This document shows, piece after piece, positions 1 through 57,849 of a DNA stretch of 57,849 nucleotides. Numbering within the stretch: position 1 is the first letter of the stretch; every line of letters begins with the position of its first letter. The stretch is from Alphaproteobacteria bacterium (GTDB taxonomy: Bacteria; Pseudomonadota; Alphaproteobacteria; M2410): NCBI GenBank assembly GCA_030614785.1, contig JAUWTJ010000017.1, positions 1 through 57,849 on the forward strand, read 5' to 3'. The notes beneath the pieces were generated by a model. It saw only the letters and a list, made by a program, of their open reading frames with translations. It had not been told where the DNA came from and ran no database searches. The position numbers and the translations under genes are program-made.

Positions 1-251
1 ACGGCGCCATCATGAAAGCCCTGCCGCTGCGGCAGTTGGTCAAGCTTGGCACGGATCCAGGTTTCTTCCTGCGCGGCAAAGCTCAAAGCTTCTTTCATGG
101 ATTTTTTTGTTGGTGCGGTGACGTGCACTTCGCCTGTGGTGTGGTCAATTTTCAGGATCATCCGGCGCGCACGCGGATTATGTCTTACACGGAGCGTGAT
201 GGTTCGCCCGCCCAGATCAATCTGTGTTATTAAATTGGCATGCGTCGCCAT
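1..251 (-). CDS. YgjP-like (DUF45) M48-type metallopeptidase, 5' part only
   Basis: The first 83 codons of a gene that runs off the left edge, starting at the ATG at 251-249. The visible protein has the N-terminal pattern of the YgjP/DUF45 family: a basic stretch RRMILKID, then a short beta-rich segment with VTAP, then a helix ending in WIRAKLDQLP, and a DG motif at the cut. The zinc-binding HExxH motif that would confirm a peptidase lies outside the window. The family is a SprT-like zinc metallopeptidase group of uncertain substrate. It lies 73 bp downstream of phaZ on the same strand, so the two may be co-transcribed. Family assignment rests on the N-terminal pattern only. Confidence 0.7.
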   Translation of the reverse strand, partial: MATHANLITQIDLGGRTITLRVRHNPRARRMILKIDHTTGEVHVTAPTKKSMKEALSFAAQEETWIRAKLDQLPQRQGFHDGA

Positions 252-324
252 GGCGTATCGGGCACCTGGATTGATGGAATCAACAATCCGGCAGAATAGT
301 CAAAATAGCGTTGGAAAGCTTGCG

Positions 325-1584
325 CTATTTACTATTGTGGGTGCGAATAAAATCACGGACTGCAGGTTGAATATTGGTCCGCCAGCGCGCGCCGTTAAAG
401 ACGCCGTAGTGACCCGCCTCCGGTTCGATGTGATCGGCATGCAGGGTGTCCGGCAAATTGACACACAGATCGTGCGCCGCCTGGGTCTGGCCAACACCGG
501 AGATATCATCCTTTTCGCCCTCGACAGTGAACAGAGCCGTGTCAGTAATGGCGCCGGGATCAACAAGACGGCCGCGATGCATGAAGGTGCCGCAGGCCAG
601 ATTGCGATCCTGAAACACGACCTGGACCGTCTGCAGGTAGAACTCTTCTGTCAGATCCATAACCGACAGATATTCATCATAGAAGTCGCGGTGCTTTTCG
701 GTCGAATCGCCGTCACCCTCAACAAGGTTCTGGAACATCTTGTGGTGGGCCGAGACATGGCTGTCCATGTTCATGGCCATGAAGGAGCCCAGCTGAATGA
801 AACCGGGATAAACCCGGCGCATGAAGCCTGAATGGGGGAACGGCACGCTCATGACGACGTTGTTTTTGAACCAGGAAAGCGGTTTGCTTTCGGCCAGTTC
901 GGTCGGTGCGGTCGGGCTCTTTGACGTATCAATCGGGCTGCCCATAATTGTCAGGGAGGCCGGGCGGCACGGATCGCTGTCCTGGGCCATTACAGCGGTT
1001 GCGGCAAGGGCGGCCGGACCAGGCTGGCAGACCGCCAGCATATGAGTGTTCGGACCGATGTGCTGCACGGCTCGAATGAGCGTGTCGACAAAGTCGTTCA
1101 GATCAAAAGTACCGCAGGCCAATGGGACCGCACGGGCATCAGCCCAGTCGGTGATCCATACGTCGTGCTCGGGAAGCATGGCCTCGACGGTGCCGCGCAA
1201 CAGCGTTGCGTAGTGGCCGGACATCGGCGCGACGATGAGAACTTTTGGATCGCTTTCGGCTTTCTTGCGCGCTTTTGCGGGGAGCACAGAGAGATCGCGT
1301 TCAAAGTGGATCAGGGTGCAAAAGGTCCCATCCACTTCGCGGGTTTCGAGGATCGGAACCAGAGTGCCCTCGACGAGCGTGTCATGCAGACCAAATTCCG
1401 GCTTGCCATAGCGCCGGGTGGTTGATTCAAAAACATCGAGCGCTGCGGCGACGGATTTTCCGGCAGCAGTATGAGCCCAGGGGTTCAATTGATTTTCGAG
1501 GAGTTTCTGGCTCAAACCGGCCAGGGATCTCAGCGGCGCCAGCGCCGCGTGATTGAATTCATAAACCTGATAAAGCACGCGCAC
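325..1584 (-). CDS. phaZ: Intracellular poly(3-hydroxyalkanoate) depolymerase PhaZ
   Basis: A 419-residue protein that hydrolyses stored polyhydroxyalkanoate granules in the cytoplasm. The lipase-box-like motif is AVCQPGP with the nucleophile Cys186, as in the Cys-type intracellular depolymerases. The other likely triad members are Asp359 or Asp360 in VEGEKDDISG and His392 in EAGHYGVF, which match the spacing known for the Ralstonia/Cupriavidus PhaZ1 family. The start chosen is the GTG at 1584, four bases after AGGAG. A second in-frame GTG at 1578 has a spacing of ten and would also work. A longer reading to 1710 exists, but its first 42 residues are unlike the family and have no ribosome site. 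The length is normal for the family. Confidence 0.93.
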   Translation of the reverse strand: MRVLYQVYEFNHAALAPLRSLAGLSQKLLENQLNPWAHTAAGKSVAAALDVFESTTRRYGKPEFGLHDTLVEGTLVPILETREVDGTFCTLIHFERDLSVLPAKARKKAESDPKVLIVAPMSGHYATLLRGTVEAMLPEHDVWITDWADARAVPLACGTFDLNDFVDTLIRAVQHIGPNTHMLAVCQPGPAALAATAVMAQDSDPCRPASLTIMGSPIDTSKSPTAPTELAESKPLSWFKNNVVMSVPFPHSGFMRRVYPGFIQLGSFMAMNMDSHVSAHHKMFQNLVEGDGDSTEKHRDFYDEYLSVMDLTEEFYLQTVQVVFQDRNLACGTFMHRGRLVDPGAITDTALFTVEGEKDDISGVGQTQAAHDLCVNLPDTLHADHIEPEAGHYGVFNGARWRTNIQPAVRDFIRTHNSK

Positions 1585-1699
1585 ACTACTCCTGACTTGT
1601 GATCCCCGGGATGAGGATCTCCGGCCCGATTTGTATCCGGGCTTCTTGTTAGTGCAGTAACCCTGGAGTGACCGAGCGGTTTCGGGCTCCAGACTTATG

Positions 1700-1710
1700 T
1701 TGCAGTGCAA
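1700..1710. promoter_or_regulatory. Perfect inverted repeat upstream of phaZ, possible operator
   Basis: TTGCAGTGCAA is a perfect palindrome around a central G, about 116 bp upstream of the chosen phaZ start. PHA genes of alphaproteobacteria are often controlled by PhaR, which binds TGC/GCA dyads, so an operator is a reasonable guess. No PhaR gene is in the window and the assignment is an inference from the dyad alone. Confidence 0.25.
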
Positions 1711-1805
1711 TATGCTAGCTGAGTTGTTACCATAGTCAAAACATAATTATGAAATTGTGACTTCATTGTCCGGACATTGCCACAAAGTCCATTAATTACA
1801 TGTAC

Positions 1806-2468
1806 TTAAGGAAGATGAGGGGCGATTTCTGTGGCCATATCCTTTGGTGACGAGGGGCTCATGAAATGGGCGACATAGGCCCCGTTCGGACCCATCAAGT
1901 AAAAGATATTCATGTGATCGACGCCGTAGCTGTCAGGGTTGGCGTCGTCGAGCGGTTCGGTCTTGCGGTAATACATCTTGTAAGCGGCGGCGACGGCGGC
2001 GATGTCTTCGGGGGCGCCGGTCAGGCCGATGAGGCCGGGACGGAAGGATGCGAGATAGTGCTTTATGACCTCCGGGGTGTCCCGCTCGGGGTCAATTGTG
2101 ATGAAAATTGGCTGGATTGCTGCGGCATCGGGGCCAAGTCGGGCGAGAGTGTCGTCCATGAGCTGAAGCGCCAGCGGGCAGACATCCGGACACCAGGTGT
2201 AGCCGAAATAGATCAACATGAAGCGTCCGGCAAAATCCTGGTCCGTTACGGTCTTGCCGTCATGAGTGACAAGCTGAAAGGGCCCGCCCACGCTGGCAAT
2301 TCCGCTGTAGCGCGCGGTGTCCTCCGGTGATTTTTGCCCCCCGATCCCGGTGAAGCTCCAGATGAGGAAGCTCACGCCAATGCCGGCAAGCGCGGCCAAA
2401 CCCATGGCCAGCAGTCGTCGGCGCATGGAAAACTGTGAGGATGATGTGCCGCCCGGGTCCTGGCTCAT
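1806..2468 (-). CDS. senC: SCO1/SenC/PrrC family copper-binding thioredoxin-fold protein
   Basis: A 220-residue membrane-anchored periplasmic protein. An N-terminal transmembrane segment (about residues 17-40, after a basic MRRR) is followed by a thioredoxin fold. The copper ligands are visible: Cys93 and Cys97 in WCPDVCP and His185 in VDHMN. The family delivers copper to the CuA site of cytochrome c oxidase and can act as a thiol reductase. It is divergent from regB, the arrangement related to the regB / regA-senC (prrBCA) loci of Rhodobacter and relatives, where the protein helps to couple oxidase status to the sensor kinase. The length and motifs are complete. The start ATG at 2468 is preceded by a weak AGG-like site. 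Confidence 0.93.
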   Translation of the reverse strand: MSQDPGGTSSSQFSMRRRLLAMGLAALAGIGVSFLIWSFTGIGGQKSPEDTARYSGIASVGGPFQLVTHDGKTVTDQDFAGRFMLIYFGYTWCPDVCPLALQLMDDTLARLGPDAAAIQPIFITIDPERDTPEVIKHYLASFRPGLIGLTGAPEDIAAVAAAYKMYYRKTEPLDDANPDSYGVDHMNIFYLMGPNGAYVAHFMSPSSPKDMATEIAPHLP

Positions 2469-2677
2469 AGAATTTTCCTGATGCTTCGAGGGTGTGGGGT
2501 ATCGCCAGAGGGTATCGCAAAAGGACTTGGCGACTCATTGATAATAGACGGACCCGCGTCGGCGTGGAAGCCTTTGCGAGGCAAGCGCGCTTTTTTTGTC
2601 CGGATTTGCGGTTTGCCTGCCCGGCCATATCGGGGCATAACCGGGGGTGATGACCTGGTAAGAATGAGGAAGCCCTG
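2469..2677. promoter_or_regulatory. Divergent senC/regB promoter region with 9-bp direct repeats
   Basis: A 209-bp spacer that must hold both divergent promoters. It contains two exact copies of GGGTATCGC at 2497-2505 and 2510-2518, 13 bp apart start to start, close to the senC side. Such spacing suits a dimeric regulator on about one helical turn. RegA autoregulation is known in related systems, but the repeats do not clearly match its published consensus. No gene is seen here. Confidence 0.4.
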
Positions 2678-4078
2678 TTGAGCACTGACAGCGTAAGAAC
2701 AAAAATGCCCGGCGCGGGCGCGCCGCGACCCGGCGTGGCACCGACGGATGCGTTGTCGGCGGGAATTCGCCTGCAGAGCCTGATAATGACCCGCTGGCTG
2801 GCGATTGCCGGCCAGGGGTTTGCGCTTCTGATCGTTCTGTTTGTCTTCGGATTTGATTTTCCGTTTATTGCCTGCGCGGCGGTGGTTACGGCAAGCGTAG
2901 TCCTCAATATTGCGGCAACTGCGGCGTTTCCGGCCAGCAAGCGTTTGTCTGATCGGGAGGCCGCGCTTTATCTCGCCTTTGATATTATCCAGTTGTCGAC
3001 GCTATTGCTGCTGACCGGCGGATTGCACAACCCGTTCTGCATCCTCATCCTGGCGCCGGTTGTGGTTTCGGCGTCAAGCCTGTCAGGGCGCTCCACTATA
3101 TTGCTTGTCGGGCTCGCGCTGGCCTGTGTTTCGGGGCTTGGTCTGCTGTCGCTGTCACTTCCGTGGATCCCCGGCGAGAGCTTCGTTATTCCGCTGATGT
3201 ATCAGGTCGGGATCTGGAGCGCCCTGGTTCTGGGCATTGTCTTTACGGCGGCTTACGGTTGGCGCATCGCATTTGAGACCCGCGCCATGTCGGAAGCCCT
3301 GACGGCGACCCGTTTTGTCCTGGCGCGCGAACAACGCCTGTCTGCTGTTGGCGGCCTGGCAGCAGCTGCCGCGCATGAGCTGGGCACACCGCTGGGTACC
3401 ATCGCGCTGGTGGCCAGTGATCTGGCGGATAGCGCAGCCGATGAGGCAATCTTCAAAGAGGATATCAGCCTGCTGCTCAGCCAGGTCGACCGTTGCCGTA
3501 AAATTCTGAGGCAATTGTCAGCCGACCCCCATATCGGCGATGCCGTCTACGATACCCTTGATCTTGGGACGTTGTTGCACGAGCTTGCCGACAGCGTTCC
3601 GGCAGGCTCGCCTTTGGTGAGGGTTCACCTTTTGCCGCACGACCGATTTGCTGATGGCGAGGATCTCATTGATGAGCCCGTTCTGGCGCGTCGCCCGGAA
3701 ATCATTTATGGCCTCGGTAATATTTTGAACAACGCTGTGGATTTTGCGAAATCCGAAGTTGTGATCAAGGCGGATTGGGTGGATACGCGGCTCAGCATAG
3801 AGATTTCCGATGATGGTCCGGGCTTCGCGGCGCAGGTTATCGACCGCCTCGGTGAGCCCTATCTGACAACTCGGCCAAGACGCAATGTCAATGTCGGACG
3901 CGGTGATCACGAAGGCCTTGGGCTCGGGGTTTTCATTGCCAGGACATTGCTCGGGCGAACCGGCGGCGTCATGGAGTTTCACAATCGCTCTGACGGCCAC
4001 GGCGCAACCGTGTCGGTCATCTGGCCGGATGGAATTCTGGATCAGGATGTGCTGGTGGACGGTGTTGCGAAAAATTGA
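2678..4078 (+). CDS. regB: Redox sensor histidine kinase RegB/PrrB/ActS
   Basis: A 466-residue membrane sensor kinase. About six transmembrane helices (residues 35-190) carry GGLHNPF at 114-120, matching the quinone-binding heptapeptide GGLQNPF of RegB apart from Gln to His. The H-box HELGTPLG has the phosphoacceptor His233. Cys273 in DRCRKIL is the redox-active cysteine position of RegB. N and G boxes (NNAVDFA, DDGPGF, GLGLGVF) complete the ATPase domain. The start is a TTG at 2678 with GAGGA seven bases upstream; an ATG at 2705 has no comparable site. RegB phosphorylates RegA when respiration is limited, controlling energy metabolism genes. The regA gene follows directly. Confidence 0.95.
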   Translation: MSTDSVRTKMPGAGAPRPGVAPTDALSAGIRLQSLIMTRWLAIAGQGFALLIVLFVFGFDFPFIACAAVVTASVVLNIAATAAFPASKRLSDREAALYLAFDIIQLSTLLLLTGGLHNPFCILILAPVVVSASSLSGRSTILLVGLALACVSGLGLLSLSLPWIPGESFVIPLMYQVGIWSALVLGIVFTAAYGWRIAFETRAMSEALTATRFVLAREQRLSAVGGLAAAAAHELGTPLGTIALVASDLADSAADEAIFKEDISLLLSQVDRCRKILRQLSADPHIGDAVYDTLDLGTLLHELADSVPAGSPLVRVHLLPHDRFADGEDLIDEPVLARRPEIIYGLGNILNNAVDFAKSEVVIKADWVDTRLSIEISDDGPGFAAQVIDRLGEPYLTTRPRRNVNVGRGDHEGLGLGVFIARTLLGRTGGVMEFHNRSDGHGATVSVIWPDGILDQDVLVDGVAKN

Positions 4079-4165
4079 ATACTGATTTACCTATGCGGCG
4101 AAACTACCTAGTATAAAACAGTGCCAGTAGCGAAATACATGGACAAGTGCCCGGGAGAAAAGACG

Positions 4166-4735
4166 ATGACAGAGCAAACACCGGATGGTGGTGCGGCAGA
4201 GCAAGATGGCGACGCATTGGACTTGTTGATCATCGATGATGACGCCCCGTTTCGTGATCGTCTCGGGCGGGCTATGGAGAAGCGCGGATTTGTGGTGACC
4301 ACGGCCGGGTCGGTTGTGGAAGCCTCGGCCCTCATTCGCCAGTCTCCGCCCTCGTTCGCGATTATTGACCTGCGCCTTGAAGATGGCAATGGCCTTGATC
4401 TGGTTGATCTCCTGCATGACCTCAGACCTGATGCGCGCGCCGTCATGCTGACCGGCTACGGCAACCTTGCCACCGCTGTTTCGGCTGTGAAGCGCGGCGC
4501 GATTGATTATTTGTCAAAACCTGCTGACCCCGATGACGTTGAAAAGGCGCTGCTTGCGGCGCCCGATGCCCTGCCTGCGCCACCGGACAATCCGATGTCA
4601 GCAGACCGGGTGCGCTGGGAACATATTCTGCGTGTCTATGAGCTGTGCGACAGAAATGTTTCGGAGACAGCCCGGCGCCTCAATATGCACCGCCGTACGT
4701 TGCAGCGTATTCTGGCTAAACGCTCGCCGCGCTAG
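4166..4735 (+). CDS. regA: Redox response regulator RegA/PrrA/ActR
   Basis: A 189-residue response regulator paired with regB. The receiver domain has the acidic pocket IIDDD near residues 25-29, the phosphoacceptor Asp68 in AIIDLRLEDG and the conserved Lys in YLSKPAD. The C-terminal Fis-type helix-turn-helix (NVSETARRLNMHRRTLQRI) is nearly diagnostic for the RegA/ActR/PrrA group. The start is the ATG at 4166, with GGAG eight bases upstream; a longer reading from 4121 lacks a site and would be unusually long. The 87 bp after regB suggest co-transcription. It probably regulates electron-transport, oxidase and carbon-storage genes, as in relatives. Confidence 0.95.
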   Translation: MTEQTPDGGAAEQDGDALDLLIIDDDAPFRDRLGRAMEKRGFVVTTAGSVVEASALIRQSPPSFAIIDLRLEDGNGLDLVDLLHDLRPDARAVMLTGYGNLATAVSAVKRGAIDYLSKPADPDDVEKALLAAPDALPAPPDNPMSADRVRWEHILRVYELCDRNVSETARRLNMHRRTLQRILAKRSPR

Positions 4736-4896
4736 GTGAGCCTGGTTGCTGATTATGTAACCGATTGTGGCTTCAAACTTATCGAATTGGGTAAGACAAT
4801 TGTAAATCCGCGAGGTTAGGCGTGCCGGGTGAAGCGCCTGCACTTGTTCGGGCGCGCTGCGGCCATGGCCGCCTGAAGCCCTTGCAAGGATCCTCG

Positions 4897-6252
4897 ATGC
4901 CGGTACGGAAACAGCACTTACCTGAGCCGGAAGAGCTTTTTCTTGACTACGTAAAGAGAATGGCGCGGCATCGCGATGGACGCGAAGTGTTGTTGGTTCA
5001 TATGTCGAAACTCGATTTCGGCAATCGGAACCGTCATCACGTCGAACTTGTCACCGCGCGGCTTGGTCAGGTTGCGCGCAAATTTGATGGCAGAGTCTTC
5101 AAGTTGGCGAACGACGACATTGCCTGTGTGGTGCGTGAAGCTTCCCCCGGCGTGATCGACAATGTCCTGTTCGAGGTTCGCTACGGATTTTCCACGGATG
5201 CACTGGTGCAGGCTGAAGACGCCGGAGATGCGGTTTTCATCGAGCGGTTTGATGTCCGATGGGATTATGAGACTGTGGAGAAGCTGGCAAAGGAACGCCT
5301 TGCATCCTTAAAGACCATTCTTTCAAACCCCGTGAGCGCACCTGAGGATAAGTCTGGCGGTGATGCCAAAAACTCGCCGATGCGCGCTGATGCGGCCGCA
5401 CCGGGAAAGTCTCCGGTGAAAAAAAAGGCCAGTCTGGTTGCGATGGATCCCAGGAAACGCAAGCCGGAGACCAGGCCGGTGCCTGACAGTGCGGCCCGGA
5501 TGGTGTCCGGCCCGCTCGATCAGTGGCTGGCGGAAAATACCGTGACTGCCGGCGGTACTGCCCTGCCCCTCAATGAAGTTATACGCCCGATATCGATTTG
5601 CGACATTGCCCACCCTGGTCAGCCTCCTGTCGGTGCCACCCTGCAGGTCAATCAGCGCGACCTGACTGACACTTACGCCCGTGCAAGCGGTATGAGGATG
5701 GCTGAGCGGCTTGAAGGGTATCTGCTGGAAGAGGCCGAGACGAGCCTGGTTCAACTGCTGGGCTCGCTCGTGTCGCCGAACCCAAATCTTCGACAGTCTG
5801 TTTGCCTGTCGCCGCAGATCATTTTGAGCCCGGCTTTTCTGCTGGCCTCCCGGGCATGGCGCAAGGCAGGGAAAAACGGCACACTATTCTGGTTTGATCC
5901 TGATGACATTGATCAGGAAACGCTGCCGATGCCCTATATTGCGGATTTTCTCCACGACATGGGCCACCTTGTCGGCATACGCGGACTTGTTCCCGGCGAC
6001 CTGGGATCGTGTTCGGCACGTCTGCCTCAGGTTGATGGCTGGGCCTTGAAGTGGCCGGAGCTGGATCTCAGGCGTACGCCGCAAGGGGAGATTGACAGTC
6101 TTAAGCGGGCCCTGGGCAAATGGGGCGCCGAGCATTGCTTCGTTCAGGGTATTAACAGTCAGGACAAGGCGGTGGCTGCCAAAGCCTTCGGGTTCCGTTA
6201 TGCCGAATGTACGGATGTCGCCTCGGTGAAGCTGTTTTCAAGACCTTTCTAG
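4897..6252 (+). CDS. Uncharacterised protein, probably degenerate GGDEF/EAL-like
   Basis: A 451-residue protein without a clear family name. Residues about 25-115 resemble a degenerate GGDEF fold: a LLVHMSKLDF strand, a helix, then FKLANDDIACVV where an active protein would have RxGGDEFxxLL. A Lys/Pro/Ala-rich linker follows (about 145-205). The last 200 residues resemble an EAL barrel that lacks the EAL and DDFG catalytic motifs but keeps the order of strands. If correct it would be a catalytically dead c-di-GMP-type protein, a binder or scaffold. The start is the ATG at 4897, six bases after AGGA; a GTG at 4822 with GAGG upstream is possible. It shares the CTAG bases at its stop with mmcB. 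Fold assignment is inference. Confidence 0.6.
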   Translation: MPVRKQHLPEPEELFLDYVKRMARHRDGREVLLVHMSKLDFGNRNRHHVELVTARLGQVARKFDGRVFKLANDDIACVVREASPGVIDNVLFEVRYGFSTDALVQAEDAGDAVFIERFDVRWDYETVEKLAKERLASLKTILSNPVSAPEDKSGGDAKNSPMRADAAAPGKSPVKKKASLVAMDPRKRKPETRPVPDSAARMVSGPLDQWLAENTVTAGGTALPLNEVIRPISICDIAHPGQPPVGATLQVNQRDLTDTYARASGMRMAERLEGYLLEEAETSLVQLLGSLVSPNPNLRQSVCLSPQIILSPAFLLASRAWRKAGKNGTLFWFDPDDIDQETLPMPYIADFLHDMGHLVGIRGLVPGDLGSCSARLPQVDGWALKWPELDLRRTPQGEIDSLKRALGKWGAEHCFVQGINSQDKAVAAKAFGFRYAECTDVASVKLFSRPF

Positions 6253-6743
6253 ATCGTTCTCACCTGATCGTCCGCCAGGTTTGCCATCAGCCGTGATGCG
6301 GCAATGCGGGCGAACCGCAGCGTTACGGCCTTGCGCCGCGCTGCCTTCAGCGTCCTGTCTGGTCCCTGGGACGGATCGGCCCGCAGGATCTCTGCGCCAA
6401 AGCGATCCGCAATGATGATGCCGCAGGTTTCAGGCAGGATTTCAACCGGGAAGTCCGGCGCCACGGCAAAATAAAACGTGTCACAATATTCCAGGTAGTC
6501 CGGCCATTTTGCATCGCCGCGAAAATCAGCGATGGAGGATTTAATCTCGATGATGAGGATGCGGCCATCCTTGCCGAGAGCGGCGATGTCGGCGCGCCGG
6601 CCCGATGCCAGCGAAAATTCGCGAATTGATGCGAGCCCCATATCAAGCAGCAGGCGATCCGCGCCGCGGGCGATGTCACCCGCTGCCTGGTGCTCCGGTG
6701 CAGCCTGGTGTCCCGGGATGGCCTGTTCTGCGTCTTCTGTCAT
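6249..6743 (-). CDS. mmcB: MmcB family DNA-repair nuclease-like protein
   Basis: A 164-residue protein matching MmcB (COG5321), a predicted endonuclease of the PD-(D/E)xK fold linked to the alphaproteobacterial SOS and mutagenesis network. Visible features are an Asp in RRADIAAL, the catalytic-type IIEIKSS (E-x-K), and a downstream YLEYCDTFYFAV strand-helix unit typical of the family. The start is taken at the ATG at 6743; an in-frame ATG at 6767 and another at 6806 are alternatives, none with a strong ribosome site. It is convergent with the preceding gene: the palindromic CTAG at 6249-6252 contains the TAG stop of both genes. Confidence 0.85.
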   Translation of the reverse strand: MTEDAEQAIPGHQAAPEHQAAGDIARGADRLLLDMGLASIREFSLASGRRADIAALGKDGRILIIEIKSSIADFRGDAKWPDYLEYCDTFYFAVAPDFPVEILPETCGIIIADRFGAEILRADPSQGPDRTLKAARRKAVTLRFARIAASRLMANLADDQVRTI

Positions 6744-7147
6744 GGGTCCGTTATAGCGAAGGAGCATGGCAGGTCCAACCGCCACACGCTCACTTGTTTG
6801 GCCCACTTGTCTGGCCCACTTGTGGCGCCCCCTTGTATCAAAGCGTTACGCCTCTTTGGGCGCTCCTCGCGGCGAAAAGCCCTGAGCGTGCCTGATCACG
6901 TGTTTTTGTCCGGATATTTTACAACCGGCCTGGCCCGAATCCTGCAGATTTGGCGTCGCGGTTCTCATTGGTAAAACGTGGGGGCGGCACATGGAGCCAG
7001 TGTCCAACGGATTTGGGTGATCCAGGACACGCTGGAGCAGATCTTGATTTGAGCGCAAAAATGGGGTGCCGCTCGTCGAGATTTCCAGGCTCTGACTTGA
7101 GGATCGGGCTCTACCTCTCGCATGACGGGACGAGACCGCCTCATAAA
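6744..7147. other. Intergenic stretch with short imperfect repeat
   Basis: About 400 bp with no gene that I can support on either strand. Near 6791-6834, a CACTTGT-containing unit (CACTTGTTTGGCC, CACTTGTCTGGCC, CACTTGTGGCG) recurs three times and is followed by CCTTGT. This looks like local slippage. Nothing resembling a tRNA or known RNA was seen. The region may hold the mmcB promoter. Confidence 0.5.
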
Positions 7148-7192
7148 AAAGGCGGGTAACGTGTCGCGCGTTACCCGCCTTTCATTTTTTTG
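7148..7192. terminator. Strong, probably bidirectional Rho-independent terminator
   Basis: AAAGGCGGGTAAC (7148-7160) pairs perfectly with GTTACCCGCCTTT (7170-7182) around a 9-base loop, giving a 13-bp stem. On the plus strand it is followed by CATTTTTTT, and on the minus strand by a T-run after the stem (positions 7150 down to 7145). It lies 17 bp downstream of the ferritin-like gene (minus strand) and most likely ends that transcript. Confidence 0.9.
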
Positions 7193-7208
7193 CAGCGCTT
7201 ATGCGGGC

Positions 7209-8315
7209 CTACTCGGCGGCGACTGCGGTGCCCCGGAAGTTGACGGTCTTGAGGAAGGCAATGCCTTGTTCTGCGATTTCGTCGCCGATCATTTCGTCGC
7301 CCTCGCCTTTGAGCTCGTCCATGTCAACATAGGCTGAATAGAAGCTGCGGGTCCGATCCGTGATGATGCCGGCCTTGACCAGAGTTTTAATCAGGACACG
7401 GAAAATATTGGTGCTTTGCTGCATTTGCTCGCGGCGGCTTTCGTCGCCGAACATGGTGGCGAACTCTGCCATGATCTCTTTGTAATCAAGACCAAACTTG
7501 GCGTAGACATCTTTCATCTGTTCCGGGTTGACCAGGTTGAACAGAAGCGTCTGGAAGCAATGGGCGGCCCAGTCCTCGATGGTATTACGCTCGTCTTCAG
7601 ACAGGTGCGGCACTGTGCGGTCAGCCCAGATCTTGCCAAACTTGTGGTGGAAGGCCTCATCGGTCATCACCAGCTGGGTCAGGTGTTTCAGAAGCGGATC
7701 CTGAGACCGGGTGTGGAAGGTCGCAAAAGCGCCCATGGCAAGGCCTTCAACCAGCATCTGCATGCCGACGATCTTCTTGTAAACCGCTTCGGACGTGACC
7801 ATTTCATTGAGCAGCGTGCCGAGGGTTTCGCCGACCGGCGCCGGGCTGCCCCAGCGGGCCTCGATGTATTTGGTAAAGGCGGTGACGTGACGGGCTTCCT
7901 CGCGGGCCTGGTTGGCGGCATATTCCTGAGCGCCGGGGTCGCGCAGGATATGGCACAGGCTTGCCGACAGCGACAGCGCGCCTTGCTCGCCGTGCAGGAT
8001 GGACGAAATCATCCAGCGGGCAACCTCGTTGCCAAGCTCGATTTTTTCCTGATCGTTGAGGCGGCTTTGAACATAGTTGGTTCTGAGCGAGGCCATCATT
8101 TCCTCGGGCAGGATCATTTGTGTCTTCATGTCGAAGTCGTCTTCAAACGAGATATACCTGTCGTCGAGCGGATCCCAGAAATGATCATGAGTGGCGGAAA
8201 TGATTTTGTCGAAAGCGTCGGTGCGCTCGCCATAACGCTCGACCTCGAGCAGGGCCTGAAAGTCATCGGGGGAAACCGTGTTATAGGCCTCGTCCTTGGT
8301 GATCTGCTTTTCCAT
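7209..8315 (-). CDS. Ferritin-like di-iron domain protein
   Basis: A 368-residue, mostly helical soluble protein of the ferritin-like/ribonucleotide-reductase-like superfamily. Two metal-ligand motifs of a di-iron four-helix bundle are visible: EEARH in NQAREEARHVTAF and DEAFHHKFG further on, with partner glutamates (HGEQGAL, LVEGLAMG) in the intervening helices. The substrate is unknown; relatives are annotated only as ferritin-like, and oxygenase or oxidase chemistry would be an inference. The start is the ATG at 8315, directly after GGAGGACAAAG, an excellent ribosome site; a longer reading to 8345 is not needed. The gene appears monocistronic and ends at the strong hairpin 7148-7192. Confidence 0.85.
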   Translation of the reverse strand: MEKQITKDEAYNTVSPDDFQALLEVERYGERTDAFDKIISATHDHFWDPLDDRYISFEDDFDMKTQMILPEEMMASLRTNYVQSRLNDQEKIELGNEVARWMISSILHGEQGALSLSASLCHILRDPGAQEYAANQAREEARHVTAFTKYIEARWGSPAPVGETLGTLLNEMVTSEAVYKKIVGMQMLVEGLAMGAFATFHTRSQDPLLKHLTQLVMTDEAFHHKFGKIWADRTVPHLSEDERNTIEDWAAHCFQTLLFNLVNPEQMKDVYAKFGLDYKEIMAEFATMFGDESRREQMQQSTNIFRVLIKTLVKAGIITDRTRSFYSAYVDMDELKGEGDEMIGDEIAEQGIAFLKTVNFRGTAVAAE

Positions 8316-8457
8316 CTTTGTCCTCCAAAACGCGAAAATCCACACACTTCAGAGGGCACTCTATGTTTCATGCGTCTGATCCGCAAGAAAAAGATGACGG
8401 AGGTGTCAGGTTTGTGACCGGTTGACACTGAGACCTTGCGCCGTCTGAGACAGAGGT

Positions 8458-8859
8458 CTAAACGCCAAACCTTATCCAGAACCATCCCTGAACAATTACA
8501 AAAGAAACCAAGGTTCCGATTATGGCAGCAGCGCGGCGCTTATATCTGGACCTATCCGAAGGGGTGGGCACGGTGAACAATAATCCGATAAATCCGAAGT
8601 AGATGCCGTTCCCCAGAATAGCCAGCAAGACGAAGACTGAATCTGCGCCTTCTCCCATGCCTTTGGAGCAGAGGATTGAGGGCCACATCGGAAACACGAT
8701 GTCCTGAATGGCCCTCACGAGAAAAGAAGGAAGCAGACCTAGTGGAGCCGAGCCAAGGAAAATCAATGTCGGGAGAGCGGTTCCGACAAACGCTAATATG
8801 ACGACGGGATGCCGCCAGTGAATTAGAGATCTCAAGTGGTGTGGGGCATGTTTTGGCAT
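8458..8859 (-). CDS. Small multi-pass membrane protein of unknown function
   Basis: A 133-residue protein with about four hydrophobic segments: residues 19-40, 41-62, 76-97 and 109-127. No family was recognised. The start is set at the ATG at 8859 (MPKHAPHHLRS), though no clear Shine-Dalgarno sequence precedes it; a TTG at 8889 would add ten residues. Base composition is visibly more AT-rich than the flanking ferritin-like and HAD genes, which may point to separate acquisition. It lies 41 bp downstream of the HAD hydrolase on the same strand and could be a distal member of the bioB-HAD transcript. Confidence 0.6.
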   Translation of the reverse strand: MPKHAPHHLRSLIHWRHPVVILAFVGTALPTLIFLGSAPLGLLPSFLVRAIQDIVFPMWPSILCSKGMGEGADSVFVLLAILGNGIYFGFIGLLFTVPTPSDRSRYKRRAAAIIGTLVSFVIVQGWFWIRFGV

Positions 8860-8900
8860 TCCCAAGATGTAACAAAGCGTCCCGGCCAAAACAATAGCAA

Positions 8901-9542
8901 CTAGTCGAACGTCAGCCCGGTCGCTGCTTCCAGCTCCTCAAGCGCGACATCGGGGTCGATAACCTTGATGGTGGTCATGCCGAGGGCGCGGGCCGGTTTG
9001 AGGTTGATGCCCAGGTCATCGAGATAAACCGCGTCGGCGGGTTCTACGCCAAGCTTGCGGCAAGCCATTTTGTAGATCTCCGGATCGGGTTTGCGGATGC
9101 CGACTTTTGAAGACTCAATAACAATCTCGAAGGTCGCCATGGCGGCCTGCACCTGCGCGGCCTTGCCCACTGAAGAGGCCATGCCCGGGCCTTCGCCTGC
9201 TGAGACATTGTTGGTGATGCAGCCGACGCGAAAATGCTCAGCACACTTCTGAAGGGCGGCGACCATGCGCGGGCGGACGTCTCCGGAGAGGCAGGCAATG
9301 ACGTCGCGTCCTGGCACGTGATGGCCAGCGGCCTCGGCCTGTTTGGCAAAGAGGGTATCGAATTCCTCTGTGCTGACTTCAGATCGCTCGAAAAGCGCCC
9401 AGGCATTTGTGTCGGGGTTTGTTGCGTTCAGTCCACGAATGAAATCGAGCGGGATGTTACGTTCAGCTTCATAGCGATTAAAGGCTTCGAAGGGGGACGA
9501 CGTGATGACGCCGCCAAAGTCCCAGATTACGGCTTTGGTCAT
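8901..9542 (-). CDS. HAD-superfamily hydrolase (subfamily IA)
   Basis: A 213-residue cytoplasmic protein with the HAD motifs in order: motif I VIWDFGGVI (nucleophile Asp8, with Gly in place of the usual second Asp, as in epoxide-hydrolase-N-like and haloacid-type members), motif II CITNN, motif III Lys in SSKVGIRKPDPEIY, and motif IV YLDDLGINL. The missing second Asp makes a classic phosphatase less certain. The substrate cannot be told from sequence. It starts 20 bp after the bioB stop on the same strand, so the two are probably co-transcribed, but there is no known functional link to biotin. Confidence 0.85.
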   Translation of the reverse strand: MTKAVIWDFGGVITSSPFEAFNRYEAERNIPLDFIRGLNATNPDTNAWALFERSEVSTEEFDTLFAKQAEAAGHHVPGRDVIACLSGDVRPRMVAALQKCAEHFRVGCITNNVSAGEGPGMASSVGKAAQVQAAMATFEIVIESSKVGIRKPDPEIYKMACRKLGVEPADAVYLDDLGINLKPARALGMTTIKVIDPDVALEELEAATGLTFD

Positions 9543-9562
9543 GTCAGGCTTTCTTGTTGGGG

Positions 9563-10594
9563 TTATTCGGCGGCAACCGTTTCAGCCAGGGCCTTTGGTT
9601 GCGGGCATTCAAGTGCCATGGGTTCAATACCCAGTTTGGCAAACAGCTGGCTATCGCGGCCCTCCGCGGTGTTTGTGGTGGTCAGCAGCTTTTCGCCGAG
9701 GAAGATCGAATTGGCCCCGGCAAAGAAACACATGGCCTGAAGCTCGTCCGACATGTGTTCGCGGCCAGCCGAGAGGCGCACCATCGAGAACGGCATGATG
9801 ATACGGGCGACGGCGATTGTGCGGACAAAGTCTATTGGATCAAGGGCATTGGCCTGCGCCAGTTTTGTGCCCTCGACACGGACCAGCATATTGATCGGCA
9901 CGCTTTCGGGATGGACCTCGAGATTGGCGAGGGTCATGAGCATTCCGGCGCGGTCGCCTTCTTCCTCGCCGAGGCCAACGATGCCGCCGCTGCAAATCTT
10001 GATGCCGACCTCACGGACACGGCTGAGGGTGTCGAGGCGATCCTGATAGGTCCGTGTGGTGATGATCTTGTCGTAGAACTCTTCTGAGGTGTCGACATTG
10101 TGATTGTAATAATCGAGCCCGGCGGTTTTCAGCTTCAGGGTCTGTTCGACACTGAGCATGCCCAGCGTCATGCAGGTTTCCATCCCCATGGCCTTGACGC
10201 CTTCAATCATCATGGCGATGGCTTCAAGGTCGCGGTCCTTTGGCTCGCGCCAGGCGGCGCCCATGCAATAGCGTGTGGCCCCGGCGTCCTTTGCCTTTTG
10301 GGCTTCATCGAGAACGCGCTGGACCTCCATGAGTTTTTCGGCCGAAAGCCCTGTTTCATTGTGCACGCTTTGCGAGCAATAGGCGCAATCCTCGGGGCAG
10401 CCGCCGGTCTTGATCGACAAGAGGGTCGAAAGTTGCACCCGGTTTGGGTCAAAAGTGCGGCGATGTACGCTCTGGGCCTCAAACAGCAGGTCATTGAGCG
10501 GCAGGGCAAAAAACGCCTCCACCTCCGCGCGGGTCCAGTCGTGGCGAGTGGTCGTAGCTGGTGTCGTAGTTGTTGTCGGGGGCGATATACTCAT
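9563..10594 (-). CDS. bioB: Biotin synthase BioB
   Basis: A 343-residue radical-SAM enzyme that inserts sulfur into dethiobiotin, the last step of biotin synthesis. The 4Fe-4S/SAM motif is CPEDCAYC with Cys66, Cys70 and Cys73, followed by the family-typical SQSVHNETG and YYNHNVDTS motifs and the ligands of the auxiliary cluster. The start chosen is the ATG at 10594, which gives the usual length with a Thr-rich N-terminus ([12 protein letters not shown]). A longer reading to 10795 adds 67 residues unlike BioB and is rejected. No other bio genes are adjacent; a HAD hydrolase follows 20 bp downstream. Confidence 0.96.
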
Positions 10595-10956
10595 TTGAGG
10601 CTTGTTCTTTTTATAAATTGAAGGGGTCACAAAGCGGCCACAAAGACCACCCATAAGGTCTGCCCTCAAGGGCCTGGCGGTCCCGGGCGACCGGGCGGCG
10701 AGCATAGGTGAACGAGAAACCCTGTCAACCGGCAGTTTTAATGGCCGGACTTGCAAAGATCGATATATCGACACAGCAAACCGGGGCTTTATCATTTGGT
10801 TAATGAATCCCTTTTAGAGACAATTTGTCGGGCAGCGTTAAAGCCATATCAACCTGTTTAAATATAGGGTTTGGATTGATCCGGTGGGACCTGGGCGATC
10901 CCTGCCGGAGCCCAGATCATGTCCGGACATCAGGCTCCTCAAGGTAAAATTTTTGC
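10595..10956. promoter_or_regulatory. Divergent bioB / type I secretion promoter region
   Basis: A 362-bp spacer without a supportable gene. TCGATATATCGA at 10760-10771 is a perfect 12-bp palindrome, 166 bp upstream of bioB. It is not the TTATCTATAA-type BioR site, and I know of no regulator that fits it. The right half (10800-10950) is AT-rich in its first part and probably carries the promoter of the secretion genes. Confidence 0.4.
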
Positions 10957-12699
10957 ATGACGCATACTCGACGAGACGGTGTTTCGCCCCTATCCAGAAA
11001 AATTCCCGGGAGCGGTTCGGGGAGTGATACCGAGCTTAAGGCCATGATGCGCCGGACGCTGAAGGGGTTCATCCCGGTTTTTGCGTTCAGTTTTGTGTTC
11101 AACCTTCTGATGCTGGTCTCACCGATCTATATGATGCAGGTCTTCGACCGGGTGCTGACCAGCGGGCGGACCGAGACATTGCTGGTTCTGACGGTGATCG
11201 CGGTTTTTGCACTGCTTATTCTCGGGCAGATGGATACCTATCGCCAGCGGATCCTGACGCGGATCGGCATCTGGCTGGATCAGGCGCTGTCGCTTCGGGT
11301 CCTGACCGCCAGTCTCAAGCTTTCCCTCGGCCGGGCCAATGTCGGCGCACAACCGCTGCGCGATCTGGCACAACTTCGATCTTTCATTGCAAGTCCGGCA
11401 GTTTTTCCCATCATTGACGCGATCTGGGTGCCGGTGTTTCTTGCGGCTATTTTTATGCTGCACGCCTGGCTCGGCTGGCTTGCGGTGGCCGGGGCTGTGA
11501 CGCTTTTTGGCATTGCCCTTGCCAATGAATATGTGACGCGCCAGCCGCTGAAGCAGGCTAATGAAGCGCAGGTCGCCGCCTTCTCCCATGCCGACAAGGT
11601 CGTGCGCAATGCCGAGATTGTCGAGGCGATGGGGCTTTTGCCGAACCTTTTGATGCGCTGGGCGCACCACAATAATGCCGTTCTGCAGCACCAGTCGCAG
11701 GCTGGCGACCGCGCAGCGGAGCTTGGCGGGGCAACGAAATTTATCCGGATGGCGCTGCAAACGGCGATCCTCGGGCTTGGTGCCTATCTGGTCCTCGAAG
11801 GGCGCATGTCGTCGGGCGGGATGATCGCGGCCTCGATCCTGCTGGGGCGCGGTCTTGCACCCATCGAACAATCCATTGGCGCGTGGAAAGGCTTTGTGGC
11901 GGCGCGGGCGGCCTATGCCCGGCTGGACAAGGTGCTGGAAGCTGTGCCGGCTCAACCGGACCGTATGGCCCTGTCCGAACCACGTGGGCACCTGATGGTT
12001 GAGGGTCTTGGCTATGTGCCGCACGGGTCGAGCAAGCCGATCCTCAGAAATGTTTCGTTTGAAATTGAGCCTGGTGAAGCCGTGGCGATTATTGGTCCGT
12101 CAGCGGCAGGCAAGAGCACGCTGTGCCGTATGCTGGTCGGCGTCTTTGCCCCGTCAGCGGGCAGTGTGCGGCTCGACGGGGCGGAAGTGTCAATGTGGGA
12201 CCGCACTGAATTTGGCGCCCATATCGGTTATCTGCCGCAGACGGTTGATCTGTTTGATGGCACGGTTGCCCAGAATATTGCCCGCATGGGTGAGGCTGAC
12301 AGCATCAGCATTATTGAAGCCGCCAAACTTGCCGGGGTTCATGACATGATCCTGCGGCTGCCGAACGGCTATGACACCGAATTGACCGATGGCGGCTCCA
12401 TTCTTTCGGGCGGACAGCGCCAGCGCATCGGGCTTGCCCGCGCTCTGTTTGGCAGCCCCTGTTTGCTGGTTCTTGATGAGCCCAATTCCAATCTCGACCA
12501 GGACGGCGAAGCGGCGCTGATGCAGACGATTGATTATCTGCGGGCGAACGGCACGGCGATCGTGATGGTTGCCCATCGATCCTCGGTCATCTCCCATGTC
12601 GACAAAATTGTGGTCCTTGCCAATGGCACGGTTCAGATGGCTGGTCCGTGCGATGAAATCGTTCAACAGCTCAGCGCCAAACGCGTTTCGGAAGGGTGA
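10957..12699 (+). CDS. Type I secretion system permease/ATPase (PrtD/HlyB type)
   Basis: A 580-residue inner-membrane ABC transporter half. The N-terminal membrane domain (about residues 40-310) starts with the family-typical FNLLMLVSPIYMMQVFDRVL segment. The nucleotide-binding domain has Walker A IGPSAAGKSTL, Q-loop YLPQTVDLFDGT, signature LSGGQRQRIGLARAL, Walker B LLVLDEPNSNLD and the H-loop VAHR. There is no N-terminal C39 peptidase domain, so the cargo is expected to have an uncleaved C-terminal signal such as an RTX protein. The ATG at 10957 has only a distant AAGG. The HlyD-type adaptor follows four bases after the stop. A TolC-type outer-membrane partner is not in the window. Confidence 0.93.
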   Translation: MTHTRRDGVSPLSRKIPGSGSGSDTELKAMMRRTLKGFIPVFAFSFVFNLLMLVSPIYMMQVFDRVLTSGRTETLLVLTVIAVFALLILGQMDTYRQRILTRIGIWLDQALSLRVLTASLKLSLGRANVGAQPLRDLAQLRSFIASPAVFPIIDAIWVPVFLAAIFMLHAWLGWLAVAGAVTLFGIALANEYVTRQPLKQANEAQVAAFSHADKVVRNAEIVEAMGLLPNLLMRWAHHNNAVLQHQSQAGDRAAELGGATKFIRMALQTAILGLGAYLVLEGRMSSGGMIAASILLGRGLAPIEQSIGAWKGFVAARAAYARLDKVLEAVPAQPDRMALSEPRGHLMVEGLGYVPHGSSKPILRNVSFEIEPGEAVAIIGPSAAGKSTLCRMLVGVFAPSAGSVRLDGAEVSMWDRTEFGAHIGYLPQTVDLFDGTVAQNIARMGEADSISIIEAAKLAGVHDMILRLPNGYDTELTDGGSILSGGQRQRIGLARALFGSPCLLVLDEPNSNLDQDGEAALMQTIDYLRANGTAIVMVAHRSSVISHVDKIVVLANGTVQMAGPCDEIVQQLSAKRVSEG

Positions 12700-12703
12700 C
12701 GGG

Positions 12704-14554
12704 ATGACCTGGTTTTCAAAGTTTAAAAAACCATCCGAAGAGCCGGTCAGTGCCTTTGACAGGCTGGTGAGTGACACGGTGGAGCAGGTCAAGGCCGGTA
12801 ATCTCACCATGGACCACCAGACAAATTCTCAGGCGCCCGACTCTCAGGCGTCAGGAGCTGCGCGTTCGGCCACTCCGAACGAGGATACACCGAAGGTGGG
12901 AGCCGGGGCCGGGAAAGCCGGGACAGCCAAAGCCAGAGTTGCGGAGGCCCTCGCCGGGCCGGACAAGGCCGGCAGATATGCGCGTGATATACAGTCCAGT
13001 TTGTCAAAGGAGTTTGAGGCCAGTTCGTCAAAAGAGTTTGAGGCCGACTTGCCAAAAGATAATGATGACTCGGACGGGTCTGATGGCCAGCCTGAAAGTC
13101 AGTCTGATGGCCAGTCGGGAGATGTTGGCGGCGAAGACGTGGCTGCCAATGGGCTCAGAGAGCTCGATCAACCGAACAGGGATACGGCAGGTGACCTGTC
13201 GACAAAGGTCAACAAGACCTCTCGCGCAGAGCGCGACATGGCTGCGATGAAGAGCGCGCCGAACCTGAAATTGATGATACGCAAGGAAGTTCTGGCTGGC
13301 AGCATTGCCATCGGGGTGTTTGTGGTTTTCCTGTTTGGATGGTCGGCCATGGCGCCGCTTTCAAGCGCGGCAATTGCGCCGGGGGTCATTTCCCCTCACG
13401 GCAGCCGCAAGACGGTGCAGCATCTGGAGGGCGGGATTATTGAACGCATTCTGGTGGAAGAGGGCTCTCGTGTTGATGCCGGGGATCCTCTGATTCTGCT
13501 TGAGGATACGATGGCGCGGGCCTCCTGGCAGTTGATCCGTACGCAGTATTTTACGCTGGCGGCGCGGCATGCGCGCCTTGGCGCTCTGCAAAGCGGTGCC
13601 GGGGAGGTTTATTTTCCTGACTGGCTTGTTGAAGAGGCTGGCGATCCGGATGTGGCCTCGATCCTGGCAACGGAGATCAATTTGCTTGAGACCCGCCGGC
13701 TGGCGCATCATGATCGCAAGGCTGTGCTGCAACAACGCATCGTGCAGCTGGAAAAGGAAATCGACGGGCTGAACGCGCAAATTGATGGCCAGACCAGACA
13801 GCTGGTCCTTATTGGCAAAGAGATCAGCGGAGTCCAGCAACTGGTTGACAAGGGCCTTGGGCGTACGCCGCGGCTGCTGGGCTTGCAACGCACCGAAGCA
13901 GAGATCAGGGCTCAGCAAGGCTCCAACATGGCACTGGTCTCCAGGACCGAGCAAGCGATCAGCGCGACCGAGCTTGAGCTGATCTCCTCTGACACGGTGC
14001 TTCAGGATGAGATCGCCCGCGAGATGGCCCAGGTTCAGGCGGATCTTTCACAAGCCGGGGAAAAAATGGCCGCGTCGGGCGATATTCTTAGCCGGATTGA
14101 AATCACGGCTCCTGTTGCGGGCAAGGTTATTGCCCTGAAATATCACACAGCTGGCGGGATCATCGCGCCAGGTGCTGCAATCCTCGACATTGTGCCGGAA
14201 AATGAAGAACTTATTATCGAGGCGCGGGTGTCGCCGATGGATATCGATGTCGTCTATGAGGGTCTGATCGCGCAGATTCGCCTCTCTGCCTTCGCCCAAC
14301 GCAATGTGCCCATGATTACCGGGACGGTTCGTTATGTGTCGGCCGACCGGCTGATCGACGAGGTTACCGGGCAGCCCTATTTCCGGGCGACCGTTGAGGT
14401 CACCAAAGAGCAAATCGCAAGAATTGGCGAAGGTGTCGTGCTGACCGCCGGGATGCCGGCCGAAGTCATGATCGTGACCGGTGAGCAGACCCTGCTTGGC
14501 TATCTGATGAAGCCGGCCGCAGACACGCTGCGACGCAGCTTCAGAGAGGGCTGA
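12704..14554 (+). CDS. Type I secretion membrane-fusion protein (HlyD/PrtE type) with long acidic N-terminal extension
   Basis: A 616-residue periplasmic adaptor that links the ABC transporter to an outer-membrane channel. The conserved part begins near residue 185: a transmembrane helix (about 196-216), the lipoyl-like HLEGGIIERILVEEGSRV motif, a long coiled coil (about 330-450) and the C-terminal beta domain ending in AEVMIVTGEQTLLGYL. Before the membrane helix there are about 180 residues of low-complexity, Asp/Ser/Glu/Gly-rich sequence with an internal near-repeat SKEFEA (13009-13045); these would be cytoplasmic. Usual family members are 430-480 residues, so this tail is the oddity. The start is the ATG at 12704 after GAAGGGTGACGGG; the longer reading from 12569 overlaps the transporter gene. 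Confidence 0.92.
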   Translation: MTWFSKFKKPSEEPVSAFDRLVSDTVEQVKAGNLTMDHQTNSQAPDSQASGAARSATPNEDTPKVGAGAGKAGTAKARVAEALAGPDKAGRYARDIQSSLSKEFEASSSKEFEADLPKDNDDSDGSDGQPESQSDGQSGDVGGEDVAANGLRELDQPNRDTAGDLSTKVNKTSRAERDMAAMKSAPNLKLMIRKEVLAGSIAIGVFVVFLFGWSAMAPLSSAAIAPGVISPHGSRKTVQHLEGGIIERILVEEGSRVDAGDPLILLEDTMARASWQLIRTQYFTLAARHARLGALQSGAGEVYFPDWLVEEAGDPDVASILATEINLLETRRLAHHDRKAVLQQRIVQLEKEIDGLNAQIDGQTRQLVLIGKEISGVQQLVDKGLGRTPRLLGLQRTEAEIRAQQGSNMALVSRTEQAISATELELISSDTVLQDEIAREMAQVQADLSQAGEKMAASGDILSRIEITAPVAGKVIALKYHTAGGIIAPGAAILDIVPENEELIIEARVSPMDIDVVYEGLIAQIRLSAFAQRNVPMITGTVRYVSADRLIDEVTGQPYFRATVEVTKEQIARIGEGVVLTAGMPAEVMIVTGEQTLLGYLMKPAADTLRRSFREG

Positions 14555-15064
14555 GCCCCGACGCGGTCTTGTGTCTGTCCCCTGCCTGTCCCGGGCCTGT
14601 CCCGGGCCTGTCCCGGGTGTTCCCGAGTGTTTTGGCATGGAACAGATGCGGCAAAAACTATCCATAATCTCAGATTGCGGCGATGCAGATGCCACCCGGG
14701 TGCTTGCGGGATGTCGGGGCGCCATTTCGCAATGGCCCATTTTGGAGCAGGGTCCGTGCCGTTGTGCGCAATTTGCGCGGGGCAGGGGTTAACTTTTAGC
14801 CTGAAACGGACTTACCCTGGCAGGCTTTCCTGGTTAAGATCACCGCTGCGGCCTGGGCCTTGCACGCACCAGAGGTTGATGATGTATGCACAATTTCGGC
14901 GGCGTGTAGCAGGACTGACCAGGATTACAAAACGAATTGTCGGAGATTGTAGGCCGCCGGGTTTGGCGAATTGATCTGTTGAGGATGAACAGGCACAAAA
15001 CCTGCAAGATCTGAAACCAGCACGCCCTTGTCGGGCGTCAAGGAATACAGGAAGAGGATTGGAA
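14555..15064. promoter_or_regulatory. 510-bp leader of the exopolysaccharide operon with tandem repeat and hairpin
   Basis: No supportable gene. Three exact tandem copies of the 11-mer CCTGTCCCGGG lie at 14585-14617, just downstream of the HlyD stop; each carries the palindrome CCCGGG. A hairpin ACGCCC-TTGTC-GGGCGT at 15022-15038 sits 26 bases before the first EPS gene start and could affect translation. The promoter of the 15065-23222 gene run must lie here, but I could not find a convincing sigma-70 or sigma-54 box. Confidence 0.45.
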
Positions 15065-15703
15065 ATGTCGAATTCCGCAAGTCGTATTGTGGCGTGGGGC
15101 TCAAGGTTGATGGTCGGGATCGTGATGGGTCTGATTTTGGCAGGCTGCATGACGTCCTATCCGGATGCGCCGCAGAAGTCCTATATGGAAGAGGACAAGT
15201 CAGAATATCTGATTGGGCCTGGCGATAATTTGCAGGTTTTTGTGTGGCGCAATCCGGATCTTACGACCAGCGTCCCTGTGCGTCCTGACGGGCGAATTTC
15301 GGTTCCCTTGATCGAAAATGTGGTGGCGGCAGGCAAGACCCCGTCCATGCTTGGCACCGAGATTGAAGAGATTCTGAAAGAATATATTCAGGAGCCGAAA
15401 GTGACGATTATTGTCACAGGGTTTGTCGGTCCTTTTGCGGAACAGATAAGAATTGTCGGTGAGGCAACCTCGCCGCAAGCGATTTCCTACAGAAAGGATA
15501 TGACCATTCTCGACGCCATGATCCAGGTCGGCGGTTTGACCGAATTTGCTTCGGGTAACCGGGCTGTGATCGTGCGCAAGGTTGACGGGCAAGAGCATAT
15601 TTACCGTGTCCGGCTCAATGATCTCCTGCGCGGCGGGGATGTCGGTGCCAATGTCGATTTGATACCCGGCGATGTCATCATTATTCCGGAAACCCGATTC
15701 TGA
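15065..15703 (+). CDS. Polysaccharide export lipoprotein, XrtA-associated (Wza-like)
   Basis: A 212-residue secreted lipoprotein of the outer-membrane polysaccharide export family. A signal peptide ends in the lipobox LAGC (Cys near residue 28). The Poly_export domain (YLIGPGDNLQVFVWRNPDLT and VPVRPDGRISVPLI) is followed by a SLBB-type domain (VGEATSPQAISYRKDMTILDAMIQ). It is about half the length of Wza, the usual size for the exosortase-A version, which probably relies on another outer-membrane barrel. The start is the ATG at 15065, six bases after AGAGGA. It heads a run of seven plus-strand genes with the chain-length protein and the tyrosine kinase. Confidence 0.92.
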   Translation: MSNSASRIVAWGSRLMVGIVMGLILAGCMTSYPDAPQKSYMEEDKSEYLIGPGDNLQVFVWRNPDLTTSVPVRPDGRISVPLIENVVAAGKTPSMLGTEIEEILKEYIQEPKVTIIVTGFVGPFAEQIRIVGEATSPQAISYRKDMTILDAMIQVGGLTEFASGNRAVIVRKVDGQEHIYRVRLNDLLRGGDVGANVDLIPGDVIIIPETRF

Positions 15704-15776
15704 TCAATGCAGCACAGATGTTCAGGATGTTTTGTCAGCTGATCGATTTGCAGAGACGAGTAGAAAGACCCCAAGA

Positions 15777-17348
15777 ATGCAGGAAACCTTTGAACAGCTT
15801 CTAATACACATAGCCAAGGCCTGGCGCTGGCGCTGGATGGGCATGCTGGTTTGTTGGCTGGTCGCGGCAGTGGGGACCGGGTATGTCCTGATGCTCCCTG
15901 ACGTTTACGAATCCGAAGCCCGCATCAGGATTGATGCGGATAGCGCTTTGCGGCCTTTGATGAAGGGTATGGCAATCAATACCAACATCCGCGATCAGGT
16001 CCGTCTGATGGAGCAAACGCTTCTCAGTCGCCCCAATCTCGAGCAGGTCGCACGGTCTGTCGACCTCGACGTCACGGTCAACTCGGAGGCTGAGGAACAA
16101 GCCATGTTGCTGGCTTTGAAGGGCCGCATCAAGGTGCGCTCCGTTGGCGGGCAACTGTTCGGCGTTTCCTATCGTGACACCAACCCGGCGAGGGCTCGCG
16201 AAGTGGTGCAAACGCTTCTGACAATCTTCATTGAGAGCAATCTTGGTGAAAACCGGGAGGATATGGAACAAGCCGAGGTTTTCCTGACTGCGCAGATCCG
16301 GAACTATGAAAGTCAATTGAAGGCGGCAGAAGAGAAGTCGGCACGCTTTCGCGCCAGTAACATGTCCATTATTTCCACTGCGGGCAGCTATGTTGAAAAA
16401 ATTGAGGACGCGCGGACTGCGGCTGCCGTGACCGAGCAGTCCTTGCAAGAGGCAAAAGTTACTGTTGATGACCTGAAGGCTCGTCTTGGGACGACCCCGC
16501 AATACCTCAATCCGGGTGATACAGTTTCAAACTTTGGATCTGAAAGTCAGGTTACGACGACCTATTCGCGTATTCAAGCCCTGCAGAGCAATCTGGATGA
16601 TCTGCTTGTGCGGTATACGGAGAGCCATCCGGATGTGCTGGCAGTTCGCAAGCGGATCGATGCCCTCGTTGCGCAACATAATCGAGAGAAATCCGGTGAG
16701 CAGCTCTCGATTGAGGGTGGCCCACGGGTCCTCAATCCTGTCTTTGAACAAGTTTCGCTGCGCCTGGTTGATGCGCGTTCAGAAGTTTTACGTTTGGAGC
16801 GCCGCAAGGAGAATGCCGGTAAAGTGTTGGCTCTGCTGGAACAAAAAGCCACTATTGCCCCGACGATTGAAGCAGAGATGGCGGCCCTTAACAGGGACTA
16901 CGGCACGATCAAGACTCAATATGAGTCTCTCCTGACGCGGCGCGAATCCGCACGCATATCCCGCGCCATTGAAGCCTCAACGGACTCATTGCAATTCAGA
17001 ACTGTTGATCCGCCGCAGATCCCGGCAGAACCGTCAGGGCCGCCGCGGTTGCTCTATCTGTTTATGGTTCTTGGAGTGTCGTTTGGCGCCGGCGGCGGTG
17101 CGGCGTATCTGCGGTCGCAATTATCTGACACGTTCTCTGTTCCTTCGGCTCTGAGCGACGCATTCAGGTATCCGGTGATCGGTAGTGTGTCGTTGATGAC
17201 GGACTTTGCCGACAAGACAAATCAGCAGATGCGGCATGCGGCTTTCTATGCTGCGGCGGTTGTGCCGCTGGCGATTATCGGGGGCGCAATTGCTTTTCTG
17301 CCCTGGGCGGCGCGATTGCGTGAGGCGTTGGGGATAATACCGCTGTAG
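15777..17348 (+). CDS. Exopolysaccharide chain-length determinant (Wzz-like, XrtA-associated)
   Basis: A 523-residue inner-membrane co-polymerase that sets chain length. It has an N-terminal cytoplasmic helix, a transmembrane segment (about residues 21-41), a large periplasmic domain with long coiled coils (about 170-430), the Pro-rich PPQIPAEPSGP motif before a second transmembrane segment (about 436-460), and a further hydrophobic stretch at the C-terminus (about 488-507). The kinase domain found in BY-kinases is absent and is encoded by the next gene. The start ATG at 15777 gives MQETFEQLLIHIAKAW, typical of the family; the ribosome site is weak. A 73-bp gap follows the export lipoprotein gene. 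Confidence 0.9.
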   Translation: MQETFEQLLIHIAKAWRWRWMGMLVCWLVAAVGTGYVLMLPDVYESEARIRIDADSALRPLMKGMAINTNIRDQVRLMEQTLLSRPNLEQVARSVDLDVTVNSEAEEQAMLLALKGRIKVRSVGGQLFGVSYRDTNPARAREVVQTLLTIFIESNLGENREDMEQAEVFLTAQIRNYESQLKAAEEKSARFRASNMSIISTAGSYVEKIEDARTAAAVTEQSLQEAKVTVDDLKARLGTTPQYLNPGDTVSNFGSESQVTTTYSRIQALQSNLDDLLVRYTESHPDVLAVRKRIDALVAQHNREKSGEQLSIEGGPRVLNPVFEQVSLRLVDARSEVLRLERRKENAGKVLALLEQKATIAPTIEAEMAALNRDYGTIKTQYESLLTRRESARISRAIEASTDSLQFRTVDPPQIPAEPSGPPRLLYLFMVLGVSFGAGGGAAYLRSQLSDTFSVPSALSDAFRYPVIGSVSLMTDFADKTNQQMRHAAFYAAAVVPLAIIGGAIAFLPWAARLREALGIIPL

Positions 17349-17387
17349 AGATCCAAGTGATCGCAAACCAGAGAGTGATCTGTAATT

Positions 17388-18338
17388 ATGAGTGACAACG
17401 GACAATCAAAGGGCACCAATCCCGATCAAGCGGCCAATCCCGACCGGGCAAAGAGCCTGGTAGAGCGGCTTGCGGAGCGGCAGAGCGAGAACCCTGGCCA
17501 GGGCGCGCGCGCTGCGTCTGGTGAGGGCAATCAGGATGTGGCGAATGGCTCGACTGGTGGCCTCATGCCACGATCAGAAGCGCGGCCTCTGCGTGCCAGT
17601 GCACGAACCCGGCATATCGCCACGATCGATCTGAAACGGCTGCGATCCCTGGGTTACGTTACGCCGGATGGGGGGCGCTCCCAGATCGTCGAGGAATTCC
17701 GGGCCATCAAGCGCCCCCTGTTGCGCCGGGCCTTCGAGGGCGGCGGTCGGGGGCGGGATCATCTGATTATGGTCACCAGCGCAAATCCTGGTGAAGGCAA
17801 ATCCTTTTGTTCAATTAATCTGGCTATGAGCATTGCTTCGGAGCGCGGTCTCAACGTTCTGCTGGTTGATGGTGACGTGGTAAAATCTGATCTGCCCGAG
17901 CTTTTGGGGTTTCGAGCCGATACGGGGTTTCTTGATCTGCTTGCGGACAGGGACCTTGATTTGTCGGATATTCTTGTGCGGACCAATATTCCCAATCTGT
18001 CGGTTCTTCCTGCCGGCAACAACAACGACCATGCGACGGAACTCATGGCCGGGCCTGCCATGGCAGATCTGATCAGCGACCTGGCGACGCGCTATAGCGA
18101 CCGGGTTATCATTTTCAATGCGCCGCCGGTGCTCGTCAGCAGTGAAGCCAGCGTGCTGGCGTCGTGGGCAGGACAGGTCGTGATGGTTGTTGAGGCGGAC
18201 CAGACCAGTCGGCGCGACGTCGATCATGCTCTTTCTTTGTTGGGAGACGATATTAGTGTAAACTTCGTGCTCAACAAGGTGACAGACCGTCAAGGCAAAG
18301 AGCGATATGGAGCTTATTCCTATTATGGCAAGTCATAG
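17388..18338 (+). CDS. XrtA-associated tyrosine autokinase (CpsD/BY-kinase type)
   Basis: A 316-residue cytoplasmic P-loop kinase that partners the chain-length protein. Walker A is SANPGEGKS (about residues 131-139), Walker A' is VLLVDGDVVKSDLP, and a later VIIFNAPPV is the Walker B position, with Asn where Asp is common. The C-terminus is the Tyr cluster YGAYSYYGKS, the expected autophosphorylation tail. The first 80 residues are low-complexity and Asn/Gln/Arg-rich. The Asn in Walker B is worth noting, although Walker A' keeps its aspartates. Phosphorylation would regulate polymer assembly. The gene starts 39 bp after the chain-length gene and ends 10 bp before the barrel gene. Confidence 0.92.
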   Translation: MSDNGQSKGTNPDQAANPDRAKSLVERLAERQSENPGQGARAASGEGNQDVANGSTGGLMPRSEARPLRASARTRHIATIDLKRLRSLGYVTPDGGRSQIVEEFRAIKRPLLRRAFEGGGRGRDHLIMVTSANPGEGKSFCSINLAMSIASERGLNVLLVDGDVVKSDLPELLGFRADTGFLDLLADRDLDLSDILVRTNIPNLSVLPAGNNNDHATELMAGPAMADLISDLATRYSDRVIIFNAPPVLVSSEASVLASWAGQVVMVVEADQTSRRDVDHALSLLGDDISVNFVLNKVTDRQGKERYGAYSYYGKS

Positions 18339-18348
18339 AAAGAGCGAT

Positions 18349-19971
18349 ATGAGTGCGGTGCCAGATGTACGCCGTGCAGTTTGCAGCGATCCTCGGCCGG
18401 CGCGCCGGTCCTGGCGGGACGCCTTATGTTTGAGCGCCTCTACACTGAGCCTGTTGATAGCCCTGGGTTCAGGTGCGCAGGCGCAAGACCAGCAGGACGC
18501 TGAGCCGGCCCGCGCGGCAGGCTGGCAGTATTCGGCCAACACCAATGCCGCCTTTACCCTGACCGACAATGTGCTCCTGACCCAACTGGATCCGGAATCA
18601 GATTTCATTACCACCCTGACAGCCGGGGTGCAGGTGTTCAATGAAACGCGCGGCGGCTCAATCGATTTAGACTATCAGCTCAATTACGACTTTTATGTCA
18701 ATACCGACGAACTCAACGGCTTTCGGCACAACCTACTGACGCAGAATACCTTCAATCTGGTCGATGATCTGTTTTTCCTTGATGTCAATGCGTCCGTTCG
18801 AGAGCAGGCCGCCAGTCGTAACCTGCGGACCCCGGCAACGACGCGGACCATAAATGGCGATCAGATCATGGTCCTGACCGGCGCGATTGCTCCCTATATC
18901 GACACCACTATCGCAGGCCGGGTGGGCGTTTTTGCGCGGGTTGACTATTCGACCGTCAGTTTCAGAAGGCCCGATGTCAGCGGGTCATCCGGTTCAGGGG
19001 ATGACGACACGATCTGGTCCGGAAACTTTATGGTCAATGAACTCGACCAGGACAAGCGGCTCCATTGGGAATTCTCGGGCCAGGCCTCAGCGGATGATGA
19101 TAATTTTGAGCAACAAGGAGCGAGCGCGGCCCTGCGATTCAACGTGCGGCAGAATTTGAAACTGCTGACCCGGGGCGGCTATGACAAATCATCGGGTCGG
19201 CTTAACGGCTTTGATGTTGATGATGTATTCTGGCGGGTCGGGTTTGAATTTGAACCGGTTCGGGACGCCTTTATCCGGCTTGAAGCAGGCGAGCGCTACG
19301 GCGGCCCGTCCTATGACGCGCTGATCCGCTATGATGTGGCCAAGGCCCTGAAAATAAATGCCAGCTTTGTCCAGAAGCTGCAGACAGATCAGGACCGCAT
19401 TATCGGCATGGTCAACGATTTCATCACGGTTTCCAATTCTCCCTTTGTTGGCATCCGGTATGAGGATCCCAATCCCGAGGCGGCTTTGTCTTCGGGTGTT
19501 GTGATTGATGATGAGTTGATCAGCACCTCGACCCTTGGTGAAACGGCGCAGGTGACCTTGACCGGGGCGCTTGGCCGGGTCGGCTATTCGCTGTCAGGTT
19601 ATTACCGAACCCGTGAGTATGATTTGATCCTTGTGTCCGGAGAGGTGCTTGAAGATGAAACAACGGGCGCTTCCTTTTCCCTGTCCAGGGATTTTGGACG
19701 GCGAACCTCGGCGGGGCTTGGTGTGCAGTATGCTGACGAAGAATCCAATTACACCGACGCAGACTTTGCTTTTCTGGTTACGGACTTTGGCGATGTCGCC
19801 GCCAATCTTACCAACAATATTGACTCAATAACGGGGAACGCTTTTGTCTCCTATATGTTGTCACCGACCGCTCAGGTCTCGCTGAATTATTCGCGCTCTG
19901 AGAGAGAGGACCAGGACGGGGTCAAAGTTGAGGAAAATGCCTTTATGTTGACAATTACGAAGGTTTGGTAG
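18349..19971 (+). CDS. Outer-membrane beta-barrel protein, PEP-CTERM/XrtA system-associated (TIGR03016 type)
   Basis: A 540-residue predicted outer-membrane porin-like protein. An arginine-rich N-terminus and hydrophobic core (LCLSASTLSLLIALGSGAQA) make a signal peptide cut near residue 40 before QDQQDAEP. The rest is alternating beta strands with many Tyr/Phe/Asp turns and ends in an aromatic residue (MLTITKVW), as expected for BAM-inserted barrels. Its position between kinase and ATPase is the conserved position of the TIGR03016 barrel in exosortase A loci, where it is thought to serve as the export channel. The start is the ATG at 18349, four bases after AGAAAGAG and ten bases after the kinase stop; in-frame ATGs at 18307 and 18328 would overlap the kinase. 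Confidence 0.88.
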   Translation: MSAVPDVRRAVCSDPRPARRSWRDALCLSASTLSLLIALGSGAQAQDQQDAEPARAAGWQYSANTNAAFTLTDNVLLTQLDPESDFITTLTAGVQVFNETRGGSIDLDYQLNYDFYVNTDELNGFRHNLLTQNTFNLVDDLFFLDVNASVREQAASRNLRTPATTRTINGDQIMVLTGAIAPYIDTTIAGRVGVFARVDYSTVSFRRPDVSGSSGSGDDDTIWSGNFMVNELDQDKRLHWEFSGQASADDDNFEQQGASAALRFNVRQNLKLLTRGGYDKSSGRLNGFDVDDVFWRVGFEFEPVRDAFIRLEAGERYGGPSYDALIRYDVAKALKINASFVQKLQTDQDRIIGMVNDFITVSNSPFVGIRYEDPNPEAALSSGVVIDDELISTSTLGETAQVTLTGALGRVGYSLSGYYRTREYDLILVSGEVLEDETTGASFSLSRDFGRRTSAGLGVQYADEESNYTDADFAFLVTDFGDVAANLTNNIDSITGNAFVSYMLSPTAQVSLNYSRSEREDQDGVKVEENAFMLTITKVW

Positions 19972-19976
19972 CTGCC

Positions 19977-21200
19977 ATGTATGAAGAGTTTTTCAAGTTG
20001 AATGATCAACCGTTTCGGCTTTCACCGGATCATCGGTTTTTCTTTCAATCAGGCGCCCACAACCGGGCGCTTGCGCATCTGAAATTCGGACTGGATCAGA
20101 AGGAAGGGTTCATTCTGGTGACTGGCGAGGTCGGCGCCGGCAAGACCACGATCGGGGACCATCTTTTGGCGTCTCTCAATCCGCGCCATTTCGTGGCGGC
20201 GAATATTGTAACCAGCAATCTGGATCAGGAGAATATGATCCGGATGATCGCGTCCAGTTTTGGGCTTACCCAGGAGGGCCTTAACCGGACGTCGGTGTTC
20301 AGAAATATCGAGCGGTTTATTGCGGATTCGGCGCGCCAGGGCAGACGCTGCCTGCTGTTTGTTGACGAAGCGCAAAATCTTTCGATTACGGCGCTTGAGG
20401 AATTGCGGATGCTGTCCAACTTGCAAGTGAACGGACAGCCGGCGCTGCAGAGTTTTCTTCTTGGCCAGCCGCAGTTCCGCCAGACGCTTGCCCGCAAGGA
20501 CCTGGCTCAGCTGCGTCAGCGCGTGATCGCGTCTTATCATCTCGGCCCGCTTAATCTGGAGGAGACGGGTGCCTATATCTGCCACCGTCTCGAAGTTGTT
20601 GGCTGGACGAAGGATCCGATCTTTGATGAACAGGCCATTGAGATTATTTTTCAGATCACAGGCGGTATTCCGCGGCGGATCAACACGTTGTGCAATCGCC
20701 TCATGCTGAATGCCTATCTCGAGGAGAGCCATACGATTACGACGGCTGATGTGCGCAAGGTGAGCGCTGAAATTGCCGAAGAACTAGGCCAGGTGGTTGA
20801 CTTTGAAAGTGCACAAAAGGACCTCAACGGGACTGATGGCCTGGCGGGGCCGGACTCTACTTCACCGGATCATTTTGCCGCAGAGGTTCCGGCTGGATCA
20901 TCAGGGTCTTCATCGGCGACATCGCCGACGGCAGCACCGATGGCATCAGATGATTTCGATGCTCCAATCCCGCATGTAGAAGACCAGGTGGTTTTCGACC
21001 TTGAAGCGGTGGATGAGGCGATGCGGGCGAAACAAGGGCCTGAACACGGTATTCCCGACTATGGCGAGGACAGGGGCGATGCCGAGGTTATTGATCTGAC
21101 CATTCATGCAGGCGAAGAGCTCTCTCTTGAAGCGGAGTTGCGATTGAAGAAGCGGGCGCTTCATACGGTTATCGATTTCTTTGGCGGACGGGCGTCCTGA
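19977..21200 (+). CDS. XrtA/PEP-CTERM-associated AAA ATPase (ExeA/GspA-like)
   Basis: A 407-residue ATPase with the opening MYEEFFKLNDQPFRLSPD typical of ExeA-like proteins and TIGR03015. Walker A GEVGAGKTT spans residues 50-58, Walker B is LLFVDEAQNL, and an arginine-rich lid (GGIPRRINTLCNRLML) follows. The last 130 residues are an acidic, Ser/Pro-rich tail ending in a helix (ELSLEAELRLKKRALHTVIDFF), an unusual extension whose job is unknown. Related GspA proteins help secretins assemble; here it probably supports the envelope EPS complex. The start is the ATG at 19977, six bases after the barrel stop. Confidence 0.92.
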   Translation: MYEEFFKLNDQPFRLSPDHRFFFQSGAHNRALAHLKFGLDQKEGFILVTGEVGAGKTTIGDHLLASLNPRHFVAANIVTSNLDQENMIRMIASSFGLTQEGLNRTSVFRNIERFIADSARQGRRCLLFVDEAQNLSITALEELRMLSNLQVNGQPALQSFLLGQPQFRQTLARKDLAQLRQRVIASYHLGPLNLEETGAYICHRLEVVGWTKDPIFDEQAIEIIFQITGGIPRRINTLCNRLMLNAYLEESHTITTADVRKVSAEIAEELGQVVDFESAQKDLNGTDGLAGPDSTSPDHFAAEVPAGSSGSSSATSPTAAPMASDDFDAPIPHVEDQVVFDLEAVDEAMRAKQGPEHGIPDYGEDRGDAEVIDLTIHAGEELSLEAELRLKKRALHTVIDFFGGRAS

Positions 21201-21261
21201 TCGCGCTTGCCGGGTGCGTAAGAGCGAACGTGATGCCGCCTTGATGCAAAAGGCCAATCTC

Positions 21262-22191
21262 ATGAATACAGCCAAGTCTGAAAGGGATTTGTCCTTGTCC
21301 AGAACGACCTCCTGCCGCAATGCCATGAGCGTTGATGTGGAAGATTACTTCCACGCCGAGGCTCTGTTACGCATTCGCGGCGATGCCGGAACAACCGGGG
21401 TGCCGCTGCGGTTTGAAGCGAGCACCAATAAGGTCCTTGATTTGTTTGCGGCACGCGGGGTCAAAGCGACTTTTTTCACTTTGGGATGGGTTGCGGAGCG
21501 CGCCCCTGGCCTTGTGCGGCGCATCGTAGACGAGGGTCATGAGCTTGCGGCGCACGGGTATGCCCATGTGCGCATTTCGGAGCAGTCACCAGAGGCCTTT
21601 CGCGAGGATATTCGCCGGGCAAAGCATGCCCTGGAAGATGCTTCCGGGGCACCGGTGCGAGGCTACCGGGCACCGACGTTTTCGATTGGCGCCGAAACCC
21701 GGTGGGCGTATCCGATCCTGGTCGAGGAAGGCTTTGCCTGGTCGTCCAGCGTTTACCCGGTGCATCATGATCTTTATGGCATGCCCGGGTCTCCGCGCAC
21801 TCCCTACCGGCCACTTAACGGAGCAGATATTCTTGAAATTCCCATGTCGACGGTCAAAGTTGGTGGTCGCATCGTGCAAGGCGGCGGCGGCGGGTATTTT
21901 CGCCTCCTGCCCTATGGTCTGTCATCGTGGTTGATCCGGCGGGTCAACACTGTTGAGGCCCAGCCGTTCATGTTTTACTTTCACCCCTGGGAAGTAGATG
22001 CGGATCAACCAAGGATCTCTGATTTGTCTCTGAAATCGCGTATTCGTCACTATACGAACCTGTCCAGAATGGAGGCCCGACTGGAAAGATTGATGGAAGA
22101 TTTTTCCTGGGGCCGTGTTGATGACGTTTTCAATGTTGCGAGCAGCAAACATACGGGCGACGCTGTGGTGCAAAAGGAAGACGTCCTATGA
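21262..22191 (+). CDS. XrtA-associated polysaccharide deacetylase (DUF3473 type)
   Basis: A 309-residue NodB-fold deacetylase. The first catalytic motif is AMSVDVEDYFHAEA, followed by the metal-binding HELAAHGYAHVRI, then GYRAPTFSIG and a C-terminal MFYFHPWEVDADQPR, which belongs to the DUF3473 extension of the exosortase-A version. It probably removes acetyl groups from an N-acetylated sugar in the repeat unit. The start is the ATG at 21262, eight bases after AAAGG; ATGs at 21244 and 21325 are alternatives. Its stop overlaps the next start in ATGA, so translation is coupled to the FemAB-like gene. Confidence 0.93.
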   Translation: MNTAKSERDLSLSRTTSCRNAMSVDVEDYFHAEALLRIRGDAGTTGVPLRFEASTNKVLDLFAARGVKATFFTLGWVAERAPGLVRRIVDEGHELAAHGYAHVRISEQSPEAFREDIRRAKHALEDASGAPVRGYRAPTFSIGAETRWAYPILVEEGFAWSSSVYPVHHDLYGMPGSPRTPYRPLNGADILEIPMSTVKVGGRIVQGGGGGYFRLLPYGLSSWLIRRVNTVEAQPFMFYFHPWEVDADQPRISDLSLKSRIRHYTNLSRMEARLERLMEDFSWGRVDDVFNVASSKHTGDAVVQKEDVL

Positions 22192-23222
22192 GTATCGAAG
22201 TCAGAGCTTTTGAACCAGCGGACCTTGATCGTTGGGAGAGTTTCGTGGCGCGGCTTCCTGAAGCCAACTTTTTTCACCGTGCCGGGTGGAAGAGCGTGAT
22301 CGAAACATCCTTCCGCCAGAAGTCCCGCTATATGATTGCCGAGCGAGGCGGGGACATCGCCGGGGTATTGCCTCTTGTTGAGATTAAAAGTCGCCTCTTC
22401 GGACATGCGCTTATCTCAACGGCTTTTTCGATCGGTGGCGGCGTGGCGGCTCTCGATGATGAAGCCGCTGAAGCGCTGGATGCGGCGGCGGTGGGGCTCT
22501 TGAAGTCCTCCGGGGCGGACTATCTGGAATACCGAAGGCCGGTGCGGGCGCATGCGGACTGGGTTCGGAAAAACGGCCTGTACGCCAATTTTTCAAAGCC
22601 CATGCTTGAGGATGCGGATGAGGATCTGTTGCAAATCCCGCGTAAACAGCGGGCTGTCGTGCGCAAGGCCCTGAAGAATGAAGCGTTGGCGGTTCGGATA
22701 GATGCCAGCGTCGATGACTTTTACCGGCTTTACTCGCTCAATGTTCGCAATCTGGGAACGCCGGTTTTTTCCAAAAGATTTTTTCAGGAGCTGATGAAAA
22801 CGTTCGGCGCTGATTGTGAAATTTTGACTGTCACCGCTGGCGGGAAACCGGTCAGTTCGGTTATGTCGTTCTACCACCGTGATGCTGTTATGCCCTATTT
22901 CACCGGATCGCGTGTCGAGGCGCGGCGGCTCGGGGCCAATGACTTCATGTACTGGCATGTGATGCGCCGGGCTGTCGACAAAGGCTACACGGTGTTTGAC
23001 TTTGGCCGCTCCAAGGAAGATACCGGGCCGTTCAGTTTCAAGAAGAACTGGGGCTTCACACCGGTGCCGATTGCTCATGAGTTTTGCCTGAAAGAGGGGG
23101 CAGAGATGCCTGACCTCAACCCGCTCAATCCAAAATATGCGGCGATGGTGGCGACCTGGAAGCGGTTACCTCTGCCCGTCGCAAATTTTATCGGGCCTCT
23201 GGTCGTGCGCAATATCGGCTAG
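22188..23222 (+). CDS. FemAB-like protein, XrtA/PEP-CTERM system-associated
   Basis: A 344-residue GNAT/FemAB-fold protein of the exosortase-A-associated group. The N-terminal half ends in a conserved IPRKQRAVVRKALKNE segment. The C-terminal half contains the signature run VMSFYHRDAVMPYFTGS and the end motif TVFDFGRSKEDTGPFSFK. FemAB proteins transfer aminoacyl or acyl groups; the substrate here is unknown but should be the exopolysaccharide or its precursor. The ATG at 22188 overlaps the deacetylase stop. It is the last gene of the plus-strand run and faces a convergent glycosyltransferase gene. Confidence 0.92.
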   Translation: MSIEVRAFEPADLDRWESFVARLPEANFFHRAGWKSVIETSFRQKSRYMIAERGGDIAGVLPLVEIKSRLFGHALISTAFSIGGGVAALDDEAAEALDAAAVGLLKSSGADYLEYRRPVRAHADWVRKNGLYANFSKPMLEDADEDLLQIPRKQRAVVRKALKNEALAVRIDASVDDFYRLYSLNVRNLGTPVFSKRFFQELMKTFGADCEILTVTAGGKPVSSVMSFYHRDAVMPYFTGSRVEARRLGANDFMYWHVMRRAVDKGYTVFDFGRSKEDTGPFSFKKNWGFTPVPIAHEFCLKEGAEMPDLNPLNPKYAAMVATWKRLPLPVANFIGPLVVRNIG

Positions 23223-23242
23223 GCCCTGAGAGCGTTCAGGGC
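23223..23242. terminator. Hairpin between convergent genes, possible terminator
   Basis: GCCCTGA-GAGCGT-TCAGGGC, a perfect 7-bp stem, starts at the base after the FemAB-like stop. It has no T-run on either side, so it may be a weak or Rho-assisted terminator for the convergent transcripts. Confidence 0.4.
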
Positions 23243-23257
23243 ACGGTTCGGCAAAGT

Positions 23258-24466
23258 TCAGGGAAGAAAGTCGTCAAGCAGGGCCATGCGGGCGGACCAG
23301 CTGTAGTGGCGGATCAGGTAGTCGCGTGCGGCGGCACCGATTTGATCTCTACCCGAATTATCAAGACTATCGAGAACGGCTTGCCCGAAGGCTTCTGCGC
23401 CTTCTGCCACAAAGAGATGTTTGCCGGGCACAAGATCAATGCCTGCAAGCCCTTCGGGCGTGGTCAGGACCGGCCGTGCCATGGCGGCGGCCTCGAGGAC
23501 CTTGTTCTGGATGCCTCGTCCGATGGCCATGGGGGCGACGGCGAGGTCCGCATGGGCGAGCCACGGACGCATGTCGTCAACCCGGCCGGTGACCTCGACC
23601 GCCGGGTTGGCCGCAAGGGCCATGACCGCTGGCGTGGGTGTGGCGCCGGCAATAACAAAGCGCACCTGTGGTTTTTCGGTCAGAAGGCCAGGCAGCACGT
23701 TCCGGGTAAACCAGCATACGGCATCTACATTGGGCTTGTAGTCCATGCGTCCGGTGAAAATAATATTGGGGCCTGGGCCATAGGCTGACAGGGCCGCTTT
23801 CGGAACCGTTACCTTTGAGGGATCGAAATAATCCGTGTCGATGCCGTTCGATAGACCAAAGGTTTTTGACGAGGTTTCGGGGGCGAGGCGGCGAAACAGG
23901 TCGGCTTCAGCTTCCGAGACAAAGAACGAGGCATCGGCGTGCACTGCGACTTGCCGGTCAAAGGCAAGGAGTTTTTTGCCCTCTCGCCCATAGACAAATT
24001 TGGCGAGGAAGCCGCGCTCGAGCGCGTATTGACGGAATTTTTCGGAATCCACATCAACAAAATCCATCAGAACGCATCGAGGCTTCTTCTTCAGGTTCAG
24101 AACGTATTGCGCCATGGCCGACGAAAAGACGAAGACGGCATCAATATCGTGAGTGTCCAGGGTCGCGGCGATCCACTTTTCGAGCGCCCTGTCATAAAAG
24201 TAGGGCAGGGAGAGCGGCGCGCCGGTCAAAAATGCCTTGAGAGATTTCAGGCGCGCGACAAAGGGATTGAGCTTTGCAATATGGACGCTCTCGCACATGT
24301 TTTCCATAACAGAAATATGGCGAAAGTCATCCGGGTCATCGATAAATGTGCCAAGATGGATGCGTCTGTGTTCACCCAGATGTAACAGAGCCCGGTAGGA
24401 GCGAATCTTGTCGCCCTTGTCCGGTGGATAGGGAATGCGCTGGCTGAGAAAGAGGATGTCGCCCAT
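23258..24466 (-). CDS. Glycosyltransferase, TIGR03087-like (PEP-CTERM/XrtA-associated GT4)
   Basis: A 402-residue GT-B glycosyltransferase. The N-terminal ILFLSQRIPYPPDKGDKIRSY is the hallmark of the exosortase-A-linked subgroup TIGR03087. The C-terminal domain has the donor-binding IIFTGRMDYKPNVDAV and the GRGIQNKVLEAAAMARPVL region, which holds the conserved Glu of GT4 enzymes. The sugar is unknown. It is divergent from xrtA over 147 bp, so the two probably share a regulatory region. The start ATG at 24466 has a weak upstream site. Confidence 0.92.
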   Translation of the reverse strand: MGDILFLSQRIPYPPDKGDKIRSYRALLHLGEHRRIHLGTFIDDPDDFRHISVMENMCESVHIAKLNPFVARLKSLKAFLTGAPLSLPYFYDRALEKWIAATLDTHDIDAVFVFSSAMAQYVLNLKKKPRCVLMDFVDVDSEKFRQYALERGFLAKFVYGREGKKLLAFDRQVAVHADASFFVSEAEADLFRRLAPETSSKTFGLSNGIDTDYFDPSKVTVPKAALSAYGPGPNIIFTGRMDYKPNVDAVCWFTRNVLPGLLTEKPQVRFVIAGATPTPAVMALAANPAVEVTGRVDDMRPWLAHADLAVAPMAIGRGIQNKVLEAAAMARPVLTTPEGLAGIDLVPGKHLFVAEGAEAFGQAVLDSLDNSGRDQIGAAARDYLIRHYSWSARMALLDDFLP

Positions 24467-24613
24467 AGAATCCCTATACCTGTCGTTTTATCTTAATGCG
24501 AGGGGATAAGGGCAAATCTGCGAGAAAGGAAAGGTATTGATCTTGCATATTCAATCGAGATTGCTTTTGATGCCTCAAATTTTTGCCAGGAGCGGCTGGA
24601 GCTGTGTGACGCC

Positions 24614-26269
24614 ATGACGGAACAAAGAGATTTGAGTGGTTCTCCGGAGACATCGGAAAAGCACGTAAACGCAGGGTTGGAGCCGCACTCTGGCGGGCCC
24701 GGTCGCGGTGCAAGTGGCTTTGCGAGCGGCGCGGCTGTCTCAACTGTGGACGGGATCTACGGCTGGCGGCTGGCGCTTTTGCTGCTGTGTGCCGCTTTGG
24801 CATTAACTCTGGGCCTGTATGGCGCTTCGGCGGCTTCGGCGGTTGATTTGTGGTGGAACCGGTCGTCCTATAATCACGGGTTTTTGATTATCCCGATTTC
24901 TCTCTATCTCGTCTGGGACAAGCATGAAGCGCTGGCGGCCATGACCCCGCGTCCTTCGATGGGCGGGCTGCTGGTTGTCGCGGGCTTTTCCCTGGCGTGG
25001 ACCATCTGCCGGGCTGCCGGAATTAATGAGGGCGAGCATTTTGCTCTTGTCGGAGTTATCCAGGGGGTGGTCCTTGCTGTGCTGGGACGTCAACTGTTTA
25101 TGTCCATGATTCTGCCAATGGCGTACCTGTGGCTGATGGTTCCGACCGGGACGGTGCTCTACCCGATTTTGCAAGGGGCGGCGCACTGGCAGACCGTGGC
25201 GATGTTGCAGCTCTCGGGCATTCCGGTCTTCGGCGAGGGGTTTTTCGTTCAGGTGCCAACCGGTCTCTACGAGGTGGCGGAAGGCTGTTCGGGTCTTAAT
25301 TTCATTCTGGCTGGTCTCGCGCTCGCGCCACTGTTCGGGTACATGATGTACGACGGGATGCGCAAAAGGCTCATTGCGATCGGTGCCATGCTGGTCATTG
25401 CGGTTGTTGCAAATGGTATTCGTATCTACGCGATTATAGCGCTTGCCGAGTTCAGCAATCGGCGTATCGATATTGTTGATGATCACCTGCTCTATGGTTG
25501 GGGCTTTTTTGCCGTGGTCCTGGTGATCGCCGGATATGTCGGCTCCCGCTTTGCCGATCCGGAGCGCCCGGCGCGCACGGAGCCCTACGCGCTGGCAGTC
25601 CATGTTGAACGCAAATCCCTGGTGACCGGCGCCGCTTTTGCCATGATCGTTCTGGCGCTGTTGCCGCTCTATCGCCTTGCAGCGGTGACATCCGGATTTG
25701 AGCCGGAGACAGGCCGCATAGATCTTGCAGGCTTGCAGCTTGAGAGCGTGGCAGAAGCTGGCGATGGCTGGCTGCCTGACTTTCCCCGGGCGACCAAAAC
25801 CCTTCAGTTTCAGGGGTCTCGTCATAATATTACGGCTGATATTTATCTGGCCGGCTATTTCAATCCGCGCGATGCGAGCGAGATGATCACATCAGGCAAT
25901 GATCTTGCCGGTTCTTCTGCGTACCACTCGCTTGGCGGATATTCCCGGCAAATCGCAAGTGCGGATGGTACCGTGATCTGGCGGTTTGTTCAGTTGGGTT
26001 CGCGCTCCGGCGCGCGGCTGGTCGCTCAGGCCCGGCAGGTTGACGGCACTTTTGTGACAAGCGCCCTCAAAGCCAAATTGCTGCAGGCCAAAGCGACATT
26101 ACTCTGGAGCAAGAAAAGCTCCGGCGTCATTCTCATTTCTGTTCCCGTCACAGTGGATTTTGAGAAAGCTGAAGGCGACCTCACCCGGTTTATTGAAGGC
26201 GCTGATCTGACGGGTTTGTTTGCGCCAAGACCAGATCGTTCCACACCGCCCCCGTTCGGCGAAAGGTAG
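24614..26269 (+). CDS. xrtA: Exosortase A fused to an EpsI domain
   Basis: A 551-residue multi-pass membrane cysteine transpeptidase. The three catalytic residues are in place: Cys225 in AEGCSGLNF, Arg270 in NGIRIYA and His291 in DDHLLYGWG. About eight transmembrane helices lie between residues 48 and 350. From about residue 350 the protein continues with an EpsI-type domain facing the periplasm, the fused form common for XrtA. Exosortase A cuts the C-terminal PEP motif of sorted proteins and is thought to hand them to an envelope acceptor. The first 45 residues are a polar cytoplasmic tail. The ATG at 24614 is preceded by GGAG at a long spacing. The amidotransferase gene starts nine bases after the stop. 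Confidence 0.95.
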   Translation: MTEQRDLSGSPETSEKHVNAGLEPHSGGPGRGASGFASGAAVSTVDGIYGWRLALLLLCAALALTLGLYGASAASAVDLWWNRSSYNHGFLIIPISLYLVWDKHEALAAMTPRPSMGGLLVVAGFSLAWTICRAAGINEGEHFALVGVIQGVVLAVLGRQLFMSMILPMAYLWLMVPTGTVLYPILQGAAHWQTVAMLQLSGIPVFGEGFFVQVPTGLYEVAEGCSGLNFILAGLALAPLFGYMMYDGMRKRLIAIGAMLVIAVVANGIRIYAIIALAEFSNRRIDIVDDHLLYGWGFFAVVLVIAGYVGSRFADPERPARTEPYALAVHVERKSLVTGAAFAMIVLALLPLYRLAAVTSGFEPETGRIDLAGLQLESVAEAGDGWLPDFPRATKTLQFQGSRHNITADIYLAGYFNPRDASEMITSGNDLAGSSAYHSLGGYSRQIASADGTVIWRFVQLGSRSGARLVAQARQVDGTFVTSALKAKLLQAKATLLWSKKSSGVILISVPVTVDFEKAEGDLTRFIEGADLTGLFAPRPDRSTPPPFGER

Positions 26270-26278
26270 GTTCTGCTC

Positions 26279-28204
26279 GTGTGCGGTATTACGGCTCTGG
26301 TCAACTTCAGTGCGGCCACAGGATTTGATCCTGATCTGATCCGTCCCATGACGGATGCCATCGCCCACAGGGGGCCGGATGGCGACGGATTTTATTTTTC
26401 TGACGGTGTTGCTCTGGGACACAGGCGGCTGTCGATCATTGATATTGCCGGTGGCCACCAACCGATGCTCACCGCCGACGGGAAAGTTGCCGTCGTCTTC
26501 AATGGCGAGATCTACAATTTCATGTCGCTGCGCAAAGATCTTGAAGACCGGGGCTCGCGCTTTCAAACGCGCTGCGATACCGAGGTCATTCTCGAGGCCT
26601 GGCGGCACTTTGGACCAGACTGTGTCGATCATCTGGGCGGTATGTTTGCCTTCATCCTGTGGGATGAAGAGGCGCAAACGCTGTTCGCGGCGCGCGACCG
26701 GCTTGGCAAGAAACCGCTTTATTACTCTCACTTGCCTGATGGCTCAACGGCGTTTGGTTCAGAGCTCAAGGCGCTCAAGGTGCTGCCGGGGCTCAACCGG
26801 ACGCTTGATCTTTCTGCGGTTGAGGATTTTTTCGCCTATGGCTATGTGCCGGATCCAAAGTCGATTTACGCGCATGTCAAAAAACTTCCCCCTGCGCATC
26901 GCCTGTTGTGGAAGCGGGGCGCCGCGCCGCGCATTGATCGCTATTGGGATCCGACGCTTGAACCGCTTGCGGTGAACCAGCCGGACGCCGAAGCGGACCT
27001 TGTCGAACGGCTGAAACAATCAACGGCCATGCGCCTGATTTCTGATGTGCCGCTTGGCGCTTTTTTGTCGGGCGGTGTTGATTCCAGTGCGATTGTCGCG
27101 CTGATGGCGGAGCAGGGCGGCGAGCCTGTCAAAACATTTTCCATTGGCTTCGGGGCGCGTGAGTTTGACGAAACAGAATATGCCAGGGACATTGCGACCC
27201 GTTACAAGACCGACCATCGGGTCAACCGTGTTGACCCAAACGATTTTTCGATGATCGATCAGCTGGCGGATATTTTTGATGAACCGTTTGGGGATTCTTC
27301 CGCGCTGCCAACCTACCGGGTCTGCGCGGCGGCGCGGCAAGGTGTGACGGTTGCGCTTTCGGGAGACGGCGGGGATGAGCTTTTTGGCGGCTACCGGCGC
27401 TATATGTATCACCGGCACGAAGAAACCCTGCGCCGTAAAATACCCGGCGGACTGCGCCGCGCTGTCTTCAAGCCGCTGGGGCAGATCTATCCCAAGCTCG
27501 ATAGGGCGCCGCGGTTCCTGCGGGCCCGGACGACGTTTCAGGAACTGGGCGGTGATGAGGTCTGGGGCTTTTTCAGCGGTGTTTCGGCAACCGCTGATGA
27601 AACCAGGCTGGCCTTGTTCAGTGACACTTTGAAATGGGATCTGGACGGGTATCACGCGGTCGAGGTTTTGAAGCCCCATTTTGAGCGGGCTGACGGTGAC
27701 GATCCGCTGGCCAGGGCGCAGTATGTTGATTTCCAGACCTGGCTCGCGGGCGGCATTCTTACCAAGGTCGATCGGACCTCGATGGCGGTTTCGCTGGAAG
27801 TGCGTGCGCCGCTGCTTGATCACAGGCTTGCGGAATGGGCCTTGCGCCTTCCAACGGGCCTCAAAATTCAGGGCAGGAACGGCAAGGCCATTCTCAAGTC
27901 GGCGATGGAGACCAGGTTGCCAGGTGATATTCTTTACCGCCCCAAGCAGGGGTTCTCCATGCCGATCACGGACTGGTTCCGGGGTCCCTTGCGCTCACGG
28001 GTCGAGGCCATGGTGAACAATGGTGCGTTGCTGGAGAGCGGGCTGTTTGATCGCAAGGCCTTGCGGGCTCTTGGAGACGAGCATATTTCGGGACGCCGTG
28101 ACCATGCACGCACGCTTTGGCTATTGTTTGTCTTTTCACGATTTCTTGAAAACGAAGCCGGGATAAACTCGGCGACTGGCTCAGCCGATCACATTGTCCG
28201 GTAG
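26279..28204 (+). CDS. XrtA/PEP-CTERM system amidotransferase (asparagine-synthase-like)
   Basis: A 641-residue class II glutamine amidotransferase plus synthetase. The start is a GTG at 26279, which makes the catalytic Cys residue 2 (MCGITALVNF) as required after Met removal. The glutaminase domain shows AHRGPDGDGFY and GHRRLSIID; the synthetase domain has the ATP pyrophosphatase loop FLSGGVDSSAIVAL and the SGDGGDELFGGYRRY motif. This matches the exosortase-A-linked group TIGR03108, presumed to amidate a sugar acid or related residue. It is nine bases after xrtA and surely in its operon. Confidence 0.94.
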   Translation: MCGITALVNFSAATGFDPDLIRPMTDAIAHRGPDGDGFYFSDGVALGHRRLSIIDIAGGHQPMLTADGKVAVVFNGEIYNFMSLRKDLEDRGSRFQTRCDTEVILEAWRHFGPDCVDHLGGMFAFILWDEEAQTLFAARDRLGKKPLYYSHLPDGSTAFGSELKALKVLPGLNRTLDLSAVEDFFAYGYVPDPKSIYAHVKKLPPAHRLLWKRGAAPRIDRYWDPTLEPLAVNQPDAEADLVERLKQSTAMRLISDVPLGAFLSGGVDSSAIVALMAEQGGEPVKTFSIGFGAREFDETEYARDIATRYKTDHRVNRVDPNDFSMIDQLADIFDEPFGDSSALPTYRVCAAARQGVTVALSGDGGDELFGGYRRYMYHRHEETLRRKIPGGLRRAVFKPLGQIYPKLDRAPRFLRARTTFQELGGDEVWGFFSGVSATADETRLALFSDTLKWDLDGYHAVEVLKPHFERADGDDPLARAQYVDFQTWLAGGILTKVDRTSMAVSLEVRAPLLDHRLAEWALRLPTGLKIQGRNGKAILKSAMETRLPGDILYRPKQGFSMPITDWFRGPLRSRVEAMVNNGALLESGLFDRKALRALGDEHISGRRDHARTLWLLFVFSRFLENEAGINSATGSADHIVR

Positions 28205-28235
28205 ACCTCGGGCCCGGTAGATCACAGGCTGGCGA

Positions 28236-28388
28236 TTACAGGCCCAGCAAACTGATAATTCCCAGCCAGCCAAATCCTGCCAGAATGAACCAGATCATCA
28301 GTCCGGCACCCACAGAAACGCGTTCATCGCCCTGGGCATGCCGGGCGCGGGTCTGATCAAGAGGGACAGCTTTGTGGAAACTCATCAT
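28236..28388 (-). CDS. Putative single-pass membrane microprotein in the XrtA locus
   Basis: A 50-residue reading frame. The N-terminal 28 residues are polar and charged (HKAVPLDQTRARHAQGDERV), followed by one transmembrane segment GAGLMIWFILAGFGWLGI and a short hydrophobic end LLGL. The start is the ATG at 28388 (a second ATG follows at once), with GGAATGAG about five bases upstream. It lies between the amidotransferase (convergent, 31 bp) and a glycosyltransferase gene transcribed in the same direction 128 bp upstream. I do not recognise a family. The clean split of polar head and hydrophobic tail and the ribosome site argue for a real gene; conservation is not tested. Confidence 0.6.
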   Translation of the reverse strand: MMSFHKAVPLDQTRARHAQGDERVSVGAGLMIWFILAGFGWLGIISLLGL

Positions 28389-28516
28389 TGTTCTCATTCC
28401 GAATCACTTACGAGTCTAGCTCATTGGAAGATTAGGAAGAGATATTTAATAGAGTCTTAAAGATCTCCCGCAGGATTGTCTAAAATGTGACAATATGCAG
28501 CGCAGACAAGGCAAAT

Positions 28517-29710
28517 TCATCCGCTGCGCGTATGTTGCGCGATGATTTCCCCAAAAAGGTCAATCTGTCCCTGACTTGTTTCGTCCCAGCTGAACGCCTC
28601 GGCATAGGTGCGGGTCTTTGCCCGGTCCGGCAGATTGGCGAGAAGCGCGCCGGCGGCACTGGCAAGCGCTTGCGGCGAGCGTTCGTCTACCACGACGCCC
28701 GCTTCGGGCGCGCCGACGACTTCGCCGGATCCCCAGACATTTGTTGCGATGACTGGCGTGCCGCAGGCCATGGCTTCGAGCAGGACATTGGGCCAGCCTT
28801 CGCGGCTGGAGGCGAGGACCAGTGCGTCTGCGGCGGAGTAGATTTCAGGCAGGCTTTCATGGGGCAGGACCCCGAGAAATGTAACCCGGCTGGTGAGCCC
28901 GAGTTTGTCCGTTAAACGCTCCAGAGCGCGGCGTTCGGGCCCGTCACCGGCGATGAGAAGATCGACACCATCCAGACTTTCGAGCGCCTCGATCACCAGG
29001 TGATGCCCCTTGCGTTCGATCAGGTGGCCGACGCTGAGAAGGGTGGGGCGGGTTAAGCCCAGTTTCTGACGGACCTTGCCGCGTTCGGCCGGTCGGAATG
29101 CTTGCAGGTCGACGCCGTTTCTGAGGACGCGGGTTGGCGGCAGGGTGATGTCCGGCGGGACCATGTCCTCGAGCGCGTCCTTGAGGGCGCCGGCGACGGT
29201 GATGATGCCGCTGGCGCGGGCCGCCGCCCAAAGGATCTGCGCTTTGGGGCTGGCATATTGCGGGATGAGGTTAATGTCGGTGCCCCGTGCGGTAACAGTG
29301 AAGGGCAGATTAAATGTTTGTGCAAGGTGGGCGGCTGCCACGCCATCAGGATAAAAGTAGTGTGCATCAATGAGATCAAAGGGGCCGTGTTCCTCAATGA
29401 TCTGTCCGATGTTGGCACGCACCGAGTTGAACATGAGGCGCGGCGCGGCGTTCATGCCCACTTTGGGGATGTGCAGATAACGGGGATGATGCACGATTAA
29501 TCCGTGTCTTGTTTCTGTTTTGGGCACTCGGGCAAAGTCGGCGTATTTTCCGAAATACTTGTGACGCCATGGAAACCAGGGCACCGGGGCAACCACATGG
29601 GCCGACACCTGACCGGTCCGGACGAGCTGGCGGAGCCGGTTTTCGACAAATATGCCGTGGGTCGGTTGAACGGCATTGGGAAATAAAGTTGAAAAAGTCA
29701 GTATTCGCAT
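28517..29710 (-). CDS. Glycosyltransferase family 4
   Basis: A 397-residue GT-B enzyme. The N-terminal acceptor domain starts ILTFSTLFPNAVQPTHGIFVENRL. The middle has FTVTARGTDINLIPQY, and the C-terminal donor domain has LLSVGHLIERKGHHLVIEAL, IAGDGPERRALE and the E-x7-E motif in SSREGWPNVLLEAMACGTP. It probably adds one sugar of the exopolysaccharide repeat unit; donor and linkage cannot be told. The gene faces away from the 30095 gene across a 384-bp spacer. The ATG at 29710 starts an MRILTFST N-terminus typical of the family. Confidence 0.9.
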   Translation of the reverse strand: MRILTFSTLFPNAVQPTHGIFVENRLRQLVRTGQVSAHVVAPVPWFPWRHKYFGKYADFARVPKTETRHGLIVHHPRYLHIPKVGMNAAPRLMFNSVRANIGQIIEEHGPFDLIDAHYFYPDGVAAAHLAQTFNLPFTVTARGTDINLIPQYASPKAQILWAAARASGIITVAGALKDALEDMVPPDITLPPTRVLRNGVDLQAFRPAERGKVRQKLGLTRPTLLSVGHLIERKGHHLVIEALESLDGVDLLIAGDGPERRALERLTDKLGLTSRVTFLGVLPHESLPEIYSAADALVLASSREGWPNVLLEAMACGTPVIATNVWGSGEVVGAPEAGVVVDERSPQALASAAGALLANLPDRAKTRTYAEAFSWDETSQGQIDLFGEIIAQHTRSG

Positions 29711-29958
29711 GGCTGTTTATTTCAATAAGGCGATATAAGTGGAAGAAAATTGCCTGGTATTTGCAAGGTCTGCAAACCCCGAGCTTTCAAGGTATCTGCG
29801 ACCAAGACAATGGCCAGACATTCGGATTTCCGGTTCAATTTAACGTCGTCAGGATGTATAGTTTGCATTGAGTTGCTGGCGGGCTTGCGTTGTGCGGTCA
29901 AATACCAAATGGTTAATGCTTGCCGGTTGTCCACAGGGATGCATACCAATAAACGGGG

Positions 29959-29991
29959 CGGGAAGACTATTTAAATATCCCGGTTTTTTTT
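29959..29991 (+). terminator. Weak hairpin with T-run in the leader of the 30095 gene
   Basis: CGGGA (29959-29963) pairs with TCCCG (29978-29982) around a 14-base AT-rich loop and is followed by eight T (29984-29991). The stem is only five base pairs, so it is a weak terminator or attenuator candidate about 100 bp before the gene start. Confidence 0.3.
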
Positions 29992-29998
29992 AGCGTTC

Positions 29999-30015
29999 TG
30001 GCATCGAAATTGAAG
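29999..30015 (+). promoter_or_regulatory. Candidate sigma-54 promoter (imperfect)
   Basis: TGGCAT-CGAAA-TTGAAG fits the -24/-12 pattern TGGCAC-N5-TTGCA with intact GG and correct spacing, but GA instead of GC at -12. It is about 80 bp upstream of the priming glycosyltransferase gene. PrsR, encoded 3.6 kb downstream, is a sigma-54 activator, which makes the match worth listing. Confidence 0.25.
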
Positions 30016-30041
30016 ATGAGTGTGAAATTGAAGATGAGTGT
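30006..30041 (+). repeat. Perfect 18-bp tandem duplication
   Basis: GAAATTGAAGATGAGTGT occurs twice in direct succession (30006-30023 and 30024-30041), in the leader 54 bp before the start codon at 30095. The first copy overlaps the -12 part of the sigma-54-like box. It may be a slippage product or paired binding sites. Confidence 0.9.
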
Positions 30042-30094
30042 TGTGTATGAGCTTTGCCGTGGTGGGAGAGCTTAAAGAGTAGTTAGGGGCATGA

Positions 30095-31528
30095 ATGCTG
30101 AAAGTTTTTCGGCACTTTCTCGTCGTTCCAGTATCGTTGCTGGCGATTGCTGAGACAGCGCTTTTTCTCGTTGTGATTACAGGCCTGCAGGCTGTCGGAT
30201 CCAGGACGTTCCTGGCGACCAATGCCCCTGATGTGATCCGGCCTTATGTGGTTTTGTTTTTGACGGGACTGACGTTTGTCTGTCTTGCGGCAGCCGGACT
30301 CTATAACAGAGATGTCTTTATCGAGGCGCGAACCTTCTTTCAGAGGGCCGGGGTCGCTCTCTTGCTTGTGATCTTCACAGCTCTTGTGATCTTTCCGATT
30401 TACGGCCTGTTTGATCCGGTGACCGTCGAGTGGTATCTCGGGCTGCTGTCCTTTACCCTCCTCATTCACTATCCGCTGATGATCATTCTGCGATTTGGCC
30501 TGGTTGCCTTTTCCGGCGTGGATATGTTCAAGCGACGCGTGATCGTTGTTGGTGACGGGGTCCTGTCAGGAAAGGTTCGCCAACTGATTGAAAACCGCGG
30601 CCAGGCCCATCTGACTTCGGTCGGGTTTATCAACCGCGATACGTTTAGTGAACTTGCCGGGAAGAATGAACCGGTGTCCGAGCAGGGCGATTTGCACAAC
30701 TCGACCCTGGGTCAGGACAGCGCCCTGCTGCGCTTTGCCATGGACAACAAGGTGGACGAAATTGTTGTCGCCTCGCGGGAGCGGCGCGGTTTGCCGGTCT
30801 GGCAGCTCTTGCAATGCCGGATGGCCGGGGTTGCGGTGACTGATTATATGACATTCTGGGAACGTGAGTCTGGCGAGATTGACATTGATGAGGTCAAGCC
30901 CAGCTGGCTTGCCCTGTCGGATGGTTTTGACCGCCACTGGATGAGACGCGCGGTGAAACGGCTTTTTGATATTGTTGTGTCGGCAAGCTTTTTGATCGTT
31001 GTGGCGCCGGTGATGCTGGCGGCGGCCCTTTTTATTAAACTGGAAAGCCCTGGTCCGGTCTTCTATCGCCAGACCCGTGTTGGCGAAGGCGGGCGGCACT
31101 TTGATATCATCAAGTTCAGATCGATGAGTGTTAATGCCGAACAGGATGGTGTGCCGCAATGGGCGGTCAAGAATGATGCGCGCGTGACCCGGGTTGGCAC
31201 TGTCATCCGCAAATTGCGGATCGACGAAATACCGCAGATTCTCAATGTTCTGAAGGGCGAGATGAGTTTTATCGGACCTAGACCGGAACGTCCCTATTTT
31301 GTTGATACTCTTTGTGCGGAGATACCGCTTTATGCGGTTCGTCACAACGTCAAACCGGGCATTACCGGATGGGCTCAGGTCAATTACCCCTATGGTGCCT
31401 CGATTGATGATGCGCGCCGGAAACTCACCTTTGACCTTTACTACGTAAAGAATGAAAACCTGTTCCTCGATCTCGTCATTCTGCTACAAACGGTCAGGGT
31501 TGTTATAATGCTTGCCGGATCTCGGTGA
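30095..31528 (+). CDS. Priming polyprenyl glycosylphosphotransferase, EpsB-like (TIGR03013 type, XrtA-associated)
   Basis: A 477-residue membrane enzyme that transfers the first sugar-phosphate to the lipid carrier. Four N-terminal transmembrane helices (about residues 8-150) precede a Rossmann-like domain (VIVVGDGVLSGKVRQLI). The C-terminal catalytic domain begins at a membrane-entry helix (KRLFDIVVSASFLIVVAPVM) and contains KFRSM, LRKLRIDEIPQ-type and SFIGPRPERPYFV motifs and GITGWAQVNYPYG. The match to the exosortase-A subgroup is good. The start is the ATG at 30095 with AGGGG upstream. It is followed 13 bases later by prsK. Confidence 0.94.
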   Translation: MLKVFRHFLVVPVSLLAIAETALFLVVITGLQAVGSRTFLATNAPDVIRPYVVLFLTGLTFVCLAAAGLYNRDVFIEARTFFQRAGVALLLVIFTALVIFPIYGLFDPVTVEWYLGLLSFTLLIHYPLMIILRFGLVAFSGVDMFKRRVIVVGDGVLSGKVRQLIENRGQAHLTSVGFINRDTFSELAGKNEPVSEQGDLHNSTLGQDSALLRFAMDNKVDEIVVASRERRGLPVWQLLQCRMAGVAVTDYMTFWERESGEIDIDEVKPSWLALSDGFDRHWMRRAVKRLFDIVVSASFLIVVAPVMLAAALFIKLESPGPVFYRQTRVGEGGRHFDIIKFRSMSVNAEQDGVPQWAVKNDARVTRVGTVIRKLRIDEIPQILNVLKGEMSFIGPRPERPYFVDTLCAEIPLYAVRHNVKPGITGWAQVNYPYGASIDDARRKLTFDLYYVKNENLFLDLVILLQTVRVVIMLAGSR

Positions 31529-31541
31529 GGGATACTTTCTC

Positions 31542-33707
31542 ATGGAACTGATAGCCACAATCGGTACCATCTTCTGCGCAGTATCCTATCTGGCGTTGGC
31601 CGGTCTTGCGTTGGCCGGGCGCACGCGGGCAGATCACATCTGGTGGCTGGTCGCGGCGAGCGGACTTACCGTCTTGTGGTCTCTCAGCCATTTGTTTGAA
31701 ACCCGTGCGTTTGTGATGCTTTACGCTCCGGCAGTGTTGATGCTGGATGTCCTGCGGGGCTACGCCTGGGTCGGATTTCTGGCGGCCCTGTCCGGGCTTT
31801 CCGACGGCAGCAACGCCGGTAACGGGCGCGAAGGCCTGGATCGGTGGCTCAAGGGGCTTGTTCTGGTGGCGGTCATTCTGCCGGGTCTGGCGGTCCTGGG
31901 CGGTTTTGCAGTGGAGATTTTTCCGGCTCTTTATGGTTTTCAGGCGTTGTCGGCCTTTCTCAGCGGAACCGGCATGCTGCTGCTCTTGATCGTGGGGCTG
32001 CTTTTGCTGGAGAACCTTTATCGCAATGCCGGAGCAGACCAGCGTTGGGGAACCCGCTATCTGTGTCTGGGACTTTGTCTGTTCTTTGTTTACGATTTTT
32101 TCTTTTATGCAGAGAGCCTTCTGTTCAAGCGATTTGATACAGAGCTTTCTGATGCGCGCCCCTATGTGACCGGCCTTGCGGGGCCGCTGATTGCCCTGTC
32201 GCTGGCTCGGGTGAGGTTTTGGGCGGTTGACCTTCATGTGTCGCGTCAGGTTGTTTTTCAGTCCGCGACGCTTGTCGGTGTCGGGGTCTATCTCATCGTC
32301 ATGTCGATGGTTGGTTACTGGATCCGCCAGTTTGGAGGAGAAGCCGGAACGGTTTTTCAGATCGCCTTTCTTGCCCTTGCGGGCATTATGTTGCTGGCGA
32401 TTTTAGCCTCGGGAAGTTTTCGCTCACGGCTGAGACTGTTTATCGCGCGGCACTTTTACAGTTCGAAATATGATTATCGAGAGGAATGGCTTCGGTTTAT
32501 CACGACGCTCGGATCAGGTGAGGAAAGCTCCAGTATAGCCCAGCGGATCGTTTGGGCCGTGGCGCCGATTGTTGACAGTACAGCCGCAGCGCTCTGGGTA
32601 ACGGATCGCGCGGCCGGTGCCTTGCGCCCTGTCGTTTCGTGGAACTATGGAGACAGCCTGAAACCTCTTGAACTCGATGATCTCTTTGTCAGGAGCATAC
32701 GGGAGACTGGCAATGTGATCGTTCTGGATGAGACGTCGCGGGGCTCGAAAATTGATGTGTTGGTGCCGGACTGGATCACTTCACAGCGTGACACCTGGCT
32801 CATCCTGCCGTTGATCTATCGTGGCCGGATGAACGGGATATTGTTGCTTGGCCAGCCCCGCGCGCCGCGTGCACTTGATTTTGAGGATCGCAATCTGCTG
32901 TCTACCGTTGCCAGTCAGGCGGCGAGTTACCTGGCCGAAGATCGGGCCGCTGGCGCGCTGGCGGATGCGCGCAAGATGGAAGAATTCAATCAACGGTTCA
33001 CGTTTGTCGCCCATGATTTGAAAAACATCGTCAACCAGCTGTCCATGCTTGTTGCCAATGCAACGCGGCACGCCGACAATCCGGACTTTCAAAAAGACAT
33101 GGTCACGACTGTTACCAATTCTGTTGATCGAATGAATGGCATGATGAAGAACCTGACCACCCGCTCCGAGGCAGCCGTGGTGCCGGACGGTATTGAAACG
33201 TTGAATATTCCCGTTTTTGACCTCGTGGAGGCTCTCAGTGACTTCGCCTCGGACTGGCAAGCGCAGGGCGCGCGGGTGCGATTTGATCATGACGGCGGCG
33301 CGCTCAGTATTGCTACAAAGCGCGATGTATTGGTGTCGGCCTTGAACCATATGGTACAAAATGCCATTGATGCGACCGGACCGGCAAGTTTGGTCCGGGT
33401 TTTGCTAGTGAGAGGTGAGAGGAGCTTTAGTGTCGAGGTGATCGATACCGGGCCAGGAATGGAGCCGGACTTTGTGGAAAGCGTATTCTTTAAGCCGTTC
33501 GGGACAACACGCGAAGGCGGCTACGGTATTGGCGGGTTCCAGATTCGCAGCCAAATTCGTGATCTTGGCGCCAGGCTGGAGGTGTTTTCGACCCCCGGGC
33601 AGGGCACAACTATCAGAGTGACCTTTCCGTTGGAGAAATTTGCAGAGAAAACGAGTCCTCTTACTGATATTGATCACCCTCATACTGAAATTGATCAAAG
33701 GACCTGA
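31542..33707 (+). CDS. prsK: PEP-CTERM system sensor histidine kinase PrsK
   Basis: A 721-residue membrane histidine kinase. About nine transmembrane helices span residues 1-305. A GAF-type domain (about 315-475) precedes the H-box FVAHDLKNIVNQL with phosphoacceptor His491. The ATPase domain has N-box HMVQNAIDAT, G1 DTGPGMEPDF and G2 GGYGIGGF. This layout with the H-D-L-K-N box is typical of PrsK. The start is the ATG at 31542; a TTG at 31512 would overlap the previous gene. Its stop TGA overlaps the prsR start (TGATG), so the pair is translationally coupled. The signal it reads is unknown. Confidence 0.93.
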   Translation: MELIATIGTIFCAVSYLALAGLALAGRTRADHIWWLVAASGLTVLWSLSHLFETRAFVMLYAPAVLMLDVLRGYAWVGFLAALSGLSDGSNAGNGREGLDRWLKGLVLVAVILPGLAVLGGFAVEIFPALYGFQALSAFLSGTGMLLLLIVGLLLLENLYRNAGADQRWGTRYLCLGLCLFFVYDFFFYAESLLFKRFDTELSDARPYVTGLAGPLIALSLARVRFWAVDLHVSRQVVFQSATLVGVGVYLIVMSMVGYWIRQFGGEAGTVFQIAFLALAGIMLLAILASGSFRSRLRLFIARHFYSSKYDYREEWLRFITTLGSGEESSSIAQRIVWAVAPIVDSTAAALWVTDRAAGALRPVVSWNYGDSLKPLELDDLFVRSIRETGNVIVLDETSRGSKIDVLVPDWITSQRDTWLILPLIYRGRMNGILLLGQPRAPRALDFEDRNLLSTVASQAASYLAEDRAAGALADARKMEEFNQRFTFVAHDLKNIVNQLSMLVANATRHADNPDFQKDMVTTVTNSVDRMNGMMKNLTTRSEAAVVPDGIETLNIPVFDLVEALSDFASDWQAQGARVRFDHDGGALSIATKRDVLVSALNHMVQNAIDATGPASLVRVLLVRGERSFSVEVIDTGPGMEPDFVESVFFKPFGTTREGGYGIGGFQIRSQIRDLGARLEVFSTPGQGTTIRVTFPLEKFAEKTSPLTDIDHPHTEIDQRT

Positions 33708-35062
33708 TGAGCGAACCAAAACGCAAGATCCTCGTTGTCGAAGACGATCCGGGTATTCAGAGCCAGATGAAATGGGCGCTGGATGATCTGGATGTTTTTG
33801 TTGCCAGTGATCGCCCCGAGGCGCTGGCCATTCTCCGCAGGGAGGAGCCCAGGGTTATCATCCTTGATCTGGGAATGCCGCCGGATGAGGCCGGTGTGAC
33901 CGAGGGTCTTGCGGCCCTCGAGGAAGCCCTGCGGCTTGATCCGTCAACCAAGGTGATTGTTGCATCAGGAAATTCAGAGCGCGTTCATGCGGTTGAGGCG
34001 GTGCGTCTCGGAGCCTATGACTATTGTTCCAAACCGGTTGATATTGATGCTCTGAAACTCATCATTGAGCGCGCCTTTCATCTTTATGATCTGGAGGTCG
34101 ACTATGATCGCCTCGCACAGGAAAAAACGGCAGAGCCCTTTGAGGGGGTCATCGCGTCGAGTTCAACCATGCTGAAGATTTGTAAAGGCATTGAGAAGGT
34201 CGCCAGCGCCGATGTCAGCGTAATTTTTACCGGTGAAAGCGGAACTGGCAAGGAAGTGATGGCTAAAGCCCTGCACCGATTGAGTAGCCGCGCGACAGGT
34301 CCTTTTGTTGCTATCAATTGTGCAGCGATACCGGAAAATTTACTGGAGAGCGAACTCTTTGGCCACGAAAAAGGGGCCTTCACCGGCGCGGTCCAGAGGC
34401 AGCTTGGCAAGGTTGAGGGCGCCGATGGCGGGACATTGTTTCTTGATGAGATTGGCGACATGCCACTTGCCTTGCAATCCAAGGTCCTGCGGTTTTTGCA
34501 GGAACGTCAATTTGAACGGGTTGGCGGGCGAACCTCAATCAAGGTTGATGTCAGACTGGTTTCGGCGACCAATATGAACCTGGAGGACGCCATTGCCGAC
34601 GGCCGGTTTCGGGAAGACCTTTTTTATCGCCTCAATGAAATCTCTTTCCATATTCCGCCGCTGCGCGAGCGCACGGGCGATACGGGGCTGCTGGCCAAAT
34701 TCTATCTGGCCAAATTTGCGGCTCTCTATGGGAAGAAAAACCGAGGGTTTACCGAAGAAGCCCGGGGGGCAATTGACGCTTACGCATGGCCCGGCAATGT
34801 TCGGGAGCTTGAAAATAAACTGAAGCGTGCCGTGGTCATGTCCGAGGATGCACCGATCGAACCTGATGACCTCGATCTGCAAATGGGGGAAGGTGATTTT
34901 GTCTTTCCTACTTTGAAGCAGGTCCGCGAGAGGGCGGAGCGGGAACTTATCGAGCGGGCGCTGACCACAAGTGATACTAATGTAACCCAGGCGGCAAAGT
35001 TGCTCGGCGTATCAAGACCAACACTCTACGAATTGATGAAATCTCTGGGGATGAAGGCCTGA
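33707..35062 (+). CDS. prsR: PEP-CTERM-box sigma-54-dependent response regulator PrsR
   Basis: A 451-residue NtrC-type activator. The receiver domain has the acidic pair VEDDP and phosphoacceptor Asp54 in IILDLGMPPD. The AAA+ domain has Walker A GESGTGKE, the sigma-54 contact loop GAFTGA at residues 223-228, and Walker B GGTLFLDEIGD. The Fis-type helix-turn-helix is at the C-terminus (NVTQAAKLLGVSRPTLYELM). With PrsK it forms the two-component system that activates sigma-54 promoters of PEP-CTERM and EPS genes in other bacteria. The overlap with prsK confirms the pairing. Confidence 0.95.
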   Translation: MSEPKRKILVVEDDPGIQSQMKWALDDLDVFVASDRPEALAILRREEPRVIILDLGMPPDEAGVTEGLAALEEALRLDPSTKVIVASGNSERVHAVEAVRLGAYDYCSKPVDIDALKLIIERAFHLYDLEVDYDRLAQEKTAEPFEGVIASSSTMLKICKGIEKVASADVSVIFTGESGTGKEVMAKALHRLSSRATGPFVAINCAAIPENLLESELFGHEKGAFTGAVQRQLGKVEGADGGTLFLDEIGDMPLALQSKVLRFLQERQFERVGGRTSIKVDVRLVSATNMNLEDAIADGRFREDLFYRLNEISFHIPPLRERTGDTGLLAKFYLAKFAALYGKKNRGFTEEARGAIDAYAWPGNVRELENKLKRAVVMSEDAPIEPDDLDLQMGEGDFVFPTLKQVRERAERELIERALTTSDTNVTQAAKLLGVSRPTLYELMKSLGMKA

Positions 35063-35112
35063 GGTTCCCAAGCTGGACCCGCAGAGCCTTTTTTGAGGAA
35101 AGGAAGAGCGAA

Positions 35113-37917
35113 ATGAGTAGTAAAATTCTGATGAGACGTCTGTCCATGAGCTGTGCTGCGATCGTTGTCGCGCTTGGCATGACGGGCGTGCCTGCGGGGC
35201 AGGCTGAAGCTGCGGTGAGTGAAAAGTCTGTTCGCTTTTATGACAAGGCTCAGGATCATGTGAAAAAGGGCGATCTCAATGCGGCTGTGATTCAGCTCAA
35301 GAATGCCATTCGCTCGGACGCCAATAATGTCGATGCGAGGGTTCAACTGGCATCGATCTATCTTGCTCAGGGCCATCCGGAAGGGGCCGAAAAAGAATTC
35401 AAGGCGGCGCGGGCTCGTGGCTATGACTCGGGGAAGATTGTTTCAAGTCTTGCCGAGGCCTACATCGTGCAAGGAAAGTTTCAGGACCTGCTGGATGATT
35501 TTCAGGATGAGCAGCTTGACGGTGAGCCGCAGGCCATGCTTTCGATTTATCGCGCTCAAGCCTATATTTCCCTGAAGCAATATGATGAAGCTGAAAAGGC
35601 GCTTGAGGGCGCGCGGGCAATCGACCCTGATATGCCCGAGATTTATATGGTGAGCAGCTGGCTCAGGCGCACAGCAGGCGATCTGGCCGGCGCCGAGGCT
35701 CTGGTTGATGTTGTTCTCAAAGCGACCCCTGACAGTCTTGATGCTCTGATGCAAAAGGCCGACCTGCGACGCATTGCAACGGATAACGAGGGTGCGGTCG
35801 AGTTTGCGACAAAGGCACTTGAGCAAAACCAGTTTCGAAGGGCGCCGCGGGTAACCCGCGGCATGGCTTATGCAGCTCTGGGGCAATTCGACAATGTCCT
35901 GAGCGATGCAGAGGTTCTTCTGGAGCGCGATGAACATGACCCGATCGGGGCTTTCCTGAAGGCCTGGGGCTATGCGCAGAAGGGCGAAGTTGAAACTGCA
36001 CTGGCGGCGCTGGCGCTGGGCCAGGGCCTGGAAAACTTTCAGCCCGCTCAATATCTTGGCGCGGCGCTTCATTTGAGATCCGGGGCGCTGCAACAGGCCC
36101 GTGTAGAAAGTGACAGAGACCTGTCAGTGAGCCCGAGCAACAAACAGGCGCTTATTACATCAAGCGCCATCTACTATCAGGCCGGTGACTACCAGGCCTC
36201 GGCAGACGTGCTGGAGCCGCTCTATCAGGCCGACCCTCAGGACGTGCGGGTTGTGACCCTGCTGGCCTATGCCTATGAGAAAACAGGCGATCAGGGCAAG
36301 GCTGCAGCGCTGTTTGATGAAGCGATTAATCTGGGAAGCGGGGACGAAGACCTTCAGCTTCGTGCCGCTCAGGCCAAAATCGGCTCCGGTGATCTTGAAA
36401 GCGGAATGGCTGATTTGATTTCCCTGACGGGTTCCGAGAGCGGAGGCGACCGCGCGGCAACGTTGCTTTTCCTGACCCAGTTGCGGGCAAAGGATTTTGA
36501 TGGGGCCGCCAGTGCTCTTGACCGTCTTGAGACGCTCAAGGGCAGGTCCGCAGAGACTGAAAATTTCCGGGCGTCTCTGGCGCTCGCAAGGGGCGATGTT
36601 GCTACGGCTGAAGCGCATCTCAAGAGCTCGCTTGCTTTGCAAAACGATTATCAGGCCGCGCGTCTCAATCTGGCGCGACTATATCGTACCCGGAAAGATC
36701 CCGGTGGTGCGGCGGCAGAGTATGAAAAGCTGCTGCAGCAGCAACCGGGATACCTGGCGGCTGTTACCGGACTTGTCGAGATGGCGCTCGAGCGGCAGGA
36801 CGAAAAGGAAATTGTTCGTCTTGTGAATCTGGCGGTCAAGGAAAACCCGGAGAATGAGAAGGCTCACCTGCTGAAGGTTCAGCAACTTATCTCTCTTGGG
36901 CGCAAGGACAAGGCGCTCACGGCGGCCCGTAATTTCGTTGCCGCGCTGCCGGAAAGTCCGGCGGCCTATGATGCGCTTGCTCGCGGGCAAATGGTTTCGG
37001 GCGACGTGACCTCAGCCATCGTGACCTATCGGCAGCTCGTTGCCCGCGTGCCGGACAATGCTGTGGCGCACTTCCGGCTGGCGCAGGTGCTGATCGCCAA
37101 TGGAGATCATACCGATGCGATGTTTGCTCTTGAGAAGACCCTTGCGCTGGATCCGTCCAGTAACGAGGCGAGGCAGCAACGCATTGATATGGAGCAGAAA
37201 GTCCACGGAGACGAGCGTGCTCGGGTTATGGCGCGTAAACTCTTTGCAGAGGCGCCGGATACATCAGACCGTTCGCTTGGTCTTGGCAAGGCTCTTATCA
37301 AGCTGGGCCGGGCTGACGAAGGTCTTGAACTTATCGTCACGACCTTTGAAGACGTGGGAGGCGGCAAAGAGCTTGTCGCCCTTTATCAAGCCTATGACCT
37401 GGCCAACCGACCGCTGAAAGCCATCGAAGCGATGGTGGCATGGGTTGAGGAGCATCCCGAAGCCGGGGATATTCAGCTGGTCGTGTTTTCGCGGTTTATT
37501 GGTCTTGGCTATTGGGGCGAGGCGATCCGGCATGGCGAAATGCTGCATAAGGCCAATCCGAAAAATGTTGTCATTCTGAACAACCTTGCCTGGGTCTACG
37601 AGAAAGTCGGCCGGATTGAAGAGGCAACGGCGTTTGCAAAACAGGCGACTGATTCTGCGCCCGGGGTGGCTGAAATTGCCGACACCTATGGGTGGATCCT
37701 GTTTGAGCACGGTGATGCCGGTGAAGCCGAGGTCGTTCTTGCCGAGGCCGCCGGAGTGGCACCGGAGAATCGGATAGTTCAATTCCACCATGCCGCCGCG
37801 CTGGCAAAGATCGGCCGAAAGGCGGCCGCAGTGGCCAAGCTGAAGGCCCTGCTTGCCGACGGCAGCGAATTTGATGATCGCGCGGCCGCGACAGCGCTCC
37901 TCGGCGAACTGGAATAG
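35113..37917 (+). CDS. prsT: PEP-CTERM system TPR-repeat protein PrsT
   Basis: A 934-residue secreted or periplasmic repeat protein. A signal peptide (about residues 1-35, ending in QAEAA) precedes a chain of about 20 tetratricopeptide-type helix pairs with recurring A-x3-L-x6-P patterns throughout. The length and position directly after prsR match PrsT. It is thought to be a scaffold of the EPS/PEP-CTERM machinery. The ATG at 35113 follows AGGAAGAG at normal spacing, and the next gene starts five bases after its stop. Confidence 0.93.
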   Translation: MSSKILMRRLSMSCAAIVVALGMTGVPAGQAEAAVSEKSVRFYDKAQDHVKKGDLNAAVIQLKNAIRSDANNVDARVQLASIYLAQGHPEGAEKEFKAARARGYDSGKIVSSLAEAYIVQGKFQDLLDDFQDEQLDGEPQAMLSIYRAQAYISLKQYDEAEKALEGARAIDPDMPEIYMVSSWLRRTAGDLAGAEALVDVVLKATPDSLDALMQKADLRRIATDNEGAVEFATKALEQNQFRRAPRVTRGMAYAALGQFDNVLSDAEVLLERDEHDPIGAFLKAWGYAQKGEVETALAALALGQGLENFQPAQYLGAALHLRSGALQQARVESDRDLSVSPSNKQALITSSAIYYQAGDYQASADVLEPLYQADPQDVRVVTLLAYAYEKTGDQGKAAALFDEAINLGSGDEDLQLRAAQAKIGSGDLESGMADLISLTGSESGGDRAATLLFLTQLRAKDFDGAASALDRLETLKGRSAETENFRASLALARGDVATAEAHLKSSLALQNDYQAARLNLARLYRTRKDPGGAAAEYEKLLQQQPGYLAAVTGLVEMALERQDEKEIVRLVNLAVKENPENEKAHLLKVQQLISLGRKDKALTAARNFVAALPESPAAYDALARGQMVSGDVTSAIVTYRQLVARVPDNAVAHFRLAQVLIANGDHTDAMFALEKTLALDPSSNEARQQRIDMEQKVHGDERARVMARKLFAEAPDTSDRSLGLGKALIKLGRADEGLELIVTTFEDVGGGKELVALYQAYDLANRPLKAIEAMVAWVEEHPEAGDIQLVVFSRFIGLGYWGEAIRHGEMLHKANPKNVVILNNLAWVYEKVGRIEEATAFAKQATDSAPGVAEIADTYGWILFEHGDAGEAEVVLAEAAGVAPENRIVQFHHAAALAKIGRKAAAVAKLKALLADGSEFDDRAAATALLGELE

Positions 37918-37922
37918 TCAGG

Positions 37923-39035
37923 ATGCGCGTGCTTCATGTATTCCCGACTTTTGAGGTCGGGGGGCAACAGATGCGCGCCGCCGCGCTGGCCAATGGTATG
38001 GCCAGGGTGGGGGGCATGGCTAGTGAAGGCATTCACAACCTGGTCCTCTCACTGAACGGGGACATGGGGTGTGCGGAGAGGTTTTCCGATGAGGTTTCGT
38101 GGGAACCTGTTGCCGCGCCAGCTTCAGGGTCAGTGGGCCTGGTCGGGTGCATTCTTGCCGCCCGAAAGACCATAGCCGCGCTCAAGCCTGATTTGCTGCT
38201 CACCTATAATTGGGGCGCGATTGAATGGGCGGCGGCGAATTATTGGCCGTTGTGCCGTCATATTCATATTGAAGACGGCTTCGGGCGGGAAGAGGCAGAA
38301 GGGCAGATCCGGCGCCGGGTGCTATTTCGGCGGTTGGTTCTTTCGCGCCGGTCCCGTGTCGCCTTTCCCTCGCATACGCTTTATGACATTGCGCGTGATA
38401 TCTGGCGACTGCCGGAGGCACGTCTGTGCTATATCCCAAACGGGATTGACCTTGCACCGTTCGGGTCCGTGTCGCGCGAAGAAGCGCGCATGAGTTTTGC
38501 CCTGCCGCACGGCAAACCCGTCATCGGGACCCTTGCGACCCTCAGGCCGGAAAAAAATCTGGGACGTCTGCTGGAGGCCTTTCACGGCGTTTGCCAGGAC
38601 GTCGATTGCCATCTTGTTATTGCCGGCGATGGCAGCGAGCGCGCCGGCCTTGAGGCCCATGCCAGACGCCTGGGGCTGGGCGATGCGGTCAGCTTTCCCG
38701 GTTTTATCAAAGCGCCGCACACGATTTTGCCGGCGTTTGATATTTTTGCCCTGAGTTCTGACACGGAGCAGATGCCGCTCAGTATTATGGAAGCCATGGC
38801 CGCCGGTCTGCCCGTCGCCAGCCTTGATGTGGGCGATGTACGCCACATGGTGGCACAGGAGAACAGGGATTACATATCAGGCCGGGAACTTCCTGCCCTG
38901 ACGGGGTCTCTTTTGGCGCTTCTTGGCGGCTCTGTGGACCGCGCCGCTATTGGTGGTGCGAACAAAAGATTGGCAGAATATGAATTTGATGACGAAAAAA
39001 TGCTTTCATCCTGGAAGGATTTGTTTATAGACTGA
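37923..39035 (+). CDS. Glycosyltransferase family 4 in the prs operon
   Basis: A 370-residue GT-B enzyme. It starts MRVLHVFPTFEVGGQQMRAA, with the GG acceptor-side loop, continues with HIHIEDGFGREEAEGQ and YIPNGIDLAPF, and has the donor-site motifs IGTLATLRPEKNLGRLLEAF, VIAGDGSERAGLE and SSDTEQMPLSIMEAMAAGLP (E-x7-E). It belongs to GT4; a link to the XrtA-linked TIGR03088 group is possible but I cannot confirm it. It starts five bases after prsT, so it is co-transcribed with the regulatory genes. Confidence 0.9.
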   Translation: MRVLHVFPTFEVGGQQMRAAALANGMARVGGMASEGIHNLVLSLNGDMGCAERFSDEVSWEPVAAPASGSVGLVGCILAARKTIAALKPDLLLTYNWGAIEWAAANYWPLCRHIHIEDGFGREEAEGQIRRRVLFRRLVLSRRSRVAFPSHTLYDIARDIWRLPEARLCYIPNGIDLAPFGSVSREEARMSFALPHGKPVIGTLATLRPEKNLGRLLEAFHGVCQDVDCHLVIAGDGSERAGLEAHARRLGLGDAVSFPGFIKAPHTILPAFDIFALSSDTEQMPLSIMEAMAAGLPVASLDVGDVRHMVAQENRDYISGRELPALTGSLLALLGGSVDRAAIGGANKRLAEYEFDDEKMLSSWKDLFID

Positions 39036-39321
39036 CACATTCCAGTCCGCTGGATGTCGGTCGCAGGTTCGTTTTTCATTTTTTTGGTGGGATAGATTTT
39101 ACATCTTTCACCCAACTGTCTGACAGCATGGCCTTTTTTCGGCCTGGTCAAACCTGGCGAAAAACTTACTCAAAATTTGCGAATTGGACTCACAGAAATT
39201 TAAATCGCGGCAGGTAGTCTTTTGCCATAACAAGGCGAAAGTCTGTTGATAGTTTACATAATTCGCTACCCCCTTTCACGGTCTGTTGTGGGTCGGGGCC
39301 CGAATTCAGGAGTTTGTACAC
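39036..39321. promoter_or_regulatory. Promoter region of the RTX gene
   Basis: A 286-bp AT-rich spacer without a gene. GGCC-TTTTTTC-GGCC near 39130-39144 could be a weak terminator for the prs run. TGGCGA-AAAAC-TTACT at 39155-39170 resembles a sigma-54 box with correct GG and spacing but AC at -12. It lies about 150 bp upstream of the RTX start. CAGGAG at 39306-39311 is the ribosome site of the RTX gene. Confidence 0.35.
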
Positions 39322-42300
39322 ATGGCACCAGGACGACAAAATTTCAGGAATTTCGAAAACGAATTTTCCACGGAGTCTCGATCAGACGAGATGATTTCAA
39401 AGCGTTCGTTCGCCGGCACCGTCGATGTAGAGACTGTGCAAGGATCTGTCGACGAGACTGGCGGGCATGAGAACGGCGCGTCAGGACATGTCACAGTGCC
39501 ATGGGGTCTTGGCGGGAGCTTTGGCGGCCTCAATGGGTTCCTCAACTTTGGTTCTTATGGCGGCTCATTCCGGAATTTCGCCAATTTTGAATTCGGGGAT
39601 TTTGTCTTCGACCTGCCCTTCACCTTAACGCCCTCCGTCTTGACACCGGATGCGCAGACGCCTGCACGGGCGGGTCTTGGCAGCATCAACTATGAATATA
39701 CCGGCGACATTGGCGTGCTTCAAACAGACCTGTTGACGCGGGACCTCTCGGCGGAAGGCGGTTTGCAAGCGGCTCTTGATCACACGGATGTCTACCATTT
39801 GACCAATGACGGCGCGGCGTCTCCCAGCGGGACCGGGCTGAGCGACACGGTTGTCGGCGGCACCGGCAATGACACTATTTTTGGTATGTCCGGAAATGAT
39901 GTCGTCCTTGGCGGCGCTGGCCAGGATACGCTTTACGGCAACAACGGCGATGACATGATTTACGGCGACGGTGGCAATGATACGCTGTCCGGTGACGCCG
40001 GTGCTGACACGCTTGTTGGCGGGACAGGAACCAACGCTCTTGACGGCGGCACCGGCGTTGACACGGCGGTCTATGAAGGCTCCTACCTGGATTATGTGAT
40101 CAGTTTTTCCGGCTCCGAGGTCACTGTGAAGTCGCCCGACGGGACCACTGTCAATGACAGCCTCACCGGGATCGAAAGGATCCGCTTTGGATCTGATCTT
40201 TACAGCGTCGAGGCGCTGCAGAGCGCGAGCGCTGCCGGCACTGTTCCGGACCCTCTGGATATAGCCGATACGCCGACCATGAGCCTTCCTGGCACCATCA
40301 CGGCGGCTTTTCCCAACGGCACCGACACTTTGCGGGTCCCTCTCGACATTTCCGCGGCTTTGACCGACACTGACGGGTCGGAGACCCTGCATGTGCGCGT
40401 CAGCGGTCTGCCGACAGGTGCAACCTTGAGCGCCGGCGCCGCCCAGAGCGACGGCAGCTGGCTCTTGAGCGCAGGAGACATTGCCGGCGTGACCATTGAT
40501 CTGCCACCGAGTGTTGCGAGCGACTTCCAGCTGGCGATTGTTGCCGAAGCGCAAGAGAGCGCCGATGGCTCGATTGCCGTGGTTGACGGTGTTGTGACGG
40601 TTGATGTCGTGGCCTGGGCCGGGACTGCGCCGAGTTCGGTGGGAACGTCCGTCACACCGACGACGGACCTTTCCGGTCAGGTGACGATTGGGACGTTTTT
40701 GCAGGCGAATGACCCCGGAGAGATTGTCGGTTTGCGGCTGGAAAATAATTCAACAGCGAATGCGGCCGCCGACCTTTCGACTTTCGGTCATGTTTTCGTG
40801 CAAGGCGATGTGCCAGCGGGTACCTCAATCAGCGCGGTCATTAATGGCTCGTCCTACGATGTTCAGATGAATGTCAAGGCGACCTACGATGATGGATCTG
40901 TGAAACATGCGATCCTGACGATGGCCACGCCAGCCCTGGCTGCCGGCGCGAGCGCCGATGTCATGCTGGTTTCCGGCGCCGGTGCCGCCGGCGCGGCGCT
41001 TTCGGCCAATGACATTCTCAGCTCGGGGTATGATTTTGTCGCGGAAGTGACAATGCACAACGATGATGGCAGCACAACAACGCATGTTGTTAACGCGGCC
41101 GATGCGCTGGCGGCGGCGATTGCAGATGGCTCAATCGAGCCCTGGATTGAGGGCAGTCTCGCGTCGGAGTATTCCGTAGAGGTCATGTTGAATGATCACC
41201 TCAAGATGAAGTTCGATATTCGTATCTTTGCTGATGGAGATATTCGGACGGACTTCCAGATGGCGACAGAGTCGACCTATGTGGCGGGTATCCAGACCTA
41301 TAATTATGATATCGATCTCAAGGTCGATGGGCTCTCGGTCTTTTCAGAGGCGGCCATCGCCCATCATCGCAACGCCAACTGGCACACGCAGCTTTGGTCA
41401 GGCGATGAGCCGGCTATCTTTACGGCCTTTGATACAGACTATATGGCGGAAACCGGCGCGATCCCGCATTATGATACCAGCCTGGGTGTCAAGGGATCAG
41501 TAATTGAAAAAAGCCTCGCAACAGCGACGGCGGATGCCGGGCCAATGGCGACAGCCGGCATTGAAACCTCGATGCCAACGACGGGTGGACGGGAGGATAT
41601 TGGGTTGTTGCCGACTTGGACGGCGCAGTATCTGGTCAGTCAGAACCAGGATGCCTTTGACTCCATGGTAGCCAAGGCTGATGCCGGCGGCAGTATTCCG
41701 TGGCATTTTGTTGATGAGGCGACCGGGACCTATGTCAGTGTATTTGATCATCCGGAATTGTGGATTGATTCGCGTCAGACCTCGGGCACGGATGCACTGG
41801 CTGATCCCATTGGAGATCTCCAGACTGAAACCGGATGGATTCCGGACCGCGCCCATCAACCCTCACTCAGTTACATACCATATCTCGTTACGGGTGATCG
41901 GTATCATCTGGAGAACCAGTTGGCTCAGGCAGCTTTCACAATTGCCAGTGTGTCCAATGGCCTTCGCGATCAGGGTACAGGTGTTCTGGTGCTTGACAGT
42001 GACGCCTATCAGCAATTACGTGGGAGTGCGTGGACGCTTCGTACGCTGACGGAAACTACCTTTGTCATTCCTGATGGTCATTTGCTGGAGAGTTATCTGG
42101 AAGATGTGACGACATTTAGTCTGAACTATATGCTCACCAAGTACCTGACCAATGACTTCTTTGGGAGCTCGGGCGCTATCGAGGGCTTCTTTGACGACAA
42201 CCACTTCAACAACATTGGCGATCAGAGGACCGGCCTCTACATGCAAGACTTCTTTGTAAGCTCTTTGGTTCTCGCAAATGAGAGAGGTTACGGCGACGCG

Positions 42301-43188
42301 GCTGATCTGGCCGCATGGGCCCAGAACTTCATGGCCGGACGCTTCCTGAATACTGACAATGGCTACAGCGCCGACTATGGCGGGGGTTACTACCTCTATC
42401 CCTATAATCAGGATACAAATGATCTGGCCACGACTTGGGAACAATTGTTCATCAATACCTACGGCATAGATGCCCCTGCGCTGGGCGAGATCGCCGGCAA
42501 TCCCAAATCAACAGGCGGGATCATCGCTTACTCCAAAATGGCATTGACCAGCCTGATCAACACCACCGGCGATGCGGATCCGATCGAAGCCTACGGCTTT
42601 GTCATGGCAGAATCTTTTGACACAAATGCTTTTAATCCGGACAATAACAAGAGTTACTATGCCAACCCGACGTTCTTCGGCATGGCAAAGATGTCCGATG
42701 GCAGTTATCTTTCGATAGGCCAGATGAAATTTGGCGGGTCCGTTGATGGTAACAGCGGCAATGAACTGCTCTACGGGTCTGACTTGAATGACATCATCAG
42801 TGGCAACGGCGGCATTGACTGGATTTTCGGTGCCGAAGGTAACGATACCCTGACTGGCGGTTCCGGAGACGATTTTCTGTTTGGTGGCGCGGGCTCTGAT
42901 ATCCTTACAGGCGGCGCCGGAGACGATTATCTCAAGGGCAATGCCGGGGCCGATACATTTGTGTTCCAGTCAGGGGACACGGGTACTGACACGATCGGTG
43001 ACTTTGATGCAGGCCAGGATACCTTGATGCTGTCAGCCGGTCTGATGTCCGGTTCTGTCGCAGACTTGATTGCTGGCGCCTACGCGCAGGACGGCGGGGT
43101 TGTCCTTGACTTCGGTGCCTTGCAGATATTCCTCGACGGTGTCTCGCTGGCGAGCCTGTCAACGCTGGATATTGTGGTCGGCGGGTAA
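39322..43188 (+). CDS. Large RTX protein with adhesin-like and polysaccharide-lyase-like modules
   Basis: A 1288-residue acidic protein without a signal peptide, as expected for type I secretion. Residues about 60-110 are Gly/Asn/Phe-rich (GGLNGFLNFGSYGGSF). A first block of calcium-binding nonapeptides (GGTGNDTIFG and following) lies at 177-253. A cadherin/BapA-like module (LDISAALTDTDGSETL) spans about 312-433. The large middle part (about 450-1110) begins with FGHVFVQGDVPAG and KATYDDGSVKHAI, resembling PcRGLX/YetA-type lyases, and continues as a helical segment that could be an alpha/alpha toroid. A second RTX block lies at about 1143-1215, before the short hydrophobic C-terminal secretion signal. 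The start is the ATG at 39322, nine bases after AGGAG. Enzyme activity is inference; RTX export is well supported. Confidence 0.88.
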   Translation: MAPGRQNFRNFENEFSTESRSDEMISKRSFAGTVDVETVQGSVDETGGHENGASGHVTVPWGLGGSFGGLNGFLNFGSYGGSFRNFANFEFGDFVFDLPFTLTPSVLTPDAQTPARAGLGSINYEYTGDIGVLQTDLLTRDLSAEGGLQAALDHTDVYHLTNDGAASPSGTGLSDTVVGGTGNDTIFGMSGNDVVLGGAGQDTLYGNNGDDMIYGDGGNDTLSGDAGADTLVGGTGTNALDGGTGVDTAVYEGSYLDYVISFSGSEVTVKSPDGTTVNDSLTGIERIRFGSDLYSVEALQSASAAGTVPDPLDIADTPTMSLPGTITAAFPNGTDTLRVPLDISAALTDTDGSETLHVRVSGLPTGATLSAGAAQSDGSWLLSAGDIAGVTIDLPPSVASDFQLAIVAEAQESADGSIAVVDGVVTVDVVAWAGTAPSSVGTSVTPTTDLSGQVTIGTFLQANDPGEIVGLRLENNSTANAAADLSTFGHVFVQGDVPAGTSISAVINGSSYDVQMNVKATYDDGSVKHAILTMATPALAAGASADVMLVSGAGAAGAALSANDILSSGYDFVAEVTMHNDDGSTTTHVVNAADALAAAIADGSIEPWIEGSLASEYSVEVMLNDHLKMKFDIRIFADGDIRTDFQMATESTYVAGIQTYNYDIDLKVDGLSVFSEAAIAHHRNANWHTQLWSGDEPAIFTAFDTDYMAETGAIPHYDTSLGVKGSVIEKSLATATADAGPMATAGIETSMPTTGGREDIGLLPTWTAQYLVSQNQDAFDSMVAKADAGGSIPWHFVDEATGTYVSVFDHPELWIDSRQTSGTDALADPIGDLQTETGWIPDRAHQPSLSYIPYLVTGDRYHLENQLAQAAFTIASVSNGLRDQGTGVLVLDSDAYQQLRGSAWTLRTLTETTFVIPDGHLLESYLEDVTTFSLNYMLTKYLTNDFFGSSGAIEGFFDDNHFNNIGDQRTGLYMQDFFVSSLVLANERGYGDAADLAAWAQNFMAGRFLNTDNGYSADYGGGYYLYPYNQDTNDLATTWEQLFINTYGIDAPALGEIAGNPKSTGGIIAYSKMALTSLINTTGDADPIEAYGFVMAESFDTNAFNPDNNKSYYANPTFFGMAKMSDGSYLSIGQMKFGGSVDGNSGNELLYGSDLNDIISGNGGIDWIFGAEGNDTLTGGSGDDFLFGGAGSDILTGGAGDDYLKGNAGADTFVFQSGDTGTDTIGDFDAGQDTLMLSAGLMSGSVADLIAGAYAQDGGVVLDFGALQIFLDGVSLASLSTLDIVVGG

Positions 43189-43338
43189 GGCGGCTTGATC
43201 GCGGAGCAGGATCAGGGTGTCAATCGGGATTGTGTCTTATTGCCATCGAACCGGATTGACCGGCATCCCAGGCAGTCTCGCTCGAGGCCGCCTCCACATG
43301 TCCCTGTTTGGTCTCTGATTGACGCAAACCATTGCCGG

Positions 43339-44634
43339 TCATTCGCTTCTGGTTCGAAGGATGTATTGTTGCAGCGCGATGGTCATCGCAACAAAGTAAT
43401 AGAGGAATGGCTGGAAGGCGATCCCGATAAAGGCGCCGCCTGTTGCAAAGACACAAACTGCCATTAGCATTGCTGTAGCCAAAGACTTTTGCCATGGCTG
43501 TTGTCTGTCGCCCGCTCTCATCGACATCAGGCGTAGAAGGGTGAGTCCCAGGATGGTGAGATAAATGAAGAGGCCGACAAAGCCGTGTTCGCCGAGAACC
43601 TCAAAATAGATACTGTGAAACGCCTTGCCGGATTGCTCTCGTATGCGAACCTTTCCCCTGGATGGCCGGTTGTCAGCCCCCGATTGCTGTGTTTCGATGG
43701 TGATGTTGTTGATACGATAGACTTCAAATCCCCCGCCAAGGGGGTTTTCTTTTGCATAGTTATAAGTCCAGCCCCATGCCGCCAGGCGGCCCACGGCTGA
43801 ACTGTCACCCTCATAATCGACTGTTGTCAGCATCCGGTCTTTCCATTGCTGGGGAGCCAGATTGAGTAGCATCAATGAGGCTACCGTGATGCCCAGGAAA
43901 TAACGGACCCGGTGCTTGAGAAAAACAAGGGTCACCAGGCCAAGGGCTGCCAGGGCGATGATACCAGTCCTCGCAGACGTCCCAACCACGGCAAAAATTA
44001 CCATGACCGACAAGCCGGCGAATAACACGTCGGTTGCGCGCCCTGGCTTGAAAATGAGGGAATGCTTTCTGAAGTGAAGCATGACAGGAATGAGCATTAC
44101 TGATACCAAGGCTAGGGTGCTGCTCTCCGCAAGACCCATGTTTCCCTGTATCAAGCCACCCAGACTTTGATAGCCTCCTCCTCCGAGAGCCGTCTTGGCA
44201 CCTGCCGTAAGAAAAAAGCTGGACGTTGAAAAAACGACGATCAGGAAAAACGCCTCGATTTGAATCCGAGTTCGGAACAAAAATGGCATGAAGGCTGCAA
44301 AGGTAATGCTCTTGAAGGCCCAGTTCCATTTGATCCAGGCGTTTTCAGGGACTTCCGCCCAGGTGGTTGTCAGGGTTACCCACAGAGCCCATACAATAAG
44401 CAAAACATGCAGGAATGTCATTTTCGGCGGATGTTTTCGATCAAGAAGCAGATAGAGGCTAATGGTCGTGACGGCCATGATCTGAGAAATGGGTTGGCCA
44501 TTGATAATTGAGTAGGCCAATCTTTGAGGTGTGACCATATCGATCCAAAGGTATCCCAGGCCCGCTGCGAAAGGCGCGACAAAGCCGTAGAAAAGGAATA
44601 TTGAAAAGACCCCCAAAAGGAAAATTGACCTCAT
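43339..44634 (-). CDS. O-antigen-ligase-like protein, exosortase A-associated (TIGR03097 type)
   Basis: A 431-residue polytopic protein with about 11 hydrophobic helices. The N-terminal FYGFVAPFAAGLGYLWIDMVTPQRLAY region is the DUF5935 head of the exosortase-A ligase group. A large periplasmic loop (about residues 265-345) with GRLAAWGWTYNYAKENPLGGGFE and FHSIYFEVLGEHGFVGL is the Wzy_C ligase/polymerase core, with the conserved His. It is presumed to polymerise or ligate glycan repeat units in the periplasm. Its ATG at 44634 overlaps the stop of the upstream microprotein gene in ATGA. Confidence 0.92.
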   Translation of the reverse strand: MRSIFLLGVFSIFLFYGFVAPFAAGLGYLWIDMVTPQRLAYSIINGQPISQIMAVTTISLYLLLDRKHPPKMTFLHVLLIVWALWVTLTTTWAEVPENAWIKWNWAFKSITFAAFMPFLFRTRIQIEAFFLIVVFSTSSFFLTAGAKTALGGGGYQSLGGLIQGNMGLAESSTLALVSVMLIPVMLHFRKHSLIFKPGRATDVLFAGLSVMVIFAVVGTSARTGIIALAALGLVTLVFLKHRVRYFLGITVASLMLLNLAPQQWKDRMLTTVDYEGDSSAVGRLAAWGWTYNYAKENPLGGGFEVYRINNITIETQQSGADNRPSRGKVRIREQSGKAFHSIYFEVLGEHGFVGLFIYLTILGLTLLRLMSMRAGDRQQPWQKSLATAMLMAVCVFATGGAFIGIAFQPFLYYFVAMTIALQQYILRTRSE

Positions 44635-44792
44635 TTCGGCGACCTCTCAGGGCTGCGATCCTTTGGTGGTTGCGAATCCTTGTTGTCGTCCGCTTCTTTG
44701 AACCAGGGGGCACGCTGATCAAGCTTTACAGCGTGGAACACGGTGTACAAAATGAGTGCGTGGGAAATCAAAATTGCAATCGTGTCAACCAT
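44631..44792 (-). CDS. Putative membrane microprotein translationally coupled to the O-ligase
   Basis: A 53-residue reading frame. It has an N-terminal transmembrane segment (IAILISHALILYTVFHAV, about residues 5-22), then QRAPWFKEAD and a polar Lys/Asp/Pro/Arg tail. The start is the ATG at 44792, with GGA about nine bases upstream. The stop TGA lies in the ATGA overlap with the ligase start at 44634, the same coupling used by other gene pairs in this locus. I do not recognise a family. The overlap, the membrane segment and the lack of any other content in this spacer support a real gene. It could be a small subunit of the ligase or polymerase complex. Confidence 0.65.
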   Translation of the reverse strand: MVDTIAILISHALILYTVFHAVKLDQRAPWFKEADDNKDSQPPKDRSPERSPK

Positions 44793-44913
44793 TAATAAGA
44801 TCCATTCAAAGAATGAGGGGTCCTGCTCCGACCACGGCGGCAGTGTGAGAAATAAGGCGAAACAAAAGTGGATGTTTCCTCTTGCTGCTGGAAGGTTTCA
44901 CATTTCGCGAGAT

Positions 44914-45747
44914 TCATGTTTTCGGTTTCCACATATCAAGTGATCTGCCCAACAGAATTTCCAGTTCTTTATTGGGCTCATCGAAATGATGATACAGCCG
45001 ATGTGTTGCCGCCGGAGATGGTGCAACCGGTCGCGATTTTGGAAAAATACGATCAATGCCACTTATTACAAGCTCAGCACTCGGGACATAATAGTTTAGT
45101 ATTTGGCCAAACTTTGAGTGCATCCCGCTGTTCTCTCTCTTTGCGATCCTCGGGTTTTCAAAATCTCTTTCAAGATTAAGAAAAGCTGAAATCTTTGAAA
45201 GGGTTTCAATGGGCGTCTTAACGATGTCCTGTTCGAACACGAGAACAAGAACGTCTTTGAAATATTTTTGATACTCGCGGATTTGGTGCGCGTAGTATCC
45301 ACGGCTTAGCATGCCAAATTGTCTTCTGATCCGATCATCTTTTCCTAGAAAAACCTCGTCGGCGCTGATGAATGGCGACAGACGGCGTGCAACAATTTGA
45401 TGGTTCAGGGCCGATATCGCACGGGCGACCGGGTCGCGAAGAACAATAATAATTTTTGCATTCGGGACGCATTGGTGAATGCGTAAGGGAATATCATTTC
45501 GAGCCCCATTGTCTCGATTGATCCATAAATAGTCAGGTGTTTTCTCACCCCTCATCAACTGACTGGCACCGCCTCCAAATTGACTTGCATACCACTCTTC
45601 CCCTAACTTGAAGTTGTCTTCAACATCAAAATAGTGAATCTCACCTTTGCGCATGAAAATATCGGGATGGTCCCGTAGTCTGGCCGCCAGCCACGTCGTC
45701 CCGGCCTTTTGTGCGCCGACGACCAAAAAATTTGGGAGAACGGTCAT
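44914..45747 (-). CDS. Sulfotransferase (PAPS-dependent), first copy
   Basis: A 277-residue cytosolic sulfotransferase. The 5'-phosphosulfate loop is FLVVGAQKAGTTWLAARL and the 3'-phosphate motif is IIIVLRDPVARAISALNHQ, with Arg and Ser in place. It probably sulfates a sugar of the exopolysaccharide. Base composition is clearly more AT-rich than the EPS core to the left, suggesting later acquisition. The start is the ATG at 45747. It lies on the same strand and 121 bp upstream of the microprotein-ligase pair. Confidence 0.9.
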   Translation of the reverse strand: MTVLPNFLVVGAQKAGTTWLAARLRDHPDIFMRKGEIHYFDVEDNFKLGEEWYASQFGGGASQLMRGEKTPDYLWINRDNGARNDIPLRIHQCVPNAKIIIVLRDPVARAISALNHQIVARRLSPFISADEVFLGKDDRIRRQFGMLSRGYYAHQIREYQKYFKDVLVLVFEQDIVKTPIETLSKISAFLNLERDFENPRIAKRENSGMHSKFGQILNYYVPSAELVISGIDRIFPKSRPVAPSPAATHRLYHHFDEPNKELEILLGRSLDMWKPKT

Positions 45748-46094
45748 AAACGAATGAAACTCCGTAAGACAAGAAGATTAAATGCACGTGAGTCGATTGT
45801 CCCGAAACGCCACGCGATTTTGGATGAATGCTATCAATCCAGCAATAATCGCGCCAGTCTTCATATTGCCCAGCAGTAAGGCGTCGATCGTTCAATACCC
45901 CTTCTCGCCGGAGGTGGATTGGTGTTGGGAGCCCGCTGATCTACTCCAGGAAACAAAATTGAAGTGGGTTTGGGCTTATGCTACCAGGGTGGCGTCTACT
46001 GCTCTTCAGTCCCGCCTCAGCAACACCGGAGCCATTATGATGTTAATCGAAAGCTTTCAGCGGACCCCCGCCCGAACAATCGCCGGAGTCGGGA
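45748..46094. other. Spacer with an uncertain reading frame
   Basis: A 347-bp stretch between the divergent sulfotransferase and kinase genes. An open frame of 109 codons (45782-46111, plus) exists, but it has no clear ribosome site, no recognised content and overlaps the next gene start. I treat the region as promoter-containing spacer. The sequence GGAGTCGGGA at 46085-46094 is the ribosome site for the GTG start at 46095. Confidence 0.4.
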
Positions 46095-47051
46095 GTGCTT
46101 CCGGTGAATGATATTGATGAAAATGAGATAAGAAGCGCCATAACAAGACTGGGCTTTGTAGCCCAGGGAGACATCACCTGGGTCTCGAGCACCAAGAGGC
46201 TCTATTCGGAAATTCGCATTCTGGAAATTGAAGACGCTGACGGCGCAAGAAAATTCTTGCTGAAGACAGGTGGTGACGGCGCGAATAAGAATCTGGCTCT
46301 CAATGACATTGCAAGGGTCGCCTGTGCTGACAGTCAAAGATTTTTTCAACCCCGAATGACTTCGATCGAGCCATCAGGCTCAATTCTTGTCGAGTACTTT
46401 AGTGGAGTATCCCTGTCGGAGAGGCTGAGATATCGGGTTCCACACAATCCGCTCGAATGGCGACGCAAAATGTTGTTGAGCGCTGCGCTGGCAGGGGAAT
46501 GGCTGCAACGGTTTCATCGTATCTCCAATGAACAGCGGGATGTTGCGCCGCAACTTACCACATATGTTACCAACCGAACGGAACGCCTAGTCTTGCTTTC
46601 AAAAGAACTGCAAGCGGACTTGTTGAGAATCGTCAGAACTGAATTTTTGACAAAGTGTTCGGTGTCACACGGCGACTTCACCCCTCAAAACATTCTGGTT
46701 GACGACACCTCGCTGTGTGTTATCGACTTTGGTGTGCGTGAATGGGACGTCATGATTCCCGAATGGGACTTGGCCAGCCTGATGATCGGAATGAGAAGAG
46801 CGTCAATGTTTTCGCCATTTGAAGCCGTCAGATGGTTGCCCTTTTTAATGAATGCATGCGGGAATTCATTTCTTAAATCCTATGGCGGCGAGTTGCGCGA
46901 CCGAGAATACCAGGTCGCGCTGGCGCTGCGTCACTTCACGTATTTACCGGCAGAATCCGGAAGTCCGAATATAGACGAGTGGGATCCGAGGTCTCAATGG
47001 CACTATCGCGAGTTCTGCCGGATCCTCGAGAAACTGAGCGAAGTCTCTTGA
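46095..47051 (+). CDS. APH-like phosphotransferase (kinase fold)
   Basis: A 318-residue protein with the aminoglycoside-phosphotransferase/choline-kinase fold. An ATP-binding N-lobe with Lys in ARKFLLKTGG is followed by the catalytic loop SVSHGDFTPQNILV (catalytic Asp and metal-binding Asn) and the second metal motif VIDFGVREWD. The substrate is not an antibiotic by necessity; in this setting a sugar, lipid or amino-alcohol is more likely. The start is a GTG at 46095 with GGAG seven bases upstream; a second GTG lies at 46104. It is convergent with the methyltransferase gene (11-bp gap) and stands alone on the plus strand. Confidence 0.82.
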   Translation: MLPVNDIDENEIRSAITRLGFVAQGDITWVSSTKRLYSEIRILEIEDADGARKFLLKTGGDGANKNLALNDIARVACADSQRFFQPRMTSIEPSGSILVEYFSGVSLSERLRYRVPHNPLEWRRKMLLSAALAGEWLQRFHRISNEQRDVAPQLTTYVTNRTERLVLLSKELQADLLRIVRTEFLTKCSVSHGDFTPQNILVDDTSLCVIDFGVREWDVMIPEWDLASLMIGMRRASMFSPFEAVRWLPFLMNACGNSFLKSYGGELRDREYQVALALRHFTYLPAESGSPNIDEWDPRSQWHYREFCRILEKLSEVS

Positions 47052-47062
47052 GTGAAGAGGCC

Positions 47063-48151
47063 CTATTTTTCACCGCCTACGGGCTTTGACCCCAGAGCGG
47101 AGTAGTGCGGTAGAATCAAGCGCAGAATGCCAATTTTCGCCAAAAATCTGAGAGTTTCAGTCTTCAACCTCGAATTTTTGGCGAGAGGCTTATCGGGAAT
47201 TTGGATTGCCAATCCGGTCTGCAAGTCAAATACAGCGTGAGGGGATTGGTAGCTGGGGTAGGGGCTGTGCATTTCGATGTTCTCAAAGCCTGCCTGATGT
47301 AAGAGCTTCTGATAACCACCCAAACTGTAGTTGATAATGCGATAGGGGCCACGCCCTCTCATCCTTAAAATGAGATCGGCAACACGGACGGGGAGCGCTG
47401 GTGCAAATCTCAAACCGGTATGATCCTTTCCGCCGAGCAAGTATGGCCACCCAAACCTATTTTTTGTGTTGAGCAACAACTTGCCACCCGGACGCAAGAT
47501 TCGCAGAAACGATTGCAAACATTTTGTGTGCGCTTCGTGAATGGAAAGATGCGGCAGCGAAAGGGGGAGGTATTCAAAAACTCCAGTCAGGACAATAGCA
47601 TCGAAACAATTATCCGGGAAAGGAAGATTGAGAGCGTCGATGTGACAAACCGGCGTAATATTTCTCCGATCTTCTTGTTGGCGCATAACATTCAGCATAG
47701 ATACTCGTTCTTCTGAACCGTCAAGTGAGACGACTTGCGCGAAGTTTTCCGCAAGAGCAAGGGAGACCCCGCCATACCCACAGCCAAAGTCGAGCACTCG
47801 ATCCCCGCACTCCTGAATGATGGATATTGCGTTCTTTCTTAACGGGCTGGTAATCAGCTTTTTGAGCCGAACCTTATCTTCACCTTCGAGGCTATCCAGC
47901 GCACTTCTCCAACCGTTCGTTCGTGCTTCATTCAGTAGAACATGCATTTCCTCCCTCGAAAGTTCGCCGTGATTGCTGTCCTGTACTGTGAATTTGAATA
48001 GGCCATCGTCGTTTGGGTAGGTTTTTGAACAGGAGCTACAGCTGAGATGTTGATCAGTTGCTCTCAGCGAGGATCTGCATGAGGGGCAGGCAAAATCGAG
48101 AAACTGACCTGTGGTTTCGTCGCTGTGGCGGTCGTTCAATTCATTTTCCAT
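47063..48151 (-). CDS. SAM-dependent methyltransferase with zinc-ribbon N-terminus
   Basis: A 362-residue class I methyltransferase. The N-terminal Trm112-like zinc ribbon has two cysteine pairs (CPSCRSSL and CSSCSKTY). The SAM-binding motif I is VLDFGCGYGGVSLALA, motif II-like VVSLDGSEERV, and the post-motifs ALNLPFPDNCFDAIVLTGVFEYLPL. It probably methylates a sugar or lipid-linked glycan intermediate. The start is the ATG at 48151, seven bases after GGAG; a longer reading to 48190 is less likely. It is the last gene of a five-gene minus-strand run from 51969. The AT-rich composition is similar to the first sulfotransferase gene. Confidence 0.88.
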   Translation of the reverse strand: MENELNDRHSDETTGQFLDFACPSCRSSLRATDQHLSCSSCSKTYPNDDGLFKFTVQDSNHGELSREEMHVLLNEARTNGWRSALDSLEGEDKVRLKKLITSPLRKNAISIIQECGDRVLDFGCGYGGVSLALAENFAQVVSLDGSEERVSMLNVMRQQEDRRNITPVCHIDALNLPFPDNCFDAIVLTGVFEYLPLSLPHLSIHEAHTKCLQSFLRILRPGGKLLLNTKNRFGWPYLLGGKDHTGLRFAPALPVRVADLILRMRGRGPYRIINYSLGGYQKLLHQAGFENIEMHSPYPSYQSPHAVFDLQTGLAIQIPDKPLAKNSRLKTETLRFLAKIGILRLILPHYSALGSKPVGGEK

Positions 48152-48200
48152 ATTTATCTCCATCCTTGGTCGGATCAGTGTTTGTGGCAAATTGTAGGTT

Positions 48201-49703
48201 CTATTTTCGAGGATCTTTCAAGCTGGAAAGCTTTCCGAACATCGAATCAATGGTTGCCTCCAGCCCATCCGGGCGTCCGGTTCCGACCCACAAGGCGTAG
48301 ATGGTCCCGGAATAAGCAATTGCCCCGATGCTGACTTTTGTGAGCAGCCTGAGGGCCGAAGGCTCCAGCAGGAACCCGTCAACTGGCCACACAGCAAGAG
48401 CCATGGCCGCGAATGCCAGTGCCGGTCGCCACAGGCACAGGAGAATGCGGTGCCACGCTATACCGGTGGCATGACAAAAGATCGGTATCGTTGGCAGGAA
48501 CAATCCGGTCAAAACGAGGAACCGGCCAATGCTAACATTCTCCAGATCTCCGGTTGAAGCCGCAAAATAAAGTGCCGGAACAAGGGCAAGAACTCTCACC
48601 CAGGACAGGGCCGAAGCTGTCTTGACCTTGCCGAGGACCGAGAGCAGCTGCGACATGTTTGACGACAGGGCGAAGACAATTGCTGAAAGCGCGATCCAGA
48701 ACATGGGCGCTATGGATGCTTGCCATTGATCACCGAGGACAACGAGCACCATATCCTCAACGACCAAAGAGATACCGCCGCCCGTTGCAAAACAGATGAT
48801 GGCTATTGATGAAAAAGATTTCAAAAACGGGTCCGAGAGTTCCTTCGTGGCATGCATCATCTTTGAATAGGCTGAAAACAAAACGCGTGAAATCGGGACT
48901 ACCAGTTCCTGGGTGGGAGAGCTGGCCAGATCCTTTGCGACATTGTAGTAGCCGACGCTTGTCGTATTGATGACGCCGCCAATGACAATCTCGTCGATTT
49001 TGCTATTAAGGAAATGGCCGATGTGGACGACAAGCATCCAGAGCGAATACGACCAGACGTCGGCAACTCTGGACAGGGAAAATCGCGGTCGAAACGGGTG
49101 CATCACGTAACTGATCGCAACAACAATGATTTTCGCGGAAACCATCGCCAGGACCAGCGCCCAGTAATTTCGCAGAATGAACGCAAGGATCACAACGACG
49201 AAAAACCGGATGAACTTGGTCCAGACGAGGTATTGAAAGTCCTTGTTAAACTCCATATTTTTGCGGAACCAGATGATGCCGGGGTTTTCAAAGCCCTGGA
49301 TGACGCTGCGGAGCGCCAAGACCTGCACAACGAGGGTCACACGGGGATCATCGAAATAAGCGGCACCAAAGGGGGCGACGAAATATAAGGTCGCGCCGAC
49401 GACCACACCGGTCATGATCTGGAGTGTGAAGACGGTGTTGAAATGATCATCAGTGGGATCGGGGTGTCTGATCAGACTCAGCGCCAGGCCTGTCTGGGAA
49501 AAAACATCGACCAGACCGACAACAATCATTGAGATCGCAACGATGCCAAAATCTGCCGGCGTCAGAAGACGGGCAAGGATGATCGTGCTGACAAGGCCAA
49601 TGCCGCGCATGCACCAGCGCGCGGCGACCATCCAGGCGGTCCCTGCAACAACTTTCTTACCGACTGATTTACTGGATTTCACTTTTCTATTCTTCTTGAC
49701 CAT
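48201..49703 (-). CDS. Wzx/WzxC-like polysaccharide flippase, first copy
   Basis: A 500-residue polytopic membrane protein of the MOP/PST exporter superfamily, with about 14 predicted helices. The N-terminal pattern GTAWMVAARWCMRGIGLVSTIILARLLTPADFGIVA is characteristic. It flips lipid-linked repeat units across the inner membrane. The start is the ATG at 49703, since the frame further upstream (to 49886) overlaps the kinase gene and has no family content. It lies 49 bp before the methyltransferase gene on the same strand. A paralogue is encoded at 54352-55776. Confidence 0.9.
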   Translation of the reverse strand: MVKKNRKVKSSKSVGKKVVAGTAWMVAARWCMRGIGLVSTIILARLLTPADFGIVAISMIVVGLVDVFSQTGLALSLIRHPDPTDDHFNTVFTLQIMTGVVVGATLYFVAPFGAAYFDDPRVTLVVQVLALRSVIQGFENPGIIWFRKNMEFNKDFQYLVWTKFIRFFVVVILAFILRNYWALVLAMVSAKIIVVAISYVMHPFRPRFSLSRVADVWSYSLWMLVVHIGHFLNSKIDEIVIGGVINTTSVGYYNVAKDLASSPTQELVVPISRVLFSAYSKMMHATKELSDPFLKSFSSIAIICFATGGGISLVVEDMVLVVLGDQWQASIAPMFWIALSAIVFALSSNMSQLLSVLGKVKTASALSWVRVLALVPALYFAASTGDLENVSIGRFLVLTGLFLPTIPIFCHATGIAWHRILLCLWRPALAFAAMALAVWPVDGFLLEPSALRLLTKVSIGAIAYSGTIYALWVGTGRPDGLEATIDSMFGKLSSLKDPRK

Positions 49704-49774
49704 ATTGCGGGGCGGAAAAGGTTTTGCGTGCCATGCGAGGGATCTCCAGATAGAGGTACATTTCCATTTTTGAA

Positions 49775-50377
49775 CTACCGACCATGTTTGTTGCCTGATC
49801 GAAGTTGTGTCTTCGGGCGCGATATAATTTGCAGCACCTCCAGCAGTATTGGACCGTCTGACACTACGGAATGGTAACCGGCGCAATGGCCTAATTCTGT
49901 ATACAGTTTGAGTTGCCTGGAAACCTTGCTAGCGAGCTCTTCAGGTCTTCTCGAAGCCAGTTCGTCAGCGGGCGCTGAAAGAAGGATCTTGTATTCAAAG
50001 GCGATGTAGCATGCGCTTAAGCCTTTCAGACAGGCGCCGAAAAACCCTTTTGGCAGATGTGCCTTGCGGGCGAGTTCGATGATATTGTCAAAAATCGAGC
50101 GATCAAGGATGATGATTTCGCCCCGGTTTTTCAATCTTGCAAGACGAAACGGCATCACAAGAAGATTCTTGTACCAAGTATAGCAATGGATACGCCTCAC
50201 CGGCAGGTCGGCTGCGGTGAAGGCATCAACCAGCTGATTGGCAAGTGTCGTTTTGCCGGCGCCATCGGGGCCTGCGATCGAGATGATTGCGCCTGTGCCG
50301 CCAAATTTTTCCTGGAGCCGCCTCATCAGGTTGGCATCTGGCCGACTATCGTCGGGGCTGTTTTCAGGACTTGCCAT
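49775..50377 (-). CDS. P-loop kinase, thymidylate-kinase-like
   Basis: A 200-residue P-loop protein. Walker A GPDGAGKTT lies at residues 36-44; a DR pair in ILDRSIFDN and a LID-like region with RRPEELASK follow, as in dTMP-kinase-fold proteins. The family is also seen in capsule and EPS loci where the substrate is unknown. True thymidylate kinase is unlikely, as a housekeeping gene would not sit here. The start is the ATG at 50377 (a TTG at 50398 is possible). It overlaps the 3' end of the upstream methyltransferase by 14 bases, so translation is coupled. Confidence 0.75.
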   Translation of the reverse strand: MASPENSPDDSRPDANLMRRLQEKFGGTGAIISIAGPDGAGKTTLANQLVDAFTAADLPVRRIHCYTWYKNLLVMPFRLARLKNRGEIIILDRSIFDNIIELARKAHLPKGFFGACLKGLSACYIAFEYKILLSAPADELASRRPEELASKVSRQLKLYTELGHCAGYHSVVSDGPILLEVLQIISRPKTQLRSGNKHGR

Positions 50378-51065
50378 GGCCAGCGTCGGGGCTTTCAAAC
50401 AGTATGACCATATTCCCGCTGTGCAGGGGTTGAGGCAGCTGCGTCGCGAGAATTTTCAGACCTGTTTTGGCTTCAATATTGTCAAGGAATGTCCTGGTGA
50501 TTGCGTAGCGCGGGGCGTAACGACCGGTTTTCTGACGCAAGGTGCGCATGATCCCGTAATACCCTGAAGCGTACATGAAGTTGACTATAACAAAGCGGGA
50601 TGAAACGCGACCAAGTTCCTTTAGCGCTTTGAGACTTTCCTCGTTGTCCAGATGCTGGAAAAGGCGAATGCATGAAACACAATCAAAAGTATCGTCCTGA
50701 AATGGCAGTTTGTAAATGTCAGCGCCAGCGAACCTGGCCTGTCGGCCCAGGGCAACAAGCTTTTTTCGGGAGGCTTTCAGCATGGGCAAAGAGATATCTG
50801 CGCAGACGAGGTCATAGCCGCGCTCAGCGGGGATTTGCGAAATTCGGCCCGTGCCACAGGGCAGATCGATAGCCGTTTTGATTGGCCCGGATTGTTCTGC
50901 CTTGTCAAGGAGGGCATGAATGGTTCTGGTTTCAGCGTTGTGAAAACGCTGACCGGTTCGCGATTGAAACCGGCGCGCGTCGTAGAGTTCGCCGACCTCT
51001 TCATATTGCCATGACTTGTTGTGATCAAAGTCTGCGTTTGACTTTCTTAAAGGCGACGGTGTCAT
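50364..51065 (-). CDS. SAM-dependent methyltransferase (class I)
   Basis: A 233-residue methyltransferase. Motif I is TAIDLPCGTGRISQIP, motif II LVCADISLPML, and motif IV-V KLPFQDDTFDCVSCIRLFQHL. The ubiE-type core suggests a small-molecule or lipid substrate; with its neighbours a sugar O-methylation role is reasonable. Its ATG at 51065 lies one base after the stop of the upstream sulfotransferase, and its 3' end overlaps the P-loop kinase gene. Confidence 0.88.
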   Translation of the reverse strand: MTPSPLRKSNADFDHNKSWQYEEVGELYDARRFQSRTGQRFHNAETRTIHALLDKAEQSGPIKTAIDLPCGTGRISQIPAERGYDLVCADISLPMLKASRKKLVALGRQARFAGADIYKLPFQDDTFDCVSCIRLFQHLDNEESLKALKELGRVSSRFVIVNFMYASGYYGIMRTLRQKTGRYAPRYAITRTFLDNIEAKTGLKILATQLPQPLHSGNMVILFESPDAGHGKS

Positions 51066-51066
51066 A

Positions 51067-51969
51067 CTAACTGCTCCAATTGCTCAGATCTCGCCCGGAA
51101 AATTTGGCAAGGCGTTCGTTATAGGGATGGAAGTGCGCCTGCAACTTTTGTCGAATGTCGGCGGGGATTTTCTGTGTCTCTTTGCGGGTTTTGCGTTTCT
51201 TTCCTACTACGCGGCGAATCGCATCGCCGACCCATGACGTGTTGATCAGATCGACTATGGGCGTGAGCCTCAGTTTTCTCAAGAGGCGGCGCAGACGCGG
51301 AAACATTGCAGCGCGAACCGGGTTGCCAATCACGCTGGGCTCGAACGTTGGATCAACACCCAGAAACGTATAGACTTCATTCAGGTAACTGCGTTCGTCC
51401 TTTTTGAGATCATCATAGAACAGAAACAGAATATTCCCCCGGTCATAATACTGCAGAAGCAGCTCGATCTGATCGATGTACTGACCCCGGGATATGATCC
51501 CCGGCGCCTTCGTCAGGGCATCGTCAAAATTCTTCCAGTCTTCATGGGGCGCCCGGCTGCGATAGAAGCTGTTGGCCCTTTCGGCCGGGTTGCGCATCGC
51601 CATGATGATCTTGATGTCAGGGAACTCTTTTGCCATGAGCGGGATAGCCTCAGGCAGGCAATAGCTCGTAGCGACCTCACCCACGGCCTTGTGTTCGGGC
51701 TCTATGCCATCGTAATGGCCAAGATACCACTCCAGGTCCTTTCCATCGGGTTCATCGAAATAATGTGTCTGCTTTTCATCGGGTAAAAGAATTTCAGGAT
51801 GCTCTTTCAAAGCCTCGTAGACCCACGTTGAGCCGCAGCGCTGACATCCGACCATGAGGAAGGTGATGTCTTCTGCGGTTGCCTTGCGGGCGTCGGCGTG
51901 TGCGACGTCATCGGGACGGGCTGATATGGCTTCCTTCAGTGTCATTACGGGTCTCAGGTCCTGATTCAT
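51067..51969 (-). CDS. Sulfotransferase (PAPS-dependent), second copy
   Basis: A 300-residue sulfotransferase. The 5'-phosphosulfate loop is FLMVGCQRCGSTWVYEAL and the 3'-phosphate motif IIMAMRNPAERANSFYRS, both intact. It differs from the copy at 44914, so it likely has a different acceptor. The start is taken at the ATG at 51969; an ATG at 51945 is possible. The open frame extends to 52893, but that part runs antisense through the deacetylase gene and has no family content. It heads the five-gene minus-strand run. Confidence 0.9.
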   Translation of the reverse strand: MNQDLRPVMTLKEAISARPDDVAHADARKATAEDITFLMVGCQRCGSTWVYEALKEHPEILLPDEKQTHYFDEPDGKDLEWYLGHYDGIEPEHKAVGEVATSYCLPEAIPLMAKEFPDIKIIMAMRNPAERANSFYRSRAPHEDWKNFDDALTKAPGIISRGQYIDQIELLLQYYDRGNILFLFYDDLKKDERSYLNEVYTFLGVDPTFEPSVIGNPVRAAMFPRLRRLLRKLRLTPIVDLINTSWVGDAIRRVVGKKRKTRKETQKIPADIRQKLQAHFHPYNERLAKFSGRDLSNWSS

Positions 51970-52179
51970 GTTACAATACGGGGCGCTTCCGGGCCGACGG
52001 CGCGGCAAAGAATGCAATTCTCCTGAACATTCGCAAGTATGATGCCATATACGGGGTTTGTGCTGACCTTTCGACATTGTGTCTTTTAATGAGCAATCAA
52101 GCAAATACTGATAGGGTTCCGGCGCTCCCGTCCCTTGCGCCAAAGCCTGTCCCTGATTACGGAAAATTTGTACAATCGA

Positions 52180-53268
52180 ATGACCCACAGCTGGCACATA
52201 CATCCAAAGGCTTTGGCCAAGGAGATGCTTTACCGGACCGGGGGACTGGGCGCGCTGCACCGGCGGCGGAACCGTGAGACGCTCAGCGTCCTCATGTTCC
52301 ACAGGGTCATAGATCCTGGCGCGCCGGCATGGCAGGGAGCGAACCCGCTGTTTACCATGTCGACCGGGTTTTTTGAGCGACTGCTGGGACTGATCAAGCG
52401 CCACTACACTCCGGTCGGGCTTGAGACGGTTGCGCGCGCACGGCGCGGCGAGACCCTGTTGCCGCCCCGGGCGCTGCTGGTGACCTTCGACGATGGCTGG
52501 GCCGACAATGTGGAGTTTGCTGCGCCGCTGCTGAGACAAGCCGGGGTGCCGGCAGTGTTTTTTGTCGCAACCGGCGCTGTGAAGAGCGGCGAGGCGTTCT
52601 GGCAGGAGCGGCTGTTCGCATCGCTCATGGTGGCCGGCGAGAGCTCGGACCAGTGGGTGACATTGGGGCGAACCCTGGGCGTTGATGAGACTATCGGCGA
52701 CACTAATTTCCCCCGAAAAGTCATGCGTCTTGTATCGTGCCTTGAAAGCCGCGGCGATCGGGCGGGCCAGGACTGTACCGCGCAATTTTCGACGATGGAT
52801 GATCGCCGGATGCCGCAGATGATGACGCCGGAAGATGTTACACGCCTTGCCGAAGACCCGCTGTTTGACTTCGGCACGCACGGGGTCAGCCACACGCCAT
52901 TCCCGGCCCTGGACGACCCGGGTATGGAGCTGGTTCAGTCCTGGGACGACCTGTCGTTATGGTGCGCGCCGCCCGTCAAGAGCCTGTCTTTTCCACACGG
53001 GCACTATACAAGTGAAATTCTGGATCAGGCAAAATCAACCGGTTACGAATTGATCTTTGATTCTGACAAGACGTTATGCGGAACCGGGGATGGAATTAAT
53101 GTGCCAGCCTGTGGTCGATTTGAAATTCGTCCGCCGGGGTCCGATCCGTTTAATTCTGACTATGGTCGACATTTGGCCGATGACTTCGATGCCGGCCGAA
53201 TTGCAGCAGAGATGTTTTTGCGCCCGATCGCCGTGAAGAGCACCAGGGAAAGTACCGGATTGCGATGA
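52180..53268 (+). CDS. Polysaccharide deacetylase (NodB fold)
   Basis: A 362-residue protein with the NodB motifs: LLVTFDDGWADN (catalytic Asp pair), FGTHGVSHTPFP (His metal ligands in motif 2) and a later SFPHGHYT motif. There is no signal peptide, so it acts in the cytoplasm or its export signal is not recognised. It probably removes acetyl groups from a sugar precursor or glycan. The start is the ATG at 52180; the ribosome site is poor, and a TTG at 52135 or ATG at 52225 are alternatives. Its stop overlaps the acetyltransferase start in ATGA. Confidence 0.88.
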   Translation: MTHSWHIHPKALAKEMLYRTGGLGALHRRRNRETLSVLMFHRVIDPGAPAWQGANPLFTMSTGFFERLLGLIKRHYTPVGLETVARARRGETLLPPRALLVTFDDGWADNVEFAAPLLRQAGVPAVFFVATGAVKSGEAFWQERLFASLMVAGESSDQWVTLGRTLGVDETIGDTNFPRKVMRLVSCLESRGDRAGQDCTAQFSTMDDRRMPQMMTPEDVTRLAEDPLFDFGTHGVSHTPFPALDDPGMELVQSWDDLSLWCAPPVKSLSFPHGHYTSEILDQAKSTGYELIFDSDKTLCGTGDGINVPACGRFEIRPPGSDPFNSDYGRHLADDFDAGRIAAEMFLRPIAVKSTRESTGLR

Positions 53269-54314
53269 CGCTGTCAGACGAACCTCACTACCAATTTGAA
53301 ACCAAACGTCCCGGTGAGCTAACCGAGGCCAAGATCGTCGCGTGGGCGCGGGCACTGGACGATGCAGTAGATTATGACAGCGCGTTTTTCAGTTATACTT
53401 TTGCAAAGGCCGCACAGGACGCGGGGTTCGATGTCCATGTGACCACTGCCTGCAATGACGCAGGAGAGCTGGCAGGCTTGTTCGCCTTTCAGAAAAATCC
53501 GGGGCTTGAGGGAGGTCTCGGACTGGGCCAGCGTGTCGGCGGTGAAATGAGCGACTATTCGGGTCCGCTTTTGGCAAGGCAGCCCACAGGAACCCTCTCG
53601 CCGTCCGATTTCTTTGAGGCTTCCGGTCTCAAGCGATTTGAAATTGATCACGTTCCGGCGCGCCCTCAGGGGCGCGGGGAAGATCTTGTGGATGCGCCGG
53701 GCGGGCCGGTGACCAGTATGGCGTCCGGGTTTGATGAGTGGTGGGCGCGGTTTTCCGAGGAAAAAAAATCCCGGGCAACCGATCTGGCGCGAAGGCGGCG
53801 CAAGATCGAGCGGGAGTGCGGAGATCTGCGTTTTGTGCTTTAAGTTGACAAAACTGACGAGCTGCTCGACAAAATTATCGATGAGAAGCGCCGGCAATAT
53901 CGTGAGCGTGGTGCTACCGATATTTTCGAAAACGAACAAAACCGCAAGCTCCTGCTCCAACTCTCGCGTGAAGACCACCGACAATGTACGCTTGTTCTTT
54001 CAACGCTCTATGCTGGCGAGACTTGGGCGGCCTTTCATATCGGACTGCGCTGTGGGTCAGTGTTTCATTACTGGTTTCCAGTTTTCAACGACGATCTGAA
54101 GCGCATGTCGCCGGGCCGTCTTCTTATTCTGGAAATGCTTCGCGCGATGCCAGGCGGGGGGATGAGCCTGCTTGACTATGGCCTTGGGGAAAGCCGCACC
54201 AAACTCGAGTTTGCAAATGGCACGAGACGCTTTGTGAAAGGAAGCTGGAGCGCGGTCGGTGTCGGCGGGCTTGTCGCCAGGAGTTTTCAGAGCCTCAAAT
54301 GGCGGCTGGGATAG
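53265..54314 (+). pseudogene. GNAT/CelD-like acetyltransferase interrupted by an in-frame TAA
   Basis: A frame of 350 codons including the stop. It reads cleanly from the ATG at 53265 to a TAG at 54314 except for one TAA at 53841-53843 (codon 193). Both halves belong together: the first ends in ARRRRKIERECGDLRFVL, and the second starts VDKTDELLDKIIDEKRRQY, which together follow the normal order of CelD/BcsL-type acetyltransferases. The second half has STLYAGETWAAFHIGLRCGS and FHYWFPVF, typical acetyl-CoA-side motifs of the family. No reading-frame change is needed, only the stop. It overlaps the deacetylase by four bases. A recent nonsense mutation, sequencing error or phase-variable stop are possible. 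Confidence 0.85.
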
Positions 54315-54351
54315 TCGCCCTGCGATGACCTGACCGCCGGAATACTTGTTT

Positions 54352-55776
54352 TCAAGTCTTTTGCCGCGAGACAAGCCGTGAGAAGAACAGCCAGATTTGT
54401 TCCTCCGGGCCGGCCTTGCCTGAAAAGAAGCGCCAGCTGCACAGCAGTGTTGCGATAAAGGATAAAGCCCCCACGAGTACGTCGCGCAGAAGTTCCAGCG
54501 CCAGCCAGTCCGCGTCAAACTTTTGTACCATCCGAACGGAGATGATCATGGCGAGACTGGCAAGCAGGGGTCGCCAGCTGGCTTCCAGCAGAGACGCAAA
54601 GGATATGAGGCCGCTCCTCAGAGGATAAACCAGCGAAGCGGCAAGAAGATACGCCGACAAGGCAATGCGAACCTGTGCCAGCGCTTCAAAGTCGAAATTC
54701 GCCGCGACAAGGAGAAAGATCGGCAGGAAGAGAACAAGAGAGCCGAAGTAGATGAGAGCCAGGCGGCGCTCTTCGCCGATAACCAGAAAAATCGGCCTGA
54801 GGCCGAGGGCAATGCCACCTGCCACGGCAGACAAGGCGATCCATTCAAAGAATGGAATGGCGTCGAGCCATTGAGGTCCAAGAAAAAAGCGGACGAAGGG
54901 GGCGGCAATTAGATACATGCCAAAGCCTGTTGCGCAGGAAACGGCAATGATAAGAGACAAGCTGGCCGTCAGCGCTTCCTTGACCGATGCCGTGATGTCC
55001 GGCTGGTTTGCAAAAGCCGGCAGGATGACACGGTCGAGGGGCTCAATCATCTCGCGTGTCGGCATCGTCGCAAGATCAGAAGCTACCGAATAGGTGCCAA
55101 GCTGGTCGGCAACGCCGAACACTCCGGCAGCAAACTCGTCGCCTCTGCGCTCAAACATTCGCGAGGTGTCCAGAACGATCAACCATTTTGAAAAATCCCA
55201 AATTCCGCGTGCGCGTGAGAGGTTGAATTTCGGACGAAATGGAGACATACGAAAACTGAGAAAAACCACAAACAGTGCCGAGAGTGGTGCCGAAATGGCG
55301 AGGGCGTAGTAATTTCGGATGGTAAATGCCATTACGAGCGTAATTGCGATTTTGCCAAGTTTTCGGATTATCCAGTAACGATACTCCGTCCGGAAATCGA
55401 GGGCTCGCCTGAAGTTGACCGTGCCGATATTTTCAAAACTGATGAATATCGGCGCCAGGGCACCGATGAAAAACAGGGTCTGCAATCTGGGTTCATCGAA
55501 GATCCAGACGAACAGCGGAGCCAGGAGAATGATCAGGATGGCATTGGCAATGCCAACGCAGATTTGAAGTGACCAGGCGCTGTTGTAGTCCTCATCGTCC
55601 GGGCTCTTTGCGCGCGCTATCGCGTGGTCGACGCTGCCGTCGGTCAGTGTTGTCACCAGGCCAATGACAATGCTCGACATGGCGATAAGCCCGAAATCCT
55701 CCGGGGCCAGCAGTCTGGCAAGAATGACAACGTTGAACATACCCAGAATACGGATTGTCCAGCGCATCGCCGTCAT
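54352..55776 (-). CDS. Wzx/WzxC-like polysaccharide flippase, second copy
   Basis: A 474-residue polytopic membrane protein, paralogous to the flippase at 48201-49703 (NVVILARLLAPEDFGLIA versus STIILARLLTPADFGIVA). It should flip a lipid-linked repeat unit. From the first ATG at 55776 the N-terminal helix is cut short: the same frame continues upstream for 17 codons to an ATT at 55827 that has GGGGAG seven bases before it, and these codons (HLARGLSW) align with the paralogue (VVAGTAWM). The true start may therefore be a non-standard ATT. The gene is convergent with the broken acetyltransferase. Confidence 0.9.
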   Translation of the reverse strand: MTAMRWTIRILGMFNVVILARLLAPEDFGLIAMSSIVIGLVTTLTDGSVDHAIARAKSPDDEDYNSAWSLQICVGIANAILIILLAPLFVWIFDEPRLQTLFFIGALAPIFISFENIGTVNFRRALDFRTEYRYWIIRKLGKIAITLVMAFTIRNYYALAISAPLSALFVVFLSFRMSPFRPKFNLSRARGIWDFSKWLIVLDTSRMFERRGDEFAAGVFGVADQLGTYSVASDLATMPTREMIEPLDRVILPAFANQPDITASVKEALTASLSLIIAVSCATGFGMYLIAAPFVRFFLGPQWLDAIPFFEWIALSAVAGGIALGLRPIFLVIGEERRLALIYFGSLVLFLPIFLLVAANFDFEALAQVRIALSAYLLAASLVYPLRSGLISFASLLEASWRPLLASLAMIISVRMVQKFDADWLALELLRDVLVGALSFIATLLCSWRFFSGKAGPEEQIWLFFSRLVSRQKT

Positions 55777-56021
55777 CCAGCTCAGGCCGCGCGCCAGGTG
55801 GCGATGTATGTCACCGTCCTCTGAAATCTGTTCTCTCCCCTCTACCCCATCCTGACATCAACTATTACATTTGCTGCTGAAACGCTTTAAAAAGACTTTC
55901 ACCGGATAGTACACTTTATGACACCGGACAGTATCAATCGTGGCAGTGAAGAGGACGTGCCGTGGCAATGGAAATTTGAATTCATGACCTCTCGCAGCAT
56001 TTCATCCCCAGAGCCTGTGTT
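55777..56021. promoter_or_regulatory. Divergent spacer between flippase and GT2 fusion gene
   Basis: About 245 bp. The left 51 bases are probably the 5' end of the flippase (ATT start at 55827). The centre is AT-rich (55860-55925) and may hold both promoters. No other gene is seen. Confidence 0.4.
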
Positions 56022-57849
56022 ATGACAAGAAGTGATCCGCTCATCAGCGTCATTGTTCCAACCTACAATGCGGCAACAACAGTGGAACGCGCTCTTGCGT
56101 CAATTGTCGCACAGAACTATGAAAATCTCGAAGTGATCGTCGTCGATGATGCCAGTATTGATAGCACCTCTGATCTCGTTATGCGGTTTGAAGGGCTCGA
56201 TATCAAGTTTTTCCAGTCGCAAACGAACCTTGGCGCTTCCGGGGCACGCAACCTGGCTATTGGGAGGGCGTCTGGCGAACTGCTGGCTTTTCTGGATGCT
56301 GATGATGAGTGGCTCGCGGGCAAACTCGAGGCCCAGGTGGCGGCCTTTCTCTCCCGTCCTGATTCGATCTTCGTTACCTGCGAGGCCAGTCTGCTTGGGC
56401 CGGGCGGTAAATCTCTGGGCCTGATCAATCCAAACCGGACACGACCTGACGGGCCTGATGGCTGGAAAGCACTGCTGCGACAACCTTGTGTGGCCACGCC
56501 TTGTGTTCTTGCGCGGCGTGACAAGGTTCTCCAGGCCGGGTTGTTTAACCCTGAGCTGGCCAGTGGCGAAGACCAGGATTTATGGGTTCGACTGGCAATG
56601 CTCGGTTCTGTCGCTCACATTGATGAGGTTTTTGTCAATGTCTATGATACCGGCTTCAGTCTTTCGAAGAGAGAGCGCTCCAACTCGGCCGAGGCGATTT
56701 TGCCGATTATTCAGCAGCGTATCGAGGAGAACCGTACCCGGTTGAGCGATGCGGAAATCAAGACAATTCTGGCACATCGATACCAGAGTGTCGGACGCAT
56801 CTACGCTGAATCCGGTCGGTACAAGGACGGGTTTGAGTATCTTGGAAAGGCGGCCGCCCTCGGGCTTGATCCGCTTGGCAATCTTGCTTATCTGCTTAAC
56901 TCGACGCGTCCGATCAAGAGGTTGAAGCATATTGTCAATCCACACCGCCTTGAAAAGGAGCATGATGTCGTCCTTGATGAGAAGGTTCGGCCAAGTCTCG
57001 TCGTTGTCGTGGATACAGAAGAAGAGTTTGACTGGTCGAGACCTTTTTCGGCATCGAATCGATCCATCGAATCAATTCTCTATCAGGATGAAACGCAAGC
57101 CCTGTTTGAAAAATACGGCGTCAAGCCGACATACGTTCTGGACTACCCGATTGTTGAAAACAAAAAATCCGTTGATGTTATCAAACGCTACTTTGAGCCT
57201 GGCAATTGCATGATCGGGGCTCATCTTCAGCCCTGGGTGAACCCGCCCTATCTTGAAGAACAGTCGAATTTCAATTCATACCCTGGTAATCTGTCCTTTC
57301 AGTCCGAGTACAGGAAACTCAAGGAACTGACGGAGAGAATTGAACAGGAATTTTCCCATCGACCAACCACATACAAGGCCGGGCGATACGGTTTCGGGCC
57401 ATCAACGCCAAAGATCCTGAAGACGTTGGGGTATAAAATTGATCTTAGTATCGTTCCTCATACGGATTTTTCAGAGGTTGAAGGATTTGATTTCTCAAGT
57501 TTTGTCAATGCCCCGGTCTGGCTCGGCGATGACCTGGATTTGCTGGAAATACCCCTGACTCGAGGCTTTGCGGGGCATTTTGCCCGATTTGGCCCGCGGG
57601 TGTTTCAGGACATCAATGGGCCTCTGGGGACTCGATTGCACCTCCCGGGGCTGCTTGCGCGCACGGGTCTTCTTGAGAGGATCACGCTGACGCCGGAGGG
57701 TATATCCTTTGAGGAAATGAAACGCCTGACGATGAAAATGAGGGCGCGGGGACGCCGGATCTTCAGTCTGACCTATCATTCATCGACCTTGATGCCGGGG
57801 GGTAGTCCCTATGTGACAACAGATGAGGACAGGGCCATTTTTGTCAAAA
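56022..57849 (+). CDS. GT2 glycosyltransferase fused to a deacetylase-like domain, 3' end missing
   Basis: An open frame of at least 609 codons that runs off the right edge. Residues 8-225 are a family 2 glycosyltransferase with VIVPTYNAATTVERALASI, the DxD-type FLDADDEWL and the acceptor-side SGEDQDLWVRL. After a helical linker (about 240-310), a second domain starts at PSLVVVVDTEEEFDW, the opening motif of WalW-like polysaccharide-deacetylase proteins, and continues with IGAHLQPWVNPP and KAGRYGFG. Fusion of these two enzymes in one chain is unusual. Both could act on the same EPS sugar. The start is the ATG at 56022, with no strong ribosome site seen. Confidence 0.88.
   Translation, partial: MTRSDPLISVIVPTYNAATTVERALASIVAQNYENLEVIVVDDASIDSTSDLVMRFEGLDIKFFQSQTNLGASGARNLAIGRASGELLAFLDADDEWLAGKLEAQVAAFLSRPDSIFVTCEASLLGPGGKSLGLINPNRTRPDGPDGWKALLRQPCVATPCVLARRDKVLQAGLFNPELASGEDQDLWVRLAMLGSVAHIDEVFVNVYDTGFSLSKRERSNSAEAILPIIQQRIEENRTRLSDAEIKTILAHRYQSVGRIYAESGRYKDGFEYLGKAAALGLDPLGNLAYLLNSTRPIKRLKHIVNPHRLEKEHDVVLDEKVRPSLVVVVDTEEEFDWSRPFSASNRSIESILYQDETQALFEKYGVKPTYVLDYPIVENKKSVDVIKRYFEPGNCMIGAHLQPWVNPPYLEEQSNFNSYPGNLSFQSEYRKLKELTERIEQEFSHRPTTYKAGRYGFGPSTPKILKTLGYKIDLSIVPHTDFSEVEGFDFSSFVNAPVWLGDDLDLLEIPLTRGFAGHFARFGPRVFQDINGPLGTRLHLPGLLARTGLLERITLTPEGISFEEMKRLTMKMRARGRRIFSLTYHSSTLMPGGSPYVTTDEDRAIFVK

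Follow-up and report, generated by a model that had tools for sequence, protein, structure and literature searches.

The window analysed here is the whole 57,849-nt stretch of contig JAUWTJ010000017.1; the coordinates of its relevant features are collected in Table 1. On its minus strand, a small gene (ATG at 44792-44790, stop codon TGA at 44633-44631, 53 codons; product MVDTIAILISHALILYTVFHAVKLDQRAPWFKEADDNKDSQPPKDRSPERSPK) directly precedes the gene of a TIGR03097-type ligase and shares an ATGA stop/start overlap with it, as the first-pass annotation had described; the same coupling, which that annotation had ascribed to other gene pairs of this locus as well, recurs in 4-nt overlaps at 22191/22188 (pepcterm_polyde/pepcterm_femAB) and at 53268/53265. 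The microprotein is present in a single copy in the source genome. Rfam returned no match between positions 43000 and 46200 of the window, and promoter and terminator scans gave nothing specific.

Table 1. Features of the microprotein-ligase locus and its surroundings; positions refer to the window.
Feature	Position	Strand	Basis
TIGR03097/DUF5935 O-antigen-ligase-family protein, 431 aa, presumed partner enzyme	43339..44634	-	TIGR03097, PF19358, PF04932, AF2 model
53-codon single-span microprotein gene (ligase-associated microprotein, A type)	44631..44792	-	Open frame, conserved homologues, dN/dS, helix
ATGA stop/start overlap, microprotein/ligase (4 nt)	44631..44634	-	Sequence; ligase ATG at 44634-44632
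Microprotein start codon and putative weak Shine-Dalgarno-like triplet, GGA, 8 nt before it (GGATCTTATTAATG)	44790..44803	-	Sequence
Sulfotransferase gene, same strand, about 120 nt before microprotein	44914..45747	-	PF13469/PF00685
XrtA exosortase locus: chain-length determinant, tyrosine kinase, FemAB-like protein, exosortase A, amidotransferase, PrsK/response regulator/PrsT, others	15672..39035	mostly +	NCBIfam

The ligase gene lies near an exosortase A system, recognized by TIGR03109 and further XrtA families; the chain-length protein of this system matches TIGR03007. Type I secretion genes (10957-14554) are found at the opposite end of the XrtA locus, and the gene of a 1300-aa RTX-repeat protein (39286-43188) ends convergent to the ligase gene. 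Besides the sulfotransferase listed in Table 1, a larger sulfotransferase-domain protein of 608 aa is encoded near the ligase (51067-52893), and the N-terminal half of this protein (about 340 aa) has no Pfam match; the two sulfotransferase-domain proteins suggest that the product of the locus is sulfated.

The ligase matches the TIGR03097 model (PEP_O_lig_1) with 215 bits over residues 2-423, above the curated cut-off of 188.1 bits; it also matches DUF5935 (PF19358; 1.4e-56) and Wzy_C (PF04932). Its AF2 model (pLDDT 91) matches WaaL across 363 residues (7tpg; Foldseek probability 1.00, Z 23.8); among SEDS polymerases, FtsW and RodA match at Z 10-13 (FtsW 12.9, RodA-PBP2 11.6). Profile comparison with WaaL gave an E-value of 5e-8; the enzyme models as a WaaL/SEDS-like glycosyltransferase. 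Residues H340, R222, R267 and R283 are invariant among 55 relatives, and H340, which falls in the aligned HS/HN stretch of WaaL, may correspond to its catalytic His338.

The microprotein itself has no Pfam or NCBIfam match, and ten members of the two microprotein types described below yielded sub-threshold noise in the same databases; PDB profile matches (cornichon, Rev) were set aside as chance transmembrane-type matches (E 0.03-1). In the AF2 model, a single helix spans residues 2-27 with pLDDT above 90 over most of its length, followed by a charged, low-confidence tail, in agreement with the membrane helix and charged tail of the original description. The members share a common shape: the N-terminus is non-basic, a single helix follows, and a basic step leads into a variable tail. 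In the A type, to which the microprotein of the window belongs, an M-[IVL]-D start is followed by a helix to about residue 22, by an R/K-rich R-x-x-x-R/L-x-D segment and by the variable tail. Lysine and arginine are absent from residues 1-6 in 102 of 104 A-type members, and all 104 carry at least one of them in residues 19-28; by the positive-inside rule, the non-basic N-terminus and the basic step predict an N-out/C-in topology.

As a single-sequence query against 96 related genomes, the 53-mer recovered only noise besides the window itself; since it is too short for direct searches, the ligase was used as the query and the DNA upstream of it was read. The ligase alignment was scanned against GTDB genomes, and the microprotein profile was then applied to the 79 nearest ligase loci. 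The proposal was to be refuted if relatives lacked such a frame upstream of the ligase; a homologous frame is present directly upstream in 78 of these 79 loci. They include an Acetobacteraceae MAG (L091:1108-4350) in which a single microprotein gene stands ahead of the first copy of a tandemly duplicated ligase (copies at 1338-2711 and 3001-4350); the sole locus without the microprotein is on a MAG contig (L150). The nearest ligases of the class sample have the same type of frame upstream, for example MLDTLSILISSALLIYVIVRAILLDRSRPWYPEADE (ligase identity 46%) and LIDIFTILLSHGLILLAAWKLLFRDDLDHE. Two specifics of the first-pass annotation apply more narrowly than proposed. The overlapping stop is found in 59 of 103 adjacent loci, typically as an 8-nt overlap in sphingomonads, whereas the other 44 microprotein genes end upstream of the ligase start (17 within 12 nt, 27 at 13-110 nt); the APWFK-like motif (APWFK/PWF) is confined to the Rhodospirillales/Acetobacteraceae/Massilia branch, and the Sphingomonadales have R-x-DLD-x-E instead. 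Purifying selection acts on the microprotein core, with a dN/dS of about 0.22 in 96 close pairs and pN<pS in all 21 disjoint pairs; constraint on the poorly conserved tail is laxer (dN/dS about 0.50).

Microprotein and ligase also co-occur at the level of genomes. Among 196 Sphingomonadales genomes, 77 carry the ligase subclade and all 77 carry the microprotein, adjacent to the ligase in 75 and unlinked in two. In one of the unlinked cases (G015), the ligase has been relocated, and the microprotein left behind overlaps an acyltransferase gene (Acyl_transf_3; L212:5834-7088); in the other (G598), about 147 kb separate the microprotein from the ligase; the microprotein gene is flanked by genes that we take by eye to be TetR-like and DctA-like, and the ligase is followed by an acyltransferase gene of the same kind as the microprotein neighbor in G015. 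Three further genomes have the microprotein beside other TIGR03097 ligases, and one match was spurious; a match in G433 was discarded for its internal stops. A plasmid search with one sphingomonad member gave no matches. The class sample of 385 genomes gave six matches below 1e-5, each in a genome with the near ligase. In a ligase tree of 170 sequences, the A label clusters, with 2 changes for 112 rows against a shuffled mean of 48.7; in the betaproteobacterium Massilia, an alpha-like ligase is accompanied by its microprotein. The adjacency takes other forms as well: in G432 and G438 the microprotein gene points away from the ligase and is coupled to a different gene. In L213:3981-5164 and L214:4016-5295, a MLEAVAFLIFSVVLMYV-type microprotein coupled to a conserved 338-aa gene diverges from a TIGR03097 ligase; the 338-aa gene has no Pfam match.

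A second, distantly similar type of microprotein ("NDK...GLLAMK") occurs beside more distant alphaproteobacterial TIGR03097 ligases, in 15 of 29 alphaproteobacterial ligase genomes tested and additionally in G446, which scores in both main profiles and bridges the A and GLLAMK types. Other small single-span neighbors of distant ligases are of a "MFDTAMFILF" type, and very short forms (MIDNAVFLFEICLIVCLTIYALKNDDKDND, MIDKLAILVSNFVICWSIYQLWKYEKSE) accompany some ligases in genomes that look gammaproteobacterial, a class assignment made by inference. These small proteins of the more distant ligases are mostly encoded divergent from the ligase; they are downstream in L029, L070, L075 and G096, upstream in G446, and unlinked in G004 and in G348, where the microprotein is encoded elsewhere in the polysaccharide region, at a distance of about 27 kb. 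The variety extends to the taxonomic order of the window itself: in G002, the GLLAMK type is downstream of a ligase that is only 28% identical to that of the window. Among 230 genomes of the class, the GLLAMK profile found eight strong matches, all in genomes with a TIGR03097 ligase; a ninth, weak match (E 1.4e-5) is in G070, a genome without a TIGR03097 match, where the GLLAMK-like small protein MLTGLLFLGTITVVAYLMYWLMTNEKADGEVRPDGIFGWRK (L320:4434-4604) possibly belongs to a wider family of single-span proteins. No partner was found adjacent to 26 ligases of a large non-alphaproteobacterial TIGR03097 group. In L233-L247, a large group of ligases from non-alphaproteobacterial genomes, the TIGR03097 model matched in two parts (1-261 and about 265-405), which indicates an insert between them. 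Unrelated-looking single-span small ORFs lie directly downstream of the ligase in L071, overlapping its end, and 205 nt downstream of a TIGR03097 ligase in L057; they may be more diverged partners.

The pairing of microprotein and ligase is thus strongly supported by the nearest loci and by the Sphingomonadales genomes, and the dedicated small partner proposed at the outset stands in this respect; yet it is not universal for TIGR03097, as the 26 ligases without such a neighbor demonstrate. Beyond the pairing, we infer that the microprotein contacts and activates the ligase. The explanation that we consider rather likely is a dedicated single-span accessory subunit of the TIGR03097/DUF5935 ligase in the inner membrane, stabilizing or activating the enzyme. 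The short, non-basic N-terminus would face the periplasm, the helix would pack against the ligase bundle in the membrane, and the basic step and disordered tail would reside in the cytoplasm; coupled translation would provide matched amounts and co-insertion. A stabilizing or activating free helix is proposed because the ligase fold is like that of WaaL and SEDS proteins and RodA is stimulated by the transmembrane helix of PBP2; alternatively, the microprotein could link the ligase with the chain-length and kinase machinery that the XrtA locus supplies in the cytoplasm. Residue coevolution was examined in 145 microprotein-ligase pairs (Neff about 105). Some residue pairs scored high in raw DCA, but mutual information showed no clear excess over within-clade shuffles, so that no interface is claimed.

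That the 53-codon frame is open by chance, as its shortness and missing family match might suggest, has a negligible probability: homologous frames at the same place in many genomes, purifying selection and genome-wide co-occurrence identify it as a real gene. An inert leader peptide, whose translation opens the ligase ribosome-binding site by the stop-start overlap, would agree with the 76 of 103 loci in which the two genes overlap or are no more than 12 nt apart; it is nevertheless very improbable, in view of constraint at the amino-acid level, of microproteins kept when unlinked from the ligase (G015, G598, G004), and of the second type, which is often divergent or downstream, where no leader could act. 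This varied orientation of the small neighbors argues against a cis-acting leader, although translational coupling may be an extra role of the microprotein.

Somewhat less improbable, but still quite unlikely, is a negative regulator or inhibitor, holding the ligase back until the microprotein tail receives a signal from the cytoplasm. Single-span microproteins can inhibit membrane proteins, as MgrB does with PhoQ, and the charged tail would be suitably placed for such a role; sequence data do not separate activation from inhibition. The strongest competitor, although unlikely, is that the microprotein serves another component of the XrtA surface-polysaccharide system (acyltransferase, exosortase, or chain-length/kinase complex) and is merely encoded beside the ligase. 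The overlap with the acyltransferase gene in G015, the coupling to another gene in G432 and G438, and the remote position in G348 are consistent with this possibility; across arrangements, however, the constant neighbor is the ligase, and in the related locus of G598 the acyltransferase gene comes after the ligase, so that disappearance of the ligase from the interval could account for the acyltransferase adjacency in G015.

A small accessory protein of a membrane enzyme system is a known kind of protein. CydX and KdpF are single-span small subunits that share an operon with the large membrane enzyme they belong to; the likeness to the accessory subunit proposed here is one of kind, and enzymes and gene order differ. 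Wzz proteins have two spans and a large periplasmic domain, unlike the single-span microprotein, and the locus has its own chain-length protein. The element in common with Wzy-Wzz is an enzyme of the Wzy superfamily whose regulator is a membrane protein of its own (PMC10030265), a candidate one in the present case. DltX, encoded first in the dltXABCD operon and essential for cell-surface modification activity (PMC5541007), is likewise a small protein encoded ahead of its partner in a cell-surface system, a likeness of position and proposed role; it works with a different enzyme, on Gram-positive teichoic acids. A mechanistic parallel would be RodA-PBP2 and FtsW-FtsI, given the WaaL/SEDS-type fold of the ligase model: RodA alone has residual activity, and the PBP2 transmembrane helix alone stimulates it (PMC10449877). 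The candidate partner here differs as a free microprotein; it is no class B PBP, with only 53 aa, an unstructured low-confidence tail predicted to be cytoplasmic, and no periplasmic transpeptidase domain.

The microprotein family appears to be undescribed, in line with the initial view that a dedicated small partner of an exosortase-linked ligase would be new: it has no Pfam or NCBIfam model, and a literature search found neither a paper naming TIGR03097 nor a microprotein subunit for a WaaL/Wzy-class ligase. In Sphingomonas LM7, surface-polysaccharide cluster B includes an exosortase-associated amidotransferase, and the EPS study of this strain describes a 64-aa ORF, prmB, in another position and dispensable (PMC11340318). 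Conserved beside the ligase in about a hundred other bacterial genomes, the microprotein is probably an overlooked working partner of this enzyme; A-type genes are easily missed, since 20 of 104 start with GTG or TTG and their median length is about 52 aa, and two profiles are now available for annotation.

A more far-reaching reading, offered tentatively, is that many TIGR03097/DUF5935 ligases, be they from Alphaproteobacteria, from some Gammaproteobacteria or from Massilia, function as obligate two-component enzymes, in which a glycosyltransferase of WaaL/SEDS fold would require a free single-helix activator; the 26 non-alphaproteobacterial ligases without a detectable partner nearby indicate that the family evidently includes ligases able to work alone. 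If true, no microprotein subunit would have been described before for the Wzy/WaaL class, as far as the search showed, and the SEDS principle of an enzyme with an activating transmembrane helix would extend to surface-polysaccharide ligases. TIGR03097 ligases belong to exosortase loci presumed to make polysaccharide or glycoprotein, and their reconstitution or expression could fail if a subunit is missing, for which the microprotein is a candidate. With this pairing it can be tested in a simple way whether WaaL/Wzy-class enzymes are switched on by a partner helix, like their SEDS relatives.
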